A DNA stretch of 64,000 nucleotides. Origin: Skermanella rosea. GTDB taxonomy: Bacteria > Pseudomonadota > Alphaproteobacteria > Azospirillales > Azospirillaceae. The stretch's first letter is position 1. The number at the start of each line of letters is the position of its first letter. The stretch is taken from assembly GCF_016806835.2 (NCBI RefSeq), contig NZ_CP086111.1, forward strand, positions 2,181,001 through 2,245,000, written 5' to 3'. This document shows, piece after piece, positions 1 to 64,000 of the stretch. The notes under the pieces were generated by a model that was given only the letters and a program-made list of their open reading frames with translations, did not search any database and was not told the DNA's origin. The position numbers were made by a program, and so were the translations under genes.

Positions 1-1
1 C

Positions 2-169
2 AAATATGAGGAAACATACCTCAAGGCCTACGATACGGTAGCCGAGGCGCGGAAATCGCTCGCCAGTTACTTCGGCTTTTACAACTCCCGCAGACCTCAT
101 TCGAGCCTTGACCGGCAAACACCCGATCAGGCCTACTTCACCCCGCTTCCGCAGGTCGCGGCAGCCTGA
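2..169 (+). CDS. IS3-family transposase, C-terminal end (cut by window edge)
   Basis: An open frame enters from the window edge and ends at a TGA at 167-169, giving 55 residues. It contains the segment YFGFYNSRRPHSSLDRQTP, the typical C-terminal part of the DDE integrase domain of IS3-family OrfB proteins (family knowledge). The catalytic acidic residues lie mostly upstream of the window. The frame is intact as far as it can be seen. Whether the whole element is functional cannot be judged. Confidence 0.85.
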   Translation, partial: KYEETYLKAYDTVAEARKSLASYFGFYNSRRPHSSLDRQTPDQAYFTPLPQVAAA

Positions 170-195
170 ACCCCGCAGGCGCTTCACTTGTCCGC

Positions 196-229
196 TGAAA
201 ATGCTGTTCAAATAAATGGAGCCACCTCA
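196..229 (+). mobile_element. Right terminal end of the IS3-family element
   Basis: About 30 bases after the transposase stop lies a sequence ending GGAGCCACCTCA. On the other strand it reads TGAGGTGGCTCC, the usual terminal pattern of this IS3 group, which starts with TG and ends with CA. The left end and target duplication lie outside the window, so the boundary is inferred. Confidence 0.55.
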
Positions 230-271
230 TTAATTCCGGAAACAGGTGCGCTGGCAAGCGCGCCGGGGCAA

Positions 272-1117
272 TCATTTGGGCTGATTTGTGAAGGGTGGAT
301 TGGCGTTATTGACTGAAGCGGTGCCTGCTTTCTCTTCTACAATGCTTGCCTGAGAACCTTCTTGTTTGGGCATCACATTAGGTGGCGCTCCAAAGCCGCC
401 TCCCTGAAGCTGGATTCCTGATCGCTCGCTGACATGGTTGTTTGCTCCAACACTAGCACTTACAACCTGAGAAGGCGAAAGCTTAGGTTTCTCGAGTTCC
501 GCATCGCTAATGGTGTAAATATATAGAACATAGACCAAAAAGAACGCAAACGATATAATTAGAATGAATAGGCCGGTTATTGAAGATTTTAGGGACACTT
601 TTCCTTGCTCGAGTGCTATGTTGCTATCTTGAGAAAATGAATCTTTCCCATTTAATGCTAATCGATAGGAGGCCATTAGTTGGAGTGCAGCCAGCATGAC
701 ACCCGATATAGTTATCGAAACCACCATCCACAGAGTAACGCCTTCGGCATAATACTGCCTTTCAAATTTCGTTTTGCGGATTTTGTAATCGTTGAGCGCG
801 CTTTCATTAAATACCACTGAAATACAAAGATTAGAGAATTCGTATATAATATCTTTCGACATTGTCTGATAACCAGCTAGCTTCATGTAATTGCTCATGC
901 ACGAATTCATCGATAGTTTGTCAAGATCATTTTCTGCTGACGTGGCAATCGGTGTTTGTGTCTGGTTGTTGGTCAAGCTGTGATGTGAGAAAAAGATGCC
1001 GGCTATAAATCCGAAAAGTACTGCTGTGAGTAGAGTTGTAACTAGTAAGAATAAAATTTTCAGGACATAATTTGATTGCCCGGCATCAATTTCGCGAATA
1101 AGTTGGTTGCGTTTCAC
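272..1117 (-). CDS. Unknown membrane protein, low GC
   Basis: Not recognised. From the GTG at 1117 the product is about 281 aa. Three hydrophobic segments are visible, near residues 19-43, 130-150 and 182-202. The C-terminal ~70 residues are polar and rich in Gly, Pro, Asn and Gln. The GTG overlaps the TGA of the upstream secreted-protein gene (GTGA), suggesting translational coupling; an ATG 45 bases further upstream at 1162 would overlap that gene by 49 bp. Base composition is clearly AT-richer than the rest of the window, and the pair sits between IS remnants, so horizontal acquisition is likely. Topology and start are inferred. Confidence 0.6.
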   Translation of the reverse strand: MKRNQLIREIDAGQSNYVLKILFLLVTTLLTAVLFGFIAGIFFSHHSLTNNQTQTPIATSAENDLDKLSMNSCMSNYMKLAGYQTMSKDIIYEFSNLCISVVFNESALNDYKIRKTKFERQYYAEGVTLWMVVSITISGVMLAALQLMASYRLALNGKDSFSQDSNIALEQGKVSLKSSITGLFILIISFAFFLVYVLYIYTISDAELEKPKLSPSQVVSASVGANNHVSERSGIQLQGGGFGAPPNVMPKQEGSQASIVEEKAGTASVNNANPPFTNQPK

Positions 1118-1440
1118 TGGGTAAATCCATATATCGGTCCTTTGAAAGAGTTGCAATAGCAACTAACTCCAGGAGAAACCGGAGTTGACGGAATATAACA
1201 AGTTCCGAACGGAGTTGCACACATAACTAAATTCATTTGCGGTGGGGGAGGTGTCTGCGCCGGCACGAATGGAGCTTGATTTGGGAAGGAAGGAAGCGGA
1301 GCGGGTGGTGCCTGAGATGGGCAATCTGTGCTTTGGGTTCCATCAGGGTATGTAGTAGTTTTGCATCCACTCTGAGCATAGGAGGGATAAGCTCCTGGTA
1401 TAATTTGGATTAGTGCTGATACCAACAGAACATACTTCAT
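1114..1440 (-). CDS. Unknown small secreted Pro-rich protein
   Basis: Product of 108 aa starting at the ATG at 1440, which has a strong GGAGGAG ribosome site a few bases upstream; an upstream in-frame ATG at 1491 lacks this. The N-terminus is a clear signal peptide with likely cleavage after AYPSYAQ. The mature part is Pro-rich, with runs such as PPAPLPSFPNQAPF and QTPPPPQ, and has about six cysteines, some late in CATPFGTCYIP and CYCNSF. The pattern suggests a periplasmic or surface protein with disulphides. The gene is AT-rich compared with the chromosome and forms an overlapping pair with the downstream membrane protein. No family is recognised. Confidence 0.6.
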   Translation of the reverse strand: MKYVLLVSALIQIIPGAYPSYAQSGCKTTTYPDGTQSTDCPSQAPPAPLPSFPNQAPFVPAQTPPPPQMNLVMCATPFGTCYIPSTPVSPGVSCYCNSFKGPIYGFTQ

Positions 1441-2252
1441 GGAAGAGCTCCTCCAGAACTTGTTTAGCCGCATCATACTCGTCTGATACATTCATTTACA
1501 TGAACTTCGCATTGGTATCAATATTCCATTAAGTGTTATGCCACATTCGGTGGTTCTGGGCTAATTTATAGTTGGCTCATGAAACTATTCAGATCTTGGA
1601 ACCACTGTCGCTCATTGTAACTTCCGGCCTTGTCGTTTGGCGTAACCGACACATCAGCGATAGGTACCTAAATTCCGGCTGGGCTGCTTTATTCAGAGTG
1701 CAAGAGGGTGTTGAGGTGAAGGCTAGCCAAATTCGAGCGATGTGATGGCGTGAGGCGTGAGGCTGATCGCTTGTTGATCTGGAAGGGGGCGCAGCGGGAT
1801 CCAGGAAGACGCGCGATGGCGGACAAACCCCACCCAACGGATCTGACGGATCAGCAATGTGAACTGATCCGGCTGTTGCTTGAGCACAGCCATGGACGGC
1901 GTGGCCAGCGGCACTACAGTCTACGGCGGGTCGTCGATGGGTGCTTCTATGTTCTGCGGGGCGGTATCCCCTAGCGCATGATGCTTCACGATCTGCCGCC
2001 GTGGGAGGATGTCTACTATCATCTGCGCACTTGGCGCCGGAAGGGGACCTGGGAGCGGGTCAACCAAGTCTGCGTGAGTGTCATCGGGTCGCCAAGGGAC
2101 GCAAACCCCAACCTGCCGCGGGGCGATCGACAGCCAGTCGGTCAAGACCATCGAAGCCGGTGGTCCGCGCGGCTATCGCGGCGGCAAGAAGGTGACCGGT
2201 CGAAAGCACCATGTGCTGGTCGATACCGAGGGCACCTTGCTGAAGGCCAAGA

Positions 2253-2261
2253 TCCACCCGG
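2253..2261. repeat. Left copy of IS256 9-bp target-site duplication
   Basis: The sequence TCCACCCGG directly precedes the left IS256 end and recurs at 3584-3592 directly after the right end. IS256-family elements are known to make 8-9 bp duplications. Confidence 0.9.
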
Positions 2262-3583
2262 GAGAGTGTCAGGAATTTCGTGTGAGGGCGGGCGGTTTCG
2301 CATGATCAGGCGAATGCCTTTGTGAAGCGCTCACCGAAGAGGACGGCGAACTGAGCCTTTGCCATGGCCCATTCGCGTGCCGGCATGGTCCACTGTTTCT
2401 CGGTCCTGTGCAAGACCAGGAAGATCAGCTTCAGGGCGGCATCGTCAGTCGGGAAGTGGCCTCGGGCGCGAACGGCCCGGCGGAGCTTGGCATTCAAGGA
2501 TTCGATGGCGTTGGTGGTGTACAGGATGCGCCGGACCTCGGCCGGGAAGGCGTAGAACGGCACCACCTCGTTCCAGGCGCGGCGCCAGCACGGGCCGATG
2601 GCCGGATACTTGCGTCCCCAGGCGCTGTCCTCGAAGGCTTCCAGCGCGGCCTCGGCGGCCGTGGCGTCGATCGCCCGGTAGATGTCCTTCAGGGCGGCTG
2701 CGACGGCCCGGCGGTCCTTCCAGGAGACGAACTCCAGGCTGTTGCGCAGCAGGTGCACGATGCAGGTCTGGACCATGGCCTGCGGGAACACCGCCTGGAT
2801 GGCGTCGGGAAAGCCCTTCAGCCCGTCGACCACGGCGATCAGGATGTCCTCCACGCCGCGGTTGCGCAGCTCGTTCAGGACACGCAGCCAGAACTTGGCG
2901 CCCTCGTTCTGCTCCAGCCACAGGCCGAGGATCTCCTTGGTGCCGTCGGCCCGCACACCGAGGGCCACGTGGACGGCCTTGTTGCGGACCAGTCCCTCGT
3001 CGCGGACCTTGACCCGCAGGGCGTCGAAGAACACTAGCGGGTAGACCGGCTCCAGCGGCCGGGCCTGCCAGGTGGCGATCTCGTCCAGCACGGCGTCGGT
3101 CACGGCGCTGATCAGGTCGGGCGAGACCTCCACGCCGTAGAGTTCGCGCAGGTGCCCGACGATCTCCCGGACGCTCATGCCGCGGGCATACATCGATACG
3201 ATCTTGTCGTCGAAGCCCGGAAAGCGCCGCTGGTACTTGGCGATGAGCTGCGGATCGAAGGTCGCCCGCCGATCGCGCGGGATCTCCAGTTCCAGCTTGC
3301 CGGTGTCGGTCAGCACCGTCTTGCGGCCGTAGCCGTTCCGGCCGTTGCCGGCCTCGTCCTCGCCGGCGAGATGATGGTCCATCTCGGCATTCAGCGCCCG
3401 CTCGGCAAGTGCCTTCTTCAGGCCGTCCAGAAGGCCGTTCGGATCGAACGCGCTCTTCGCGTCGGACCCGGCAAGAAGTTGGTCGAGCAGGGCGTCAGGG
3501 ATGACGGGTGGTTTGCGACGAGCCATGCGGGATCTCCTTTTCTCCCAGTATGCCCGCCCTCACACGAAATTCCTGACACTCTC
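2262..3583 (-). mobile_element. Complete IS256-family insertion sequence
   Basis: The 1322-bp element is bounded by inverted repeats that match perfectly for over 25 bases, beginning GAGAGTGTCAGGAATTTC at the left with its exact complement at the right. It carries one intact transposase on the minus strand. The identical 9-bp flanks and intact gene indicate a recent, simple insertion into the IS5 remnant. Confidence 0.95.
2306..3526 (-). CDS. IS256-family transposase
   Basis: Intact 406-aa mutator-type DDE transposase. The three catalytic acids can be placed in VFFDALRV (about residue 167), VVDGLKGF (about 233) and TTNAIESLN (about 341). The motif TCIVHLLRNS, typical of IS256 transposases, is present. 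The gene fills the element, starting about 57 bases inside the right end, and its length is normal for the family. No frameshift or premature stop is seen, so it should be active if expressed. Confidence 0.95.
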   Translation of the reverse strand: MARRKPPVIPDALLDQLLAGSDAKSAFDPNGLLDGLKKALAERALNAEMDHHLAGEDEAGNGRNGYGRKTVLTDTGKLELEIPRDRRATFDPQLIAKYQRRFPGFDDKIVSMYARGMSVREIVGHLRELYGVEVSPDLISAVTDAVLDEIATWQARPLEPVYPLVFFDALRVKVRDEGLVRNKAVHVALGVRADGTKEILGLWLEQNEGAKFWLRVLNELRNRGVEDILIAVVDGLKGFPDAIQAVFPQAMVQTCIVHLLRNSLEFVSWKDRRAVAAALKDIYRAIDATAAEAALEAFEDSAWGRKYPAIGPCWRRAWNEVVPFYAFPAEVRRILYTTNAIESLNAKLRRAVRARGHFPTDDAALKLIFLVLHRTEKQWTMPAREWAMAKAQFAVLFGERFTKAFA

Positions 3584-3592
3584 TCCACCCGG
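3584..3592. repeat. Right copy of IS256 9-bp target-site duplication
   Basis: TCCACCCGG, identical to 2253-2261. Removing the element and one copy restores the IS5 transposase frame across the junction. Confidence 0.9.
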
Positions 3593-4202
3593 TCGATATC
3601 CATGACGAGTCGGGCGACATGCTTCTGCTCACCCGCCTGCACGTCCTGCTCCCCACCATCGTGCTGTTCTGGGCCGACAGCAGCTATCAAGGCCTGAATA
3701 GCTGGATCCAGGAAAACCTTGGATGGACCCTGACGATTGCCAGGCATTGGTGGACCGGTGTCCGGGGGTTCTGGTGTGCCCCCGGTCAGGAGCCCCCGAC
3801 CATTCCCGCCGCCTTCCATGTCTTACCGCGCCGGTGGCGATGGGTCGTTGAAAGATCGCTGACCTGGTTCTGCCGCAACTACCGTCTGGCCAAGGACTAT
3901 GAACGACTACCGGAAACCGGCGAGATGTTCTTCTACATGGCCTTGAGCCGCATCCTGAACATACGGCTGGAAAAACACCTGGAACTGACAACGTAATTTT
4001 CGGCCATGATTTAGCAAACCTTCACCTCAACACCTTCTCATTCCTGAACTCATTCCCGAAAAGTTTGTTTTTGTTGGGTATTCTGCCGGCTATGGGGTTT
4101 GTGGTCGCGGCGATCGGCTTTGGTTGGAAATGATCAATCCGCTGTTTCCAAAGGAGATAAACGTATCCGGTTTGTACTGTTTTGGACTTTTTCGCGACCC
4201 TA

Positions 4203-4243
4203 TCGCGGCTGCGACACGGGTTCTAATCCCGTAGGGGACGCCA
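4203..4243 (+). other. tRNA 3'-end-like remnant, possible att site
   Basis: The stretch can be read as the 3' third of a tRNA: a small variable-arm-like hairpin (TCGC-GGCT-GCGA), a T-arm ACGGG-TTCTAAT-CCCGT with a 7-base loop, a 7-base acceptor half AGGGGAC, then G and CCA. The T loop carries a U where tRNAs have a purine after TTC. No matching 5' half (GTCCCCT) lies upstream, so it is not a whole gene. Such fragments are often left where integrative elements use a tRNA 3' end as attachment site. The surrounding 4040-4534 has no convincing gene. Confidence 0.4.
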
Positions 4244-4534
4244 CTCAAAGTAGTGGTTACGATCGCGGAAAAGCGTGGCTTGCCCAGGCAGCGTCGCCGA
4301 TCGGCCGGCGGATCGAATGGCCGGGACAATCCTCCGGACTTCCCCCGCGACGCAGTAGACGCCGCCTGCCGAGCGCGCCGTGATCTTTACAAGAGATGGC
4401 AGGCTTCAGGACAGCCTAAGGGTCAATGCCCGCACCGCGGTGGCTGCACGACCGTACGGTGATCCAAAGATAGAATATCCCTGAATGGTGCTTCCGTTAC
4501 ACTGATTGAAACGACAGTGTTCATGGAGGCTGCC

Positions 4535-4651
4535 ATGCGCTTGTTTTCTCTTTTCGTCCTTTTGACTCTCGCCATGAGCATTGCGTCTGAAAGCGCACAT
4601 GCCTGTCCCAAGGGCTATCGGCCCTGCGGGAACTATTGCTGTGGCCAGTGA
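4535..4651 (+). CDS. Small secreted Cys-rich peptide (38 aa)
   Basis: A 38-codon ORF starts at an ATG preceded by GGAGG with 5-base spacing. Residues 1-23 form a textbook signal peptide (MRLFSLFVLLTLAMSI... ending SAHA), and the predicted mature peptide is CPKGYRPCGNYCCGQ, 15 residues with four cysteines. An in-frame ATG 12 bases upstream at 4523 is less likely because the ribosome site lies inside it. The next gene starts 17 bases downstream on the same strand, so they are probably co-transcribed. The family is unknown to me. It may be a disulphide-rich periplasmic or secreted peptide. Confidence 0.6.
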   Translation: MRLFSLFVLLTLAMSIASESAHACPKGYRPCGNYCCGQ

Positions 4652-4667
4652 CGGGGCTGGTTCCACC

Positions 4668-5510
4668 ATGGCGATGACGCGATCGACCCTGTTGAAACTG
4701 GTGGCCGCCGGCCTCGCGATTGGCGTTCCGACGGTCGGGTTCTTCTTCGCTTCGGCGCAAACCCGGCCGGCCAACGCGATGCGGGAGTCCATCCAGGAAC
4801 TGGGCTTCTACCCCGTCGTTCCGCCGACGACGCTGGTGGGACCCGGCTCGGTGTATCATGTCACTCGGGACGGACGATTCTACAGGACCATCTGCCGGGC
4901 GGATGAAACCGACGTCAGCAAAGTCCTCGTCCGATCGCCCAGCGAGGAAATGATCGCCCACGAACTCCAGCAAGGTGAATACAAGGCAGGTGGGCAAGTC
5001 GCCGATTTCCTGAACGCCAAGCTGGGCCGAAACGTCGTCGAGACGGTCACTTACAAGTTATCCGACGTGGCCATGCTGGAGATTCCGCTCGACAAGAACG
5101 AGGAGATTTTCGTCAAGCTGACCGCCGAGCCGGGCTGCAAGGCCTGGGTGGACCGCCTGCTCAGCGAGAACGAATTCGTCTGCCAGGGGCAGTCGGTCCT
5201 GATCGCGAGCGTCCAGTACAACCTGAAGACTCGCACCGGAGGCGACATCCGGACCGAGGTCAGCGTGCCCGAGATGTCGGAGATGACGTCGAAGCTGGCG
5301 GAGGCGGTCGTCGAGGCGCCGAAGGCCTTGGTGAACGCCGATCTGCAGATCCAGGGAGGCAAGATCGTCACCGGTTCCGGATTGAGCTACGGCGTCAAGG
5401 TCAACCCTGTCTGCGCCACCCGTCCCGACGACTGGTACCCGCGGCGCATTCCGTGGTCGCTTTATGAGCAGGCGAAGAACTTCGTGTTCATCGACCTGCT
5501 GGGGGGATAA
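4668..5510 (+). CDS. Exported protein of unknown function
   Basis: About 280 aa from the ATG at 4668; a second ATG two codons later is equally plausible. Residues 5-28 form a hydrophobic export signal (LLKLVAAGLAIGVPTVGFFFAS) followed by AQTRPANA, a possible cleavage region. The rest looks globular and soluble with alternating beta-type segments and three cysteines (CRADET, PGCKAW, EFVCQG). The text GGKIVTGSGLSYGVKVNP near the C-terminus suggests beta structure. No enzyme motif is recognised. It follows the Cys-rich peptide by 17 bases, suggesting a two-gene unit. Function unknown. Confidence 0.65.
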   Translation: MAMTRSTLLKLVAAGLAIGVPTVGFFFASAQTRPANAMRESIQELGFYPVVPPTTLVGPGSVYHVTRDGRFYRTICRADETDVSKVLVRSPSEEMIAHELQQGEYKAGGQVADFLNAKLGRNVVETVTYKLSDVAMLEIPLDKNEEIFVKLTAEPGCKAWVDRLLSENEFVCQGQSVLIASVQYNLKTRTGGDIRTEVSVPEMSEMTSKLAEAVVEAPKALVNADLQIQGGKIVTGSGLSYGVKVNPVCATRPDDWYPRRIPWSLYEQAKNFVFIDLLGG

Positions 5511-5613
5511 CGGCCGACCTGTTTCACGAGTGGACGACCGCCCCGGGTTTGCCGAAGGTCCTGGTCCTTGGGACGGTGCATGGCTCCTGACGCGTTCGGC
5601 TGTTCTTTGAAGC

Positions 5614-7353
5614 TTACGCGGTCGTCCGGTTCGGCAAGGCCAGATCCTGCGCTTCGTGCAGTCGTTGGTAAAGGCCGCCGGCCCGGATCAGGCTTTCGTG
5701 TGCCCCCTCCGCCGCGATCCCGCCGCCGTTGATGACGACGATCCGGTCGGCGTCGCGGATCGTGGCCAGACGATGGGCGATGATCAGCGAGGTGCGGCCG
5801 CGGGCCAGTTCCTGCAGGGATGCCTGGATCGCCCGCTCGGTCTCGGTATCCAGGGCGGAGGTCGCCTCGTCCAGGATCAGGATCGGGGGATTCTTCAGGA
5901 AGATGCGGGCGATCGCGACGCGCTGCTTCTGTCCGCCCGAAAGCTTCACGCCACGCTCGCCCACGATCGTGTCCAGGCCGTCGGGGCAGTCGGCGAGCAA
6001 TCCGTCCAGCCGGGCGCGATGGGCGGCCTCCAGGATCTCGCTTTCCGTCGCGTCCAGCCTGCCATAGGCGATGTTGTCGCGCAGGGTGCCGGCGAACAGG
6101 AAGACGTCCTGCTGCACGATGCCGATCTGCTGGCGCAGGGACGCCAGAGTCAGGTCGCGGATATCGTGGCCGTCGATCGTGATCCGCCCCCTGTCGACCT
6201 CGTAGAAGCGCGGCAGGAGCGACAGCAGGGTGCTCTTGCCCGCCCCGGAAGGTCCGACGAACGCGACGGTTTCGCCGGCGCGGACCGACAGCGAAACGCC
6301 GTCGAGGACCGGCCGGGCCGGATCATAGCCGAAGCGCACGCCCTCGAAGGCGACGGCTCCCTTGAACGCCGGTGCCGCGACGGCGCCGGGACGGTCGGTG
6401 ATCTCGGGTTCGGTGGCCAGGAACTCCTGGTAGCGGCGGAACCCGGCTATTCCCTTGGGATAGTTCTCGATCACCGCCGCGATCCGCTCCAGCGGCTGGT
6501 AGAAGACGTTGATCAGCAGCAGGAAGCCCACGAACTCGCCGATGCTCAGGCTCCCGGCATGGACGAACCAAGTCCCGGCTACCAGCACGACGACCTGGAC
6601 CAGCCGCATGCCCAGGTAGTTCAGTCCCAGGCTATAGGCCATGATACGGTAGCCGTTGAGCTTGGCTTGCCTGTACTGGCCGTTGTCCTTGGCGAACATG
6701 GCCCGTTCGTGGGCCTCGTTGGCGAACGCGCGGACGACCCGCGCTCCGCCGACGACCTCCTCGATCCTGGCGTTGAACGCGCCGACGCGGTCGAACTGGG
6801 CATGCCAGTTGGCCGTCATGTCCCGTCCGAACCGCAGCACGATTACCATGACCACCGGCACGATCAGGAGCGTGATCAGCGCCAGCTGCACATGCACCGA
6901 CATCATCAGCGCCAGGGCGCCGAGGAAGGTCATCACGGCGATGAACAGGTCCTCCGGCCCGTGGTGGGCCAGTTCGCCGATCTCCTCCAGATCCTTGGTG
7001 AGGCGGGCTACGAGGTGCCCGGTCTTGTTCTGGTCGAAGAATCGCAGCGGCAGCCGTTGCAGGTGGTCGAAGGCGCGGCGGCGCATCTCGGTCTCGATGC
7101 TGATGCCCAGCACGTGGCCCCAGTAGGTCACGACGGCGATCAGGCCCGTGTTCACCAGGTAGACCGCCAGCAGGCCGACGCTCGCCAGCAGGATCAGCTC
7201 CCAGTCGCCCTTGGGCAGCAGGTGGTCCACATAAGCCGTCACCGCGAAGGGAAAGCCCAGGGAGAGCAGGCCGGACAGGATCGCCCCGCCGAAATCCACC
7301 AGGAACAGCCGGCGGTGCGGGCCGTAATAACTAAAGAAGTCCTTCAACACCAT
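5614..7353 (-). CDS. ABC exporter, fused membrane and ATPase domains
   Basis: A 579-aa half-transporter starting MVLKDFFSYYG. The N-terminal ~320 residues hold six predicted membrane helices (ABC exporter type 1). The C-terminal ATPase shows Walker A GPSGAGKST, a Q-loop, signature LSGGQKQR, Walker B ILILDEATSALD and the H-loop IIAHRLATI, all intact. It would act as a homodimer in the inner membrane. Its start lies 125 bp downstream of the FecI-type sigma factor on the same strand, which points to siderophore export or another iron-linked role. That role is inferred from context; MsbA-like exporters have broad substrates. Confidence 0.85.
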   Translation of the reverse strand: MVLKDFFSYYGPHRRLFLVDFGGAILSGLLSLGFPFAVTAYVDHLLPKGDWELILLASVGLLAVYLVNTGLIAVVTYWGHVLGISIETEMRRRAFDHLQRLPLRFFDQNKTGHLVARLTKDLEEIGELAHHGPEDLFIAVMTFLGALALMMSVHVQLALITLLIVPVVMVIVLRFGRDMTANWHAQFDRVGAFNARIEEVVGGARVVRAFANEAHERAMFAKDNGQYRQAKLNGYRIMAYSLGLNYLGMRLVQVVVLVAGTWFVHAGSLSIGEFVGFLLLINVFYQPLERIAAVIENYPKGIAGFRRYQEFLATEPEITDRPGAVAAPAFKGAVAFEGVRFGYDPARPVLDGVSLSVRAGETVAFVGPSGAGKSTLLSLLPRFYEVDRGRITIDGHDIRDLTLASLRQQIGIVQQDVFLFAGTLRDNIAYGRLDATESEILEAAHRARLDGLLADCPDGLDTIVGERGVKLSGGQKQRVAIARIFLKNPPILILDEATSALDTETERAIQASLQELARGRTSLIIAHRLATIRDADRIVVINGGGIAAEGAHESLIRAGGLYQRLHEAQDLALPNRTTA

Positions 7354-7478
7354 GGGCCCCAAGAATTCTGCCGGACAACGGCCACGAACATGGCAGCCGC
7401 GGCATGCGGCTCCGATCCTAAGACGTTCGACGCGTCGGAACCTTCTAAAACGACCCGGCTCCGGCCTGCGCAGTCGGC

Positions 7479-7994
7479 TCAATCCCGTTCGGCGCGGGAG
7501 ATCGTGTCGAGGAAGTGGCCCATCGCCAGCTTCATGTCGTTGAAGACGGTACCCTGGGAAATGCCGAGATGGTCGGCGATCTTCGGATAGGACCAGCCCT
7601 CGACCCGATTGAGGACCCACACCTTGCGAGCCCGCTCCGGAAGCGTCGCGAGTGCGCCCTTGAAGTTGTTCAGGCGCTCCCGGTGGAGCAGATGGTCCTC
7701 GGCCGAGGGGGTTTCGGAGGCGATCTCCAGCGCATCGAACGTTTCGGGCGGACAGATCTCGAACCGCTCCCGCGTCTTTCGCCGTCTCAAGTGATCGAGC
7801 GCCAAGTTCTGGACCGTACGATGCAGGAACGCGCCAACATTGTCGATCGACCCGCTCTCCGCCGCCTTGTGGGCCCGCAGATAGCTTTCCTGAAGCACGT
7901 CCTCGGCCGTGTGGAGATTTCGCACGACCCTCATGGCGCGCCCGAGGAGGGAATGGCGATGATCGAGATAGATGGCGTTCAAACTTGCGGGCAT
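7479..7994 (-). CDS. fecI: FecI-type ECF sigma factor
   Basis: A 171-aa protein starting MPASLNAIYLDHR, chosen because AAGG lies 6 bases upstream; an ATG five codons earlier (8009) is possible. Region 2 is seen in RAMRVVRNLHTAEDVLQESY and region 4 in LPERARKVWVLNRVEGWSYPKIADHLGISQGTV, with helix-turn-helix features. Length and motifs match ECF sigma factors of the FecI group, which direct polymerase to siderophore-receptor promoters on a signal from FecR (family knowledge). It is divergent from fecR across a region holding a Fur-box-like palindrome, so iron repression is likely. Confidence 0.85.
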   Translation of the reverse strand: MPASLNAIYLDHRHSLLGRAMRVVRNLHTAEDVLQESYLRAHKAAESGSIDNVGAFLHRTVQNLALDHLRRRKTRERFEICPPETFDALEIASETPSAEDHLLHRERLNNFKGALATLPERARKVWVLNRVEGWSYPKIADHLGISQGTVFNDMKLAMGHFLDTISRAERD

Positions 7995-8135
7995 GGTCAG
8001 CCTTATCATGCGTTGCAGGCGCACCTTTCGCGTCGCGGCGGGAGATTTGCCTGCCTGTCCCGGGACTGTTCGTTCCCGGGGGCCTGTGGGATCGTTGCCG
8101 CGAAGCCTTGCCAGAATTACCGACCCTCTGCAACT

Positions 8136-8154
8136 GATAATTATTCGCATTATC
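8136..8154. promoter_or_regulatory. Fur-box-like operator
   Basis: GATAATTATTCGCATTATC matches 15 of 19 positions of the classical Fur consensus GATAATGATAATCATTATC, and its TGATAAT/ATTATCA arms are perfect inverted repeats. It lies between divergent fecI and fecR, where iron repression is expected. Confidence 0.7.
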
Positions 8155-8248
8155 AGGGCGGGCGAGCCCGCAGCCTCCGTGCAGAAATCTCCTCCGCATA
8201 ATGTGTTGTGCATCCCCAGGGACGTCTAAGCTATATACATACCCGGAA

Positions 8249-9265
8249 ATGGAACGGTGGATGACCCGAGTGGAGCAGAGAGAAGCGGACCGTCCGGGTA
8301 GTGCCGGAAACTACCGTCACCCCGATTCGATCACCGACGCGGCACTTTCCTGGTTCGTGGCGCTTCAGGACGGAACCGCCGATCCGGAGACCCTGGCGGC
8401 CTATGATGAATGGCGCCGCAGCGATCCCCGTCATGGTCCCGCCTTCGACTTCGTCGCGGGCGTCGGTGGAATGCCGGAACTGCGCTCCGCGACACTTGCC
8501 AGTCCCGAGGCGTCCGCGCTCCGGACCCGTCCGGCCCGGAAGCCGTCGCGAAGCCTGTGGTGGGCCTCGCTCGCGGCGGCGTCGGTGATCCTGGCGGCCG
8601 GCTTCCACCGGCTGCCCGCCATGATGCTGCGATGGAACGCCGACTACCTGACTGATGCCGGCGACCGGCGGGAGGTTGCTCTGCCCGACGGTTCGCGCCT
8701 CCTGCTCGACTCCGCTTCCGCCGTGGCGCTCGATTTCGGCGAGGGACGGCGAAACGTCCGCCTGTTGCAGGGGGACGCGTTCTTCGACGTAGTCCCCGAC
8801 CGGGCGAGGCCGTTTCGCGTGACCGGCAGTTTCAGCACCGTCGAGGTCACCGGAACCGCCTTCGCCGTTCATTCCGACGGGGTGGAGGATGCGATCTTCC
8901 TGGAGAAGGGCCGGATCGCCGTCGGCGGGCCGGGCGGTGCCGGGCTGCCCCTGATTCTCGAGCCCGGCGAAAGGGTGACGGCCACGGAAGGCGGGCTGTC
9001 CGCCGCCGTCCGGATGGATCCGGCCGTGGCGCTCGCTTGGCGCGAGGGCCGCTATGTTTTCCACGAGCAACCGCTCGGCGAGGTGATCGACAACCTGCGC
9101 CGCTACTACGCGGGAACGATCCTGGTGCTCGCCCCCCGGATCGACGAAGAACTGGTGAGCGGGAATTACCGGCTGGACGACCCGGTCGGCGTGCTCCGGT
9201 CGCTCGCCGGGGTCGCGGGCGCGAGCCTGACCGTCCTGCCCGGAGGGGTCGTCATCCTCGCCTGA
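8249..9265 (+). CDS. fecR: FecR-type anti-sigma regulator
   Basis: About 338 aa from the ATG at 8249 (MERWMTRVEQ); the ATG at 8261 is an alternative. The N-terminal cytoplasmic part has the FecR N-terminal helical domain (DAALSWFVALQDG...LAAYDEWRRSDPRHGPAF). One membrane segment follows (SLWWASLAAASVILAAGF), then a periplasmic FecR domain (DAGDRREVALPDGSRLLLDSAS) and a C-terminal domain related to the secretin/TonB short domain. It passes the signal from the ligand-loaded outer-membrane receptor to FecI. It is followed 106 bp later by the receptor, as expected for such a system. Confidence 0.88.
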   Translation: MERWMTRVEQREADRPGSAGNYRHPDSITDAALSWFVALQDGTADPETLAAYDEWRRSDPRHGPAFDFVAGVGGMPELRSATLASPEASALRTRPARKPSRSLWWASLAAASVILAAGFHRLPAMMLRWNADYLTDAGDRREVALPDGSRLLLDSASAVALDFGEGRRNVRLLQGDAFFDVVPDRARPFRVTGSFSTVEVTGTAFAVHSDGVEDAIFLEKGRIAVGGPGGAGLPLILEPGERVTATEGGLSAAVRMDPAVALAWREGRYVFHEQPLGEVIDNLRRYYAGTILVLAPRIDEELVSGNYRLDDPVGVLRSLAGVAGASLTVLPGGVVILA

Positions 9266-9371
9266 TCTTTTTTTGTGAGACCCGCCCGCTCCGGACGTCT
9301 GGCTGGATGGGGAGGCGCACAGCCGCGTGCGACCGCTCCCCGACGCCAGCATAAGACGGGAGTTGCAGGGA

Positions 9372-11705
9372 ATGGATTGCCGGACGGGTGTAGCACCTGA
9401 AGTTTCGACGCGCGTAAGTGAGAAGGCCGCCCGGCATCTGATCCTGGCCCTGATGGCATCGACGGCCCTGGGTTGTGCCCTGACGATCCCCTCGGCCGCC
9501 TCGGCCCAGCAGCAGGCGCCGGCCGGCACCGCGGTCGGCCCCGTCGACTTCGCGATCCCGGCGCAGCCGCTCCAGGCGGCGCTGGACAGCTTCATCCGCC
9601 AGACCGGCTGGCAGGTCGGTTATCCCAGCGCCCTGGCTGCCGGCCGCACGTCCCGGCCCGTCGTCGGCGCCATGCCGCCCGCCCAGGCCCTGGAAACGCT
9701 GCTGGCCGGGACGGGAGTGGGGTTCCGAATGGCCGGATCGGCGACAGCCTCCCTGGTCTCGACGCAGGCACCGGCCCAGGCGAGTGCGGAAGGGGCGGCG
9801 ATACCGGCGGGAGCCTTGATGCTCGACCCGGTCACCGTCTCCGGTTCAACCGGCGGCTGGGGAGTCGGCCGGACTACGATCACCGCGCAGGACCTGGAGC
9901 GGAGGAATCCCACGAGCCTCCAGCAGGTTTTCGCCGGGGAACCCGGCATCCGGGTCGGCAGTTCCGTGCCGATGTCCCAGAAGGTCTATGTCAACGGCGT
10001 CGAGGAGACCAACCTCGCCGTCAGCATCGACGGCAGCCGCCAGAACAACAAGGTGTTCCACCACAACGGCACGACCCTGATCGACCCAAGCTTCCTGAAG
10101 GTCGTCCGGGTCGACGCGGGCGTGGCGCCGGCCGATGCGGGGCCCGGTGCGCTGGCGGGGGCCATCGCCTATGAGACGAAGGACGCGCGCGACTTCCTGT
10201 CCGAGGATGGTGTCGGGGCCTTTGTCAAGTCGACTCTCAACACCAACGGGCCGGTCCTGACGACCAACCTGGCCGGTTACGGGATGCAACAGGGGCTGGA
10301 AGCCCTCGGATACGTCAACTACGGCAAGGGCGGCAGGTTCAAGGCGGGCAACGGCGACGAGGTGGCCGGCACCGGGACCGACATCGTGAGCGGGCTCGGC
10401 AAGGCCGCCATCGAGACCGACGGCGGCAACCGGTTCCAGATCAGCTACGAGCGGGTCTACGACGATGCCGCCCGGCCGTTCCGGGCCAATGTCGGCGGTA
10501 TCGCGGGGCGCCCGCCCTGGGAACCGAAGGTTCGCGACTATACCCTCGATCGGCAGAATACGGTCTTCACATATACCACCACCCAGCCGACGGACCTCTG
10601 GGATCCGAAAGTGGTGATGGCCTATGGCCGCACCGACGTGGAAACGCCGATCTTCCTGCGTCCGGTGCCGCCAAGCACCGTTCCCGGCAGCTTCCCCGGC
10701 AAGGGAAAGACGGACTCGCTCAACGGCAAGGTCGAGAACCGGTTCTCCTTCGGCTTCGGATCGATCACGGCCGGCACGGACTTCTACCGGGACGAGGGCA
10801 CCTACGGGGACGAGACCTTCTCCGCCACCGAGAAGGCGAACAATTTCGGCCTCTACGCCCAGGCCCGGGTCGAGCCGTGGGAGCGCCTGCGCCTGTCCTT
10901 CGGCCTGCGCGGCGACCGGCAGAAATTCGAGGGAACTACCGGGGAGGAGTGGACCAATTCCGGCATCAGCCACAACGCTTCGGGCGAATTCGACCTGATC
11001 CCCGAATTCCTGACCGCCAAGGCGGGATATTCCCACTCCTGGGCGGGCATCCCGCTGGCCGAGAACTTCATCATGAACAGTGCTTGGCGCTACGGCACCG
11101 GGCCTGAGCCGGCGACCGCGGACAACGTGACAGCCGGCCTGGAGGCCCGCTACCAGGGGTTCACGGTCGAAGGACGGGTCTTCCGGACCGATATCGACGA
11201 CGCCCGGGCCGCGCGGTTCGCGGTTGCCAGCGCCACCCTCAGCCGCGACGTCGAGTCGAAGGGCTATGAGCTCGGGGCCGGCTATTCGTGGAACGAAGGC
11301 TATGTCCGTGCCAAGTTCGCCGACATCGACGTCACCATCGATGGCCAGCCCGCGGATTCGGACACCGGGACCTATCTCGCCACGCCGATGGGGCAGATCA
11401 TCACCCTGGGCGGCGCCCAGTCCATCGCGACCTGGGACATGACCGTCGGCGCGGATATGGAGATCGTGCTGGACTACGACGAGGTCCAGGCCGGTCAGCG
11501 CCCGCTGGACGGCTACGAGGTGTTCAACGTCTTCGCGGAGTACCGGCCGGCCCAGTATTCGAACCTGAGCTTCCGGCTCGACGTCCGCAACCTCTTCGAT
11601 GCCACCTACGCGGACCGGGCGACCTACGGGCAGGAATTCGGGACGGTCACGCCGCTCTACCAGCCGGGCCGGTCCTTCCTGATCAGCGCCTCGGCCAAGT
11701 TCTGA
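9372..11705 (+). CDS. TonB-dependent siderophore receptor with STN signalling domain
   Basis: About 777 aa from the ATG at 9372, which has GGGA just upstream. A signal peptide ends near SAASA-QQQ. The mature N-terminus is an STN domain (VDFAIPAQPLQAALDSFIRQTGWQVGYP), found in FecA-like transducers that contact FecR. The plug domain follows (TITAQDLERRNPTSLQQVFAGEPGIRVG), then a 22-strand-type barrel, with DVRNLFDATY and a terminal aromatic in SASAKF. It should import the ferric siderophore across the outer membrane using TonB energy and trigger FecR/FecI signalling. The biosynthesis genes begin 53 bp later, so the cognate ligand is probably their product. Confidence 0.9.
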   Translation: MDCRTGVAPEVSTRVSEKAARHLILALMASTALGCALTIPSAASAQQQAPAGTAVGPVDFAIPAQPLQAALDSFIRQTGWQVGYPSALAAGRTSRPVVGAMPPAQALETLLAGTGVGFRMAGSATASLVSTQAPAQASAEGAAIPAGALMLDPVTVSGSTGGWGVGRTTITAQDLERRNPTSLQQVFAGEPGIRVGSSVPMSQKVYVNGVEETNLAVSIDGSRQNNKVFHHNGTTLIDPSFLKVVRVDAGVAPADAGPGALAGAIAYETKDARDFLSEDGVGAFVKSTLNTNGPVLTTNLAGYGMQQGLEALGYVNYGKGGRFKAGNGDEVAGTGTDIVSGLGKAAIETDGGNRFQISYERVYDDAARPFRANVGGIAGRPPWEPKVRDYTLDRQNTVFTYTTTQPTDLWDPKVVMAYGRTDVETPIFLRPVPPSTVPGSFPGKGKTDSLNGKVENRFSFGFGSITAGTDFYRDEGTYGDETFSATEKANNFGLYAQARVEPWERLRLSFGLRGDRQKFEGTTGEEWTNSGISHNASGEFDLIPEFLTAKAGYSHSWAGIPLAENFIMNSAWRYGTGPEPATADNVTAGLEARYQGFTVEGRVFRTDIDDARAARFAVASATLSRDVESKGYELGAGYSWNEGYVRAKFADIDVTIDGQPADSDTGTYLATPMGQIITLGGAQSIATWDMTVGADMEIVLDYDEVQAGQRPLDGYEVFNVFAEYRPAQYSNLSFRLDVRNLFDATYADRATYGQEFGTVTPLYQPGRSFLISASAKF

Positions 11706-11758
11706 CCCGCGGACGCCGGTACGGCCTTCTTGTATGCCACCGCCAGGATTGGCAAATC

Positions 11759-13543
11759 ATGCCTTCAACTCAGCAGATCGCCGAGCAAGTCACCTTCCAG
11801 AGTTTCGCCAACTGCTACTGGCGGGAGATCGATGCCGGCAGATCGGCCCGGCATACCGTGCCGGACGGCTCGGCGGTCGATTGCGTCGAGTGGACCCTGA
11901 CCTCCCAGCGGGCGGTCCTGCGCAGCGAGATCGTCACCCGGTCGCTGTGCGGGCCGAGCTGCTTCGGCAGGCTCTGGACCCGGTCCCTGGCGGACAGCGT
12001 GTGGCAGCAGGTCGAGCCGTTCTCCGCCCTGTGCTCGCTGGCACGGGAAAGCTACGGTCAGGTGCGGGCCGAAGGCGCAGCCGATCTCCGGGACAGCGAG
12101 CTGGAACTCCTGCTCCGGGTACTCCAGAGCTACCAGTCGGTGCGTTGCTATCTCGATGCGAACCGGGATTGCCCCGCCGCGGCGGACGATTTCATCGCCG
12201 CGGAGCAGTCGCTCGTGTTCGGCCACTGGCTTCACCCGACGCCCAAGAGCGTGCAGGGCATGACCCCCTGGCAGCAGCCGTGCTACGCTCCGGAACTGCA
12301 CGGGCGGTTCCGGCTCCAGCTCTTCGCCGTCGCGGCGGACCATGTCAGCCACCGCTCCGCTTTCCGGCGAACCGCCCCGGAGATGATCGCCGATGCGCTG
12401 GGGACCGACGCCGGCCGGTTCGATCTTGCCGCAGGCGAGCAGATCATCCCCATGCATCCGCTCCAGGCGGAAGCGTTGCTGCTCGATCCTGCCGTCCAGG
12501 CCCTCCAGGCGCGGGGCGTGCTTCGGGCGCTGGGGCAGGGCGGGCCGTGCTTCACGGCCACCTCTTCGGTGCGTACGGTCTACAGCCCCGACAGCCCGTG
12601 GATGCTCAAATTCTCGCTGCCGGTCCGGATCACCAACTCCGTAAGGGTCAACCGGCGGCACGAGTTGGAAGCCGGCGTCATCATGGCGAAGCTGATCGGC
12701 TCCATCGGACCTTCGCTCGGGCAGCGTCTCCGCTTCCTGCTGGACCCTGCCTACATCACGCTGGAGGCGCCGGGCGGCGGCGAGAGCGGGTTCGAGGTGA
12801 TCATCCGCGAGAACCCGTTCTCCGGCGGCCGGCAGAACGGGATCGTCGCCATCGCCGCCCTCGCCGCCGACCCTCTGCCGGGGCAGGTCTCGCGGCTGGA
12901 GCGGATGGTCCGGCGCGTCGCGGCGGCGCACGGCTGGCGGCCGAAGGAAGCGTGCCGCCACTGGTTCGGCCGGTATCTCGCCTGCGCACTGGAACCTCTC
13001 GTGAGGTTCTATGACGAGCACGGGATCGCCCTGGAAGCCCATCAGCAGAACGGCTTGCTGGACATCGGAGAGGGGCTGCCGAGCCGCTTCCACTACCGCG
13101 ACAACCAGGGATTTTACCTGTGCAACTCGTACCGGGAGTCGCTGAGGCGGCATGCCCCGGAGGCCGACAACCTGCCGTCGCTCTATTACGACGAGGACGA
13201 GATCAACAGGCGCTTCTCCTACTATGCGATCGTCAACCAGGTCTTCTCGGTGATCGCCCGCATGGGCAAGGACGGCCTGATCGACGAGGAGGACCTGCTG
13301 CGCATCCTGCGCGGGCATCTGGAATTCCTGGCGCCGCAGATGAGGTGGGCCGGGCGGTCCTTCGTCGGCGGCCTGCTCGACAGCCCGACGATCGGTGCGA
13401 AGTTCAACCTCACCGCTCGGCTGCTCGATATCGACGAACTGCGGACGGCGAACGAGGCGGCGCTCTACGCGCACCTGCCCAACCCCCTGTGCGGGCTGGC
13501 GGTCGAGGACTCCGGAAGGGAACGCCATGCCCTTACCCCTTGA
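11759..13543 (+). CDS. asbA: IucA/IucC-family NIS siderophore synthetase (AsbA-like)
   Basis: A 594-aa protein starting MPSTQQIAEQ. It has the family hallmarks FGHWLHPTPKS (residues 154-164), PMHPLQ (231-236), TATSSVRTVYSP in the nucleotide-binding part, EAHQQN, and a C-terminal ferric-reductase-like region. These enzymes adenylate a citrate carboxylate and condense it with an amine. In petrobactin assembly AsbA joins citrate to spermidine (established for Bacillus anthracis); assignment here rests on first position in an asbABC-DE-F-like operon. Its 3' end overlaps the next gene by 17 bp. Which synthetase acts first is not provable from sequence. Confidence 0.85.
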   Translation: MPSTQQIAEQVTFQSFANCYWREIDAGRSARHTVPDGSAVDCVEWTLTSQRAVLRSEIVTRSLCGPSCFGRLWTRSLADSVWQQVEPFSALCSLARESYGQVRAEGAADLRDSELELLLRVLQSYQSVRCYLDANRDCPAAADDFIAAEQSLVFGHWLHPTPKSVQGMTPWQQPCYAPELHGRFRLQLFAVAADHVSHRSAFRRTAPEMIADALGTDAGRFDLAAGEQIIPMHPLQAEALLLDPAVQALQARGVLRALGQGGPCFTATSSVRTVYSPDSPWMLKFSLPVRITNSVRVNRRHELEAGVIMAKLIGSIGPSLGQRLRFLLDPAYITLEAPGGGESGFEVIIRENPFSGGRQNGIVAIAALAADPLPGQVSRLERMVRRVAAAHGWRPKEACRHWFGRYLACALEPLVRFYDEHGIALEAHQQNGLLDIGEGLPSRFHYRDNQGFYLCNSYRESLRRHAPEADNLPSLYYDEDEINRRFSYYAIVNQVFSVIARMGKDGLIDEEDLLRILRGHLEFLAPQMRWAGRSFVGGLLDSPTIGAKFNLTARLLDIDELRTANEAALYAHLPNPLCGLAVEDSGRERHALTP

Positions 13544-15245
13544 CCTGCCCGGCCGGGCTGACGAGCGGGTCCTGAGGCAGCTCGTCGGCGCGCTGCTGTT
13601 CGAACGGGTGCTGGAGGCCCGGACGATCGAGGTGGACGGAAGCCCGGGCCTCGAATGGGAGTCGGGCGGCGTGCAGTTCCGGTGCAGCGGCTCCGCCGGA
13701 CCGTTCGGGCGTTTGCGGATCGTCCCGGGATCGGTCCTGATGCGTGTGCCGGGCGGGCAGTGGGTGCCCGCCGACCCTCGCCCTCTGGTCGAAGGCTTGG
13801 CGACGCCCGCTGCGTACAAGGTGGCACTGCTGGCGGAACTGGACCGCACGGTGGCGCTGTGCCGGTGGAACGACGCCAACCTGCCCCGGACGCCGCGCCG
13901 CGGGATGCCCTTCGCGGACCTGGAAGGCGCGTTGGAGGAGGGCCATCCCTATCATCCCTGCTTCAAGGCCCGCCTCGGTTTCGACGAGGACGATCATGCC
14001 GCCTTCGGACCCGAGGCGGGGCGGAGCTTCAGGCTGGTCTGGCTGCTGGTCGAGCGCTCCCGCCTGCACCAGAACCTGGGCGGCGACGAGGAGGCGTTCT
14101 GGCGCGCCGAACTGGGCGGCAGGATCTGGGAAGAGCTCGAGGCGCGCCGGGCCGCCGCCGGCAGGAGTGCTGCCGACTACGGCTTCCTGCCCGTCCATCC
14201 CTGGCAATGGCGCGCTCTCCGCGACCGCGAACTGGCAGGCTGGTTGGCCGACGGGCGCGCGCACGTCCTGGGGCCACTCGGCGACCGCTATCGCGCCAGC
14301 CAGTCGGTCCGGACGCTGATGAATGTCGACGATCCCCGCAGGGCGGACGTGAAGCTGGCGATGAACATCGTCAACACGGCCTCGCGCCGGATCATCACGC
14401 CCCATTCGGTCTGCACCGGGCCGGCGATCTCCCGCTGGCTGACCGGCGTCGTGGAGTCCGACCCGTTCTTCGATCAGGTCTGCCCGTTCACCCTGCGGAC
14501 GGAATATGCCGGCATCATCGCCGACCGGGACGGGCCGCTCGCCGGGCAGCTGGCCGTGCTCTGGCGGCGCAGCGTCGCCGAAACCCTGGGTGCGGGAGAG
14601 GCGGCGGTTCCCTTCAACATGCTGATGGTCGTGGAAAGCGACGGCGAACCCTTCATCTCGGAATGGGTCGGGAAGTTCGGCCTGCTTCCCTGGCTGGACC
14701 GGCTTTTCGAGACCGCGATCCTGCCGGTCTGGCATCTCCTGGTCTGCCACGGCATCGCGGTCGAGGCGCACGGCCAGAACATGGTCCTGGTCCACCGGGA
14801 CGGCTGGCCGCAGCGGCTGATCCTGCGCGACTTCCACGAGAGCGTGGAGTACGTCCCCGACTTCCTGAAGGACCGGGAGAGCGTGCCGGACTTCGCCGCT
14901 CTGGATCCGGTCTACCGCGACGCTCCCCCCGACCGGTACTACTGGTCGGATCGGGTGGACGCCCTGCGGGAACTGGTGATGGACACCTTGTTCATCTACA
15001 ACCTGACCGAAGTATCCCATCTCCTGAACCTTCATTACGGCCTGCCCGAACCGGTGTTCTGGCGGAAGGCCCATGACTGCCTCGAGCGCTACGCCCGGCG
15101 GCAGGGCCTGGAGGAACGCCATCGGCGGATAGGGCACGCGGCGCGGGAAATACTCACCGAGTCCCTGATGAGAGGAAAACTGCTCAATGCAACGGAAGAA
15201 CTTCACCATCCGGTCCCGAACGTCTTCGCGGATTTCCGGGGCTGA
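13527..15245 (+). CDS. asbB: IucA/IucC-family NIS siderophore synthetase (AsbB-like)
   Basis: A 572-aa protein starting MPLPLDLPGR, preceded by GGAAGGGA. Family motifs are GHPYHPCFKARLGF (139-152), LPVHPWQW (221-228), SQSVRTLMNV, KLAMNIVNTASRRI, EAHGQN and RDFHES, all intact. In the petrobactin pathway AsbB adds the second amine arm to the citrate core. It differs clearly from the upstream synthetase, so the two are not a recent duplication. It overlaps asbA by 17 bp and precedes the adenylation enzyme by 36 bp, so the genes should be translated together. Confidence 0.86.
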   Translation: MPLPLDLPGRADERVLRQLVGALLFERVLEARTIEVDGSPGLEWESGGVQFRCSGSAGPFGRLRIVPGSVLMRVPGGQWVPADPRPLVEGLATPAAYKVALLAELDRTVALCRWNDANLPRTPRRGMPFADLEGALEEGHPYHPCFKARLGFDEDDHAAFGPEAGRSFRLVWLLVERSRLHQNLGGDEEAFWRAELGGRIWEELEARRAAAGRSAADYGFLPVHPWQWRALRDRELAGWLADGRAHVLGPLGDRYRASQSVRTLMNVDDPRRADVKLAMNIVNTASRRIITPHSVCTGPAISRWLTGVVESDPFFDQVCPFTLRTEYAGIIADRDGPLAGQLAVLWRRSVAETLGAGEAAVPFNMLMVVESDGEPFISEWVGKFGLLPWLDRLFETAILPVWHLLVCHGIAVEAHGQNMVLVHRDGWPQRLILRDFHESVEYVPDFLKDRESVPDFAALDPVYRDAPPDRYYWSDRVDALRELVMDTLFIYNLTEVSHLLNLHYGLPEPVFWRKAHDCLERYARRQGLEERHRRIGHAAREILTESLMRGKLLNATEELHHPVPNVFADFRG

Positions 15246-15281
15246 AGGGACAGGGACCCTTCCGGACGATCGAGGTGCCGC

Positions 15282-16532
15282 ATGATCCGGATCGACGACA
15301 TGGTCCACGGCCGCACGGAGATCGAGGACCGGGCGGCGCGGTTCGCGGATCAGGCGGGCCTTTCCGGCCGCCCCGGCGTCCGGTTCGCCGCATGCTTCAG
15401 CGAAACGATCGACTGGCTGGCCCTCTTCTTCGCCGTCCGGGCCGCCGGCGGCAGCCTGTTGCCGCTCCATCCCAGCACCCCGCCCGTGGCGGCGCGGCGC
15501 ATGGCGCGGGAAGGGGGCTGCCGCTTCCTGTTCCTCGACGGCATGACGCCCGAGGAGATCGCGCCCGAGGCGGTGGCCGGGGATACCGGCCAGCTGGTGC
15601 AGATGAGTTCGGGCACCACGGGCGCTCCGAAATACATCGCCCGGAACTGGGCCGACATTGACCGGGAGATCGAGAGCTATGTCGGCCATTTCCGCGAGCC
15701 GGAGGGCATGACCCCGGTGATCGCCTGCCCGACCACCCATTCCTACGGGCTGATCTGCGGGCTGCTGGTCGGGCTTCGGCGGGGAGCGGAGCCGCTGATC
15801 CTGAATACCGGGAACCCGAAATACATATTGAAGAAACTGGCCGAGTTGGAACGGCCGCTGCTCTACTCGTCCCCGGTGATCCTCCAGGCGCTGGCGAAGC
15901 TGCTTCCGGAGGGAGGGAAGATCCACGCCGCCATGACCTCCGGATCCTTGCTGCCCGACCCCTGGTTCGCGCGGATCCGCCTCAAGACCCGGCACCTGTA
16001 CCAGCAGTACGGCTGCTCCGAGGCCGGCTGCATCGCCGTCAATCCCGACATGACCTCATCGAACGACATGGGCCTGCCGCTCCCGCATCATCGGCTGCGG
16101 ACCGGCACCGGCCCGGACGCTCCGGAGGAGATCGTCGTCGAGGGTCCCGACGGGGAGATCCGCACCCGCGACCTGGGCTACCGGAGGCCGGACGGCATGC
16201 TGGTCTTCATCTCCCGGCTGGACGACACGATCAACGTCTCGGGCCTGAACGTCTATCCCAAGGATGTCGAGGACGTGGTGATGGCGCTGCCCGGCGTCAC
16301 GGACGCGGTCGCCTTCCGGAAGGCGGATCCCTTCGCCGGCGAGCGGGTCGGCCTGGTCTTCAGCGCCACCGGGCCGGTGTCCCACCAATCCATCCGCGCC
16401 TGGTGCCGGGAGCATCTGGCGGCCCACCAGCAGCCGACCGAGATCTTCCAGGCCGACGCCCTGCCGCGCATGGCGAACGGCAAAATCAGCCGGCGCCAGG
16501 TGGCGGAGTCCTACGCGGGGGCCGGCCGATGA
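15282..16532 (+). CDS. asbC: Aryl-acid AMP ligase (AsbC-like)
   Basis: A 416-aa ANL-superfamily enzyme starting MIRIDDMVHG with CGAGGTG upstream. It shows the phosphate-binding loop MSSGTTGAPK (108-117), YGCSEAGCIAVN, the ribose-binding Asp in TRDLGYRRPDGML, and a C-terminal lysine motif NGKISRR. It is shorter than ordinary acyl-CoA synthetases (about 500-550 aa), as is AsbC. The expected reaction is adenylation of 3,4-dihydroxybenzoate and loading onto the carrier domain encoded next. Its stop overlaps the start of the next gene (ATGA). Substrate choice is inferred from operon context. Confidence 0.82.
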   Translation: MIRIDDMVHGRTEIEDRAARFADQAGLSGRPGVRFAACFSETIDWLALFFAVRAAGGSLLPLHPSTPPVAARRMAREGGCRFLFLDGMTPEEIAPEAVAGDTGQLVQMSSGTTGAPKYIARNWADIDREIESYVGHFREPEGMTPVIACPTTHSYGLICGLLVGLRRGAEPLILNTGNPKYILKKLAELERPLLYSSPVILQALAKLLPEGGKIHAAMTSGSLLPDPWFARIRLKTRHLYQQYGCSEAGCIAVNPDMTSSNDMGLPLPHHRLRTGTGPDAPEEIVVEGPDGEIRTRDLGYRRPDGMLVFISRLDDTINVSGLNVYPKDVEDVVMALPGVTDAVAFRKADPFAGERVGLVFSATGPVSHQSIRAWCREHLAAHQQPTEIFQADALPRMANGKISRRQVAESYAGAGR

Positions 16533-17845
16533 GACGGGAAGAAGTCGTCGAGGCCATTCGCACCGTCCTGCGGGACCACCTCCAGAACCAGCACCTGCAT
16601 CTGTTCGGCCCTTCGGCCCGGCTGAACGAGGACCTCTACATCGACTCCATCCTCATGATGGAAATCTTCCTCCAGTTGGAACTGTCGTTCGACCTCTCCG
16701 TGCCGGATCATGTCATGACCTCGCGGGAACTGGCGACCGTCGCGGATCTGGCGGGCCTGTTCGCGGAGGAGGAAGCCGCTCCGCCGGCCGCGCCGGAACC
16801 CCCGCCGGGAAGCGTCCACGGCGAGGAGTATGTCGATATCAAGGTGCATTGCTTCGTCAGTTCCGTGTGCGACGCCCTGAAGCGCACGCCGGGCATCGAC
16901 CACCGGCCGTTCTACTTCGGTGTCTGGGACGCCGATTTCGCGATCGGCGACGGCACGCCGGGCAAGGAGTGGACGCTGCTCTACCACGCCCCATCCGTCA
17001 GCCACGACTTCTTCCGCCACTGGTTCCGGCGCCTCTACGGGCCGGAGGTCCGGGAATGGTACGACAGGAACCGGAGCAAGTCCGAGAACCTGACTACCCT
17101 GTTGGACCTCGTCGAGACCAGGTCCGACACGCTGAGCGTCATGGCGATGGTGGATCTCCATCACCTGCCCGAACGCGAGAACAAGTTCAACCAGAACCCG
17201 TTTCCCCATTATCTCATGCTGGAGAAGTCGGCCGATCCGGAGGTCTTCTTCGTCTCGGACCCCGATTTCCGCTGGGAAGGCGAGATCGCGAAAGAGAAGA
17301 TCGTCCATGCCTTCTGCCAGCCGACGGTCGGCGGCGGGTTCGCGTTCGACCGGAGGGAGATCCAGGCTCCGGCGGCCGAGGACCTGAAAGCCTACTTCGA
17401 AGCCTGTTTCCAGCCCGACGCCAATCCGCTGACCGCCGCGGTCCGCCGGATCGTGGCGACGCACCTCGCGGGAAAGGACGGCCGGAAGCCGAGGGACCTC
17501 GGGGCGGCGCTGCGGGAACTGCCGGTCATCTCGATCCGGAAATACGCCTACGAGCACGGGTTCGCGTTCTTCTGGCGCGCCCTCGGCCTGCCCGACGAGA
17601 CGTTCCTGGTCCATTGCGACAGGATCGAGGAGCTGATCCAGGGTTTCAAGGCGCTGCACTACGCCGTCCTGCGGCTTGCCGAGACCGGCGACACCGGCCT
17701 CGCCGCCGACATGTTCGAGCGGCTGGACCGGCTGGACCGGCTCGAATTCGCCGTCAAGGCGGCACTCGGTGCCGTCTTCCGGTCCTGGTGCGAGGCGAAC
17801 CGACTTTCCGACGATCGACGCCGGCGCGACGCCGAGGTGGCCTGA
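16529..17845 (+). CDS. asbDE: Fused aryl-carrier and condensing protein (AsbD-AsbE-like)
   Basis: A 438-aa protein starting at an ATG that overlaps the previous stop. Residues 1-85 look like an acyl/aryl carrier domain with the phosphopantetheine Ser in EDLYIDSILMMEI (Ser40). A Pro/Ala-rich linker (about 86-98) joins it to a ~340-residue domain resembling AsbE/BtrH-type acyltransferases (DIKVHCFVSSVCDALKRTPG...HRPFYFGVWD). In B. anthracis, AsbD and AsbE are separate proteins that carry 3,4-dihydroxybenzoate and transfer it to spermidine. Here they are one polypeptide with no frame break at the junction. The fusion is read directly; its function is inferred from the family and operon. Confidence 0.8.
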   Translation: MRREEVVEAIRTVLRDHLQNQHLHLFGPSARLNEDLYIDSILMMEIFLQLELSFDLSVPDHVMTSRELATVADLAGLFAEEEAAPPAAPEPPPGSVHGEEYVDIKVHCFVSSVCDALKRTPGIDHRPFYFGVWDADFAIGDGTPGKEWTLLYHAPSVSHDFFRHWFRRLYGPEVREWYDRNRSKSENLTTLLDLVETRSDTLSVMAMVDLHHLPERENKFNQNPFPHYLMLEKSADPEVFFVSDPDFRWEGEIAKEKIVHAFCQPTVGGGFAFDRREIQAPAAEDLKAYFEACFQPDANPLTAAVRRIVATHLAGKDGRKPRDLGAALRELPVISIRKYAYEHGFAFFWRALGLPDETFLVHCDRIEELIQGFKALHYAVLRLAETGDTGLAADMFERLDRLDRLEFAVKAALGAVFRSWCEANRLSDDRRRRDAEVA

Positions 17846-18747
17846 TGAAGATCTCGCTCTGCACCATCACGTTCCGCCATCACCTGCTGTCGCTGGAGGA
17901 CCTGGCGGTCTGGGCGCGGGCCAACGGCTTCGAGGGCATCGAGCTGTGGGGCGCCCACGCCCGGAACATGGCGCACGATCCCGGGCGGAACGCCGCCTGG
18001 CTGGCCGGGTTCGGCCTGTCCGTCCCGATGCTGAGCGACTACCTGCCGCTCGACGGGGACACGGGCGACCTGATGCGCAAGACGGCAGATCTCTGCCGCC
18101 TGGCGCAGCGCTGGCGGGCGGGTAAGATCCGCACCTTCGCCGGCGGCACCGGAAGCCGGGAGACGCCGACGGCCCGGCGGGCTTTCATCGCCGACCGGCT
18201 GCGCATGATATGCGACTACGCCGCCGCCCACGGCCTGTCGCTCCTGGTCGAGACCCATCCCGGGACGCTGGCGGACAGTCTGGCGGCGACGCGCGCCCTG
18301 ATCCGGGCGGTGGACCATCCCGCCTTGGGGATCAATTTCGACGTGCTGCACGTGTGGGAGGGCGGCGACGACCCGATCGAGGCCCGCCGGGAGCTGCGCC
18401 CCCATATCGGCCATTACCACCTGAAGAATATCCGCTCGCGGGCGGACCTGACGGTGTTCGAGCCCGCCAACGTCTATGCCGCGGCGGGGCGGCGCGACGG
18501 GATGGTGCCGCTGTTCGACGGCATGATCGATTACCGCGCCTTCCTGGCCGAGATTTCCGGCGATCCCGACGCCGAAGCCTCGCTCGAATGGTTCGGCAAC
18601 GATTGCCACGAGACCCTGCGCCGGGACCGTCTCGCCATCGGCGGCGAGCGGGACCGGCACCGGAGGCCGGACGCATCGCCCGCCGCGCGCCGGCCGGCCC
18701 CGCCGGACCGTTTCGCCGGGGTCGCGGCCGGGGAGGGCCGGCCTTAG
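17845..18747 (+). CDS. asbF: 3-dehydroshikimate dehydratase (AsbF-like)
   Basis: A 300-aa TIM-barrel protein of the sugar-phosphate isomerase/epimerase superfamily, starting [20 protein letters not shown]; its ATG overlaps the previous stop by one base. Likely metal ligands are E136 (VETHPG), D166 ([11 protein letters not shown]), H192 (GHYHLKN) and E248 (SLEWFG), spaced almost exactly as the Mn ligands of B. anthracis AsbF as I recall them. It converts 3-dehydroshikimate to 3,4-dihydroxybenzoate, the catechol of petrobactin. A ~45-residue charged tail rich in Arg, Pro and Ala extends beyond the barrel. It is the last gene of the operon and overlaps the nuoD stop from the other strand by two or three bases. 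Confidence 0.85.
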
Positions 18748-19949
18748 CGGTCGATCTCGCCGAACACGATGTCGATGGAGCCGATGATCGCCACGGCGTC
18801 GGCCAGCATGTGCCCCTTGGCCATGGCGTCGATCGCCTGGAGATGGGCGAAGCCGGTTCCGCGGATCTTGCAGCGGTAGGGCTTGTAGGTCCCGTCCGCG
18901 ATCAGGAACACGCCGAACTCGCCCTTGGGCGATTCCGTCGCCGTGTAGGTTTCCCCGGGCGGGACGTGGAAGCCCTCCGTGTAGAGCTTGAAGTGGTGGA
19001 TAAGCGCCTCCATGGAGCGCTTCATCTCGCCCCGGCGCGGCGGGGACACCTTGTGGTCCTGGACCCGCACCGGCCCGTCCGGCAGTTGCTCCAGGCATTG
19101 ACGGATGATTCGGTTGCTCTGCCGCATCTCGTCCATGCGCACCAGGTAGCGGGCGTAGCAGTCCCCGGTGAGCCCGACCGGAACGTCGAAGTCCATCTTG
19201 TCGTAGACGTCGTAGGGCTCGGCCTTGCGCAGATCCCATGGAACGCCGGAGGCGCGGAGGCAGGGACCCGTGAAGCCCCAGTCGAGCGCCTCGGCCTCGC
19301 TGACGATGCCGATGTCCACCGTCCGCTGCTTGAAGATCCTGTTCTCGGTCAGCAGGTTCTCCAGGTCGTCGACGAACTTCGGGAACTGCTCGGTATAGGC
19401 CCAGATGTCGTCGGCCAGGCCCGCCGGCAGGTCCAGGTTGACGCCGCCCGGGCGGAAATAGTTGGCGTGGAGCCGGGCGCCGGATACCCGCTCGTAGAAC
19501 CCCATCAGTTCCTCGCGCTGCTCGAAACCCCAGAGCGACGGGGTGATGGCGCCGACGTCGAGCGCGTAGGTGGTGATGTTCAGCAGGTGGTTCAGGATGC
19601 GGGTGATCTCCGCGTACATCACCCGGATGTACTGGGCCCGCGGCGGTGCCTGGATGCGCAGCAGCTTCTCGATGGCGAGCACGTAGGTGTGCTCCATGCA
19701 CATCGGGGAGACATAGTCGAGCCGGTCGAAATAGGGGATGGACTGGAGATAGGTCTTGTACTCCATGAACTTCTCGGTCCCGCGGTGGAGCAGGCCGATA
19801 TGCGGGTCGCAGCGCTCGACGACCTCGCCGTCCATTTCCATGATGAGGCGCAGGACGCCGTGGGCCGCCGGATGCTGCGGCCCGAAATTCATGGTGTAGG
19901 TCTTGATCTTGCCGGGCTCGGCGGCGTTGGTCGCTGTCTGGACGGCCAT
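18744..19949 (-). CDS. nuoD: NADH-quinone oxidoreductase subunit D
   Basis: A 401-aa 49-kDa-type subunit with the typical [60 protein letters not shown] and [14 protein letters not shown] blocks. Length and sequence are normal for alphaproteobacteria. The ATG overlaps the nuoC stop (TGATG); a GTG one codon earlier is an alternative. It would form the quinone-binding part of complex I with subunits B and C. Only nuoC accompanies it here. The usual nuoAB and nuoE-N neighbours are absent, so this is probably an extra copy or a split locus. Confidence 0.95.
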
Positions 19950-20590
19950 CACTTGTTGCTCCCCGGCTGGTCCTGCCCCGTCGGCGCCTCGGCTTTCTCG
20001 TCCCCGGCCAGCATGACGTTGGTCATGCCCTCCCAGGGGCTGAGGAAGTCGAAGGTCCGGAAGTCCTGCTGGAGCTTCACGGGTTCGTAGACCACCCGTT
20101 TCTGTTCGTCGTCGTAGCGCATCTCGACGTAGCCGGTCAGGGGGAAGTCCTTCCGCATGGGATGCCCCTCGAAGCCGTAGTCGGTCAGGATGCGGCGCAG
20201 GTCCGGATGGTCGGAGAAGAACACCCCGAACAGGTCCCAGATCTCCCGCTCGAACCAGTTGGCGACGGTATAGACGCCGGTGATCGAAGGGACCGCCGAG
20301 TCCTCGTCGGTGCTCAGCTTGATCCTGATCCGCTGGTTATGGCGCAGGCTGAGCAGGTTGTAGACCACGTCGAACCGCTCTTCGCGCTGGGGATAGTCGG
20401 CGGCGGTGATGTCCATCATCTGCTGGAACTGGCACATGGCGTCGTCGCGCAGGAACGTCATGACCTTGACGGTGTCCCTCCGCTCGATCCGGAGGACCAG
20501 TTCGTTCAGCAGAACCTCCGCCGACCGGACTGCGCCGGGCAGGCTTGTCCGGATGTGGTCTCCGAGCTTCTGAAGCGCTTCCGTATTCAT
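19949..20590 (-). CDS. nuoC: NADH-quinone oxidoreductase subunit C
   Basis: A 213-aa 30-kDa-type subunit starting [14 protein letters not shown]. It contains the family signature region [41 protein letters not shown], conserved in complex I subunit C. The C-terminal 20 residues are variable and acidic. It is translationally coupled to nuoD. An upstream stretch of about 110 bases separates it from nagA on the same strand and probably carries its promoter. The pair is complete, not degenerate. Confidence 0.95.
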
Positions 20591-20703
20591 CGCAAGTGTC
20601 CTTTCCCGCCGCCGGCTCCGGTCGAGCCGACGCGGGCCACAAACAGTCCGTCGGGAGAATTGTCCCGGGGACTCGTGGGTAGACACCCTTCGGACAGGGG
20701 CGG

Positions 20704-21918
20704 CTATTCTTCCGCCAGGGGGAGTCCGCGCGGTGAACGGACGCCGCCGATCCAGGTGTCCAGGACGCGCAGTCCGGCATCGAGCAGGACGAGGTCCGCC
20801 CGGTACCCCGCCTCCAGCCGGCCCAGGAGGTCCCGCATGCCCAGGAACGTCGCGGGATAGAGCGACGCCATGCGCAGGCTTTCCTCCAGCGGCAGGCCGA
20901 GGAGATCGACGCAGTTCCTGACGGCCGAGGCCATGTCGATGTCGGCACCGGCGAGCGTGCCGCCTTCGGTCTCCAGCCTTCCGCCCCGGCGGAGGATGCG
21001 CCGGCCGTACAACTCGAACCCGTCCGCGTCGGTCCCGACCGGGGGCATGGCGTCGGTCACCAGGAACAGCCCGGCCGGTCCCTTGGCGGCCAGCGCCATG
21101 CGCAGGGTGGCCGGATCGACATGGATGCCGTCCGCGATGATGCCGCACCAGGTGCCGTTCCGTTCCAGCGCCGCGACGGCCACGCCCGGCTCCCGGCCGG
21201 CGATGGGCGGCATGGCGTTGAACAGGTGGGTGAAGCCGGTCAGCCCGTGCCGGACGGCGTCCAGCGTGCGGCCGTGACTTGCGATCGTGTGTCCGGCCGA
21301 GACCACGACGCCGGCCCCGGCCAGCCGGGCGACGGTCCGGTCCTCGACCTCCTCCGGGGCCAGGGTGACCAGCACCCGGCCGTGGGGCATCCGCTCCGGC
21401 AAGGCGCAGAGGAAATCCAGGTCGGCGCCGTCGGGGTGCCGGATGTGTCGGGGATCGTGGACGCCCGGCTTGTGCGGACTGATGAACGGCCCTTCGAAAT
21501 GGATGCCGAGGATGCCGCTCCCCGGCCGGCGCATCGCGGCGATCACGGCCTCGGCGGCGGGCGCCATCCGGGAGCGGTCGTCGGTGATCAGGGTCGGCAG
21601 AAGCCCGGTGCAGCCGAACCGGCGCAGGGCTGCGGCCATCCGGAGGACGGTCTCCTCGCCGGGATCGCCGTTGAACAGCACGCCGCCGGCTCCGTTGGCC
21701 TGCACGTCGATGAAGCCCGGGGCAAGCAGGCTGCCGGCCGGCAGCCGGACGGTCGCGGGACCGGCGGGAACGTCCGCCTCCGCCACCAGGCCGGCGATCA
21801 CCCCGCCGTCCAGCGCGATCGCCTGGCCCTCGATGATGGCGTCGCCGGTGAACAACCGGGACCCGGCCAGAAACTGTACCAAAGAAAGCGCCCCCCGTAT
21901 CCGGACCGATGATCGCAC
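20704..21918 (-). CDS. nagA: N-acetylglucosamine-6-phosphate deacetylase
   Basis: Up to 404 aa; the GTG at 21918 gives the longest form and a TTG near LVQFLAGS (about 21882) would be closer to the family start. Amidohydrolase features are present: [10 protein letters not shown] (family PGFID.H.HG, here with Gln in place of the first His), [19 protein letters not shown] with the metal-binding Glu, SAGHTIA, THLFNAM, and TDAMPPVG with the catalytic Asp. It hydrolyses GlcNAc-6-P to GlcN-6-P in amino-sugar catabolism or wall recycling. No nagB, nagE or regulator lies nearby, so it stands alone. Confidence 0.88.
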
Positions 21919-21935
21919 CTATAACACCCGGCGCC

Positions 21936-22631
21936 TCAGGCGGCATCGTGGAAGATGATGCCGAGGGTGTGGCGCTCCCCGGAGCGGACCCGGCTGACGC
22001 CGTGCCGGAGGGCGACCCGGTACCAGCCGCGGCTGCTCCGGACGGGCCGCTGGTTGACCGCGAAGACGACGCCGTCGCCTTGCCCGAGCGGCACCACCTC
22101 CGCCCGCGACTGCATGCGGGGGCGCTGTTCCGTCAGGACGAACTCGCCGCCGGTGAAGTCGCGGCCGGGTTCGGAGAGCAAGAAGGCGACCTGCAGCGGG
22201 AACACGTGCTCCCCGTACAGGTCCTGGTGCAGGCAGTTGTAGTCGCCCTCGCCGTATCTCAGGAGCAGCGGCGTCGGCCTGCCCTGGCCGGCGGCGTGGC
22301 AGCGCTCCAGGAACTCGGCATGGTCGGCGGGGAACCTGATGCCGATCCCCAGCGCCTCGTTCCAGCGGTTGGCGATCCCGGCCAGCCGGGGATAAAGCGC
22401 GTTCCGCAGCCCGGCGACCGGGTCGGGCAGGGGATAGGCGAAATACTTGTACTCGCCCCGGCCGAAGCCGTGCCGCGCCATGACGACACGGCTTCGGAAC
22501 GGCTCGTCGCGGCCGTAGAGCGCCGCGACCGCGGCGCACTGCTCGGGCGTCAGGACGGACCCCACGGCGGCGCAGCCATAGGCGTCGAGGTCCGTCCCGA
22601 TCCGGGTCCAGTCCAGGTGATCCAGGTTCAC
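21936..22631 (-). CDS. 2OG-Fe(II) oxygenase
   Basis: 231 aa from the GTG at 22631, chosen because GGGGAGGAA lies 7 bases upstream; a longer form from 22673 is less likely. The double-stranded beta-helix core shows [19 protein letters not shown] with the HxD iron ligands, TGGEFVL, and the distal His with Arg in [22 protein letters not shown]. This matches a proteobacterial family of Fe(II)/2-oxoglutarate hydroxylases that I recall being annotated near alkylation-repair genes; that link is not visible here. The substrate is unknown. It ends 17 bases before nagA, so the two may be co-transcribed. Confidence 0.82.
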
Positions 22632-22708
22632 GATGCGGTTCCTCCCCGGTGATGCCGTCGCCATCGATGACAAAACCGGGAAGGGAGCGCCACCCGGAAC
22701 TTGCGGGC

Positions 22709-24163
22709 CTACTCCGCCGCGAGGGCCGCCGGCTGGGTCGGCAGGCGCCGGGCGACGCCCTCCGCGTAGGCCGGGTCGGCCTTCTCGAAATGGGCGAGCT
22801 GGCGCCGTTGGATCGCCGCCGGGGCCTGGCCGAGCGAGCCGGCGATGTTGTCCATCAGCCGCTCCCGGGCATCCGCGTCCATCAGGCGGAACAGGTCGCC
22901 GGCCTGGGTATAGTCGTCGTTGCCGGCGCGGTGGTCGTAGCGCGCGGCGTCGCCCCGGAGCGCCAGCGGCGGCTCGGCGCGGCGGGCGTCGTCGTCCGGC
23001 CCGCCGAAGCTGTTGGGCTGGTAGTTCGGCGTGCCGCCGCCGTTGCCGTCGAACCGCATGGCGCCGTCCCGCTGGTAGTTGCTCACCGGGGCGGAATGGG
23101 GCCGGTTGACCGGCAGCAGGCCGTAGTTGCCGCCCAGCCGGTAGCGGTGGGCGTCGGCATAGGCGAACAGCCGGCCCTGGAGCATCCTGTCCGGGCTGAA
23201 GCCGATGCCGGGGACCACGTTGGCCGGGCTGAAGGCGGCCTGCTCTACCTCGGCGAAGTAGTTCTCCGGGTTGCGGTTCAGCTCCAGCCGGCCGATCTCG
23301 ATCAGCGGATAGTCGCCGTGGCGCCAGACCTTGGTCAGGTCGAACGGGTCGAAGGCGTAGGCGTCGGCCTCGGCTTCCGGCATGATCTGGACATAGACCC
23401 GCCAGCTCGGGAAGTCGCCGTCCAGGATGGAGCCGAACAGGTCGCGGGTCGCGTGGTCCGGATCGACGCCGGCCATCCTGACCGCCTGGTCGGCGGTGAA
23501 GTTCTCGATCCCCTGGTCGGTCTTGAAGTGGTACTTGACCCAGAAGCGCTCGCCCGCCTCGTTGATCCAGGAGAAGGTGTGGCTGCCGAAGCCGTCCATG
23601 TGGCGGTAGCCGCGGGGCGTGCCGCGGTCGCTGAACAGGATGGTCAGCTGGTGCATCGTCTCCGGCGAGAGGGAGAAGAAGTCCCAGACCATGGTCGGGC
23701 TCTTCAGGTTGGTCAGCGGGTCGCGTTTCTGCGTGTGGATGAAGTCGGGGAACTTCAGCGGATCGCGGATGAAGAAGACCGGCGTGTTGTTGCCGACCAG
23801 GTCGTAGTTGCCTTCCTCGGTATAGAACTTCAGCGCGAAGCCGCGGGGGTCGCGCTCGGCGTCGGCCGAACCCTTCTCGCCGCCGACGGTGGAGAAGCGC
23901 AGGAACACCTCCGTCTCCTTGCCGATGCGGTTCAGGAACGCGGCCGTGGTCCAGGCCGACACGTCGCGCGTCACCCGGAAGGTGCCGTAGGCGCCGGCGC
24001 CCTTGGCATGGACGACGCGCTCGGGGATCCGCTCCCGGTTGAAGTGGGCCAGCTTCTCGATCAGGTGGAAGTCCTGGATCAGCACCGGGCCGCGCGGGCC
24101 GGCGGTCAGGGAATTCTGGTTGTCGCCGACGGGAATGCCGAACGTGGTGGTGAGCGTGCTCAT
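22709..24163 (-). CDS. katA: Monofunctional heme catalase
   Basis: A 484-aa small-subunit catalase starting [22 protein letters not shown]. The active-site His is H52 in [14 protein letters not shown], the distal Asn lies in [14 protein letters not shown], and the proximal heme Tyr in [21 protein letters not shown] sits before the ATG. It decomposes hydrogen peroxide in the cytoplasm. The divergent oxyR 340 bp upstream makes peroxide-dependent OxyR activation very likely. A 55-aa ORF lies between them on the katA strand and is probably on the same transcript. Confidence 0.96.
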
Positions 24164-24228
24164 GGACTCGACTCCTCCGGGATGGGGATGGGCAAGGCTG
24201 GATTGAAGCCGGGCTGGATCGGAGGCGG

Positions 24229-24396
24229 TCAGCGGATCGATCGGGCGATGTGGCGGCGATAGCGGTGGACCTTCAGCAGAAGGTCGTCCGGCAGGTCGCC
24301 TTGCACATGCACGCCGCCGCCCCGGACCTCGAGGCGCCCGCCGCGACGGGTGACCTCGTCGATCAGCAGGCGAAGGCTTTTCCGAATTCCGTTCAT
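24229..24396 (-). CDS. Small TubC-docking-like protein (55 aa)
   Basis: A 55-codon ORF starting [20 protein letters not shown], 65 bases upstream of katA on the same strand. The pattern [34 protein letters not shown] recalls the small beta-beta-alpha TubC N-terminal docking fold annotated in many short proteobacterial proteins, with D/E-rich turns and a basic C-terminus ([11 protein letters not shown]). It would be the first gene of the katA transcript from the OxyR-facing promoter. No function is claimed; the family match is a recalled pattern, not a search. Confidence 0.45.
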
Positions 24397-24429
24397 CGAT
24401 CGTCGTCTCCTTGTGGCTTCACGATGCCC

Positions 24430-24495
24430 CGCCCGGCGTGATAAGACCAATCGATGGTTTGGATTGTATCGATAAGCAGAGCCTATCGCCGGGGG
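24430..24495. promoter_or_regulatory. Possible OxyR binding region between katA unit and oxyR
   Basis: The AT-rich gap contains ATCGAT-type and CTATCG elements at roughly 10-base phasing (AATCGATGG, GTATCGATAAG, CCTATCG). OxyR sites are loosely of the ATAG-N7-CTAT kind, so this is suggestive only. Divergent oxyR/katA arrangement supports it. Confidence 0.35.
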
Positions 24496-24503
24496 CGCCG
24501 CCC

Positions 24504-25451
24504 GTGAGCTTCGCCGGCCTGTCCCTGCGCGACCTGGAGTACCTGGTCGCGGTCGCCGACCTGCGCCATTTCGGGCAGGCGGCGCAGCAGTGCGGCGTCA
24601 GCCAGCCGGCGCTGAGCGGCCAGATCCGCAAGCTGGAGGACCTGCTGGGCACGCCCGTGTTCGAGCGCGCCGGCCGGAAGGTGTTGCTGACGGCGCGCGG
24701 CGACGCCCTGGTCGCCCAGGCCCGCCGCGTCCTGGAGGAGGCGCAGCGGCTGGTCGAGCTGGCGCGCGACCTGAACGAGCCGCTGAGCGGGCGGCTCGGC
24801 CTCAGCGCCATCCAGACGCTGGGGCCGTACCTCTTCCCCCATGTGCTGCGGCCCCTGCGGGAATGCTTCCCCCGGCTCGACCTGATCCTGGGGGAGGGCA
24901 GGACCGGGGAGCTTCTGGCGGGCCTGCGCGCCGGGCGGATCGACGCCGTACTGGTGGCCCTGCCGGTGCGGGAGCGCGGCGTGACGGTGGAGCCGCTGTT
25001 CTTCGAGCCCTTCCTGCTGGCCCATCCCGCCGGCCACCGGCTGGGTTCCGGCGCGGCGGTGACGGCCGCCGATCTGCCGGCGGACGACCTGATGCTGCTG
25101 GAGGAGGGGCATTGCCTGCGCGACCAGGCGCTGGCCGTGTGCGGCGCCGGCGGTTCCCCGGGCGGCCGGGCGCGCCACGCCACCAGCCTGGAAACCCTGC
25201 GCCACATGGTCGCCGCCGGGGCCGGTTACACCCTGATGCCGGCGCTCGCCGCCGGGGAGGACGATACGCTGGGTGGCTTGGTCGCCTACCGTCCCTTCGT
25301 CCCCGATCCGCCCGGCCGCACCATCGCGCTGGCTTGGCGGAGCAGCGATCCGCGCGCGGCGCAGTTCCACCGGCTGGCCGACTGCCTGGCGGATGCCGCC
25401 CTCAACGCCCGCCCGCCGCGTCCCCCGGGGTTGACGGCGCCGCAGCGATAG
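24504..25451 (+). CDS. oxyR: Peroxide-sensing LysR-type regulator OxyR
   Basis: A 315-aa LysR regulator from the GTG at 24504 (VSFAGLSLRDLEYLVAVADLRHFGQAA). The HTH spans roughly residues 20-42 (AQQCGVSQPALSGQIRKLE). The redox pair is visible as C204 and C213 in EEGHCLRDQALAVC, the hallmark of OxyR. On oxidation it activates peroxide defence genes, here presumably katA. Its 3' end overlaps the convergent DUF488 gene by 50 bp. Codon use and length are normal. Confidence 0.93.
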   Translation: MSFAGLSLRDLEYLVAVADLRHFGQAAQQCGVSQPALSGQIRKLEDLLGTPVFERAGRKVLLTARGDALVAQARRVLEEAQRLVELARDLNEPLSGRLGLSAIQTLGPYLFPHVLRPLRECFPRLDLILGEGRTGELLAGLRAGRIDAVLVALPVRERGVTVEPLFFEPFLLAHPAGHRLGSGAAVTAADLPADDLMLLEEGHCLRDQALAVCGAGGSPGGRARHATSLETLRHMVAAGAGYTLMPALAAGEDDTLGGLVAYRPFVPDPPGRTIALAWRSSDPRAAQFHRLADCLADAALNARPPRPPGLTAPQR

Positions 25452-25938
25452 CCGGGACAGGAGTCGGGTGGAGATGGGTCGGGTGGAGGTGCTCGATCCG
25501 GAAGCCGAAGCGGTCGGCCAGGGCGTCGGCGACGCGCTGGCGGTGGCAGACCGCGGGGTCGGCCTCGAAGCAGAGCAGGGCGCTGGGACGCGCCTGCGCG
25601 ACGTCGGCGGCGCGCAGCAGGTCGAACTCGGCCTCCGGCGTCGCCATGCGCTCGTCCACGATCCTCCAGAACAGCTCGTGGTCGCCGCGCCGGGCGGCAA
25701 GCCTGCCCTCCTTCGGCGTGCCCAGCCCCTTGAGGTGGAGATACTCGATTCCGGCCGCTTCGAGCGAGGCGCGCAGCGTGCTCTTGGAGAATCCGGCGCG
25801 CCGCGACAGGGGCAGGTCGCGCACGTCGATCAGCACCTTGACGCCGGCCTGCCCCAAGGCCGCCAGCAGGGCGTCCGACGAGGCCTGCTCGTAGCCGACC
25901 GTCCAGATGGTTGGCCCGGTGGTTGGCGCTGCGGCCAT
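25402..25938 (-). CDS. DUF488-family protein
   Basis: A 178-aa protein from the ATG at 25938, with GGAGGAAA upstream. Motifs [55 protein letters not shown] and [20 protein letters not shown] match DUF488, whose CxxxxxxCHR cysteine/histidine motif suggests a catalytic or metal role. Biochemical function is unknown. The C-terminal 25 residues are low complexity (Pro, Ala, His) and are encoded in the overlap with oxyR. It is divergent from the pirin gene with 82 bases between them. Confidence 0.88.
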
Positions 25939-26020
25939 GGGTTTCCTCCCGTTCGACTTTGCGGTGATCCCGTCCCGGCCGATCCTGTACAGTCGGGAGA
26001 GGCTGGGCAAGGAGGTTACG

Positions 26021-26890
26021 ATGGATCTTCTGGAAACACTCGTCGTCGCGCGCACCGGGGACATCGGCGGGTTCGCGGTCCGCCGGGCGCTGCCGTCGGT
26101 CAAGCGGCGCATGGTCGGCCCGTTCGTCTTCCTCGACCAGATGGGGCCGGCGGAGTTCATCATCGGCCACGGCCTGGACGTCAGGCCGCACCCGCATATC
26201 GGGCTGGCGACCGTCACCTACCTGTTCGAGGGCGAGATCCTGCACCGCGACAGCCTGGGCACGATCCAGCCGATCCGGCCCGGCGCGGTGAACTGGATGA
26301 CGGCGGGCAGGGGCATCTCCCACTCCGAGCGCACGGCGCCTGAGCTGCGGGCGCGGGGCTTCAGCCTGTTCGGCATCCAGTCCTGGGTCGCCCTTCCCGC
26401 CCATGCGGAGGAGACCGATCCCGCCTTCGTCCACCATCCCGTCGACGACCTGCCGGTGATCGAGGGCGAAGGCAAGCGCGTGCGGGTGATCGCCGGGGCG
26501 ATGTACGGCGCCGCCTCGCCGGTCGCGACGCTGACCGAGACCTTCTACGCCGACGCGGCGCTGGACGCCGGGGCGAGCATCCCGCTGCCGGCCGACCAGG
26601 AGGAACGGGCCGTCTATGTGGTCCAGGGACGTATCGACATCGCGGGCGACCGGTTCGAGCCCGGTCAGCTCCTGGTCTTCCGCCCCGGCGACGCGATCAC
26701 CGTCACCGCGCTGGAACCGGCGCGGCTGATGCTGCTGGGCGGGGCGGCCATGGACGGGCCGCGTCATATCTGGTGGAACTTCGTCTCCAGCTCGAAGGAC
26801 CGCATCGAGCAGGCCAAGGCCGACTGGAAGGCCGGGCGCTTCGGCGCGGTGCCGGACGACGCGGAGTTCATTCCGCTGCCGGAGCGGTGA
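26021..26890 (+). CDS. Pirin family protein
   Basis: A 289-aa bicupin starting [18 protein letters not shown], with a strong AAGGAGG. Metal ligands are H57, H59, H101 and E103 ([18 protein letters not shown] and ISHSERT), in the same positions as in pirin. The C-terminal half is the second cupin ([33 protein letters not shown]). Bacterial pirins include quercetinases and redox sensors; the substrate here is unknown. It ends tail to tail with the terminase-like gene, overlapping it by 23 bp. Confidence 0.93.
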
Positions 26891-27557
26891 CCCGCGCGCC
26901 GGCGGCAGAGGCGGTCCGGAAGGGCGCTTTCTGGAAAGGCGGCACCGGGACGGACAGGGAGGTGGAGCCGAACAGGGCCGCCGTCTTGGGGGAGGTCACT
27001 ATCGGGAGGGCCGAAAGGTCACTATTCCGCGTCGCGGCGGGCCGGGAGGGCTTTGCCGGCGCGGGGTGACGGGCCGCGGGCCTGTCCGGGGCGGCCTGGG
27101 CGGGTTCGTCGTCCGGATCGCAGTCCAGGCTCTCCAGGTCGGCGTCGGGGTGCGGCCGGTCGCCGAGGAAGTGGTGCGGGATGCGCCTGTCCTGGACCAC
27201 GCCGCGCAGCTTCAGCCACAGCTCGACGGCGCGCAGGCTCAGCCCGAGGCTCTTGCGCTCCAGGGCCTCGTCCATGATCGTCCGGACCAGGGCGGCCGCC
27301 TCCTCCAGGTCGGCCTGATGGCCGGCGCGGCGGTCGGCTCGGAGCTGGGCCACGCGGACCTGGATCTCCGGCAGGCCCATCAGGACGGCGCCGCGCTGTT
27401 TGGCACCCTTGGGCGAGTACCCCGCCCGGCGCGCCGCCTCCGCCGCGCCGACGTTGCAGGCCATGGCTTGGCAGAAGGCTTCCTGGCGGGGCGTCAGCAC
27501 GATCACGGGCGGGGCGGAGGCGGCTTGTGGCTGTGTCTGGGGCTGGTGGTCGAGCAT
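26868..27557 (-). CDS. Terminase small-subunit-like protein
   Basis: About 229 aa from the ATG at 27557; a TTG 66 bases upstream would extend it. Residues ~18-75 ([52 protein letters not shown]) match the HTH domain of phage terminase small subunits, which recognises DNA for packaging. The next ~60 residues are helical and the last ~90 are low complexity, rich in Pro, Ala and Ser. No other phage gene is in the window. It could be a prophage relic or a host gene re-using this DNA-binding fold. Role uncertain. Confidence 0.65.
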
Positions 27558-27634
27558 GGCTGGGGCGCCTTGGCCGTATGAGAACAATTCATGAACATTA
27601 GCGTGAATTAGAGTCAGGTTCAAGTTATCCGGAG

Positions 27635-27674
27635 GGTGCGCGTCCCGCGCACCGCGGGCGGCGGGACGCCGCCC
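27635..27674. repeat. Two tandem perfect hairpins
   Basis: GGTGCGCG-TCC-CGCGCACC (27635-27653) is followed at once by GGGCGGC-GGGAC-GCCGCCC (27656-27674). Both are perfect. They lie between the terminase-like gene and the IS4 element in a gene-free stretch that continues into a CCCTCACCCC...AAAGGGGG repeat. No T run follows, so they look like repetitive extragenic palindromes more than terminators. Confidence 0.5.
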
Positions 27675-27728
27675 CTCCGCGAGGCTCCCGCTGAGGTGGC
27701 GCTGAACCCCCTCACCCCGACCCTCTCC

Positions 27729-27739
27729 CCCAAAGGGGG
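27729..27739. repeat. Left 11-bp target duplication of IS4 copy A
   Basis: CCCAAAGGGGG immediately precedes the left end and recurs at 29234-29244 after the right end. IS4-family elements make duplications of about this size. Confidence 0.85.
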
Positions 27740-27747
27740 CTAGTCTA

Positions 27748-29114
27748 TCAACAGATCTTTTGCCGGAGAGCTACGCCCTCGCACATTGTTGCGAAACGGG
27801 CGTAGCCTCTGGCAAAAGTGATGGGTCCAGCCGGCTTGGATTTGGGATAGCCGTCCCAGCCGCCCAAACGGGCGATAAACCATGCGGCCCAAGCCAGCGT
27901 GTCGGGCGGATGTGGGTTTTTGCGGGCGGCGGTGCGGCCTTCCAGACGTGGTTGTAGGGCGATCAGGACGCTGACCTGCTGTGCGGAGAAAGTGTCGTCG
28001 ATCGGGCGAACCAGGACGCCGTCGCGAACGCCGAGCAGTTGCAGGATGTGCGTGGCGGCGACCAGGGCGACGAAAGCCAGCCGCTGAAGGGCGTCGGCGC
28101 TTTCGACCTGGCTCGACTCGATATCCAGCCCCTGCGTCTTGAGAGTACGGAAAAGCTGCTCGATGGTCCAGCGCCGCCGGTACCAAAGCACGATTTCCAA
28201 GGCTTTTGCGGTGTCCTCGACCTGATGTGTCGTCAGCAGCCGCCAATGTACCGGGTCTTCTCCGGCGGGGGCGTCCACTTCGCGAACATCGACCATTCGA
28301 AGGGCGAGCGCCGGTGCGGCGCCGGGGTGTGTCCCGTTCCTGGGCCGTTTCACCGCGACCGCGCCGTAGCGCAGTTCCAGGGTCGCCGTGCGGGCCGAGC
28401 GCTTGCCGGGGCGTTCGGGAAGGTCCAGCGTGAAGCGCTCCGCCACCGCCAGCGCGTCGCTCCAGGCGTATAAGTAGCCGCCTCCGGCCAGCGCCCTGTC
28501 GCGGCAGGCCCGCGTCAGAAGATCGAAACCCGTTTCCGGCAGCCGCTCCCATTCCTCGTAGATGTCGCTTTCGCGGTCGGCGACGACCGTGACGTGCCGG
28601 GCCGTATCGAGATAGTGCTTGGCTGTCTGCGCGCCCTCCAGCCAGCGCATCGATTCCTTGCTCTCGATCGGCAGAGCCCGACGGTGCTTGGCCGCGGTTT
28701 CATGACGGGCGTAGACCTGCGCTCCGACAAGTCCCAGACAAGCTCCGCTTTCGGCCTCGACCGCCAGCACCGGATGGACGAACAGCCCGGCGTCCCGGCC
28801 ATTGCCCACGGTGCCCAGGCCCCGCGTTCGTCCGGCATGGGCCTGATAGTTCAATTCGCTGGTGTCCTGGATGGCCAGAACATGCAGGCCGACGACGCGC
28901 GCCCGCATCTGCTCGCCGATCGTGCATTCCATTTCCACCAGTCTTACCTTGGCATTGTTCAGCCAACGCCCGAAGCGAGCCTCTTCGATCCGGTCGTTCG
29001 ACAAACGCCGAATGCGGACGGTCGAGCGCTCGACCATCCTTTGCAGCAGTTGCCGCCCCCTTTTTTCAGCCGTTCATCGTTGAAACGGCCGACGATATCA
29101 ACCTGAATGTCCAT
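27748..29114 (-). CDS. IS4-family transposase, apparently needing a -1 frameshift
   Basis: The main frame (27748-29037) encodes a DDE transposase with Asp in LAIQDTSELNY, Asp in VVADRESDIYEEW and the IS4 YREK signature YRRRWTIEQLFRTLK. The expected N-terminus (MDIQVDIVGRFNDERLKK) lies in another frame starting at 29114. Reading slips -1 at AAAAAAGGGGG (29066-29056 on the minus strand) and would give FNDERLKKRGRQLLQRMVERS, which resembles intact IS4 N-termini. The fused product is about 455 aa. The same run is found in copy B, arguing for programmed slippage or a shared mutation. Without slippage, a 429-aa form lacking the N-terminus could start at 29037. Confidence 0.82.
29056..29066 (-). promoter_or_regulatory. 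Putative slippery frameshift site in IS4 copy A
   Basis: On the minus strand the run is A6 followed by G5, at the exact point where the N-terminal frame must join the main frame. A6G is a classical -1 slippage sequence in insertion elements. The identical run occurs in copy B at 33021-33031. Confidence 0.55.
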
Positions 29115-29233
29115 TCGTGACGCCCTCCGCCTGAGAACGTCACGAACAGAATCACATCCCCGCCAAACTACGCAACTACAGCGACAAACCCGAGTCAACC
29201 TGCCGCACCTAAAAAGATCTGTTGATAGATTAG

Positions 29234-29244
29234 CCCAAAGGGGG
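29234..29244. repeat. Right 11-bp target duplication of IS4 copy A
   Basis: CCCAAAGGGGG, identical to 27729-27739. It continues into CGAGGGGGCGC and is mirrored by CCCTCGCCCCCTTGG about 45 bases later, so the target was a palindromic repeat. Confidence 0.85.
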
Positions 29245-29831
29245 CGAGGGGGCGCTGTATGGAAAGCGGTCGCCGCGAGCAAAGCTCCCTCGCCCCCTTG
29301 GGGGCTAGTCTATCAACAGATCTTTTGCCGGAGAGCTACGCCCTCGCACATTGTTGCGAAACGGGCGTAGCCTCTGGCAAAAGTGATGGGTCCAGCCGGC
29401 TTGGATTTGGGATAGCCGTCCCAGCCGCCCAAACGGGCGATAAACCATGCGGCCCAAGCCAGCGTGTCGGGCGGATGTGGGTTTTTGCGGGCGGCGGTGC
29501 GGCCTTCCAGACGTGGTTGTAGGGCGATCAGGACGCTGACCTGCTGTGCGGAGAAAGTGTCGTCGATCGGGCGAACCAGGACGCCGTCGCGAACGCCGAG
29601 CAGTTGCAGGATGTGCGTGGCGGCGACCAGGGCGACGAAAGCCAGCCGCTGAAGGGCGTCGGCGCTTTCGACCTGGCTCGACTCGATATCCAGCCCCTGC
29701 GTCTTGAGAGTACGGAAAAGCTGCTCAACCCGCCACTCCTAACACCTCTGTAAGTTTGACTGCTCCGAACCCGGCGCCCAGAGTGGGCTGCGACGCGTTG
29801 CTGTCGCTGGCACGATGGTTGGCAGGTCGCC

Positions 29832-30080
29832 ATGAGCGATCGGAGGCCGGCGAGCCCGGAGATCTGGCAGACTGTTCCGGCGGATCGGAAGTCCCACCTG
29901 ATCCGTCTCCTCGCCGGCATGGCCTGCCGCACCCTGGCGGTGCCCGAACCGTCGACGGAGGCGCCTCATGAGCACAATCACGGCTGTGGTCGCCGGACGC
30001 GACGGCGGCAAGCTGACGGCGGACCACTTGACCCGGTCGGCCGTCGTCTATGTCCGCCAATCGACCCTCCAGCAGGTTGA
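29832..30080 (+). CDS. Small ORF upstream of serine recombinase
   Basis: 82 codons starting MSDRRPASPEIWQTVPADRK, with AGG upstream of the ATG. The first ~35 residues (WQTVPADRKSHLIRLLAGMACRTL) look like a short helical protein often seen immediately before large serine recombinases in proteobacterial elements, as I recall. The 3' part overlaps the recombinase start by 113 bases and is probably under weak constraint. It may be a directionality or accessory factor, which is a guess. Confidence 0.4.
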   Translation: MSDRRPASPEIWQTVPADRKSHLIRLLAGMACRTLAVPEPSTEAPHEHNHGCGRRTRRRQADGGPLDPVGRRLCPPIDPPAG

Positions 30081-32097
30081 GCGCCACCAGGAATCCACTC
30101 GCCTGCAATACGCCCTGGTCGAGCGCGCCGTGACCCTGGGATGGCAGCGTCGCCAGATCCTCGTTATCGACGATGACCTCGGCCGATCCGCAAGCTCGGC
30201 CGAGGGCCGGCCCGGGTTCCAGCACCTCGTGGCCGAGGTCGGCCTGGGCCACGTCGGCATCGTGCTGGGCATCGAGATGTCGCGGTTGGCGCGGTCCTGC
30301 CGCGACTGGCACCAGTTGCTCGAGATCTGCGCGATCTTCGGGACGTTGCTCGGCGACGCCGAAGGCATCTACGACGCGAAGAATTTCAACGACCGCCTCC
30401 TGCTGGGCCTCAAGGGCACCATGAGCGAGGCCGAGTTGCACATCCTGAAGACGCGCATGCTGCATGGCAAGCAGGCCAAGGCCGACCGGGGCGCTCTCCA
30501 GCTCTGCCTGCCGCGCGGCTATGTCCGGCAGCCCGACGGGACCGTCATTCAGGATCCCGACGAGCAGGCGCGCGCCGTCGTCGCCCTGCTCTTCGACCTG
30601 TTCGACCGCCATCGGACGCTGAGCGGCGTCCTGCGCCACTTGGTCGAGCACGGGATCGAGCTGCCGTACCGGACCGGGGGACGGCCCGGCGAGCCGCTCG
30701 CCTGGCACCGCCCGAACCGGGCCACGCTGAGCAACCTCTTCCACAACCCGATCTACGCCGGGGCCTATTCCTACGGCCGACGGCCGACCGATCCGCGCCG
30801 CCAGAAGGCCGGGCGGCCCGGGACCGGCCGCCGGGTCGCCGCCCCGGGCGACTGGGCGGTGCTGCTCAAGGACCGCTTCCCCGCCTACATCACTTGGGAG
30901 CACTATGAGGCCAACCTTCGCCAACTCGAGGCCAACATGGCGCAGGCCACGGGGGTGAGCCGCGGCGGGACCGCGCTGCTGTCGGGACTGGTGGTCTGCG
31001 GCCGCTGCGGCCAGCGGATGACCACCCAGTACAGGAGCAACGGCCACGCCGCGCGCTACGTCTGCAACCGGGCGGCATCCAGCTACGCCGCGCCGCTGTG
31101 CCAATCCCTGGTCGCGGCGACCGTGGACGAGGCGGTCACGGCCCTGGTGCTGCAGGCGCTGGAGCCGGCCGCCCTCGAGGTCAGCCTGCGCGCCGCCGAG
31201 GACCTCGCCGCCGAACGCGCCGCGGTGCAGCGGCACTGGGCGCAGCGGCTCGAGCGGGCGCGCTACGAGGTGAAGCGGGCGTTCCGGCAATACGACGCGG
31301 TCGAGCCCGAGAACCGTCTGGTCGCCCGCACGCTGGAACGGCACTGGGAGGCGGCGCTGGCGGCCGAGGCCGACCTGCGGGCCGAGTACGAGCGCTTCCT
31401 CGCGCACCAGCCCGCCGTCCTCAGCGGCGAAGAGCAGGCGGAGATCCGCCGCCTGGCCGCGGATCTGCCGGCGCTCTGGCACGCCCCGACGACGACCATG
31501 GCGGACCGGCAGGCCGTCGTCCGCCAGATCCTCGACCGGGTGGTGGTCGGCGTGGAGGGCCACAGCGAGACCGTCACGCTGGAGTGCCGGTGGGCCGGCG
31601 GCCACAGCACCCGCACCACGCTGGCCCGGCCGGTCGCCCGCCTGGAACAGCTGAGCACCTACCCGGCGTTGCTGGAGCGGGTCGCCGCCCTGCATGCCGA
31701 CGGCCGGACGGCGCCGGCGATCGCCGACACGCTCAACGCGGAGGGCTGGGTCCCGCCCAAACGCCGCGGTCCCTTCTCGGCGGCAACGGTCCGGGGCCTG
31801 CTCTACCGGCAGGGGCTGAAGCGGTGGCCCAACGAGCGGGCCCGGCGCACCATGACGGCATCCCCGCACGATTGGACGCTGGAGGCCCTGGCCCGTCACC
31901 TGGACATCCCGAAGCCGACGCTCTACGCATGGCTTCGCAAGGGCGTGATCACCGGCCGGCTGGTCACCGGGGAGGGCAAGTCAGTCTGGATGATCCAGGC
32001 CGACGACGCCGAACTGGCCCGGCTACGGACCTTGCACGCGACGCCACGCATGTGGAACCCGGGCTCGCCCGACCCTGTCGAGGACGGCCCGATGTAA
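29968..32097 (+). CDS. Large serine recombinase
   Basis: A 709-aa protein. Residues ~24-170 form the resolvase domain with catalytic Ser32 in VVYVRQST, and GIEMSRLARSCRDW and GTMSEAELHILKTRM typical of the family. A recombinase domain follows (PDEQARAVVALLFDLF...LFHNPIYAGAYSYGRRP), then a zinc ribbon (VVCGRCGQRMTTQYRS...YVCNRA, partial Cys set), a coiled-coil-like region and two C-terminal HTH-like segments (TAPAIADTLNAEGWVPPKRRGPFSAATVRGLL and LEALARHLDIPKPTLYAWL). It probably catalyses integration and excision of its own 2.4-kb element. It lies antisense to the IS4 gene it interrupts. Confidence 0.9.
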   Translation: MSTITAVVAGRDGGKLTADHLTRSAVVYVRQSTLQQVERHQESTRLQYALVERAVTLGWQRRQILVIDDDLGRSASSAEGRPGFQHLVAEVGLGHVGIVLGIEMSRLARSCRDWHQLLEICAIFGTLLGDAEGIYDAKNFNDRLLLGLKGTMSEAELHILKTRMLHGKQAKADRGALQLCLPRGYVRQPDGTVIQDPDEQARAVVALLFDLFDRHRTLSGVLRHLVEHGIELPYRTGGRPGEPLAWHRPNRATLSNLFHNPIYAGAYSYGRRPTDPRRQKAGRPGTGRRVAAPGDWAVLLKDRFPAYITWEHYEANLRQLEANMAQATGVSRGGTALLSGLVVCGRCGQRMTTQYRSNGHAARYVCNRAASSYAAPLCQSLVAATVDEAVTALVLQALEPAALEVSLRAAEDLAAERAAVQRHWAQRLERARYEVKRAFRQYDAVEPENRLVARTLERHWEAALAAEADLRAEYERFLAHQPAVLSGEEQAEIRRLAADLPALWHAPTTTMADRQAVVRQILDRVVVGVEGHSETVTLECRWAGGHSTRTTLARPVARLEQLSTYPALLERVAALHADGRTAPAIADTLNAEGWVPPKRRGPFSAATVRGLLYRQGLKRWPNERARRTMTASPHDWTLEALARHLDIPKPTLYAWLRKGVITGRLVTGEGKSVWMIQADDAELARLRTLHATPRMWNPGSPDPVEDGPM

Positions 32098-33343
32098 TTA
32101 CGGAGGCATCATGTCTGGTCGATCTCGATGGTCCAGCGCCGCCGGTACCAAAGCACGATTTCCAAGGCTTTTGCGGTGTCCTCGACCTGATGTGTCGTCA
32201 GCAGCCGCCAATGTACCGGGTCTTCTCCGGCGGGGGCGTCCACTTCGCGAACATCGACCATTCGAAGGGCGAGCGCCGGTGCGGCGCCGGGGTGTGTCCC
32301 GTTCCTGGGCCGTTTCACCGCGACCGCGCCGTAGCGCAGTTCCAGGGTCGCCGTGCGGGCCGAGCGCTTGCCGGGGCGTTCGGGAAGGTCCAGCGTGAAG
32401 CGCTCCGCCACCGCCAGCGCGTCGCTCCAGGCGTATAAGTAGCCGCCTCCGGCCAGCGCCCTGTCGCGGCAGGCCCGCGTCAGAAGATCGAAACCCGCTT
32501 CCGGCAGCCGCTCCCATTCCTCGTAGATGTCGCTTTCGCGGTCGGCGACGACCGTGACGTGCCGGGCCGTATCGAGATAGTGCTTGGCTGTCTGCGCGCC
32601 CTCCAGCCAGCGCATCGATTCCTTGCTCTCGATCGGCAGAGCCCGACGGTGCTTGGCCGCGGTTTCATGACGGGCGTAGACCTGCGCTCCGACAAGTCCC
32701 AGACAAGCTCCGCTTTCGGCCTCGACCGCCAGCACCGGATGGACGAACAGCCCGGCGTCCCGGCCATTGCCCACGGTGCCCAGGCCCCGCGTTCGTCCGG
32801 CATGGGCCTGATAGTTCAATTCGCTGGTGTCCTGGATGGCCAGAACATGCAGGCCGACGACGCGCGCCCGCATCTGCTCGCCGATCGTGCATTCCATTTC
32901 CACCAGTCTTACCTTGGCATTGTTCAGCCAACGCCCGAAGCGAGCCTCTTCGATCCGGTCGTTCGACAAACGCCGAATGCGGACGGTCGAGCGCTCGACC
33001 ATCCTTTGCAGCAGTTGCCGCCCCCTTTTTTCAGCCGTTCATCGTTGAAACGGCCGACGATATCAACCTGAATGTCCATTCGTGACGCCCTCCGCCTGAG
33101 AACGTCACGAACAGAATCACATCCTCGCCAAACTACGCAACTACAGCGACAAACCCGAGTCAACCTGCCGCACCTAAAAAGATCTGTTGATAGATTAGCG
33201 GTCATGATGAGAGGGGGAGCCTCTGCCCGGATCTTTTGGTTTTTGTAGGGCGGGCGCTGCGGTCGCGGACGGCCGGCGCGTTGGTGTCAGCGATCTTTAG
33301 GCCGGCCTACGAGGACAGGCCATAATGATGGTGCCGGTGCGGA

Positions 33344-34171
33344 TTACTGGAACAGGCCGAGCAGGGCCTGGGGGGCCTGGTTGGCGATCGACAGGGACTG
33401 GCCGGAAAGCTGCTGCTTGGCCTGGGCGGCCGACAGGGCGGCGGCTTCCTTGGCCAGGTCGGCGTCCACGATCTCGCCCAGCCCGGTGTTGGTGGCGTCG
33501 ATGATCGAGTTGTTGGACTTGATGGAGTTGTTGACGCTCTTGGCGTCGGCCGACAAGGTGTTCAGGGCGGAGCCGAGGGTGTTTTCGGCCTGGGCGAATT
33601 GGCCGCCGGGCTGGAGCAGGGAGGCGGCGGCGCCGGCGGTGGAGACGTCGGCGCTGGACAGCACGTTCACGAGAGAGGTCTGGAGGTCCTGCGCCCTGAC
33701 CGAGACGGAGCCGCCGCTGCCGTTGGAGACGATGTTCTGGTTCTGCGCGCCCTGGTCGAGCAGGTTGACGCCGTTGTACTTGGCGTCCTTGACGAAAGCG
33801 CCGATGTCGCCGACCTGATTTTTGAACTGGGCCTGATAGTTCGCGCGGTCGTCCGCGCTGAGGGACGGGTCGGACAGTTTGATCAGCGTGGCCCTGGCAT
33901 CCTGGAGGGACGAGGAGATGAACTGCCCGGCCTTGACCGCGACGTCGATCATGCCCTTGCCGACGGCAAGACGCTCGTTCGCGGCGCCCAGCGCGGCCGT
34001 GTCGCCGCGCAATCCCTCGGCGACGCTGAAGGCGGCGCCGTTGTCATAGGCATCCGCGACCTTGCGCCCGGAGGCGATCCGCTTCTGCGACGCCTGCACG
34101 GCACTCTCCGCCGCGCCGAAGCTGCGGATCGAAGAATAGGAACCGGTGTTGGTGTTGAGTGAACTGATCAT
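33344..34171 (-). CDS. Flagellin (lateral type)
   Basis: A 275-aa flagellin starting MISSLNTNTGSYSSIRSF. It has the conserved N-terminal helical domain (AVQASQKRIASGRKVADAYDNGAAFSVAEGLRGD) and C-terminal domain (DADLAKEAAALSAAQAKQQLSGQSLSIANQAPQALLGLFQ), joined by a very short central region, so the surface domain is minimal. The length matches short alphaproteobacterial lateral flagellins. No other flagellar gene is nearby, so it is a detached filament gene, and export and assembly depend on distant loci. The protein is secreted through the flagellar apparatus without a cleaved signal. Confidence 0.93.
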   Translation of the reverse strand: MISSLNTNTGSYSSIRSFGAAESAVQASQKRIASGRKVADAYDNGAAFSVAEGLRGDTAALGAANERLAVGKGMIDVAVKAGQFISSSLQDARATLIKLSDPSLSADDRANYQAQFKNQVGDIGAFVKDAKYNGVNLLDQGAQNQNIVSNGSGGSVSVRAQDLQTSLVNVLSSADVSTAGAAASLLQPGGQFAQAENTLGSALNTLSADAKSVNNSIKSNNSIIDATNTGLGEIVDADLAKEAAALSAAQAKQQLSGQSLSIANQAPQALLGLFQ

Positions 34172-34189
34172 GCCGTCACCTCGGCATCG

Positions 34190-34218
34190 AAATTACCTCT
34201 TTATTGCGGATAAGTCAA
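34190..34218 (-). promoter_or_regulatory. Sigma-70-like promoter of flagellin gene
   Basis: On the minus strand TTGACT is followed by a 17-base spacer and TAATTT, ending about 18 bases before the flagellin ATG. The box quality is good, but the short leader means transcription would start very close to the ribosome site. Confidence 0.5.
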
Positions 34219-34240
34219 TCGGCTTCCAACCTGGACACCT

Positions 34241-36076
34241 ATGCACGCATACTTTGAAAATCTGCTCGACGCCCTGGCGCCGGCCGACATCGTCCAGCCG
34301 CCGCAACGTCCCGGCGCGTTCATCAGCTACTTCCTGAAGCCGATCGGCGGATTGCTGGCCGTCACCCTGGCGGTGGCGGGACTCGCGTCCTTCTCCGAGC
34401 TGGCGCTCTACGCCTTCCTGGGCTGGCTGGTGGACTGGATGGCGACCACCCCGCGGGAGGAGTTCCTTCAGGTCCACGGCTGGTCGCTGGCGGGGATGGC
34501 GCTGGTCGCGGTCGTGATCCGTCCGGTGCTGGTGCTGGCGTCGCGAGGGCTGATCAACCTGACGCTGATCCCGGCGCTGACCAGCCGGGTCCGGTGGCGG
34601 AACTACCGCTGGGTGCTTCGGCAGAGCCTGACCTTCTTCCAGAACGATTTCGCCGGGCGGGTCGCGCAGAAGGTCATGCAGACCGGGCCGGCGCTGCGCG
34701 AGGCGGTCGTCAACGTGATCGACGGCGTCTGGTTCCTGGTCACGTTCCTGGTCGGCGCGATAGCGCTGTTCGCGGCGCTGGACTGGCGGCTGCTGATCCC
34801 GGTGCTGGCCTGGATGACCGGCTATTCCGCCGTCATCTGGGTCATGGTGCCGCCGGTCCGCCGCAAGTCGGAAGCCCTGTCGGAGGCGACCTCGGCGCTG
34901 TCCGGCCGGGTGGTGGACAGCTACACCAACATCCTGTCGGTCAAGCTGTTCGCCCACGCCGAGCGGGAGGACGAGTTCGTCCGGAGCGGGCTGGTGCGGC
35001 AGCTCTCGGCCTACCGCGTGGTGATGCGCGCGATCTTCGACATGACGGTGGCCCTGACGGTGCTGAACAGCCTGCTGCTGTTCGCCATGACGGCGCTGGC
35101 GATCCATCTCTGGCTGGCGGGGTCGATCTCCGCCGGGGCGATCGCGGTGGCGACCGGGCTGATCATCCGCCTGACCCAGATGTCGGGCTGGATCCTGCGC
35201 ACCGTCACGACGTTGTTCGAGAATATCGGCACCATCGAGAACGGCATCGAGACGATCTCCAAACCCCACGGTGTGACTGACCGGCCGAGGGCGCCCGACC
35301 TGACGGTGACGCGCGGGGCGATCCGGTTCGAGAACGTGCGCTTCCACTACGGCAAGGAGGGCGGCGTGATCGAGAACCTGTCGCTCGACATCCGTCCGGG
35401 CGAGAAGGTCGGGCTGGTCGGACGGTCGGGCGCCGGGAAATCCACGCTGGTGAACCTGCTGCTGCGATTCTACGACCTGGAGGGCGGCCGCATCCTGATC
35501 GACGGCACGGACATCTCGACGGTGACCCAGTCCAGCCTGCGGGCCCATATCGGCGTGGTGAGCCAGGACACGGGGCTGCTGCACCGCTCGATCGCCGACA
35601 ATATCCGCTACGGCCGGCCGGACGCCACCCGGGAGGACATGGTCCGGGCGGCGCGGCTGGCGGAGGCGGACGGGTTCATCGACGGGTTGAGCGACCAGCG
35701 CGGGCGCGGCGGCTACGACGTGCTGGTCGGCGAGCGCGGCGTCAAGCTGTCGGGCGGGCAGCGCCAGCGGATCGCCATCGCCCGCGTGATCCTGAAGGAC
35801 GCGCCCATCCTGGTGCTGGACGAGGCGACCTCCGCCCTGGATTCGGAGGTCGAGGCCGCGATCCAGGGGCAGCTTAAGACCCTGATGGAAGGCAAGACCG
35901 TGATCGCCATCGCGCATCGCCTGTCCACGATCGCGGCGCTGGACCGGCTGGTGGTGATGGACGGCGGGCGGATCGTGGAGGAAGGCAGCCACCGCGAGCT
36001 GGTCCGGCGCGGCGGCCTCTACGCCCGCCTGTGGGAGCGCCAGTCCGGCGGCTTCCTGGGGCTGCCGGCGGAGTGA
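34241..36076 (+). CDS. ABC exporter, fused membrane and ATPase domains
   Basis: A 611-aa half-transporter starting MHAYFENLLDALAPADIV. Six membrane helices occupy residues ~25-330. The ATPase domain has GRSGAGKST, a Q-loop (GVVSQDTGLLHRS), LSGGQRQR, ILVLDEATSALD and the H-loop IAIAHRLSTI. All catalytic residues are intact. It is divergent from flagellin with about 70 bases between starts. It differs from the iron-island exporter at 5.6 kb. Substrate unknown; the family moves lipids, drugs or peptides out of the cytoplasm. Confidence 0.9.
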   Translation: MHAYFENLLDALAPADIVQPPQRPGAFISYFLKPIGGLLAVTLAVAGLASFSELALYAFLGWLVDWMATTPREEFLQVHGWSLAGMALVAVVIRPVLVLASRGLINLTLIPALTSRVRWRNYRWVLRQSLTFFQNDFAGRVAQKVMQTGPALREAVVNVIDGVWFLVTFLVGAIALFAALDWRLLIPVLAWMTGYSAVIWVMVPPVRRKSEALSEATSALSGRVVDSYTNILSVKLFAHAEREDEFVRSGLVRQLSAYRVVMRAIFDMTVALTVLNSLLLFAMTALAIHLWLAGSISAGAIAVATGLIIRLTQMSGWILRTVTTLFENIGTIENGIETISKPHGVTDRPRAPDLTVTRGAIRFENVRFHYGKEGGVIENLSLDIRPGEKVGLVGRSGAGKSTLVNLLLRFYDLEGGRILIDGTDISTVTQSSLRAHIGVVSQDTGLLHRSIADNIRYGRPDATREDMVRAARLAEADGFIDGLSDQRGRGGYDVLVGERGVKLSGGQRQRIAIARVILKDAPILVLDEATSALDSEVEAAIQGQLKTLMEGKTVIAIAHRLSTIAALDRLVVMDGGRIVEEGSHRELVRRGGLYARLWERQSGGFLGLPAE

Positions 36077-36117
36077 AGGGGCGTCTTGACGGGGCGGCGG
36101 GAGCGGTGGTTTGATTG

Positions 36118-36137
36118 GTTCTCTAACAAAATAGAAC
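36118..36137. promoter_or_regulatory. Inverted repeat before sugar transporter operon
   Basis: GTTCT-N10-AGAAC is centred about 75 bases upstream of the binding-protein ATG. It could be an operator for a sugar-responsive repressor, but none is encoded nearby. The half-sites are only 5 bases, so chance is possible. Confidence 0.25.
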
Positions 36138-36198
36138 GGTCCGCACGAACGGCATCCGGAAAGGCCCACAAGGGCCGGCATCCACTGGGAGGAAGCAC

Positions 36199-37161
36199 AT
36201 GAGGAAGTTCCTGGCCGCCACCGGCCTCGCGCTGGCGCTCGCCTTCTCGCACACTCCGGCGCAGGCGCAGAAGCCGACGATCCCGATCATCGTCAAGGAT
36301 ACCACGTCCTTCTACTGGCAGATCGTCCTGGCCGGCGCCCGGCAGGCCGGCATGGACCTGGGCGTCACCGTCCAGGAGCTGGGCGCCCAGTCGGAGGCCG
36401 ACATCAACGGCCAGATCGGCATCCTGGAGAACGCCGTGTCGAGCAACCCGGCGGCGATCGTGATCTCCCCGACCCAGTTCGCGGCCCTGGGTCCGGCGAT
36501 CACCGAGGCGGCGCAGCAGGTCAAGATCATCGGCATCGACAGTGCCGCGGACAGCAAGGCCTTCACCTCGTTCCTGACCACCGACAACGTCCAGGGCGGG
36601 CGCGCCGCGGCCGACGCGCTGGCGGCGGCGATCACCGAGCAGTACGGCAGCCCGGAGGGCGAGGTGGCGCTGATCACGTCGCTGCCGGGCGTCGGCTCGC
36701 TCGACCAGCGGGCCAAGGGCTTCAAGGAGCAGTTGGCCGCTAAGTATCCCAAGCTGAAGCTGACCGCCGACCGGGTCGCCGACGGGCAGCCGACCACCGG
36801 CCTGAACATCATGACCGACCTGATCACCGCCAACCCGAACCTGCGGGGCGTCTTCGCCAGCAACCTGATCATGGCGCAGGGCGCGGGGCAGGCCATCGCG
36901 GAGAATAATCTGGGCGACAAGATCAAGCTGATCGGCTTCGACAACGACGAGCGGCTGGTCAGCTTCCTGAAGGAGGGCGTGATCGCTGCCCTGGTGGTCC
37001 AGGACCCGTACCGCATGGGCTATGACGGGGTGAAGACCGCCCTGGCGGCGTCGAAGGGCGAGGCGGTGCCGGCCGAGGTGGACACCGGCGTCAACGTGAT
37101 CACCAAGGCCAACATGAACGACCCCCGGTCCCAGGAGCTGCTGAACCCGAAGGTCGAGTGA
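36199..37161 (+). CDS. Sugar ABC transporter substrate-binding protein
   Basis: A 320-aa periplasmic protein with a signal peptide (MRKFLAATGLALALAFSHTPAQAQ) and a strong GGGAGGAAG ribosome site. The mature part is a type I periplasmic binding protein related to RbsB (IPIIVKDTTSFYWQIVLAGARQAGMDLGV, INGQIGILENAVSSNPAAIVISPTQ, IIGIDSAADSKAF, LIGFDNDERLVSFLKEG). Ligand is probably a pentose, hexose or related compound, not decidable from sequence. Its stop overlaps the start of the ATPase gene. It is the first gene of a three-gene importer. Confidence 0.92.
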   Translation: MRKFLAATGLALALAFSHTPAQAQKPTIPIIVKDTTSFYWQIVLAGARQAGMDLGVTVQELGAQSEADINGQIGILENAVSSNPAAIVISPTQFAALGPAITEAAQQVKIIGIDSAADSKAFTSFLTTDNVQGGRAAADALAAAITEQYGSPEGEVALITSLPGVGSLDQRAKGFKEQLAAKYPKLKLTADRVADGQPTTGLNIMTDLITANPNLRGVFASNLIMAQGAGQAIAENNLGDKIKLIGFDNDERLVSFLKEGVIAALVVQDPYRMGYDGVKTALAASKGEAVPAEVDTGVNVITKANMNDPRSQELLNPKVE

Positions 37162-38672
37162 TGACGGCGGCGCCGGTTGCCGCGGGCGCGGCAGCCGTCC
37201 CGACGCTGGAACTGCGCAGGCTCGACAAGCGCTTCGCCGGGACCCATGCGCTGAAGGCGGTCAGCCTCGGCTTCCTGCCCGGCGAGGTCCACGCGATCGT
37301 CGGCGAGAACGGGGCCGGGAAATCGACGCTGATCAAGCTGCTGACGGGGGTTTATCCCAAGACCTCCGGCAGCATCCTGTGGCAGGGACGGGAGGTCGAG
37401 TTCGCCGGCCCGCAGGACGCGCTGGCGCTCGGCATCAACGCGGTCCACCAGGAGGTGGTGCTGTGCCCGCACCTGACGGTCGCGGCCAACATCTTCCTGG
37501 GCGACGAGACCACCCGGTTCGGGCTGCTGCGCAAGCGGGAGATGAACCGACGCGCGCAGGAGATCCTGGACGGGCTGGGCTTCCACCTGCCGGCCGACGC
37601 CATGCTGAGCGACCTGACCATCGGGCAGCAGCAGCTTGTTGCGACCGCGCGGGCGGCCAGCCGGGGCACCCGCTTCCTGGTGTTCGACGAGCCGACCGGC
37701 TACCTGACCCGGGCGGAGACCGACCAGCTTTTCGCCCTGATCCGGCGGCTGCACGCGGAGGGCGTCACGATCATCTATATCAGCCACCGCATGGAGGAGA
37801 TCTTCCAGATCGCCGACCGCGTCTCCGTGCTGCGCGACGGGCAGCTGATCGGGACGCATGTGGTGGCCGAGACCAACGAGCGCGACCTGATCCGGGAGAT
37901 GGTGAACCGGCCGCTGGACGAGGTCCACCACAAGGAGGAGATCCCCCTGGGCGAGACCCTGCTGGAGGTGCGCGGCCTGAGCGGCCCGGGCTTCCAGGAG
38001 GTCTCCCTGACGGTCCGGCGCGGCGAGATCGTCGGGCTGTACGGCCTGATCGGGGCGGGGCGGAGCGAGTTCGTGCAGTGCCTGTTCGGCCGGACGCACA
38101 AGACGGCGGGGGAGGTGCGGCTGAGGGGGCGGGCGGTCGATTTCCGGCGGGAGGCGGACGCGATCGGCAGCGGGCTCGTGCTGCTGCCGGAAAGCCGCCG
38201 GGACCAGGGGCTGTGCCTGAACCTGCCGGTGGGCTTCAACCTGAACCTGCCGGTATTCCACAGGATCAGCGTCGCGGGCTTCATCCAGCCCGGCGAGGAA
38301 CGCGCCCGGGCGGAGAAGCAGATGCGGGACCTGCGGATCGTCGCCGCGTCGCGGAGCGTCGATGCCCTGACCCTGTCGGGCGGCAACCAGCAGAAGATCG
38401 TGATCGGCAAGTGGCTGAACCATGGCGCCGACCTCTTCATCTTCGACGAGCCGACCGTCGGCGTCGATGTCGGCACCAAGGCGGAGATCTACAAGCTGAT
38501 GGCGGCGCTGCTGAGGAACGGCGCCGGGATCATCCTGATCTCCTCCTACCTGCCGGAGGTCCACGACCTGGCCGACACCCTGCACGTCTTCCGCAAGGGG
38601 CGGCTGACGGCCAGCTTCGGCCATCGCGGCACCGACCATGAATCCATCCTCGCCGAGGCCATAGGGACCTGA
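37161..38672 (+). CDS. Sugar ABC transporter ATPase with two nucleotide-binding domains
   Basis: A 503-aa RbsA/MglA-type protein starting MTAAPVAAGAAAVPTLELRRLDK; its ATG overlaps the preceding stop (TGATG). The first domain has GENGAGKST, a Q-loop and LVFDEPTGYL with signature LTIGQQQL. The second domain is partly degenerate at Walker A (GLIGAGRSE), as is normal for the family, but keeps LSGGNQQK and IFDEPTVGVDVG. It powers uptake with the permease encoded next. Confidence 0.93.
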   Translation: MTAAPVAAGAAAVPTLELRRLDKRFAGTHALKAVSLGFLPGEVHAIVGENGAGKSTLIKLLTGVYPKTSGSILWQGREVEFAGPQDALALGINAVHQEVVLCPHLTVAANIFLGDETTRFGLLRKREMNRRAQEILDGLGFHLPADAMLSDLTIGQQQLVATARAASRGTRFLVFDEPTGYLTRAETDQLFALIRRLHAEGVTIIYISHRMEEIFQIADRVSVLRDGQLIGTHVVAETNERDLIREMVNRPLDEVHHKEEIPLGETLLEVRGLSGPGFQEVSLTVRRGEIVGLYGLIGAGRSEFVQCLFGRTHKTAGEVRLRGRAVDFRREADAIGSGLVLLPESRRDQGLCLNLPVGFNLNLPVFHRISVAGFIQPGEERARAEKQMRDLRIVAASRSVDALTLSGGNQQKIVIGKWLNHGADLFIFDEPTVGVDVGTKAEIYKLMAALLRNGAGIILISSYLPEVHDLADTLHVFRKGRLTASFGHRGTDHESILAEAIGT

Positions 38673-38733
38673 GGGCGGGACCTGAAGCGGAACGAGAAAC
38701 CATCGGGGGAACCGCCTGAAATGGCTGACGACC

Positions 38734-39705
38734 ATGGCTGATATGGCAATTGCGACCAAGCCCCGGCGGGGGCTCCGGTTCGGCTTCCTGCTGAACCTGA
38801 CGCTGCTGGGCCTGCTGCTGCTGATGTGGCTGGTGCTGAGCGTCACGACCGACAGCTTCATGACCACCAACAACATCGTCAACCTGCTGCGCCAGGCGTC
38901 GCTGTGGGCGATCATCGCGATCGGGCAGACCTTCGTGATCATCACCGGCGGGATCGACCTGTCGGTCGGCGCGGTGGTCGGGCTGTCGAGCACGGTGGTG
39001 GCGCTGCTGCTGAAGGCCGACGTGCCGATCTGGCTGGCGGTGACGCTGACGCTTCTGCTGGGGCCGGTGATCGGCTGCTTCCACGCCTTCGGCATCCTGA
39101 AGCTGGGGCTGCCGCCCTTCATCATGACGCTGGCGACGCTGACCGCGTTCCGGGGCATCGGGCTGCTGATGACCAACGGCGCCACCATCAGCGGCTTCCC
39201 GCCGGCGTTCACCGGCTTCTCCCGGCTGGAGCTGCTGGGCGTCCCGTCGCTGTTCTGGGTCGTGATCCTGATCGCGATACCCAGCTACGTCCTGCTGCAC
39301 CACAGCCGCTGGGGCCGCTACATCTACGCGGTCGGGAGCAACGCGGAGGCCGCCCGGCTGAGCGGCGTCCACATCGCCCGGACGATCTACCTGGCCTACA
39401 TCCTGTCGGCCACGCTGGCCTGCCTGGCCGGGGTGCTGACCGCCAGCCGGATCGCGATCGGCGTGGCGACCACCGGCGAGGGCTGGGAGCTCCAGTCGAT
39501 CGCATCGTCGGTGATCGGCGGGACCAGCCTGTTCGGCGCGGTCGGCAGCATCACCGGGCCGCTGCTCGGCTCGATGCTGCTGACGACCATCAACAACGGC
39601 GCCAACCTGCTGAACGTGAACCCGTTCTGGCAGCGGATCATCACCGGCTTCCTGATCATCGCCATCGTCTTCTTCGACCAGCTGCGCCGGCGGAAGAGGC
39701 GGTGA
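38734..39705 (+). CDS. Sugar ABC transporter permease
   Basis: A 323-aa RbsC-type inner-membrane protein with about ten hydrophobic segments, starting MADMAIATKPRRGLRFGFLL. Conserved stretches include IAIGQTFVIITGGIDLSVGAVVGLSS, YAVGSNAEAARLSGV and GVLTASRIAIGVATTGEGWELQSIASSVIGGTSLFGAVGSITGPLLG. Only one permease gene is present, consistent with a homodimer. It follows the ATPase gene by 61 bases and ends the importer operon. Confidence 0.93.
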   Translation: MADMAIATKPRRGLRFGFLLNLTLLGLLLLMWLVLSVTTDSFMTTNNIVNLLRQASLWAIIAIGQTFVIITGGIDLSVGAVVGLSSTVVALLLKADVPIWLAVTLTLLLGPVIGCFHAFGILKLGLPPFIMTLATLTAFRGIGLLMTNGATISGFPPAFTGFSRLELLGVPSLFWVVILIAIPSYVLLHHSRWGRYIYAVGSNAEAARLSGVHIARTIYLAYILSATLACLAGVLTASRIAIGVATTGEGWELQSIASSVIGGTSLFGAVGSITGPLLGSMLLTTINNGANLLNVNPFWQRIITGFLIIAIVFFDQLRRRKRR

Positions 39706-39742
39706 GCGGACAGGGGCGGCGTGACGCCGCCCCCTCCCGGGA

Positions 39743-40768
39743 TCAGCGCGACGAGGAAGCGCGCCAGAGGTCGATGCCGCCGTCCGTGGCGAAGCGGTCG
39801 ATCTCGGCCAGCTCCTCGGGCGTCAGGGGCGAGCCGTCCAGGGCGTCCAGGCTGTCGTCGAGCTGCTCGACGGTGCGGGCGCCGATCAGGGCCGAGGTTA
39901 CGCGGGGATCGCGCAGCACCCAGAGCAGGGACATCTGGGCCAGCGACTGGCCGCGCCGCCGGGCGATCTCGTTGAGCTGGCGGATGCGCTGGATATTGTC
40001 CTCCGACAGGAAGCCCTCCTTGAGGGAGCCGCCGCGGGTGGCGCGGGAGCCTTCCGGGATGCCCTCCAGGTACTTGGAGGTCAGCATGCCCTGGGCCAGC
40101 GCCGAGAAGGCGATGCAGCCGATGCCCAGTTCCTCCAGCGTGTCGAGCAGGCCGTCCTCGATCCAGCGGTTCAGCATGGAGTAGGAGGGCTGGTGGATCA
40201 GGCAGGGGGTGCCCATGGACTTCAGGAGGTCGGCCGCCTTGCGGGTCATCTCCGGCGAGTAGGAGGAGATGCCGACATAGAGCGCCTTGCCCTGGCGCAC
40301 CGCCTGGGCGAGCGCGCCCATGGTCTCTTCCAGCGGTGTGTTCGGGTCGACCCGGTGCGAGTAGAAGATGTCGACATAGTCCAGGCCCATGCGCTTCAGG
40401 CTCTGGTCCAGGCTGGCGGTCAGGTACTTGCGGGAGCCGAAATTGCCGTAGGGGCCGGGCCACATCTCGTAGCCGGCCTTGGTCGAGATCACCAGCTCGT
40501 CGCGGTAGGGGCGGAAGTCGGACGCCATCCAGCGGCCGAAATTCTCCTCGGCGGAACCGGGCGGCGGGCCGTAGTTGTTGGCCAGGTCGAAATGGGTGAC
40601 GCCCCGGTCGAAGGCCCGGCGCAGGACGGCGCGGCCGGTCTCGAAGACGTCCTTGCCCCCGAAATTCTGCCACAGGCCGAGCGAGATCGCCGGCAGGTCG
40701 AGCCCGCTGCGGCCACACCGGCGGTAGGAGAGCCGTCCGTAACGGTCGGCGGCGGCATCATAAGGCAT
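39743..40768 (-). CDS. Aldo/keto reductase (YghZ-like)
   Basis: A 341-aa NADPH-dependent reductase starting MPYDAAADRYGRLSYRRCGRSGLDLPAISLGLWQNFG. Family residues include FDLANNYGPPPGSAEENFGRWM, VISTKAGYEMWPGPYGNFGSRKYL with the catalytic Lys, and YSHRVDPNTPLEETM. This subgroup includes L-glyceraldehyde-3-phosphate reductase GprA/YghZ (family knowledge). It is convergent with the sugar importer, 37 bases between ends, so a role in the same sugar's metabolism is possible but unproven. Complete, normal length. Confidence 0.9.
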   Translation of the reverse strand: MPYDAAADRYGRLSYRRCGRSGLDLPAISLGLWQNFGGKDVFETGRAVLRRAFDRGVTHFDLANNYGPPPGSAEENFGRWMASDFRPYRDELVISTKAGYEMWPGPYGNFGSRKYLTASLDQSLKRMGLDYVDIFYSHRVDPNTPLEETMGALAQAVRQGKALYVGISSYSPEMTRKAADLLKSMGTPCLIHQPSYSMLNRWIEDGLLDTLEELGIGCIAFSALAQGMLTSKYLEGIPEGSRATRGGSLKEGFLSEDNIQRIRQLNEIARRRGQSLAQMSLLWVLRDPRVTSALIGARTVEQLDDSLDALDGSPLTPEELAEIDRFATDGGIDLWRASSSR

Positions 40769-40846
40769 GAAAAGCTCTCTTCCTGTCGAAACACCGTCGT
40801 GAAAGAGGCTTAACGCAACGCACCGCCCGCCGGTTGCCGCCCATGC

Positions 40847-41602
40847 TCAGGCGGAATAGCCGATGCGCAGCAGCAGCGGCCAACGGACCTGCCGGACCTC
40901 GCCGGCGTCGGGCCACAGCCGGGCGACCGCCTCGGCGAAGCCGGGCAGGGGGTCGAGGCCCCGCTTCTCCGCCGCCTTGACCGCGGACCAGGTGCCGATG
41001 TAGCCGATGAATTTCGGCCGGTCCCACTGCGCGGTCATGTCGATCCGGGGTGGCGGCGCTTCGCGGAAGGGGAAATCGAGGTCCCGGTAGCCGGTGTCCA
41101 CCAGCTTCCGCTCGGGCGGCCAGAAGCGGCCGATGCCCCCAGTGCCGTCGCCGTAGAACCCGTCCACCACGGCGTCCAGGGCGGGGTCGATCCGCAGCAG
41201 CCCGTAGCCGACCAATGCTGCGAGCCCGCCGGGCCTGAGCACCCGGCCGACCTCCGCCCAGTAGGCGGGCAGGTCGAACCAGTGGGCGGCCTGGGCCGCC
41301 ACGGCGAGGTCGCAGCTCCCATCGGGAATCCCGCTCGCCTCCGCCCTGGCCACCCGGTAGGCGACGCGGGGATGGGGCGTGGCCTGGGCGATCTGCTCCG
41401 CGCTGGCGTCGGTCGCCTCGACCCGGTCGAACTCGGCGCCGAGCAGGACCGAGAGCTGCCCGGACCCGCAGCCGCTGTCGAGGGCGAGCCGCCGCGCCGG
41501 GGCGGCCGAGGCCAGCGCCTGGGCCAGCGCCGGCGGGTAGCTGGGGCGGCAGTCCGCGTAGAGGGCGGCATGGCCGGAGAAGTGATCCTTGAAGCCGCCC
41601 AT
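40847..41602 (-). CDS. Class I SAM-dependent methyltransferase
   Basis: A 251-aa protein from the ATG at 41602, preceded by GGGAGG. Motif I is LALDSGCGSGQLSVLL, motif II VEATDASAEQI, and the post-motif region has CDLAVAAQAAHWFDLPAYWAEVGRVLRPGGLAALVGYG. This resembles methyltransferases related to the UbiE/trans-aconitate type (with AHWFD). The substrate cannot be inferred. It lies 22 bases after dadA on the same strand and could be read through from the alr-dadA operon. Confidence 0.85.
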   Translation of the reverse strand: MGGFKDHFSGHAALYADCRPSYPPALAQALASAAPARRLALDSGCGSGQLSVLLGAEFDRVEATDASAEQIAQATPHPRVAYRVARAEASGIPDGSCDLAVAAQAAHWFDLPAYWAEVGRVLRPGGLAALVGYGLLRIDPALDAVVDGFYGDGTGGIGRFWPPERKLVDTGYRDLDFPFREAPPPRIDMTAQWDRPKFIGYIGTWSAVKAAEKRGLDPLPGFAEAVARLWPDAGEVRQVRWPLLLRIGYSA

Positions 41603-41624
41603 GTGTCCTCCCTTTGAGGTCGTG

Positions 41625-42923
41625 TCAGGCGTGCGCCCCCTTGGCCTGGGCGAGGGTGCCGCCGGTCGCGACACCGTAACGCCCGATCGTCATCCCTTCC
41701 AGGTCGATGTCGGCGGTGCGTCCCGAGACCATGTCGGCCAGCACGCGGCCGGAGCCGGCCGCCATGGTCCAGCCCAGGGTGCCGTGGCCGGTGTTGAGGT
41801 ACAGGTTGGCAAGCGGCGTCGGGCCGATGATCGGCGGGCCGTCCGGAGTCATGGGGCGGAGGCCGGTCCAGTACTCGGCCCGCGACACGTCGCCGCCGCG
41901 CGGGAACAGGTCGGTCACCACATGGTCCAGCGGCCCCCGGCGCGACGGGCGGAGGGTGAGGTCGTAGCCGGCCAGCTCGGCCGTGCCGCCGACTCGGATG
42001 CGGTCGCCGAGGCGGGTGACGGCGACCTTGTAGGTCTCGTCCATCACGGTGGATTCCGGGGCGCCGGCCGGGTCGGTGATCGGCACGGTGAGCGAGTAGC
42101 CTTTGACCGGGTAGACCGGGATGCGGATGCCGAGCGGCTTCAGCAGCAGGGGCGAGTAGCTGCCCAGGGCCACCACGTAGCGGTCGGCCGTCAGCTCGCC
42201 CTGGTCGGTGACCACGCCGGTGATCCGGCGGCCGTCGCCGGCCAGACTCCGGATGCCGACGCCGTACCTGAAGGTGACGCCCAGGTCCCGGGCGCGCTCG
42301 GCCAGCGCCTGGGTGAACTTGAAGCAGTCGCCGGTCTCGTCCCCGGTCAGGCGCAGGCCGCCGGCGAACTTCTCGCGCACCCGGGCCAGCGCCGGCTCCG
42401 CCGCGATGCAGCCGTCGCGGTCGAGCAGCTCGAACGGCACGCCGAACCGCTTCAGGATCGCGATGTCGGCGCCGGTGGCGTCGAGCTGCTCCTGCTTGCG
42501 GAAGAGCTGGAGGGTGCCCTTGGTGCGCTCGTCATAGCGGATGCCGGCCTCGGCGCGGAGGTCGCGGAGCGTGTCGCGGCTGTATTCGGCGATGCGGACC
42601 ATCCGGGCCTTGTTGATCTCGTACCGTTCCGCCGTGCAGTTGCGCAGCAGGGACAGGCCCCAGGCCCACTGGGCCGGGTCCATCTTCGGCCAGATCACCA
42701 GCGGCCTGTTCTTCATGAACAGCCACTTGACCGCCTTGAACGGCAATCCCGGCGCCGCCCAGGGGGAGGAGTAGCCGGGGGAGACCTCGCCCGCGTTGCC
42801 GTAGCTGGTCTCCAGCCCCGCCGCGGGCTGGCGGTCGACCACGGTGACCTCGTGGCCGGCCTTGGCGAGGAAATAGGCCGAGGTGACGCCGATGACGCCG
42901 CTGCCGAGAACCAGTACCTTCAC
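41625..42923 (-). CDS. dadA: D-amino acid dehydrogenase small subunit
   Basis: A 432-aa FAD enzyme starting at a GTG with AAGGAGA upstream ([45 protein letters not shown]). The dinucleotide-binding GxGxxG is at the N-terminus, and STGH-like [22 protein letters not shown] is near the C-terminus. DadA oxidises D-alanine and other D-amino acids to keto acids and passes electrons to the respiratory chain. It follows alr by 33 bases, forming the classical L-alanine catabolic pair. Confidence 0.94.
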
Positions 42924-42956
42924 GAGACGGTCTCCTTGGGAGAGAGGGGGGCGGGC

Positions 42957-44066
42957 TCAGCCGCCGAGATAGTGGCGGAAATACCGGCCGCCGAGGCTGG
43001 TCAGGATCTCGTAGCCGATGGTGCCGGCGGCCTCGGCCACGGCGTCCACCGGATTGTGCTCCCCGATCAGGTCGACCATGCTTCCGGGGGCGAGGGTCTG
43101 GTCGCCGAGGGCGGAGACGTCGAGCGTGACGGTATCCATGGAGACCACGCCGACGACCGGCAGGCGGGCGCCGCCGCGCCACGCCGCACCCCGGTTGCCC
43201 AGGCTGCGCAGGTAGCCGTCGGCATAGCCGACGGAGACGGTCGCGATGCGGGCGGGGCCCGGCGCGGTCCAGGTGCCGCCGTAACCGACGCGGGCGCCGG
43301 CCTCGACGTCGCGCACCTGGATCACCCGCCCCTGGAGGCGGACCACGCCGCGCATCGGGTTGGGCGCCCCGGCGACCGGCGCGACGCCGTAGAGTGCCGC
43401 GCCGGGCCGGGCCAGGTCGAAATGATAGTCCGGGCCGAGGAAGATGCCGGAGGAATTGGCGAAGCAGCCCGGCGCGGCGGGCAGCCGCGCCCGGGCCTCG
43501 CGGAAGCGGGCGAGCTGTTCGGCGTTCATCCCGTGGGTCTGCTGCTCGGCGCAGGCCAGATGGCTCATCACGAAGCGCAGGTCGATCCCGTCGAGCCGGG
43601 CCGGGTCGGCGGCCAGAAGCTCCATCTCCGGCGCCGACAGGCCCAGCCGCGACATGCCGGTATCGACCTGGAGGATCGCCGGCAGCCGGCGGCCGAGGGA
43701 CCGGGACAGGCCGGTCCAGGCGTCGATCTGGGGCAGGCTGTTGAGCACGGGGATGACGCGGTGGGCGACGCAGTCGGCCTCCACCCCCGGCATCACGCCG
43801 TGCAGGACGAACAGGTCGGCATCGTCGGGAAGGTGGGGCCGAAGCGCTATCGCCTCGTCAAGGTGGGCTACGAAGAAGTGCCGGCACCCTTCGGCGGCCA
43901 GGGCCGGCGCCACCCGGGAGGCTCCCAGCCCGTAGGCGTCGGCCTTGACGACGCCGGCGCAGGCGGTGCCGCCCAGCCGGTCGCGGAGCAGACGGTAATT
44001 CGCGCGGATCGCGTCGAGATCGACGGTCAGCACGGCGCCTGCGCTTGCTTCACGGGTGTCCAGCAT
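42957..44066 (-). CDS. alr: Alanine racemase (catabolic)
   Basis: A 369-aa PLP enzyme starting MLDTREASAGAVLTVDLDAIRANYRLL with GGAGAAGG upstream. The PLP Lys is K41 in VVKADAYGLG, and the opposing Tyr lies in GARVGYGGTW. It interconverts L- and D-alanine. With dadA downstream it fits a DadX-like catabolic role. A sigma-54 promoter-like sequence lies about 36 bases upstream of its ATG, with a TyrR-like activator divergent, so expression is probably induced by an amino acid. Confidence 0.94.
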   Translation of the reverse strand: MLDTREASAGAVLTVDLDAIRANYRLLRDRLGGTACAGVVKADAYGLGASRVAPALAAEGCRHFFVAHLDEAIALRPHLPDDADLFVLHGVMPGVEADCVAHRVIPVLNSLPQIDAWTGLSRSLGRRLPAILQVDTGMSRLGLSAPEMELLAADPARLDGIDLRFVMSHLACAEQQTHGMNAEQLARFREARARLPAAPGCFANSSGIFLGPDYHFDLARPGAALYGVAPVAGAPNPMRGVVRLQGRVIQVRDVEAGARVGYGGTWTAPGPARIATVSVGYADGYLRSLGNRGAAWRGGARLPVVGVVSMDTVTLDVSALGDQTLAPGSMVDLIGEHNPVDAVAEAAGTIGYEILTSLGGRYFRHYLGG

Positions 44067-44101
44067 GGGGAGCCTTCTCCGGTTTCGGTAGAGATGTATT
44101 C

Positions 44102-44117
44102 AGCAATCGCCGTGCCA
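44102..44117 (-). promoter_or_regulatory. Sigma-54 promoter of alr-dadA
   Basis: Minus-strand TGGCACGGCGATTGCT matches the -24/-12 consensus TGGCAC-N5-TTGCW at every defined position, with invariant GG and GC. Transcription would start about 12 bases downstream, leaving a leader of about 25 bases before the alr ATG. Confidence 0.8.
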
Positions 44118-44263
44118 AGCGGGAAAATGCCGATGACCGGCGGGGCGGGCGGTTCCGGCGGGTGCCGGGCTGTACGCGGATGTTTACGGCGGGCGGCATG
44201 GGGCGGGCTTCCGGCGCGATTGTCCCTGGGATGCAAGGGTATGGGAAGTCCGTATCGGATTCG

Positions 44264-44287
44264 TTACACTGTAAGCGATCTTGTACG
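44264..44287. promoter_or_regulatory. Possible TyrR-type operator
   Basis: TTAC-ACT-GTAA is a perfect short palindrome, and TGTAAG-CGATCT-TGTACG overlapping it resembles a TyrR box (TGTAAA-N6-TTTACA) with several mismatches. It lies just before the activator GTG and about 150 bases upstream of the sigma-54 promoter, a normal enhancer distance. Confidence 0.4.
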
Positions 44288-44299
44288 GAGTGTCCCGGC

Positions 44300-45868
44300 G
44301 TGCGCATCGCCATCAGCTTCACCGACCGCGTCGGCATCGCCCACGAGGTGCTGGCAGTCCTCGCCGCCCGGCGGCTGAACGTCGTCGCGGTGGAGGTCGA
44401 TCCGCCCGACATCTTCATCGACGCGCCAGAGCTGGCCGGCGAGGCGCTGGACGGGCTGCGGCAGGCGCTGCTGGAGGTCGCGGGCGTCGAGGGCGTGGCC
44501 CCGGTGGACATGCTGCCGGGCGTGCGCCGCCGCCTGCACCTGGCGGCGGTGCTGGCGGCGATGCCCGACCCGGTGCTGGCGGTCGATGCCGAGGGGACGG
44601 TGATCCTGGCCAACGCCGCCGCCGACGACATCGTGGGCGAGGCGGCCCTGTCCGGCAAGGCGCTGGCCGGCAAGCGGATCGCGGAGCTGACCGGCGACGG
44701 GGATTTCCAGCGCGAGATGATCGCCAACGGGTTCCAGGTGCCCGCGCGGGAGGTGATGCTGCGCGGGCAGCCGTTCCAGGTCGATGTCCGCCCGATCGCC
44801 GACCAGCCGTCCCGGGTGGCTGGCGGCGTGCTGACGCTGCACGCGCCGAGCCGGATCGGCGAGCGGCTCCAGGCCTTGCGGAACTTCGACGAGGGCGGCT
44901 TCGACGCGATCCTGGGCGACTCCCCCGCGATGACGGGGCTGAAGGCCCGGGCCGCGCGCCTTGCCGCGGTCGAGGCGCCGCTGCTGATCCTGGGCGAGAC
45001 GGGGACCGGCAAGGAGCTGATCGCCCATGCCTGCCACCGGGCCAGCAGCCGGATGGGCAGGACCTTCCTGGCGCTGAACTGCGCGGCATTGCCGGAGAAC
45101 CTGGCCGAGAGCGAGCTGTTCGGCTATGCGCCGGGCTCCTTCACCGGGGCGCAGCGCGGCGGCAAGCCGGGGCTGCTGGAGCTGGCGCACCAGGGCACCG
45201 TGTTCCTCGACGAGGTCGGCGAGCTGTCGCCCTATCTCCAGGCCAAGCTGCTGCGGTTCCTGAACGACGGCAGCTTCCGCCGGGTCGGCGGCGACCACGA
45301 GATGAAGGTGGACGTGCGGATCATCAGCGCCACCCACCGCAAGCTGGACCAGATGGTGGCGGAGGGCGGCTTCCGCGAGGACCTGTATTACCGCCTGAAC
45401 GTGCTGGCGCTCCAGGTCCCGCCGCTGCGGGAGCGCGGCGACGACATCCTGCTGCTGGCCCGCCACTTCATCCTGCGCGCCTGCGCCCAGGTCCAGCGCC
45501 GACCCTGCCGGCTGACCGCGGGCGCCGCCGCCGCGCTGCTGGCGAACCCGTGGCGCGGCAACGTGCGGCAGCTGGAAAGCGTGATCTTCCGGGCGGTGAC
45601 CATGACCGACGGCCCTTGGCTGGACGCGCCCGACCTGGAGATCGCCACCTCGCGCATGGCGGCGGAGCCGGGGCGGGGCGGCGACGGGGCGGGCGAAGGG
45701 GACGCCGGGAGCTGGGAGGAGGCGGTCGCCGAGTTCGAGCGCGCGCTGCTGGACCGCCTGTTCCCGCGCTTCCCCTCCAGCCGCAAGCTGGCGGCGCGGC
45801 TGAAGACGTCGCACACGATGGTGGCGAACAAGCTTCGGAAGTACGGGATTCCGCAGGGGCGGGGATAG
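44300..45868 (+). CDS. TyrR-like sigma-54-dependent transcriptional activator
   Basis: A 522-aa protein from a GTG with GGAG 9 bases upstream. The N-terminus (MRIAISFTDRVGIAHEVLAVLAARRLNVVAVEVDP) is an ACT-like ligand domain; a PAS domain spans about 78-185; the AAA+ domain has Walker A GETGTGKE (232-239), the sigma-54 contact loop GSFTGA (usual GAFTGA), and Walker B GTVFLDEVGEL; an HTH ends the protein (SSRKLAARLKTSHTMVANKLRKYG). The order ACT-PAS-AAA-HTH is that of TyrR/PhhR, sensors of aromatic or other amino acids. Divergent from alr-dadA with a sigma-54 promoter between, it is very probably their activator. Confidence 0.88.
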   Translation: MRIAISFTDRVGIAHEVLAVLAARRLNVVAVEVDPPDIFIDAPELAGEALDGLRQALLEVAGVEGVAPVDMLPGVRRRLHLAAVLAAMPDPVLAVDAEGTVILANAAADDIVGEAALSGKALAGKRIAELTGDGDFQREMIANGFQVPAREVMLRGQPFQVDVRPIADQPSRVAGGVLTLHAPSRIGERLQALRNFDEGGFDAILGDSPAMTGLKARAARLAAVEAPLLILGETGTGKELIAHACHRASSRMGRTFLALNCAALPENLAESELFGYAPGSFTGAQRGGKPGLLELAHQGTVFLDEVGELSPYLQAKLLRFLNDGSFRRVGGDHEMKVDVRIISATHRKLDQMVAEGGFREDLYYRLNVLALQVPPLRERGDDILLLARHFILRACAQVQRRPCRLTAGAAAALLANPWRGNVRQLESVIFRAVTMTDGPWLDAPDLEIATSRMAAEPGRGGDGAGEGDAGSWEEAVAEFERALLDRLFPRFPSSRKLAARLKTSHTMVANKLRKYGIPQGRG

Positions 45869-45884
45869 GGGGCGCCGATGCTCC

Positions 45885-46118
45885 TCACGGCGTTCGGCGC
45901 GGCAGGACCCAGCAGGACAGCCCGACGCCGACCAGGACCAGCGCGCCGACGATGATGGTATCGTAGGCGACCGTCAGCGGCCCGAACCGGGCCGGCATGT
46001 GGTGCAGGGAGACCCCCAGCAGCGGGATGACGGCGTAGTAGCCGAAGGCGGTGAAGGGCAGGGCGATCAGCGGCAGCAGGGGCCCCCGGATCACCAGCAG
46101 CTTGCCGTCTCCGTCAGC
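45885..46118 (-). pseudogene. Unknown membrane-protein fragment
   Basis: The end of a long chimeric frame encodes about 77 residues with two hydrophobic segments (LLPLIALPFTAFGYYAVIPLL and TIIVGALVLVGVGLSCWVL) and a basic tail. It has no obvious start of its own and is in frame with the VapC-like fragment upstream, suggesting a fused relic. Family not recognised. Confidence 0.4.
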
Positions 46119-46316
46119 GGCGGTGAACGCGCTGGTGTCGCGGGACGCCACGGTGAAATCATGCGCGGCGACGATCGCGGCGATATAGCGATCGGGGATC
46201 TGAAAGCCCTTTCCGGCAGTGTGTGCCCTGACGGCCAGATCGGCATAGCGTCGTGCCGCCCTGGTGTCGAACGACAGGATCCGGTCCGCGAACAGCTCCA
46301 AGGACGCTATCAGATT
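46119..46316 (-). pseudogene. vapC: VapC-like PIN-domain fragment
   Basis: About 66 residues (SFDTRAARRYADLAVRAH, then IPDRYIAAIVAAHDFTVASRDTSAF) match the C-terminal half of VapC ribonuclease toxins, with the late acidic residues of the PIN site. The N-terminal half and the VapB antitoxin are missing. It is fused in frame to unrelated sequence on both sides, so it is a remnant. Confidence 0.65.
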
Positions 46317-46429
46317 CGGAGGGCGAACAGTTCGCTCCGTGGCGCGAGGCGGCCGACTGGTCGGGTGCCGAAAAGTTCTACAGCCGGGGACCCCCGCGCG
46401 ATTCAGTTCCAAGATCGTCAACCCTCTGC

Positions 46430-46796
46430 CGGCCTGACCCTTGCCGTGGCGCCGGTCACTTTGCCTATTAGGCGCAGCGCATGCTCCAAGGAAGTTGCGG
46501 TCAGCGCCGTCGACAGCGCGTCCGCAGTCGTCGCGTCGTCGGCGATCACGGTCGCCGAGAACACCCGATCGGCGCCTCGTCCGCTTCGCCGTCGGGCAAG
46601 CCCACGACCCAGCGCCGGCCATCGGGATGCGGTCCAAAGCCTTCACTTCCCCCATGTCCACCAGGACGCTGGTCATGCCTTCGGCGCGCAGCCGGTCGGC
46701 GATCCGGTCGGTGACGTAGCCCTGGGCGATCCCGTTCAAGGTGATTTCCATGGCGGTCCGGGTGAACCGGATCCCGTCCTCCCGGATGTCCAGCAT
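46430..46796 (-). pseudogene. ApbE-family FMN transferase remnant
   Basis: Three frames together spell the C-terminal half of an ApbE protein: ITLNGIAQGYVTDRIADRLRAEG and SVLVDMGEV (46796 to ~46620), RRWVVGLPDGEADEAP in a second frame, and VFSATVIADDATTADALSTAL in a third. The N-terminal half is absent and frameshifts lie near 46615 and 46555. ApbE/NosX proteins flavinylate redox membrane proteins and often accompany respiratory genes, so this may be the decayed last gene of the nitrate operon. Confidence 0.65.
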
Positions 46797-46892
46797 GCGG
46801 TGATCGACCAGGGATTCGGCAGCCGCGACCGCGAATGTCCGCGCTCCCCGCGATCTACCGCCACATCTCCTGCGGCTGAGTCCATGCCGCGG

Positions 46893-47435
46893 TCAGGCTT
46901 TCGGGCGGAAGGCCTTGCAGACCGCCGGATCGGTTTCCAGGCGGGGGCCGCCGATCAGGTCGATGCAGTAGGGGACGGCCGGAAACACCGCTTCCAGGCA
47001 ATCGGCGATGGCCGAGGGCTTGCCCGGCAGGTTGACGATCAGGCTGCGCCCCCGGATGCCGGCGGTCTGCCGCGACAGGATCGCGGTCGGCACGACCCGC
47101 AGGCTGACGGCCCGCATCAGCTCCCCGAAGCCGGGCATCATCCGCTGGCAGACCGCCTCCGTCGCCTCCGGGGTCACGTCGCGCGGGGCGGGGCCGGTGC
47201 CCCCGGTGGTGACCACCAGGGAGCAGCCCTCGACATCGCACAGCTCGACGAGCCTGCCCTCGATCTCTGGCCGCTCGTCGGGGACGAGACGCCTGACCGC
47301 GCGCCAGGGCGTGACCAGCAGGCGCGCCAGCTCCCGCTCGATCGCGGGGCCGCCCAGATCCTCGTAGACGCCCCGGCTGGCACGGTCCGACACGGTGAGG
47401 ATGCCGATGGGGATGGAGATGGGGGTTGCTGTCAT
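46893..47435 (-). CDS. mogA: Molybdopterin adenylyltransferase
   Basis: A 180-aa MogA/MoaB-fold protein starting MTATPISIPIGILTVSDRASRGVYEDLGG. The signature TTGGTGPAPRDVTPEA (76-91) and VNLPGKPSAIADCLEAVFPAVPYCIDLIGG are typical of MogA. It activates molybdopterin by adenylation before MoeA inserts molybdenum. NarG needs this cofactor, which explains the neighbourhood. It follows a 27-aa ORF by 3 bases, with a DNR/FNR-like box upstream. Confidence 0.92.
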   Translation of the reverse strand: MTATPISIPIGILTVSDRASRGVYEDLGGPAIERELARLLVTPWRAVRRLVPDERPEIEGRLVELCDVEGCSLVVTTGGTGPAPRDVTPEATEAVCQRMMPGFGELMRAVSLRVVPTAILSRQTAGIRGRSLIVNLPGKPSAIADCLEAVFPAVPYCIDLIGGPRLETDPAVCKAFRPKA

Positions 47436-47438
47436 GGT

Positions 47439-47522
47439 TCAGCCGCCGCTGCATCCGCCGCAGGTCGCCCGGCCCTTGCGGTCGATGCTGATGATCCGGG
47501 ACGTGTCGTCGAGTGAAGTCAT
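47439..47522 (-). CDS. 27-aa Cys-rich small protein
   Basis: A 27-codon ORF from the ATG at 47522 to a stop only 3 bases before mogA. It begins MTSLDDTSRIISIDRKG and ends TCGGCSGG, so two cysteines lie in a glycine-rich CxxC. AGGAAA is upstream. A palindromic box of FNR/DNR type lies about 67 bases before it, so it would be the first gene of the mogA transcript. No family is known to me; the CGGC tail could bind metal or form a redox or thiol site. Confidence 0.5.
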   Translation of the reverse strand: MTSLDDTSRIISIDRKGRATCGGCSGG

Positions 47523-47588
47523 GGAGTGTTTTTCCTGCTGGACCGTTCGATACGGCGGCCATTCGACCACGGGGCAAGCGACCGTTAC

Positions 47589-47602
47589 TTGACTTCGGTC
47601 AT
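47589..47602. promoter_or_regulatory. FNR/DNR-like box upstream of the mogA unit
   Basis: TTGACTTCGGTCAT differs by one base from the palindrome TTGAC-N4-GTCAA and is centred about 73 bases before the 27-aa ORF. It resembles the boxes at 58016 and 61455. Confidence 0.5.
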
Positions 47603-47653
47603 CCGGTCCGGAGCGACGCCGCCGCCGGCATGGACGCGTGCTTTCACGTGCCG

Positions 47654-48364
47654 TCATTCCTCCGCCGGGTCTTCCTGGCAGAACTCCCGAAGGGCGTCGA
47701 TGTCGGAAACCGACACCACGGCGCCCTGCACTTCGACGCCGATCGGCCGCAGCTTGGCGAGCGCGCGGGAGAAGGTTTCCGGCTGGATGCCGAGCCGGCG
47801 CGCGACCAGCGATTTTTCGAGCGGCAGCATGAAGGAGGCGTTGCCGGCGCCGGCCGGGCACAGCTTCAGCAGGAAGCCGCCGACCCGCTGCGGGGCGGAT
47901 TGGACCTGGAGCTGCTCGATCTGCTGGACCAGCGTGCGCAGCCGCATCGACAGCGACCCGAGCATCGCGAAGGCGGTCCGCACGTCGGCCTGGACGCAGC
48001 GGGCGAAGGCCTGGGACGTGATCGACAGCGCGCGCACGTCGGTGACGGCCTGGGCGCAGACGGGGAAGTTGCCCTGGGCGAACATGGCGGCCTCGGCGAA
48101 ACTCTCGCCCGCGTTGACCATGGTGACCACGGCCTCCGCCCCGTCGCGGTTGATCCGGTACAGCTTCACCCAGCCTTCCAGCACGATGTAGAACCGGTCG
48201 GCCGGATCGCCCTGCACGAACAGGTCGGTTCCCCGCTCGATCGTCCGCACCGTGGCGGTCGCCAGCAGGGATGCCAGCACCGGCTCGGCGAGCTGCTGGA
48301 ACAGCGGAAGGTTGCGCAGCAGCGCGGAGTCGCGGGGTGACAGGTCGGCGAGTTGGGCGGGCAT
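47654..48364 (-). CDS. Crp/Fnr-family regulator
   Basis: A 236-aa protein starting MPAQLADLSPRDSALLRNLPLFQQL. It has a cyclic-nucleotide-binding-like sensor domain (TDLFVQGDPADRFYIVLEGWVKLYRINRDGAEAVVTMVNAGESFAEAAMF), a dimer helix and an HTH (LPLEKSLVARRLGIQPETFSRALAKL). It lacks the N-terminal cysteine cluster of true FNR, so it is more like the DNR/NarR or CooA-type groups. It lies between moeA and the mogA unit in the nitrate cluster. It probably controls respiratory genes; the signal is unknown. Confidence 0.85.
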   Translation of the reverse strand: MPAQLADLSPRDSALLRNLPLFQQLAEPVLASLLATATVRTIERGTDLFVQGDPADRFYIVLEGWVKLYRINRDGAEAVVTMVNAGESFAEAAMFAQGNFPVCAQAVTDVRALSITSQAFARCVQADVRTAFAMLGSLSMRLRTLVQQIEQLQVQSAPQRVGGFLLKLCPAGAGNASFMLPLEKSLVARRLGIQPETFSRALAKLRPIGVEVQGAVVSVSDIDALREFCQEDPAEE

Positions 48365-48399
48365 GGCGGTCGCGTGCTCCTTCGGGCTGGCCCCGCCGA

Positions 48400-49659
48400 C
48401 TATAGCAGTTCGGCGAATGGCAGGAAGTCGACCCTGTCGCCCGGCTCGATCCGGGTGGTTCCGTCCCGCAGCTCGATCAGCCCGTCGGCCTCCACCATGG
48501 AGGAGATGACATGCGAGCCGTCGTGGCGAAACTTCGCGACCCGGCCGCCGTCCAGCAGCCGGCCGCGCAGATAGTCGCGCCGGCCGGCCGGCTTGTCGTG
48601 GGCGAAATCGGCCGCGACCTGCCAGCGCCGCGGTTCGGCGGCGGCCGCGCCGGCGATCCGGCGGATCAGCGGCCGGGCCACCAGGGCGAAGGTCACCATC
48701 ACCGCGACCGGGTTGCCCGGCAGGCCCACGAACGGGACCGCGCCGACATGCCCGACCGCCACCGGCTTGCCCGGCTTGACGGCGAGGCGCCAGAACCCCA
48801 GCGAGCCCAGCTCGCCCACGGCGGCCTTGACGTGGTCCTCTTCGCCGACCGACATGCCGCCTGATGTCACGATCAGGTCGTGCCCGCAGGCCGCCTCGGC
48901 CAGCGTTCCGACGACGCTCCGGCGGTCGTCGCGCACGATGCCCAGGTCGGTCACCGCGCAGCCCAGCCGCTTCAGCATGGCCGTCAGGGTATAGCGGTTG
49001 ATGTCGTGGATCCGTCCGTCGCCCAGCGGTTCGCCGGGCTCGCACAGCTCGTCGCCGGTCGAGAACACGGCGACCCGGACGGGGGCCCGGACCCGCAGCG
49101 CCGCGTGTCCCAGCGCCGCGGCCATGCCGATGTCCTGGGGTCGCAGCACGGCGCCGCGCGCCAGGCAAAGCGTCCCGGCGGAGACGTCCTCGCCGCGCCG
49201 GCGCCGGTTGGCGTTCCGGGCCACGGCCGGCGGCAGCGTGACGAACCCTTCCGCCGCGGCGCAGTGTTCCTGCATCACCACGGTGTCGCACCCGTCGGGC
49301 AATGCCGCGCCGGTGAAGATCCGGACGGCCTCGCCCCGCCGGACGGGGCGGTCCAGCGGGTGGCCCGCGGCGACCCGCCCGACGACGGGAAGGGTGGACG
49401 GCCGGCCGGGTTCCAGGCCGTCGAACGCCACGGCGTAGCCGTCCATGGCGGAGCAGTCCCGGCTCGGCAGGTCTCCCGTCGCGACGATGTCTTCGGCCAG
49501 CACGCGGCCGACGGCGTCGCCCAGGCCGACCGTCTCGGCGCCGGCCCCGGGGATCTCGACCCGGTCCAGAAGCGCCCCCAGGGAGGCGACGGGCAGGAGC
49601 CGGTGATCGCCGCCGCAGCAGGGGGCGGGGAGGGGGAGGGGGAAATGTGTATCGGGCAT
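48400..49659 (-). CDS. moeA: Molybdopterin molybdenumtransferase
   Basis: A 419-aa MoeA starting MPDTHFPLPLPAPCCGGDHRLLPVASLGALLDRV. Motifs LPSRDCSAMDGYAVAF, IFTGAALPDGCDTVVMQEH, VAVFSTGDELCEPGEPLGDGRIHDINRYTL, TSGGMSVGEEDHVKAAV and FVGLPGNPVAVMVTF are intact. It inserts molybdate into adenylated molybdopterin. An N-terminal 18-residue extension has PCCGG. It ends 35 bases before the Crp/Fnr gene and begins 5 bases after the carbonic anhydrase gene. Confidence 0.94.
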   Translation of the reverse strand: MPDTHFPLPLPAPCCGGDHRLLPVASLGALLDRVEIPGAGAETVGLGDAVGRVLAEDIVATGDLPSRDCSAMDGYAVAFDGLEPGRPSTLPVVGRVAAGHPLDRPVRRGEAVRIFTGAALPDGCDTVVMQEHCAAAEGFVTLPPAVARNANRRRRGEDVSAGTLCLARGAVLRPQDIGMAAALGHAALRVRAPVRVAVFSTGDELCEPGEPLGDGRIHDINRYTLTAMLKRLGCAVTDLGIVRDDRRSVVGTLAEAACGHDLIVTSGGMSVGEEDHVKAAVGELGSLGFWRLAVKPGKPVAVGHVGAVPFVGLPGNPVAVMVTFALVARPLIRRIAGAAAAEPRRWQVAADFAHDKPAGRRDYLRGRLLDGGRVAKFRHDGSHVISSMVEADGLIELRDGTTRIEPGDRVDFLPFAELL

Positions 49660-49664
49660 GGGAT

Positions 49665-50441
49665 TCAGGCCTCCACGGGTACTCGGGGCAGGGTCTCGGC
49701 CATGCGGCTCACGAAGGTGGCGACGTCGAACGCGGTCCGGCAGGCGCAGCCGTGCTCGCAGGCGGTTTCCGTCTCGCCCAGCGGGCGGGCCTCGCCGCGC
49801 ACCGGCAGGAACCGCCGCTCCACGCCGTCATAGGCGTGCAGTTCGGCGGCCCCCAGGTCGAAGTACCAGCCGTGGAGGGCCAGCCTTCCGGCGACGACCC
49901 GCTCCCGGACCCAGGGATAGGTCATCAGGTTGCCCAGCGACTTGACGACCGCCGCCTGTTCCAGCACGCGCCGGCGCACCTCCGGCGGGGCGTCGGAGAG
50001 CCGCCGGAAGACTTCCTGCCGGGCGGTCCCGGCGATCTCGACCCAGGCGTCCAGGAAGGTGGCACCTCCGCCGCAGCCGCAGCCGCGGGGATGGGCGGCG
50101 AGCGCCCGGATGCCGCCGCACATGGCGTGGCCCAGCACGACGACGTGGCGGACGCCCAGCCCGCAGACGCCGAACTCGATGGCGGCGCTGGTGCCGTGGT
50201 GGCGGCCGTCGATCTCGCAGGGCGGCACCAGGGCCGCCACGTTGCGGACCACGAACAGGTCGCCCGGCCGGCAATGGGTCAGGATCGCGGGATCGACCCT
50301 GCTGTCCGAGCAGCCGACGACCAGCACCTCGGGCGATTGGCCCTCGTTGACCAGCCGGCCGTACAGGGCGGCATCGTCGCCAAGGGCGCTGCCGCGGAAT
50401 TCCTCGAACCCGTCGAGCAGCCGTTGCAGGGGATGGGGCAT
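49665..50441 (-). CDS. Beta-class carbonic anhydrase
   Basis: A 258-aa enzyme starting MPHPLQRLLDGFEEFRGSAL. Zinc and active-site residues are C44, D46 and R48 (VGCSDSRVDP), H105 and C108 (LGHAMCGG). It interconverts carbon dioxide and bicarbonate. A beta-carbonic anhydrase inside a nitrate-reductase operon is not part of the usual narGHJI set; it may supply bicarbonate or buffer pH during anaerobic growth (inference). A Cys-rich tail (CEHGCACRTA) is notable. Confidence 0.93.
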   Translation of the reverse strand: MPHPLQRLLDGFEEFRGSALGDDAALYGRLVNEGQSPEVLVVGCSDSRVDPAILTHCRPGDLFVVRNVAALVPPCEIDGRHHGTSAAIEFGVCGLGVRHVVVLGHAMCGGIRALAAHPRGCGCGGGATFLDAWVEIAGTARQEVFRRLSDAPPEVRRRVLEQAAVVKSLGNLMTYPWVRERVVAGRLALHGWYFDLGAAELHAYDGVERRFLPVRGEARPLGETETACEHGCACRTAFDVATFVSRMAETLPRVPVEA

Positions 50442-50459
50442 GGCGCGCCTCCTCCCGCC

Positions 50460-51242
50460 CTACTGGACCAGCGGCGTTTCGGCGCCGCCCAGGTCGATTC
50501 CCTCGATCCGGGCCTTGCCCGCCAGGATCTGGAGATACTGGTGGACCGCCTGCCGCCACGCGCTGTCGCGCAGGAAGCCGTGGATCGCGTCCCTGACCGC
50601 CTCGTAGGGCAGGTCCTCGCCGTCGATCCTGTGCTCCAGATGCAGGACATGATAGCCGTAGGGCGTCGCCACCGGCACCGGGCAGAGCTGTCCGGGTTCC
50701 AGCGCCACCATGAAGGTCTCGAACTCCGGCACGGTCTGGCCGCGCTCGACCTGCCCCAGGCTGCCGCCCTGCGCGGCGGACGGGCAGGCGGAATGCTCCC
50801 GCGCCAGGTCGGCGAAGCGGCCGGGATGGTCGGCCAGTTCCGCGATCAGGGCCAGAGCCTTCCGCTTCGCAGCCTCCCGCGCCGCCGCGTCGGAGGGGGC
50901 CGCGGGCAGCAGGACATGGCGCACCGCGAACAGGTCGGCGCTGCGGAACCGGGCCGGGTTCCGCGCGTGGTAGCGGCGGCAGACCGCGTCGTCCGGCTCC
51001 GGCACCGCGACCTCCGCCCGCAGCAGGGCCTCGACCGCGGCTTCCTCGTCGTCCAGCGGGATGCCCCGGGCGGCGCAGGCCTGCCGAAGCAGCTCCCGCA
51101 CCGCCAGGGCGTGGGCGGCGGCGGCGCGGGCCTCGGCCAGGGTCTCGCTGGGGTGGTACTGGACCTCGCGGTCGATCTCCGGGCCGGTGATCGCCACGCC
51201 GTTCACGCGGATCTCGGAAGGAGGCATAATGGTGTCGGGCAT
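50460..51242 (-). CDS. PpiC-type peptidyl-prolyl isomerase
   Basis: A 260-aa parvulin-family protein starting MPDTIMPPSEIRVNGVAITGPEIDREVQYHP. The rotamase domain is in FAVRHVLLPAAPSDAAAREAAKRKAL...FADLAREHSACPSAAQGGSLGQVERGQTVPEFETFMVALEPGQL...YGYHVLHLEHRIDGE. There is no signal peptide, so it is cytoplasmic. Such genes commonly follow narI in proteobacterial nar operons and are thought to help mature the reductase, like NifM for nitrogenase. It starts 15 bases after narI. Confidence 0.9.
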   Translation of the reverse strand: MPDTIMPPSEIRVNGVAITGPEIDREVQYHPSETLAEARAAAAHALAVRELLRQACAARGIPLDDEEAAVEALLRAEVAVPEPDDAVCRRYHARNPARFRSADLFAVRHVLLPAAPSDAAAREAAKRKALALIAELADHPGRFADLAREHSACPSAAQGGSLGQVERGQTVPEFETFMVALEPGQLCPVPVATPYGYHVLHLEHRIDGEDLPYEAVRDAIHGFLRDSAWRQAVHQYLQILAGKARIEGIDLGGAETPLVQ

Positions 51243-51257
51243 CGGGATCCCTCCCCC

Positions 51258-51935
51258 TCAGCGGGTGCGGACGATCTGGTACTGCCGGCCGACATAGGCG
51301 AACGGCACGCTCCAGACATGGACGAGGCGGGAGAACGGGAAGACCAGGAAGATGGTCAGGCCCAGGACCAAGTGCAGCTTGAAGACGGCCGGCACGTCGG
51401 CGATCAGCTCGGCCGCCCCGGGCCGGAAGGTGACGATGTGCTGCGCCCACTCCATGAACTTCACCATGGTCTCGCCGTCCGCATGGGCGATCGAGAAGGG
51501 GATGGTGATCAGGCCCAGGATGAGCTGGGCGTAGAGCATCAGCAGGATCGCGATGTCCATGCGGCTGCTGGTGTTGCGGATGCGCGGGTCGGTCAGCCGG
51601 CGGCGGACCAGTATCGTCAGCCCGGCGAAGCACATCAGACCGAACACGCCGCCGGCGACGATCGCCAGCACCTGCTTGGCGCCGTGGCCGATGCCGAAGG
51701 CGTCGAACACCGCGATCGGCGTCAGAAGCCCCACGGTATGGCCGACCAGCAGTCCCAGGATGCCGACATGGAACAGGTTGCTCGCCAGCACCATGCGCTC
51801 CTTGCGGAGCATCTGGCTGGATCCGCTGCGCCAGGTGTACTGCTCGCGGTCGAAGCGGACCAGGCTGCCCAGCAGGAAGACGGTCAGGGCGATGTACGGA
51901 TAATAGCCGAACAGCAGTTGGTTCAGGTGGCTCAT
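51258..51935 (-). CDS. narI: Respiratory nitrate reductase gamma subunit
   Basis: A 225-aa membrane cytochrome b starting MSHLNQLLFGYYPYIALTVFLLGSLVRFDREQYTWRSGSSQMLR, a hallmark N-terminus. Five hydrophobic helices are visible, and candidate heme ligands lie in SNLFHVGILGLLVGH and KLHLVLGLTIFLVFPFSRLVHVWS. It takes electrons from quinol and passes them to NarH. Start and length are typical. It follows narJ by 14 bases. Confidence 0.95.
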   Translation of the reverse strand: MSHLNQLLFGYYPYIALTVFLLGSLVRFDREQYTWRSGSSQMLRKERMVLASNLFHVGILGLLVGHTVGLLTPIAVFDAFGIGHGAKQVLAIVAGGVFGLMCFAGLTILVRRRLTDPRIRNTSSRMDIAILLMLYAQLILGLITIPFSIAHADGETMVKFMEWAQHIVTFRPGAAELIADVPAVFKLHLVLGLTIFLVFPFSRLVHVWSVPFAYVGRQYQIVRTR

Positions 51936-51949
51936 GACGGTCTCTCCGG

Positions 51950-52650
51950 TCAGGCGGCGGCGGGGCGGACGGGTGGATGGCGCAACTTGGGACAGGCGGC
52001 GTCGCCGGGGCCGAAGGTGACGGGCTTCTCCTCCCATTCCTCGTCCAGGGCGGACAGGTCCTTCGCGTCCTCGATCCTGTCGGCCTCGATCACTCCGGCC
52101 AGTTTCGCCGGGTCGACCTCGGCCGGGGCCAGCGCGCGGAGCCCGGCGAACACGGCGGCATAGGGGCTTTCCTTCCGCTCCAGCCTGGTCCGGACCGCCT
52201 CCAGGATGTGGGCGGCGTCGGCCAGGATCGGCAGGCTGACCTCGGCCGGCACGCAGGCCAGGAACTCGCACAGCACCGGCAGGTAGTCGGGCAGCTCCGA
52301 CGCGGTCAGCTCCAGCCCGTGGGCGGCGTAGAGCTGGCCGAGGCTCACCATGGCTTGGCCGCGGTCGCGGGACTCGCCATGGACATGCTGGTAGAGGTGC
52401 AGCGACAGGGCGCGGCTGCGGTCGAACAGCGCCAGCCATTCCTCCTGCAGGTCGATCAGGTCGCCCCGGCGCAGTGTCTCGATCAGGGCGGCGAGGTCGA
52501 AGCGGACCCCGCGCGGCAGGATCTCGTCGTTGGCGAGAACCGCCTCGATCGCGTCCAGCGCCTCGACCGTCTCCGCCTGCGGATAGTCGATCAGCGCGCC
52601 GAGCGCCTTGAAGCTCAAGGGCTTGAGCTCCGGATACCTCGGGTTCGACA

Positions 52651-52651
<1 letters not shown>
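51950..52651 (-). CDS. narJ: Nitrate reductase assembly chaperone
   Basis: A 233-aa TorD/NarJ-fold protein starting MSNPRYPELKPLSFKALGALIDYP. Features are LQEEWLALFDRSRALSLHLYQHVHGESRDRGQAMVSL, the NarJ hallmark, and an all-helical pattern. It binds NarG until the molybdenum cofactor is inserted. The ATG overlaps the narH stop (TGATG). The C-terminal ~25 residues are family-variable. Confidence 0.95.
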
Positions 52652-54177
<1,526 letters not shown>

Positions 54178-54191
54178 GATCGGATAGCTCC

Positions 54192-57100
54192 TTACTCGGC
54201 GGCTTCGGCGGCGGTGCTGGCGGGGGAGGCCGGCCCTTCGAGCCAGTCCACCTTGTCCATGCGCCGGACGATGACGAACTCGTCCCGGTTGGCACCGACC
54301 GTTCCGTAATAGTTGAAACCGTAGCTCTGCTGGGCGTAGCCGCCGATCATGTGGGTCGGCTTGGTCACCACCCGCGTCACGGAATTGTGGATGCCGCCGC
54401 GCTGGCCGGTGACTTCGCTGCCCGGCACGTTCACGATCTTCTCCTGGGCGTGGTACATGAAGCAGGCGCCGGCCGGGATGCGCTGGCTCACCACCGCGCG
54501 GGCGGTCAGCGCGCCGTTGGCGTTGTAGGCTTCGACCCAGTCGTTGTCCTGGATGCCGACCCGCCTCGCGTCCTCCTCGGAGATCCAGACCACGGGGCCG
54601 CCGCGGTTGAGCGTCAGCATCAGCAGATTGTCGCTGTAGGTCGAGTGGATGCCCCATTTCTGGTGCGGCGTGATGAAGTTCAGCACCACTTGGTCGTTGC
54701 CGTTGGGGTGCGCGTCGATCACCGACCTGACCGTGCCGGTGTCGATCGGCGGCTTGTAGACGCAGAGCTGCTCGCCGAAGGCCCGCATCCAGGAATGATC
54801 CTGGTAGAGCTGCTGCCGCCCCGTCAGGGTGCGCCAGGGGATCAGCTCGTGGACGTTGGTCCAGCCGGCGGTGTAGCTGACCTTCTCGGACTCGATGCCC
54901 GACCAGGTCGGCGAGGAGATGATCTTGCGCGGCTGGGCCTGCACGTCGCGGAAGCGGATCTTGTCGTCCTCCCGGGTCAGCGCCAAGTGGGCGTGGTCCA
55001 GGCCCGTCGCCTTGGACAGGCTCTCCCACGCCTTGACCGCCACATGGCCGTTGGTCTCCGGCGCGAGCGCCAGGATCACCTCCGCCGCGTCGATCGCGGT
55101 GTCGATCCGGGCCATGCCCTGGGTCTGGCCCTCCTCGATGACGACGCCGTTCAGCTCCTTCAGGAAGTCGATCTCGTCGCCGGTCTTCCAGGCCATGCCC
55201 TTGCCGCCGTTGCCCAGGCTTTCCATCAAGGGGCCGACCGCGGTGAAGCGCTTGTACAGGTTGGGATAGTCGCGCTCGACCACCGCCACGCCGGGCATGG
55301 TCCTGCCGGGTACGGGCTCGCACTCGCCGCGCTTCCAGTCCTTGACGTCGACCGGCTGGCCCAGTTCCTGCGCGCTGTCATGCTGGAGCGGCAGCAGCAC
55401 CACGTCGTTCTCGACGCCCAGGTAGCCGGGCACGATCTCCGAGAACTTGGCCGCGATCCCCTTGAAGATGTCCCAGTCGCTGCGCGCTTCCCAGGCCGGG
55501 TCCACCGCCGCCGACAGCGGGTGGATGAAGGGATGCATGTCGGAGGTGTTCAGGTCGTTCTTCTCGTACCAGGTCGCGGTCGGCAGGACGATGTCCGAAT
55601 ACATGCAGGTGGTGGACATGCGGAAGTCGATGGTCACCAGCAGATCCAGCTTGCCCTCCGGCGCCTTGTCGCTCCAGGCGACCTCCGCCGGGCGGACGTC
55701 GGTCTCCTCCGCCATCACGGCGTTCTGGGCGCCCAGCAGGTGCTTCAGGAAATACTCGTGGCCCTTGCCGGACGAACCCAGCAGGTTGGACCGCCAGACG
55801 AACAGGTTGCGCGGGAAGTTCTTCGGATTGTCCGGGTCCTCGCACGACATCTTCAGCGAGCCCTTGGCGAGCGCCTTGGCGACGTAATCCTTGGCCTCGG
55901 CCCCGTCCGCCCTGGCGGACTTGGCGACCTCCAGCGGGTTGGTCTGGAGCTGCGGCGAACTGGGCAGCCAGCCCATCCGCTCGGCCCGGACATTGTAGTC
56001 GATCATGCTGCCGGTCCAATCGCCGGGCTCGGCGGTGGGGGACAGGATGTCGTCGACCGTCAGCTTCTCGTAGCGCCACTGGTCCGTATGGGCGTACCAG
56101 TAGCTGGTGGCGTTCATGTGCCGGGGCGGGCGGCCCCAGTCCAGCGCGAAGGCCAGCGGCGTCCAGCCGGTCTGCGGCCGAAGCTTCTCCTGCCCGACAT
56201 AGTGCGACCAGCCGCCGCCCGACTGCCCGACGCAGCCGCACATCACCAGCATGTTGATGATCGAGCGGTAGATCATGTCCATGTGGTACCAGTGGTTCAG
56301 CCCGGCGCCGACGATCACCATGGATTTTCCGTGGGTCTTGTCGGCGTTGTCGGCGAACTCGCGGGCGACGGTGATCACCTTGTCACGGCCGACGCCGGTG
56401 ATGCGCTCCTGCCAGGCCGGCGTATAGGGCACGTCGTCGTCGAACGATGCCGCCACGTTGCCGCCGCCGAGCCCCCGGTCGATGCCGTAGTTGGCGACGA
56501 ACAGGTCGAACACGCTGGCAACCGGCACCTCGCCGTCCTTCAGGGCGAGCTTGCGGACCGGGACGTTCCGCATCAGCACCGAGTCATGGTCGGTGCCGGT
56601 GAAATGGTCGTGCTTCCTGTTGCCGAAATAGGGGAAGGCGACCGGAGCCACGTCGTCGCGGCGGTCGATCAGCGACAGCGCCAGCCGGGTCGGCTGGCCC
56701 GACGAGGACTTCTCCTGCAGGTTCCACTTGCCCTGCTGGTTCCAGCGGAATCCCACCGAGCCGAGCGGCACCGTCAGGTCGCCGGTCGTCTCGTCGATCG
56801 CCAGGGTCTTCCATTCCGGATTGTTGGTCTCGCCGAGCGCGCCGTCCAGATCCGAGGCCCGGAGGAAACGCTCGGGAACATAGCCGTCGCCCTGCTTCTT
56901 CAGCCGGACCAGCATCGGCATGTCGGTATATTTGCGGCAGTAATCCTCGAAATACGGGGACTTTCCGGCGAGGTGCCATTCCTTCAGGATCACGTGGCCC
57001 ATCGCCATGGCGAGCGCCGCGTCCGTGCCCTGCTTGGGCGCCAGCCACAGGTCGCCGAACTTGGCGGCCTCGCTGTAGTCCGGGGCGACGACGACGCTCT

Positions 57101-57926
57101 TGGTGCCGCGATAGCGGACCTCGGTGTAGAAGTGCGCGTCCGGCGTGCGGGTCTGCGGGACGTTCGATCCCCACAGCATCAGGAAGGTGCTGTTGTACCA
57201 GTCGGCGCTTTCCGGAACGTCGGTCTGCTCGCCCCAGGTCTGCGGGCTGGCCGGCGGCAGGTCGCAGTACCAGTCGTAGAAGCTGAGGCAGGTGCCGCCC
57301 ATCAGCGACAGGTAGCGGGTACCGGCGGCGTAGCTGACCATGGACATGGCCGGGATCGGCGAGAACCCGGCGACCCGGTCGGGACCGTAGGTCTTGACGG
57401 TGTAGGCGTTGGCGGCGGCGATGATCTCCTGGACCTCGTCCCACGACGCCCGGATCATTCCGCCGCGTCCCCGGATGCCCTTGTAGGCACGTGCCTTCTC
57501 CTTGTCCTCGACGATGCTGGCCCAGGCCTCGATCGGGCCGAAGCTGCGCCGCGCTTCCCGCCACAGGCGGATCAGCCGCGACCGCACCATCGGGTATTTC
57601 AGGCGGTTGGCGCTGTAGAGATACCAGCTGTAGCTGGCGCCCCGCGCGCAGCCGCGCGGCTCGTGGTTGGGCAGGTCGGGGCGGGTCCGGGGATAGTCGG
57701 TCTGCTGGGTTTCCCAGGTGACGATGCCGCCCTTGACGTAGATCTTCCACGAGCAGGAGCCGGTGCAGTTCACCCCGTGGGTGGACCGCACGATCTTGTC
57801 ATGGCTCCAGCGCGCCCGGTAGGCGTTCTCCCACGTCCGGTCTTCCGTCGTCACCACGCCATGACCGTTGGAGAAGGTGCCGGCATTCCTTTTGAAGAAT
57901 GCCAAGCGGTCGAGAAAATGACTCAC
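54192..57926 (-). CDS. narG: Respiratory nitrate reductase alpha subunit
   Basis: A 1244-aa molybdopterin enzyme from a GTG (VSHFLDRLAFFKRNAGTF) with AAGGAGA upstream. The N-terminal FS0 cluster motif is HGVNCTGSCSWKIYV with a fourth Cys in EPRGCARGASYSW. The region ESADWYNSTFLMLWGSNVPQTRTPDAH holds the expected molybdenum Asp, as in E. coli NarG. The C-terminal molydopterin-binding domain is intact (KWGIHSTYSDNLLMLTLNRGGPVVWISEEDAR). There is no Tat signal, so it faces the cytoplasm. It reduces nitrate to nitrite in anaerobic respiration and heads narGHJI. Confidence 0.97.
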   Translation of the reverse strand: MSHFLDRLAFFKRNAGTFSNGHGVVTTEDRTWENAYRARWSHDKIVRSTHGVNCTGSCSWKIYVKGGIVTWETQQTDYPRTRPDLPNHEPRGCARGASYSWYLYSANRLKYPMVRSRLIRLWREARRSFGPIEAWASIVEDKEKARAYKGIRGRGGMIRASWDEVQEIIAAANAYTVKTYGPDRVAGFSPIPAMSMVSYAAGTRYLSLMGGTCLSFYDWYCDLPPASPQTWGEQTDVPESADWYNSTFLMLWGSNVPQTRTPDAHFYTEVRYRGTKSVVVAPDYSEAAKFGDLWLAPKQGTDAALAMAMGHVILKEWHLAGKSPYFEDYCRKYTDMPMLVRLKKQGDGYVPERFLRASDLDGALGETNNPEWKTLAIDETTGDLTVPLGSVGFRWNQQGKWNLQEKSSSGQPTRLALSLIDRRDDVAPVAFPYFGNRKHDHFTGTDHDSVLMRNVPVRKLALKDGEVPVASVFDLFVANYGIDRGLGGGNVAASFDDDVPYTPAWQERITGVGRDKVITVAREFADNADKTHGKSMVIVGAGLNHWYHMDMIYRSIINMLVMCGCVGQSGGGWSHYVGQEKLRPQTGWTPLAFALDWGRPPRHMNATSYWYAHTDQWRYEKLTVDDILSPTAEPGDWTGSMIDYNVRAERMGWLPSSPQLQTNPLEVAKSARADGAEAKDYVAKALAKGSLKMSCEDPDNPKNFPRNLFVWRSNLLGSSGKGHEYFLKHLLGAQNAVMAEETDVRPAEVAWSDKAPEGKLDLLVTIDFRMSTTCMYSDIVLPTATWYEKNDLNTSDMHPFIHPLSAAVDPAWEARSDWDIFKGIAAKFSEIVPGYLGVENDVVLLPLQHDSAQELGQPVDVKDWKRGECEPVPGRTMPGVAVVERDYPNLYKRFTAVGPLMESLGNGGKGMAWKTGDEIDFLKELNGVVIEEGQTQGMARIDTAIDAAEVILALAPETNGHVAVKAWESLSKATGLDHAHLALTREDDKIRFRDVQAQPRKIISSPTWSGIESEKVSYTAGWTNVHELIPWRTLTGRQQLYQDHSWMRAFGEQLCVYKPPIDTGTVRSVIDAHPNGNDQVVLNFITPHQKWGIHSTYSDNLLMLTLNRGGPVVWISEEDARRVGIQDNDWVEAYNANGALTARAVVSQRIPAGACFMYHAQEKIVNVPGSEVTGQRGGIHNSVTRVVTKPTHMIGGYAQQSYGFNYYGTVGANRDEFVIVRRMDKVDWLEGPASPASTAAEAAE

Positions 57927-58015
57927 GCTGGTCTCCTTGATCCTCACCACGGGCAGGCGGTCGAACCGCCCCGCTTTCGATGGGTGGATACTCGGAGTGG
58001 ACTGGTGATGCGGCC

Positions 58016-58029
58016 TTGACTTGGATCAA
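58016..58029. promoter_or_regulatory. FNR/DNR-type box upstream of narG
   Basis: TTGACTTGGATCAA is a near-perfect TTGAT-N4-ATCAA palindrome, centred about 96 bases before the narG GTG. Oxygen- or nitrogen-oxide-responsive activation of narGHJI is implied. Confidence 0.7.
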
Positions 58030-58531
58030 ATGGGCGGGATGAATTGAGATTAATGGCGTTTTGCTGTAGCCATTATTACATTTTGTTCAATGGTGACTTA
58101 GCATTTGTCAAGCGGTGAGGGGTGAAGGACGAGATCACGACCGAATGATCGCGTTCAGTGCTCACCTGACTGCGGTTAGGAGAAGGCCTGAAACCGCTCT
58201 CGGCTACTGAGCAACCAAGTGGTCGGCGATCAGGAGAGCTGCGCCTTCCGTGCCAGCTTGGGCGATCGGAATGCGATCGATGGGATCCTCATGCAATGGC
58301 GGCAAGCGGCGGACCGCAAGGGCATGTCGAGTAGCAACAGGGTCACGCCCCGCCTTCGAACATTTCCTCGATCCGATGAACCAAGTTGCTTTAGTTCAGT
58401 TCAGGCCGGTGTATTGCGAAATGAGGGTCGCGTGTCTCAGGTCGCACCGCAGCACCCCTTCGGCGAAACTTCGGCAGGAACATGACCGCATTCCCGCGTC
58501 AGCGCCCGAGACGGAACTGCGGATCGAGCCG
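58030..58531. other. Gene-poor intergenic stretch between narK2 and narG
   Basis: About 500 bases without a convincing gene. Near 58051-58075 an inverted repeat TAATGGC-N11-GCCATTA occurs in an AT-rich patch that may belong to the narG promoter. Short open frames further on (58219-58485 and 58250-58609, plus strand) show no recognisable family, no clear ribosome site and mixed composition; they may be decayed sequence. Confidence 0.5.
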
Positions 58532-58556
58532 CGCGGCGGAGCCTTTCGCCCCGCCG
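58532..58556 (-). terminator. Possible hairpin after narK2
   Basis: GCGGCGGAGCC-TTTC-GCCCCGCCGC can fold into an imperfect GC-rich stem about 20 bases beyond the narK2 stop. No long U run follows, so factor-independent termination is uncertain. Confidence 0.3.
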
Positions 58557-58575
58557 CTTCGGCCGTGTTTGCGTC

Positions 58576-59982
58576 TCAGCACCGCACCTCGGCGCCCTTG
58601 CGGGTGTAGAACCACCAGGTGCAGACGATGCAGCTCAGATAGAAGGCGATGAAGATCTCCAGCGCCAGGACCGGGCTGCCGGTCAGCGAGATCGAGGTGC
58701 CGAACAGCTTGGGAATGAAGAAGGCGCCGAATGCCGCGACGGCCGAGGTGAAGCCCAGGACCGCCGCCGCCTCGCGCGACGCTTCCGCCGCCGCCTTGAC
58801 CGCCGCCACGCCGTCCGTGCCGTTGGCGCGCCGGCGCAGCGTCAGGAAGATCGCCGGGATCATCTGGAAGGTTGAGGAGTTGCCGACCCCGGACGCCGCG
58901 AACAGGACCATGAACATCGCGAGGAAGCCCCAGAACCCGACGGACTTGTCGGGGAATCCCAGGAAGAAGATCACGCCGGCGCTGGCCGCGATCATCGCCG
59001 CGAAGACCCAGACCGTGACCCGCGCGCCGCCGAACCGGTCCGAGATGCCGCCGCTGACGGACCGGGAGAAAGCTCCGACCAGGGGGCCGAGGAAGGCGTA
59101 GGCCAGCGGATCGACGCCCGGGAACTGGATCTTGGTCAGCAGCGGGAACCCGGCGGAGAACCCGATGAAGGAGCCGAACGTCCCGATATAGAGCCAGCAC
59201 ATGATCCAGTTGTGCTTGCGCTTGAAGATCACGGCCTGGTCGGCGAACGACGCCTTGGCGTCCGCGATGTCGTTCATGCCGAACCAGGCGGCCACCGTGC
59301 TGAGCACGATGAAGGGGACCCAGACGAAGCCGGCGTTCTGGAGCCACATCGCCTTGGTCACGTCGCCCTTGGCCCAGGTCTGCGCGTCTCCGCCGAGGCT
59401 GCCGAAGATGCCGGCTGTGATCACCAGCGGCACGACGAACTGCACGACGCTGACGCCCAGGTTGCCCAGGCCGGCGTTCAGCCCCAGCGCCATGCCCTTC
59501 TGCGCCTTCGGGAAGAAGAAGCTGATGTTGGACATGCTGGAGGCGAAGTTTCCTCCGCCGAAGCCGCACAGCAGCGCCAGCACCAGGAAGACGGAGTAGG
59601 GCGTCGCCGGGTCCTGGACCGCGATGCCGATGCCGAGGGCCGGCAGCAGCAGGCTGGCGGTGCTCAGCGTGGTCCAGGCGCGGCCGCCGAAGATCGGCAC
59701 CATGAAGCTGTAGAACAGCCGCAGCGTGGCGCCGGACAGGCCCGGCAGGGCCGCCAGCCAGAAGAGCTGGCCGGTGTCGAAGGCGAAGCCGATGGCGGGA
59801 AGGTTGACGACGACGACGCTCCAAACCATCCAGACGGCGAAGGACAGCAGCAGGGCCGGGATCGAGATCCACAGGTTGCGCCGGGCGGCCCGCTTGCCGC
59901 TTTCCGCCCAGAAGGAGGCGTCCTCCGGACGCCAGTCGATCAGCACGTGGCCCGGAGCCCGGACCGCGGTTTGGTCTGTCAT
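58576..59982 (-). CDS. narK: Nitrate/nitrite transporter, NarK2-type
   Basis: A 468-aa major-facilitator protein with about 12 membrane helices, starting MTDQTAVRAPGHVLIDWRPEDASFWAESGKRAARRNLWIS. It has the nitrate-signature-like GGGNFASSMSNISFFFPKAQKGMALGLNAGLGNLGVS, and Arg in GATLRLFYSFMVP. The N-terminal WRPEDASFWAE block is typical of NarK/NarU-type antiporters. It probably exports nitrite in exchange for nitrate. It is the second of two adjacent narK genes, 16 bases after the first. Confidence 0.93.
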   Translation of the reverse strand: MTDQTAVRAPGHVLIDWRPEDASFWAESGKRAARRNLWISIPALLLSFAVWMVWSVVVVNLPAIGFAFDTGQLFWLAALPGLSGATLRLFYSFMVPIFGGRAWTTLSTASLLLPALGIGIAVQDPATPYSVFLVLALLCGFGGGNFASSMSNISFFFPKAQKGMALGLNAGLGNLGVSVVQFVVPLVITAGIFGSLGGDAQTWAKGDVTKAMWLQNAGFVWVPFIVLSTVAAWFGMNDIADAKASFADQAVIFKRKHNWIMCWLYIGTFGSFIGFSAGFPLLTKIQFPGVDPLAYAFLGPLVGAFSRSVSGGISDRFGGARVTVWVFAAMIAASAGVIFFLGFPDKSVGFWGFLAMFMVLFAASGVGNSSTFQMIPAIFLTLRRRANGTDGVAAVKAAAEASREAAAVLGFTSAVAAFGAFFIPKLFGTSISLTGSPVLALEIFIAFYLSCIVCTWWFYTRKGAEVRC

Positions 59983-59998
59983 GATGGGGATCCTCGTT

Positions 59999-61363
59999 TC
60001 AGGCGGTGCGGCCGTGGGGGAGCGGGGTTCCGGCGGACGCGGGGACGGGATTGGCGGTTACGCCTTCGGCCAGCTCGGGCACCACGTCGGCCCTGCCGAG
60101 GTCGGGATAGCGCCGGCGTTCCATCCGCACGATGGCGGCGTGCATCCACAGGAAGGAGACCGAGACGATCAGGAACAGCAGCATGAAGCAGCTGGACCAG
60201 ACGCCGGTCAGGTCGTTCAGCGCACCGAAGGCGAGCGGCAGGACGAACCCGCCGAGCCCTCCGATCAGGCCGACGATGCCGCCGACCGAGCCGACATTGT
60301 CGGGGTAGTAGACCGGGATGTGCTTGTAGACCGCGGCCTTGCCGAGCGACATGAAGAAGCCCAGCAGGAAGGTCAGGATCGTGAAGGCGACGACGTCGAT
60401 GCCGAAGGAGAAGGTGATGTCGCCGCGGATGCCGTGGACCGTGTAGTCCGTCGAGGGATAGGACAGGACGAACGTGCAGGCGACGCCCACGGCGAAAGTC
60501 CAGTACATGACGCGGCGGGCGCCGATCCGGTCGGACAGCACGCCGCCGAACGCACGGAAGATCGAGGCCGGGATCGAGTAGGCCGCACCCAGCATGCCCG
60601 CCGTCTTGATGTCGAGCCCGTAGGCGCCGACATAGTAGCGCGGCAGCCAGAGCGCCAGCGCCACGAAGGCCCCGAACACGAAGAAATAGTACAGCGAGAA
60701 CCGCCAGACCTGGATGTTGGCCAGGGGCGCGAACTGGGCCGCCAGGCTCGGGGGTGCTGCATTGCTTTGGCGCCGCGAGCGGATGACCGGGTCATCCTCG
60801 GTCATGAACCAGAACAGGGCGGCCATGACCAGCAGCCCGGCCGCCCACACCTGGGCCACGGCCTCCCAGCCGAACGCGACCATCACGAAGGGGGCGGCGA
60901 ACTTGGTGACGGCGGCGCCGACATTGCCCATCCCGAAGATGCCGAGCGCGGTTCCCTGCTTCTCCCGCGGGTACCAGCGGGACACGTAGGCGACGCCGAC
61001 CGCGAAGCCGCCGCCCGACAGGCCGACGCCCAGCGCCGCGACGAGGAACTCGCCATAGGTTTCCGCCCAGGTCAGGACCCAGGTTGCCAGCGCGGCGGCC
61101 ACCATGATCGCCACGTTGACGATTCGACCGCCGTACCGGTCGGCCCAGACGCCCAGAATCAGCCGGCTGAGCGAGCCGGTCAGGATCGGCGTGCCGACGA
61201 GCAGGCCGAATTCGGTTTCCGAAAGGCCGAGGTCCTTCTTAATCTGGATGCCGATGATCGCGAAGATGGTCCACACCGCGAAACACGCGGTGAAGGCCAC
61301 GGTGCTCAGGGTGAGCGCCCGCGTCTGCTGAGCGGTCGTCACTCCCGGTTTGGCCCCTTGCAT
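59999..61363 (-). CDS. narK: Nitrate transporter, NarK1-type
   Basis: A 454-aa MFS protein starting MQGAKPGVTTAQQTRALTLSTVAFTACFAVWTIFAIIGIQIKKDLGLSETEFGLLVGTPILTGSLSRLILGVWADRYGG. It shows the nitrate signature region GGGFAVGVAYVSRWYPREKQGTALGIFGMGNVGAAVTKF. NarK1-type proteins are thought to be nitrate/proton symporters; the pair K1-K2 matches the fused NarK1-NarK2 of Paracoccus (family knowledge). A perfect AGGAGGT precedes the ATG. A DNR-type box lies about 92 bases upstream. Confidence 0.93.
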   Translation of the reverse strand: MQGAKPGVTTAQQTRALTLSTVAFTACFAVWTIFAIIGIQIKKDLGLSETEFGLLVGTPILTGSLSRLILGVWADRYGGRIVNVAIMVAAALATWVLTWAETYGEFLVAALGVGLSGGGFAVGVAYVSRWYPREKQGTALGIFGMGNVGAAVTKFAAPFVMVAFGWEAVAQVWAAGLLVMAALFWFMTEDDPVIRSRRQSNAAPPSLAAQFAPLANIQVWRFSLYYFFVFGAFVALALWLPRYYVGAYGLDIKTAGMLGAAYSIPASIFRAFGGVLSDRIGARRVMYWTFAVGVACTFVLSYPSTDYTVHGIRGDITFSFGIDVVAFTILTFLLGFFMSLGKAAVYKHIPVYYPDNVGSVGGIVGLIGGLGGFVLPLAFGALNDLTGVWSSCFMLLFLIVSVSFLWMHAAIVRMERRRYPDLGRADVVPELAEGVTANPVPASAGTPLPHGRTA

Positions 61364-61454
61364 AACCGTTACCTCCTAGTTTCGGGAAGGTCGCGTTATC
61401 GGGGTCGCGAGCCTTTCTCCTGAGGCCTTGTATGATCGCGAAGGGGCAGCAGGC

Positions 61455-61468
61455 TTGACTCAGGTCAA
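61455..61468. promoter_or_regulatory. DNR-type box upstream of narK1
   Basis: TTGACTCAGGTCAA is a perfect TTGAC-N4-GTCAA palindrome, about 92 bases before the narK1 ATG. It probably drives the narK1-narK2 transcript and perhaps onward into narG. Confidence 0.72.
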
Positions 61469-61522
61469 AACCGATAGTAACTGCGACAGGAAGTCCAGTT
61501 TTGATTTTTTGCGAGTTGATGA

Positions 61523-61536
61523 TTGATAAATATCAA
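61523..61536. promoter_or_regulatory. FNR box upstream of the Crp/Fnr regulator
   Basis: TTGATAAATATCAA is an exact match to the FNR consensus TTGAT-N4-ATCAA. It lies about 50 bases before the divergent regulator's ATG, close to a typical activating or autoregulating position. Confidence 0.75.
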
Positions 61537-61586
61537 TTCCACTAACTATAAAGTGATTGAGACTCTATTGGACGGGGTGCCCTGAC

Positions 61587-62291
61587 ATGAAGGATTCGGA
61601 TAGGGATTGGATTTCCAGCCACCCGGTCTTCAACTCCTTGCCGGCCAGCGATCTGGTCGTTCTGCTCCAGGGGGTGATCGTGCAGGATCTTCCCGCGGAT
61701 GCGGTCCTGTTCAGCCAGGGCGAATCACCGGATTTCCTGCACGTCCTGATCGACGGAAGGGTGGGGCTGATCGGCGAGGGCGCCGACGGCAAGCAGGTCG
61801 TGGTGGAGTTCATGGAACCCGGAGAGAGTTTCATCCTGGCCGCGGCCTTGACGAACGCCCCGTACCTGATGACGGCGAGGACGCTTCATCGCTCGCGGGT
61901 GATGCTGATCCCGGCGAAGCAACTCCGGGAACGCGTTTCCACCGATGCCGCGCTGGCGTCCAAGATGCTTGCCTCGCTGGCCCGGCATTACCGCATGCTG
62001 GTCCGCCAAATCAAGGATCTGAAGCTTCGCTCCGCGACCGAACGTCTCGGCTGCTACCTGCTGGCGCTCGCCGAGCAACGGCCCGCCGGACCGGACGCAT
62101 CGGTAACCTTGATGCTGCCGGTCGAGAAGGCGCTGCTGGCCACGCGGCTCGGCACCACCCCGGAGAATCTGTCCCGCGCGTTCGCCAACCTGCGCTCCGC
62201 CGGCGTCAGGACCTCCGGAGCCACGGTCACCATCGCCGACCTGGCACGGTTGCGGACGGCTTCCTTCTCCGACCCCGCGATCCCGGACTGA
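61587..62291 (+). CDS. Crp/Fnr-family regulator (DNR/NarR-like)
   Basis: A 234-aa protein from the ATG at 61587 (MKDSDRDWISSHPVFNSLPASDLVVLL). It has a sensor domain (LFSQGESPDFLHVLIDGRVGLIGEGADGKQVVVEFMEPGESFILAAAL), a long dimer helix and an HTH (LPVEKALLATRLGTTPENLSRAFANLRSAG). Only one cysteine is present, so there is no FNR [4Fe-4S] cluster; a heme/NO or nitrate-type signal is more likely. Divergent from narK1 with DNR- and FNR-like boxes between, it is the best candidate for controlling the nitrate genes. Confidence 0.87.
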   Translation: MKDSDRDWISSHPVFNSLPASDLVVLLQGVIVQDLPADAVLFSQGESPDFLHVLIDGRVGLIGEGADGKQVVVEFMEPGESFILAAALTNAPYLMTARTLHRSRVMLIPAKQLRERVSTDAALASKMLASLARHYRMLVRQIKDLKLRSATERLGCYLLALAEQRPAGPDASVTLMLPVEKALLATRLGTTPENLSRAFANLRSAGVRTSGATVTIADLARLRTASFSDPAIPD

Positions 62292-62428
62292 GCGCCCCCA
62301 TCCCGGACGGCCATCGGCCGGGGCGCTGGTCAGGGTCGGAACGAATTCCAGGGGGATCGAGAAGGACGCGACCCTCCCCCGGCGGCCGCTTCAGGGCGAC
62401 AACCAGTTGCCGAAGATTATCCAGGGCG

Positions 62429-63385
62429 TCACGTTCCGCAATGGCATCGAGCTCGATGAGCGACCTTGCCCATCACCCAGGCCTGATCCCGGGTGACGCT
62501 CGGACGGAACACGGCTTCCCCGTCGATCCCGAAATAGAACGACAGATCGGCATTGACCACGGGGCCGCGCACGATGAACTCGTGCTGCGAATGGCTGACC
62601 GGGACCAGCAGGGTCCGGTCCGTCCCGGGAACCGGGAGCCCGGTGTCGATCCGGAACGGCGTGAGGACATCGCGGCCGTGATAGATCAGGTCGCCGAAAT
62701 TGGCGAAATACCGGGAATCCCTGACCTCCAGATCATGGCCGGTCATCGTCATCGCCTCCAGCAGGGCGTTCGGCGTCTCCACCAGCCGTCCGCCCTCGAC
62801 GGCGATCCGATACCGTGCCCCGCCATTCGGTGAGTTCAAGGAGAGGCGGTTCAGCAGCTCCGAAAGCCTCAGGCTGTCGGCATACCGTTCGGCCAGCACC
62901 GGATCGATCCGGTCGCCGGCTTCCAGTCCGAAACCCAGGGGCCGCAGATAGGTATCCGGTGCCGGGGAATCGCCGACGGCGGGAAATCCCAGTTCCTCCT
63001 CGATGGCAGCCCCGCCCGCCGCTCCGGCCTGCGGAGAGGACTCATTCGCCGGATGGTCCATCGCCGCCGCGGCAAGCCGGACGGCGCGGCCCAATCCCGA
63101 TACGGTCATGCCTGGGAAACTGTCCAACTCCTCGAAGTCCTTGCCGAGGACCAGTTCGCGCAGCCGCTTGATTTCATCCGGTCCAAGGATGCCTCCCGCT
63201 CTCGGATCACGACCCAGGCGCTTGTACAAGGCCTCCACGAAGTCCGGGTTTCGGGACAACTCGGACATCACCTTTGACACGGGCGGCGCAGGCGCCTCGT
63301 CCGCCAGCAACGGGCTGCGGCACGCCAGCATGCCTGCAAGGAAGAGAGCCGAAAGATAAAACGTGTGCTTCAGGCCGGTATTCAT
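62429..63385 (-). CDS. Putative lipoprotein of unknown function
   Basis: A 318-aa protein starting MNTGLKHTFYLSALFLAGMLACRSPLLADEAP. The N-terminus is a signal peptide with a lipobox-like MLAC, suggesting lipidation at Cys22, or cleavage at PLLADEA. The first ~100 residues look helical (VMSELSRNPDFVEALYKRLGRDP), the rest beta-rich (RYRIAVEGGRLVETPNALLEAMTMTGHDLEVRDS). The C-terminus has CHC. No family is recognised. Its ATG overlaps the stop of the upstream hydrolase (ATGA), so the two proteins are made together and may act together at the envelope. Confidence 0.65.
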   Translation of the reverse strand: MNTGLKHTFYLSALFLAGMLACRSPLLADEAPAPPVSKVMSELSRNPDFVEALYKRLGRDPRAGGILGPDEIKRLRELVLGKDFEELDSFPGMTVSGLGRAVRLAAAAMDHPANESSPQAGAAGGAAIEEELGFPAVGDSPAPDTYLRPLGFGLEAGDRIDPVLAERYADSLRLSELLNRLSLNSPNGGARYRIAVEGGRLVETPNALLEAMTMTGHDLEVRDSRYFANFGDLIYHGRDVLTPFRIDTGLPVPGTDRTLLVPVSHSQHEFIVRGPVVNADLSFYFGIDGEAVFRPSVTRDQAWVMGKVAHRARCHCGT

Positions 63386-64000
63386 GGCAACTCGTTTGCC
63401 ACGAGGGCAGGGCGGTCAGGTTCCTGCCCGCAATTCCCGCGCTTGGTGCAGGACTCAGCCAAGTGGACGAGAAGGATACGCCGCACCTCCTCGATCGTGT
63501 GGGGATTGGCTTGCGTCGAATGGCCGGATCGGACGATGTATTCGGATTCGACGCCCTCGATATGGGCACTCCGGTATTCGACGACGCCGTCGTCGCCGAC
63601 CTCGACAGGGCCGTCCCCGCGCACGGCGATGATGGAGTGGGCCTTGACCCCTTCGGTGATGGGTGTACGCGCCAGCGTCTGGACCAGCACGCTGCCTGGC
63701 GTCATGCCGTAGACGCTGCCGAACCCCGTCTGGCTCGTCAGCGTGGTGGTCTCCCCGTCGCTCTGCGCAAGGACTTCCGAGGTCGCCCTCAGGATGTTTC
63801 CAGGCAGACGCACCAGACTCGCGATGTAGTGGCTGATCCGGTTTCCAGCGACATAGCTGCCGCCATGGGGGGTCGCGATGAAGACGAGGCGCTTGACCGA
63901 CGGAACCGGCTTCACGAACAGGGAGCGCTTCAGCAGGTCGCGGCTCTCCGGGCTCATTCGCAGTTCGTCGGGCGGCTTGCGGAATGCCGCGGTCCAGAAC
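63382..64000 (-). CDS. Alpha/beta hydrolase, C-terminal part (cut by window edge)
   Basis: The frame enters from the window edge and ends at 63382, giving about 205 residues. VFIATPHGGSYVAGNRISHYIASLV is typical of lipase-like hydrolases after the nucleophile elbow, and SGHSTQANPHTIEEVRRILLVH contains the likely catalytic His. The nucleophile GxSxG lies outside the window. An internal ATG at 63957 is not a likely start because coding sequence continues upstream. It is coupled to the downstream lipoprotein-like gene by a 4-base overlap. Substrate unknown; possibly an envelope-bound lipase or esterase. Confidence 0.72.
   Translation of the reverse strand, partial: FWTAAFRKPPDELRMSPESRDLLKRSLFVKPVPSVKRLVFIATPHGGSYVAGNRISHYIASLVRLPGNILRATSEVLAQSDGETTTLTSQTGFGSVYGMTPGSVLVQTLARTPITEGVKAHSIIAVRGDGPVEVGDDGVVEYRSAHIEGVESEYIVRSGHSTQANPHTIEEVRRILLVHLAESCTKRGNCGQEPDRPALVANELP

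Follow-up and report, generated by a model that had tools for sequence, protein, structure and literature searches.

Petrobactin-like pathways in the Alphaproteobacteria are already in print (PMC8776838), and a fusion of the aryl carrier AsbD to the transferase AsbE is known from the methylolanthanin, rhodopetrobactin and roseobactin loci (Zytnick 2024, PMC11317620). Two of the products assembled by these fused-protein relatives, rhodopetrobactin and methylolanthanin, carry homospermidine (PMC11317620; PMC7857480), and an acetyltransferase of the MllH type has been tied to acetylated (homo)spermidine (PMC11317620). Since both the pathways and the fusion had been described, the operon analysed here represents a further member of a known family, to which one more alphaproteobacterial genus, Skermanella, related to Azospirillum, is now added.

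The operon lies within a window of 64,000 nucleotides, which is the whole stretch of Skermanella rosea DNA that was analysed. We put at roughly 80% the probability that it forms part of an iron-responsive, petrobactin-family NIS locus, in which a tethered AsbDE aryl relay would contribute to a non-acetylated homospermidine product and to which export and signalling functions are linked. The analysis shows gene content and order, conserved residues, synteny, a predicted fold, and the presence or absence of polyamine and acetyltransferase genes. Beyond these, the scheme proposes each catalytic step and the catalytic triad, the choice of polyamine, and the roles in export and regulation.

Organization of the operon

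Five genes on the forward strand correspond in order to asbA, asbB, asbC, asbDE and asbF. Both expected NIS synthetases, AsbA-like and AsbB-like, are present: asbA (11759-13543, 594 residues) displays IucA_IucC and FhuF domains, with IucA (E 4.1e-41) and AcsD (E 2.8e-33) as its nearest solved relatives, and asbB (13527-15245, 572 residues) matches the solved AsbB structure 3to3 at E 3.7e-100. The aryl-acid adenylating enzyme AsbC (15282-16532, 416 residues) scores 525.7 bits against family NF006167, whose cut-off is 513 and whose label is that of a generic acyl-CoA synthetase only. It is followed by the fused asbDE gene (16529-17845, 438 residues) and by asbF (17845-18747, 300 residues from the ATG at 17845), the presumptive 3-dehydroshikimate dehydratase that would make 3,4-dihydroxybenzoate. 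The latter matches solved AsbF (3dx5) at E 1.3e-73 and, counted from that ATG, retains all of the ligands (E136, D166, H192 and E248) previously assigned to it.

The initial reading of a petrobactin-type operon in an alphaproteobacterium was borne out by this asbA-B-C-DE-F content. Its description of five overlapping genes holds at three of the four junctions (17 nt at asbA/asbB, 4 nt at asbC/asbDE and 1 nt at asbDE/asbF) and fails at asbB/asbC, which are separated by a gap of 36 nt. Two more genomes of the genus preserve this arrangement, with 87-94% amino acid identity for asbA-F and 78-98% for the four genes upstream, so that the operon is neither a chance arrangement nor an assembly artefact. 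In one of those genomes (G365; locus L129, 8199-9910) asbB aligns in two segments that lie in separate reading frames, apparently owing to a frameshift or to an error in the sequencing.

Several features of the surrounding DNA were also recorded. A second nuoD-nuoC pair, encoding complex I subunits (18744-19952 and 19949-20590, both on the reverse strand), lies directly behind asbF, and its nuoD is 83% identical to the genome's other full copy (C1:2323238). The pair also adjoins asbF in genome G364 and is absent from G365, where an amidohydrolase gene comes after asbF. Elsewhere the window contains a Mutator-family transposase (2306-3526, reverse strand) and a large serine recombinase (29968-32097, forward strand). 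Scans of the window for promoters and terminators gave signals at or below those of shuffled sequence, and no tRNA genes were found within it.

The fused AsbDE protein

The 438-residue protein had been read as a carrier joined to AsbE, and both parts of that reading were upheld. Residues 103-430 match DUF6005 at E 1.4e-141 (471.7 bits against a cut-off of 25); a mismatch between residues 99-438 and AsbE, which the first-pass annotation had named as grounds for its own refutation, was looked for, and the AsbE match was found instead. The carrier domain (residues 1-80; 16529-16768) bears its serine where it had been placed, at Ser40 (codon 16646-16648) in the motif DLYIDSIL, and this serine is kept in 33 of 33 fused relatives; an adenylating AsbC-like enzyme thus adjoins an aryl carrier bearing a phosphopantetheine serine. 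The best NCBIfam match to residues 1-81 is AsbD (NF005798, E 3.3e-18), but at 65.9 bits it falls below the curated cut-off of 100, as does the match to Pfam PP-binding (17.7, under a cut-off of 20.8).

Carrier and transferase are joined by a linker of 22 residues (81-102; 16769-16834), which is disordered in the one predicted model (pLDDT below 50) and is variable in length and rich in alanine and proline in relatives. The initial reading had supposed that joining the two domains could enforce a direct hand-over from carrier to transferase. The spacing between Ser40 and His107 ranges from 62 to 82 residues across the 33 fused relatives, and this variation, like the modelled disorder, is more in keeping with a tether than with a rigid channel.

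Within the AsbE/DUF6005 domain (16835-17842), Cys108 (16850-16852), His227 (17207-17209), Asp244 (17258-17260) and Asp246 (17264-17266) are invariant in 33 of 33 relatives and sit on the expected elements of the model. In that single model residues 106-417 adopt a predicted papain fold, with CtaG and CcbD among the matches listed. AsbE probably works by way of an acyl-cysteine. At the level of sequence no link to CtaG, CcbD or BtrH was found, a profile search having returned designed coiled coils only, and neither the carrier nor DUF6005 matched BtrH_N in Pfam at E values up to 10. That AsbE is DUF6005, and that DUF6005 is papain-like, are each already in print; a description of AsbE as a cysteine acyltransferase related to CtaG and CcbD was not found in the literature searched. 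If true, the papain-fold cysteine reading would supply a catalytic mechanism for the step performed by AsbE throughout the petrobactin family.

Distribution of the fusion

The fusion had been thought noteworthy in itself, a view that does not survive comparison, as three characterised loci had already been described as having it (PMC11317620) and it was found in every locus surveyed. Among 85 loci, comprising the window, the best 80 of 190 relatives and four from plasmids, DE forms one open frame in all 85, a count biased toward near relatives because only those best 80 were taken and the other 110 lie outside the survey. An additional genome search recovered the carrier in frame with AsbE in 15 of 15 loci, partly from the same genomes as the 85, and a less biased but small phylum sample of 398 genomes yielded four with DUF6005 besides the window's own, all four fused. 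Counted with the window's own genome in each case, DUF6005 occurs in 2 of 289 class-sample, 12 of 82 family and 5 of 398 phylum-sample genomes. Three of five genomes of the genus itself have DUF6005, and the block running from exporter, sigma factor, FecR and TonB receptor through asbA-B-C-DE-F is conserved. On plasmids, 71 records match the fused protein, 70 of them across at least 80% of its length. The fusion is therefore common among proteobacterial members of the petrobactin family, rather than a curiosity.

Whether the joining of the two domains matters for catalysis is, in our judgement, an evenly balanced question. A functionally neutral fusion, in which the carrier would serve the transferase equally well in cis and in trans and the joining would fix only stoichiometry and expression, is compatible with a disordered linker of variable length between two complete domains, and with the working of separate AsbD and AsbE in Bacillus that PMC11317620 implies; the fused state of all 85 loci (including the best 80 of 190 relatives), spread over many genera, suggests instead that some advantage attaches to it.

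Other fusions were noted in the same surveys. AsbB and AsbC are fused in 6 of the 85 loci (again including the best 80 of 190 relatives), namely L068, L071, L072 and L076 of Shinella and L089 and L097 of Methylobacterium; among the characterised loci treated in PMC11317620, that fusion is known only from the methylolanthanin (mll) cluster. An apparent fusion of AsbC to DE in Azospirillum was rejected, the long open frames being high-GC read-outs in another frame.

Relatives without asbF

The gene asbF is absent from 20 of the 85 loci (including the best 80 of 190 relatives), one of which, L083, ends just after DE. The remaining 19 fused-DE loci have enough flanking sequence for the absence to be read (L030, L031, L032, L039, L043, L045, L059, L061, L078, L081, L082, L084, L086, L088, L090 and L092-L095). 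A search of 11 asbF-less genomes for an AsbF-like protein gave best E values of 5.8e-7 or weaker and no match in four of the 11, against 5.5e-140 for the positive control. In such clusters the aryl acid must be made by a different enzyme, or a different acid must take its place. With 19 loci in this state, the identity of the aryl acid should not be taken for granted in many clusters of this kind.

Polyamine arms and predicted product

A citrate-spermidine-3,4-dihydroxybenzoate siderophore had been forecast from the operon. The petrobactin type and a complete AsbF sustain part of that forecast; its spermidine is doubtful, as the spermidine synthase family returned no match in the genome (the same search being positive in 11 of 14 control genomes) and a homospermidine synthase is present (E 7.7e-173 to a solved one). 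Because that synthase is the sole match in the genome to PF16653, the family to which carboxyspermidine dehydrogenase presumably belongs, PF16653 shows no such dehydrogenase. Judged by these genes, the polyamine is probably homospermidine rather than spermidine. No acetyltransferase gene was found in the cluster, and a genome search for an MllH-type GNAT acetyltransferase returned no close relative (best match 30% identical, E 2.9e-11; positive control in Rhodopseudomonas, 71%). Such a gene occurs in 6 of the 85 loci (including the best 80 of 190 relatives), all of Rhodopseudomonas or Methylobacterium. A DUF2218 gene is likewise absent from the window, with one copy elsewhere in the genome. 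With a homospermidine synthase present, and with neither a spermidine synthase match nor a close acetyltransferase relative found, non-acetylated homospermidine arms are therefore expected; the product predicted from gene content only is a non-acetylated bis-homospermidine petrobactin, C36H54N6O11, with a theoretical [M+H]+ of 747.392.

Authentic petrobactin, with two spermidine arms, would suit the closeness of AsbB and AsbF to the petrobactin enzymes and the lack of an acetyltransferase in the cluster, and spermidine could be imported or formed in small amounts by homospermidine synthase. We nevertheless regard it as unlikely, in view of the missing spermidine synthase match, the yield of homospermidine synthase only from PF16653, and the homospermidine of the fused-DE relatives rhodopetrobactin and methylolanthanin (PMC11317620; PMC7857480).

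Far less probable still is that the product is rhodopetrobactin in its acetylated form, or methylolanthanin, a lanthanide chelator containing 4-hydroxybenzoate. In favour are the shared DE fusion and sigma-FecR-TonB arrangement, and the homospermidine synthase; against are a genome in which no close acetyltransferase relative was found and a cluster without a DUF2218 gene. For methylolanthanin the AM1 cluster that makes it also has an AsbF-like gene (PMC11317620), and CtaG, the nearest fold to AsbE among the matches listed, handles 4-hydroxybenzoate (PMC6772006; entry 9qvq, with PHBA); against it, AsbF is intact here, and the product of Methylorubrum strain PA1, whose cluster is similar, was rhodopetrobactin B instead (PMC13251462).

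The non-acetylated bis-homospermidine petrobactin accordingly remains the preferred product, and the siderophore polyamine may follow the host's polyamine genes. The more specific proposal, that AsbDE acts as an aryl-amide synthase complete in itself (a Cys108 acyltransferase of papain fold with its own carrier) and that the operon's product is an undescribed compound of this kind, is tentative, with the odds leaning somewhat against it. As a separate observation on published masses, the [M+H]+ of rhodopetrobactin B is printed as 831.4228 (PMC13251462, Fig. 3 legend), and C40H58N6O13 computes to 831.4135, as does methylolanthanin with two added oxygens.

Putative export, uptake and signalling genes

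Upstream of the operon, a FecI-like ECF sigma factor (7479-8009, reverse strand; Sigma70_r2 and r4_2), 92-93% identical in two genomes of the genus, is followed by a FecR anti-sigma factor (8201-9265, forward strand; PF04773, E 6.2e-18) and a TonB-dependent receptor (9327-11705, forward strand; Plug and beta-barrel), which has an N-terminal STN signalling domain and probably starts at the ATG at 9372. Beyond them lies an MsbA-like ABC exporter of 579 residues (5614-7353, reverse strand; ABC_membrane and ABC_tran), a candidate siderophore exporter by virtue of its linkage. Two other genomes of the genus also have it next to the operon, 95-98% identical (one compared over residues 1-137), and it stands at the edge of the Azospirillum loci L019, L021 and L057 at 87-90%.

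No importer gene was found in the window. Elsewhere the genome has another set resembling iron-uptake genes (1014-8928 of locus L118; G000:C1:3801001-3816000), with a long open frame upstream. It includes permeases at about 50% identity and a protein 41% identical to the siderophore-binding protein of Azospirillum, and possibly supplies the missing importer. No siderophore terms occur in PMC11767975.

Proposed mechanism

In the scheme that we favour, AsbF would convert 3-dehydroshikimate to 3,4-dihydroxybenzoate, which AsbC would activate and load onto Ser40 of the AsbDE carrier. The tethered papain-fold domain would then take the aryl group onto Cys108 and pass it to the terminal amine of a polyamine, of which homospermidine is the likeliest, with His227 acting as base and Asp244 or Asp246 orienting it. 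AsbA and AsbB would couple two such aryl-polyamine arms to citrate, giving a des-acetyl relative of rhodopetrobactin. The ABC exporter may secrete this product and the TonB receptor return its ferric complex, with the receptor signalling through FecR to the ECF sigma factor.

Comparison with known systems

The rhodopetrobactin locus of Rhodopseudomonas palustris and the mll locus of Methylobacterium extorquens AM1 resemble the present one in their asbA-B-C-DE-F content with fused DE and in their sigma factor, FecR and TonB receptor, and their homospermidine arms fit the homospermidine synthase found here. The present cluster differs from them in having neither a GNAT acetyltransferase nor DUF2218 and in its linked ABC exporter, and from mll also in its separate asbB and asbC. 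All six activities of the petrobactin asbABCDEF pathway (Bacillus; Alteromonas and Marinobacter) are also represented, with AsbF and AsbB close to the solved B. anthracis proteins; in contrast to that pathway, D and E are fused, the polyamine genes point to homospermidine, and Gram-negative uptake and signalling genes are present. Nearer at hand, the Azospirillum DUF6005 clusters (A. lipoferum 4B plasmid AZO_p2; L014) share the gene order and fusion, at 67-78% identity across tonB and asbA-F; the Azospirillum loci carry DUF2218 and, where enough flank is available, a siderophore ABC importer, neither of which lies in the window.

For the transferase itself, the closest parallels are CtaG (closthioamide), CcbD (celesticetin) and BtrH (butirosin), which transfer to an amine an acyl group held as a thioester on a carrier, as is proposed for AsbE. 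A papain fold is shared with CtaG and CcbD according to the predicted model, BtrH not being among the matches listed; unlike all three, AsbE here is a member of Pfam DUF6005 and is joined in cis to a carrier of its own.
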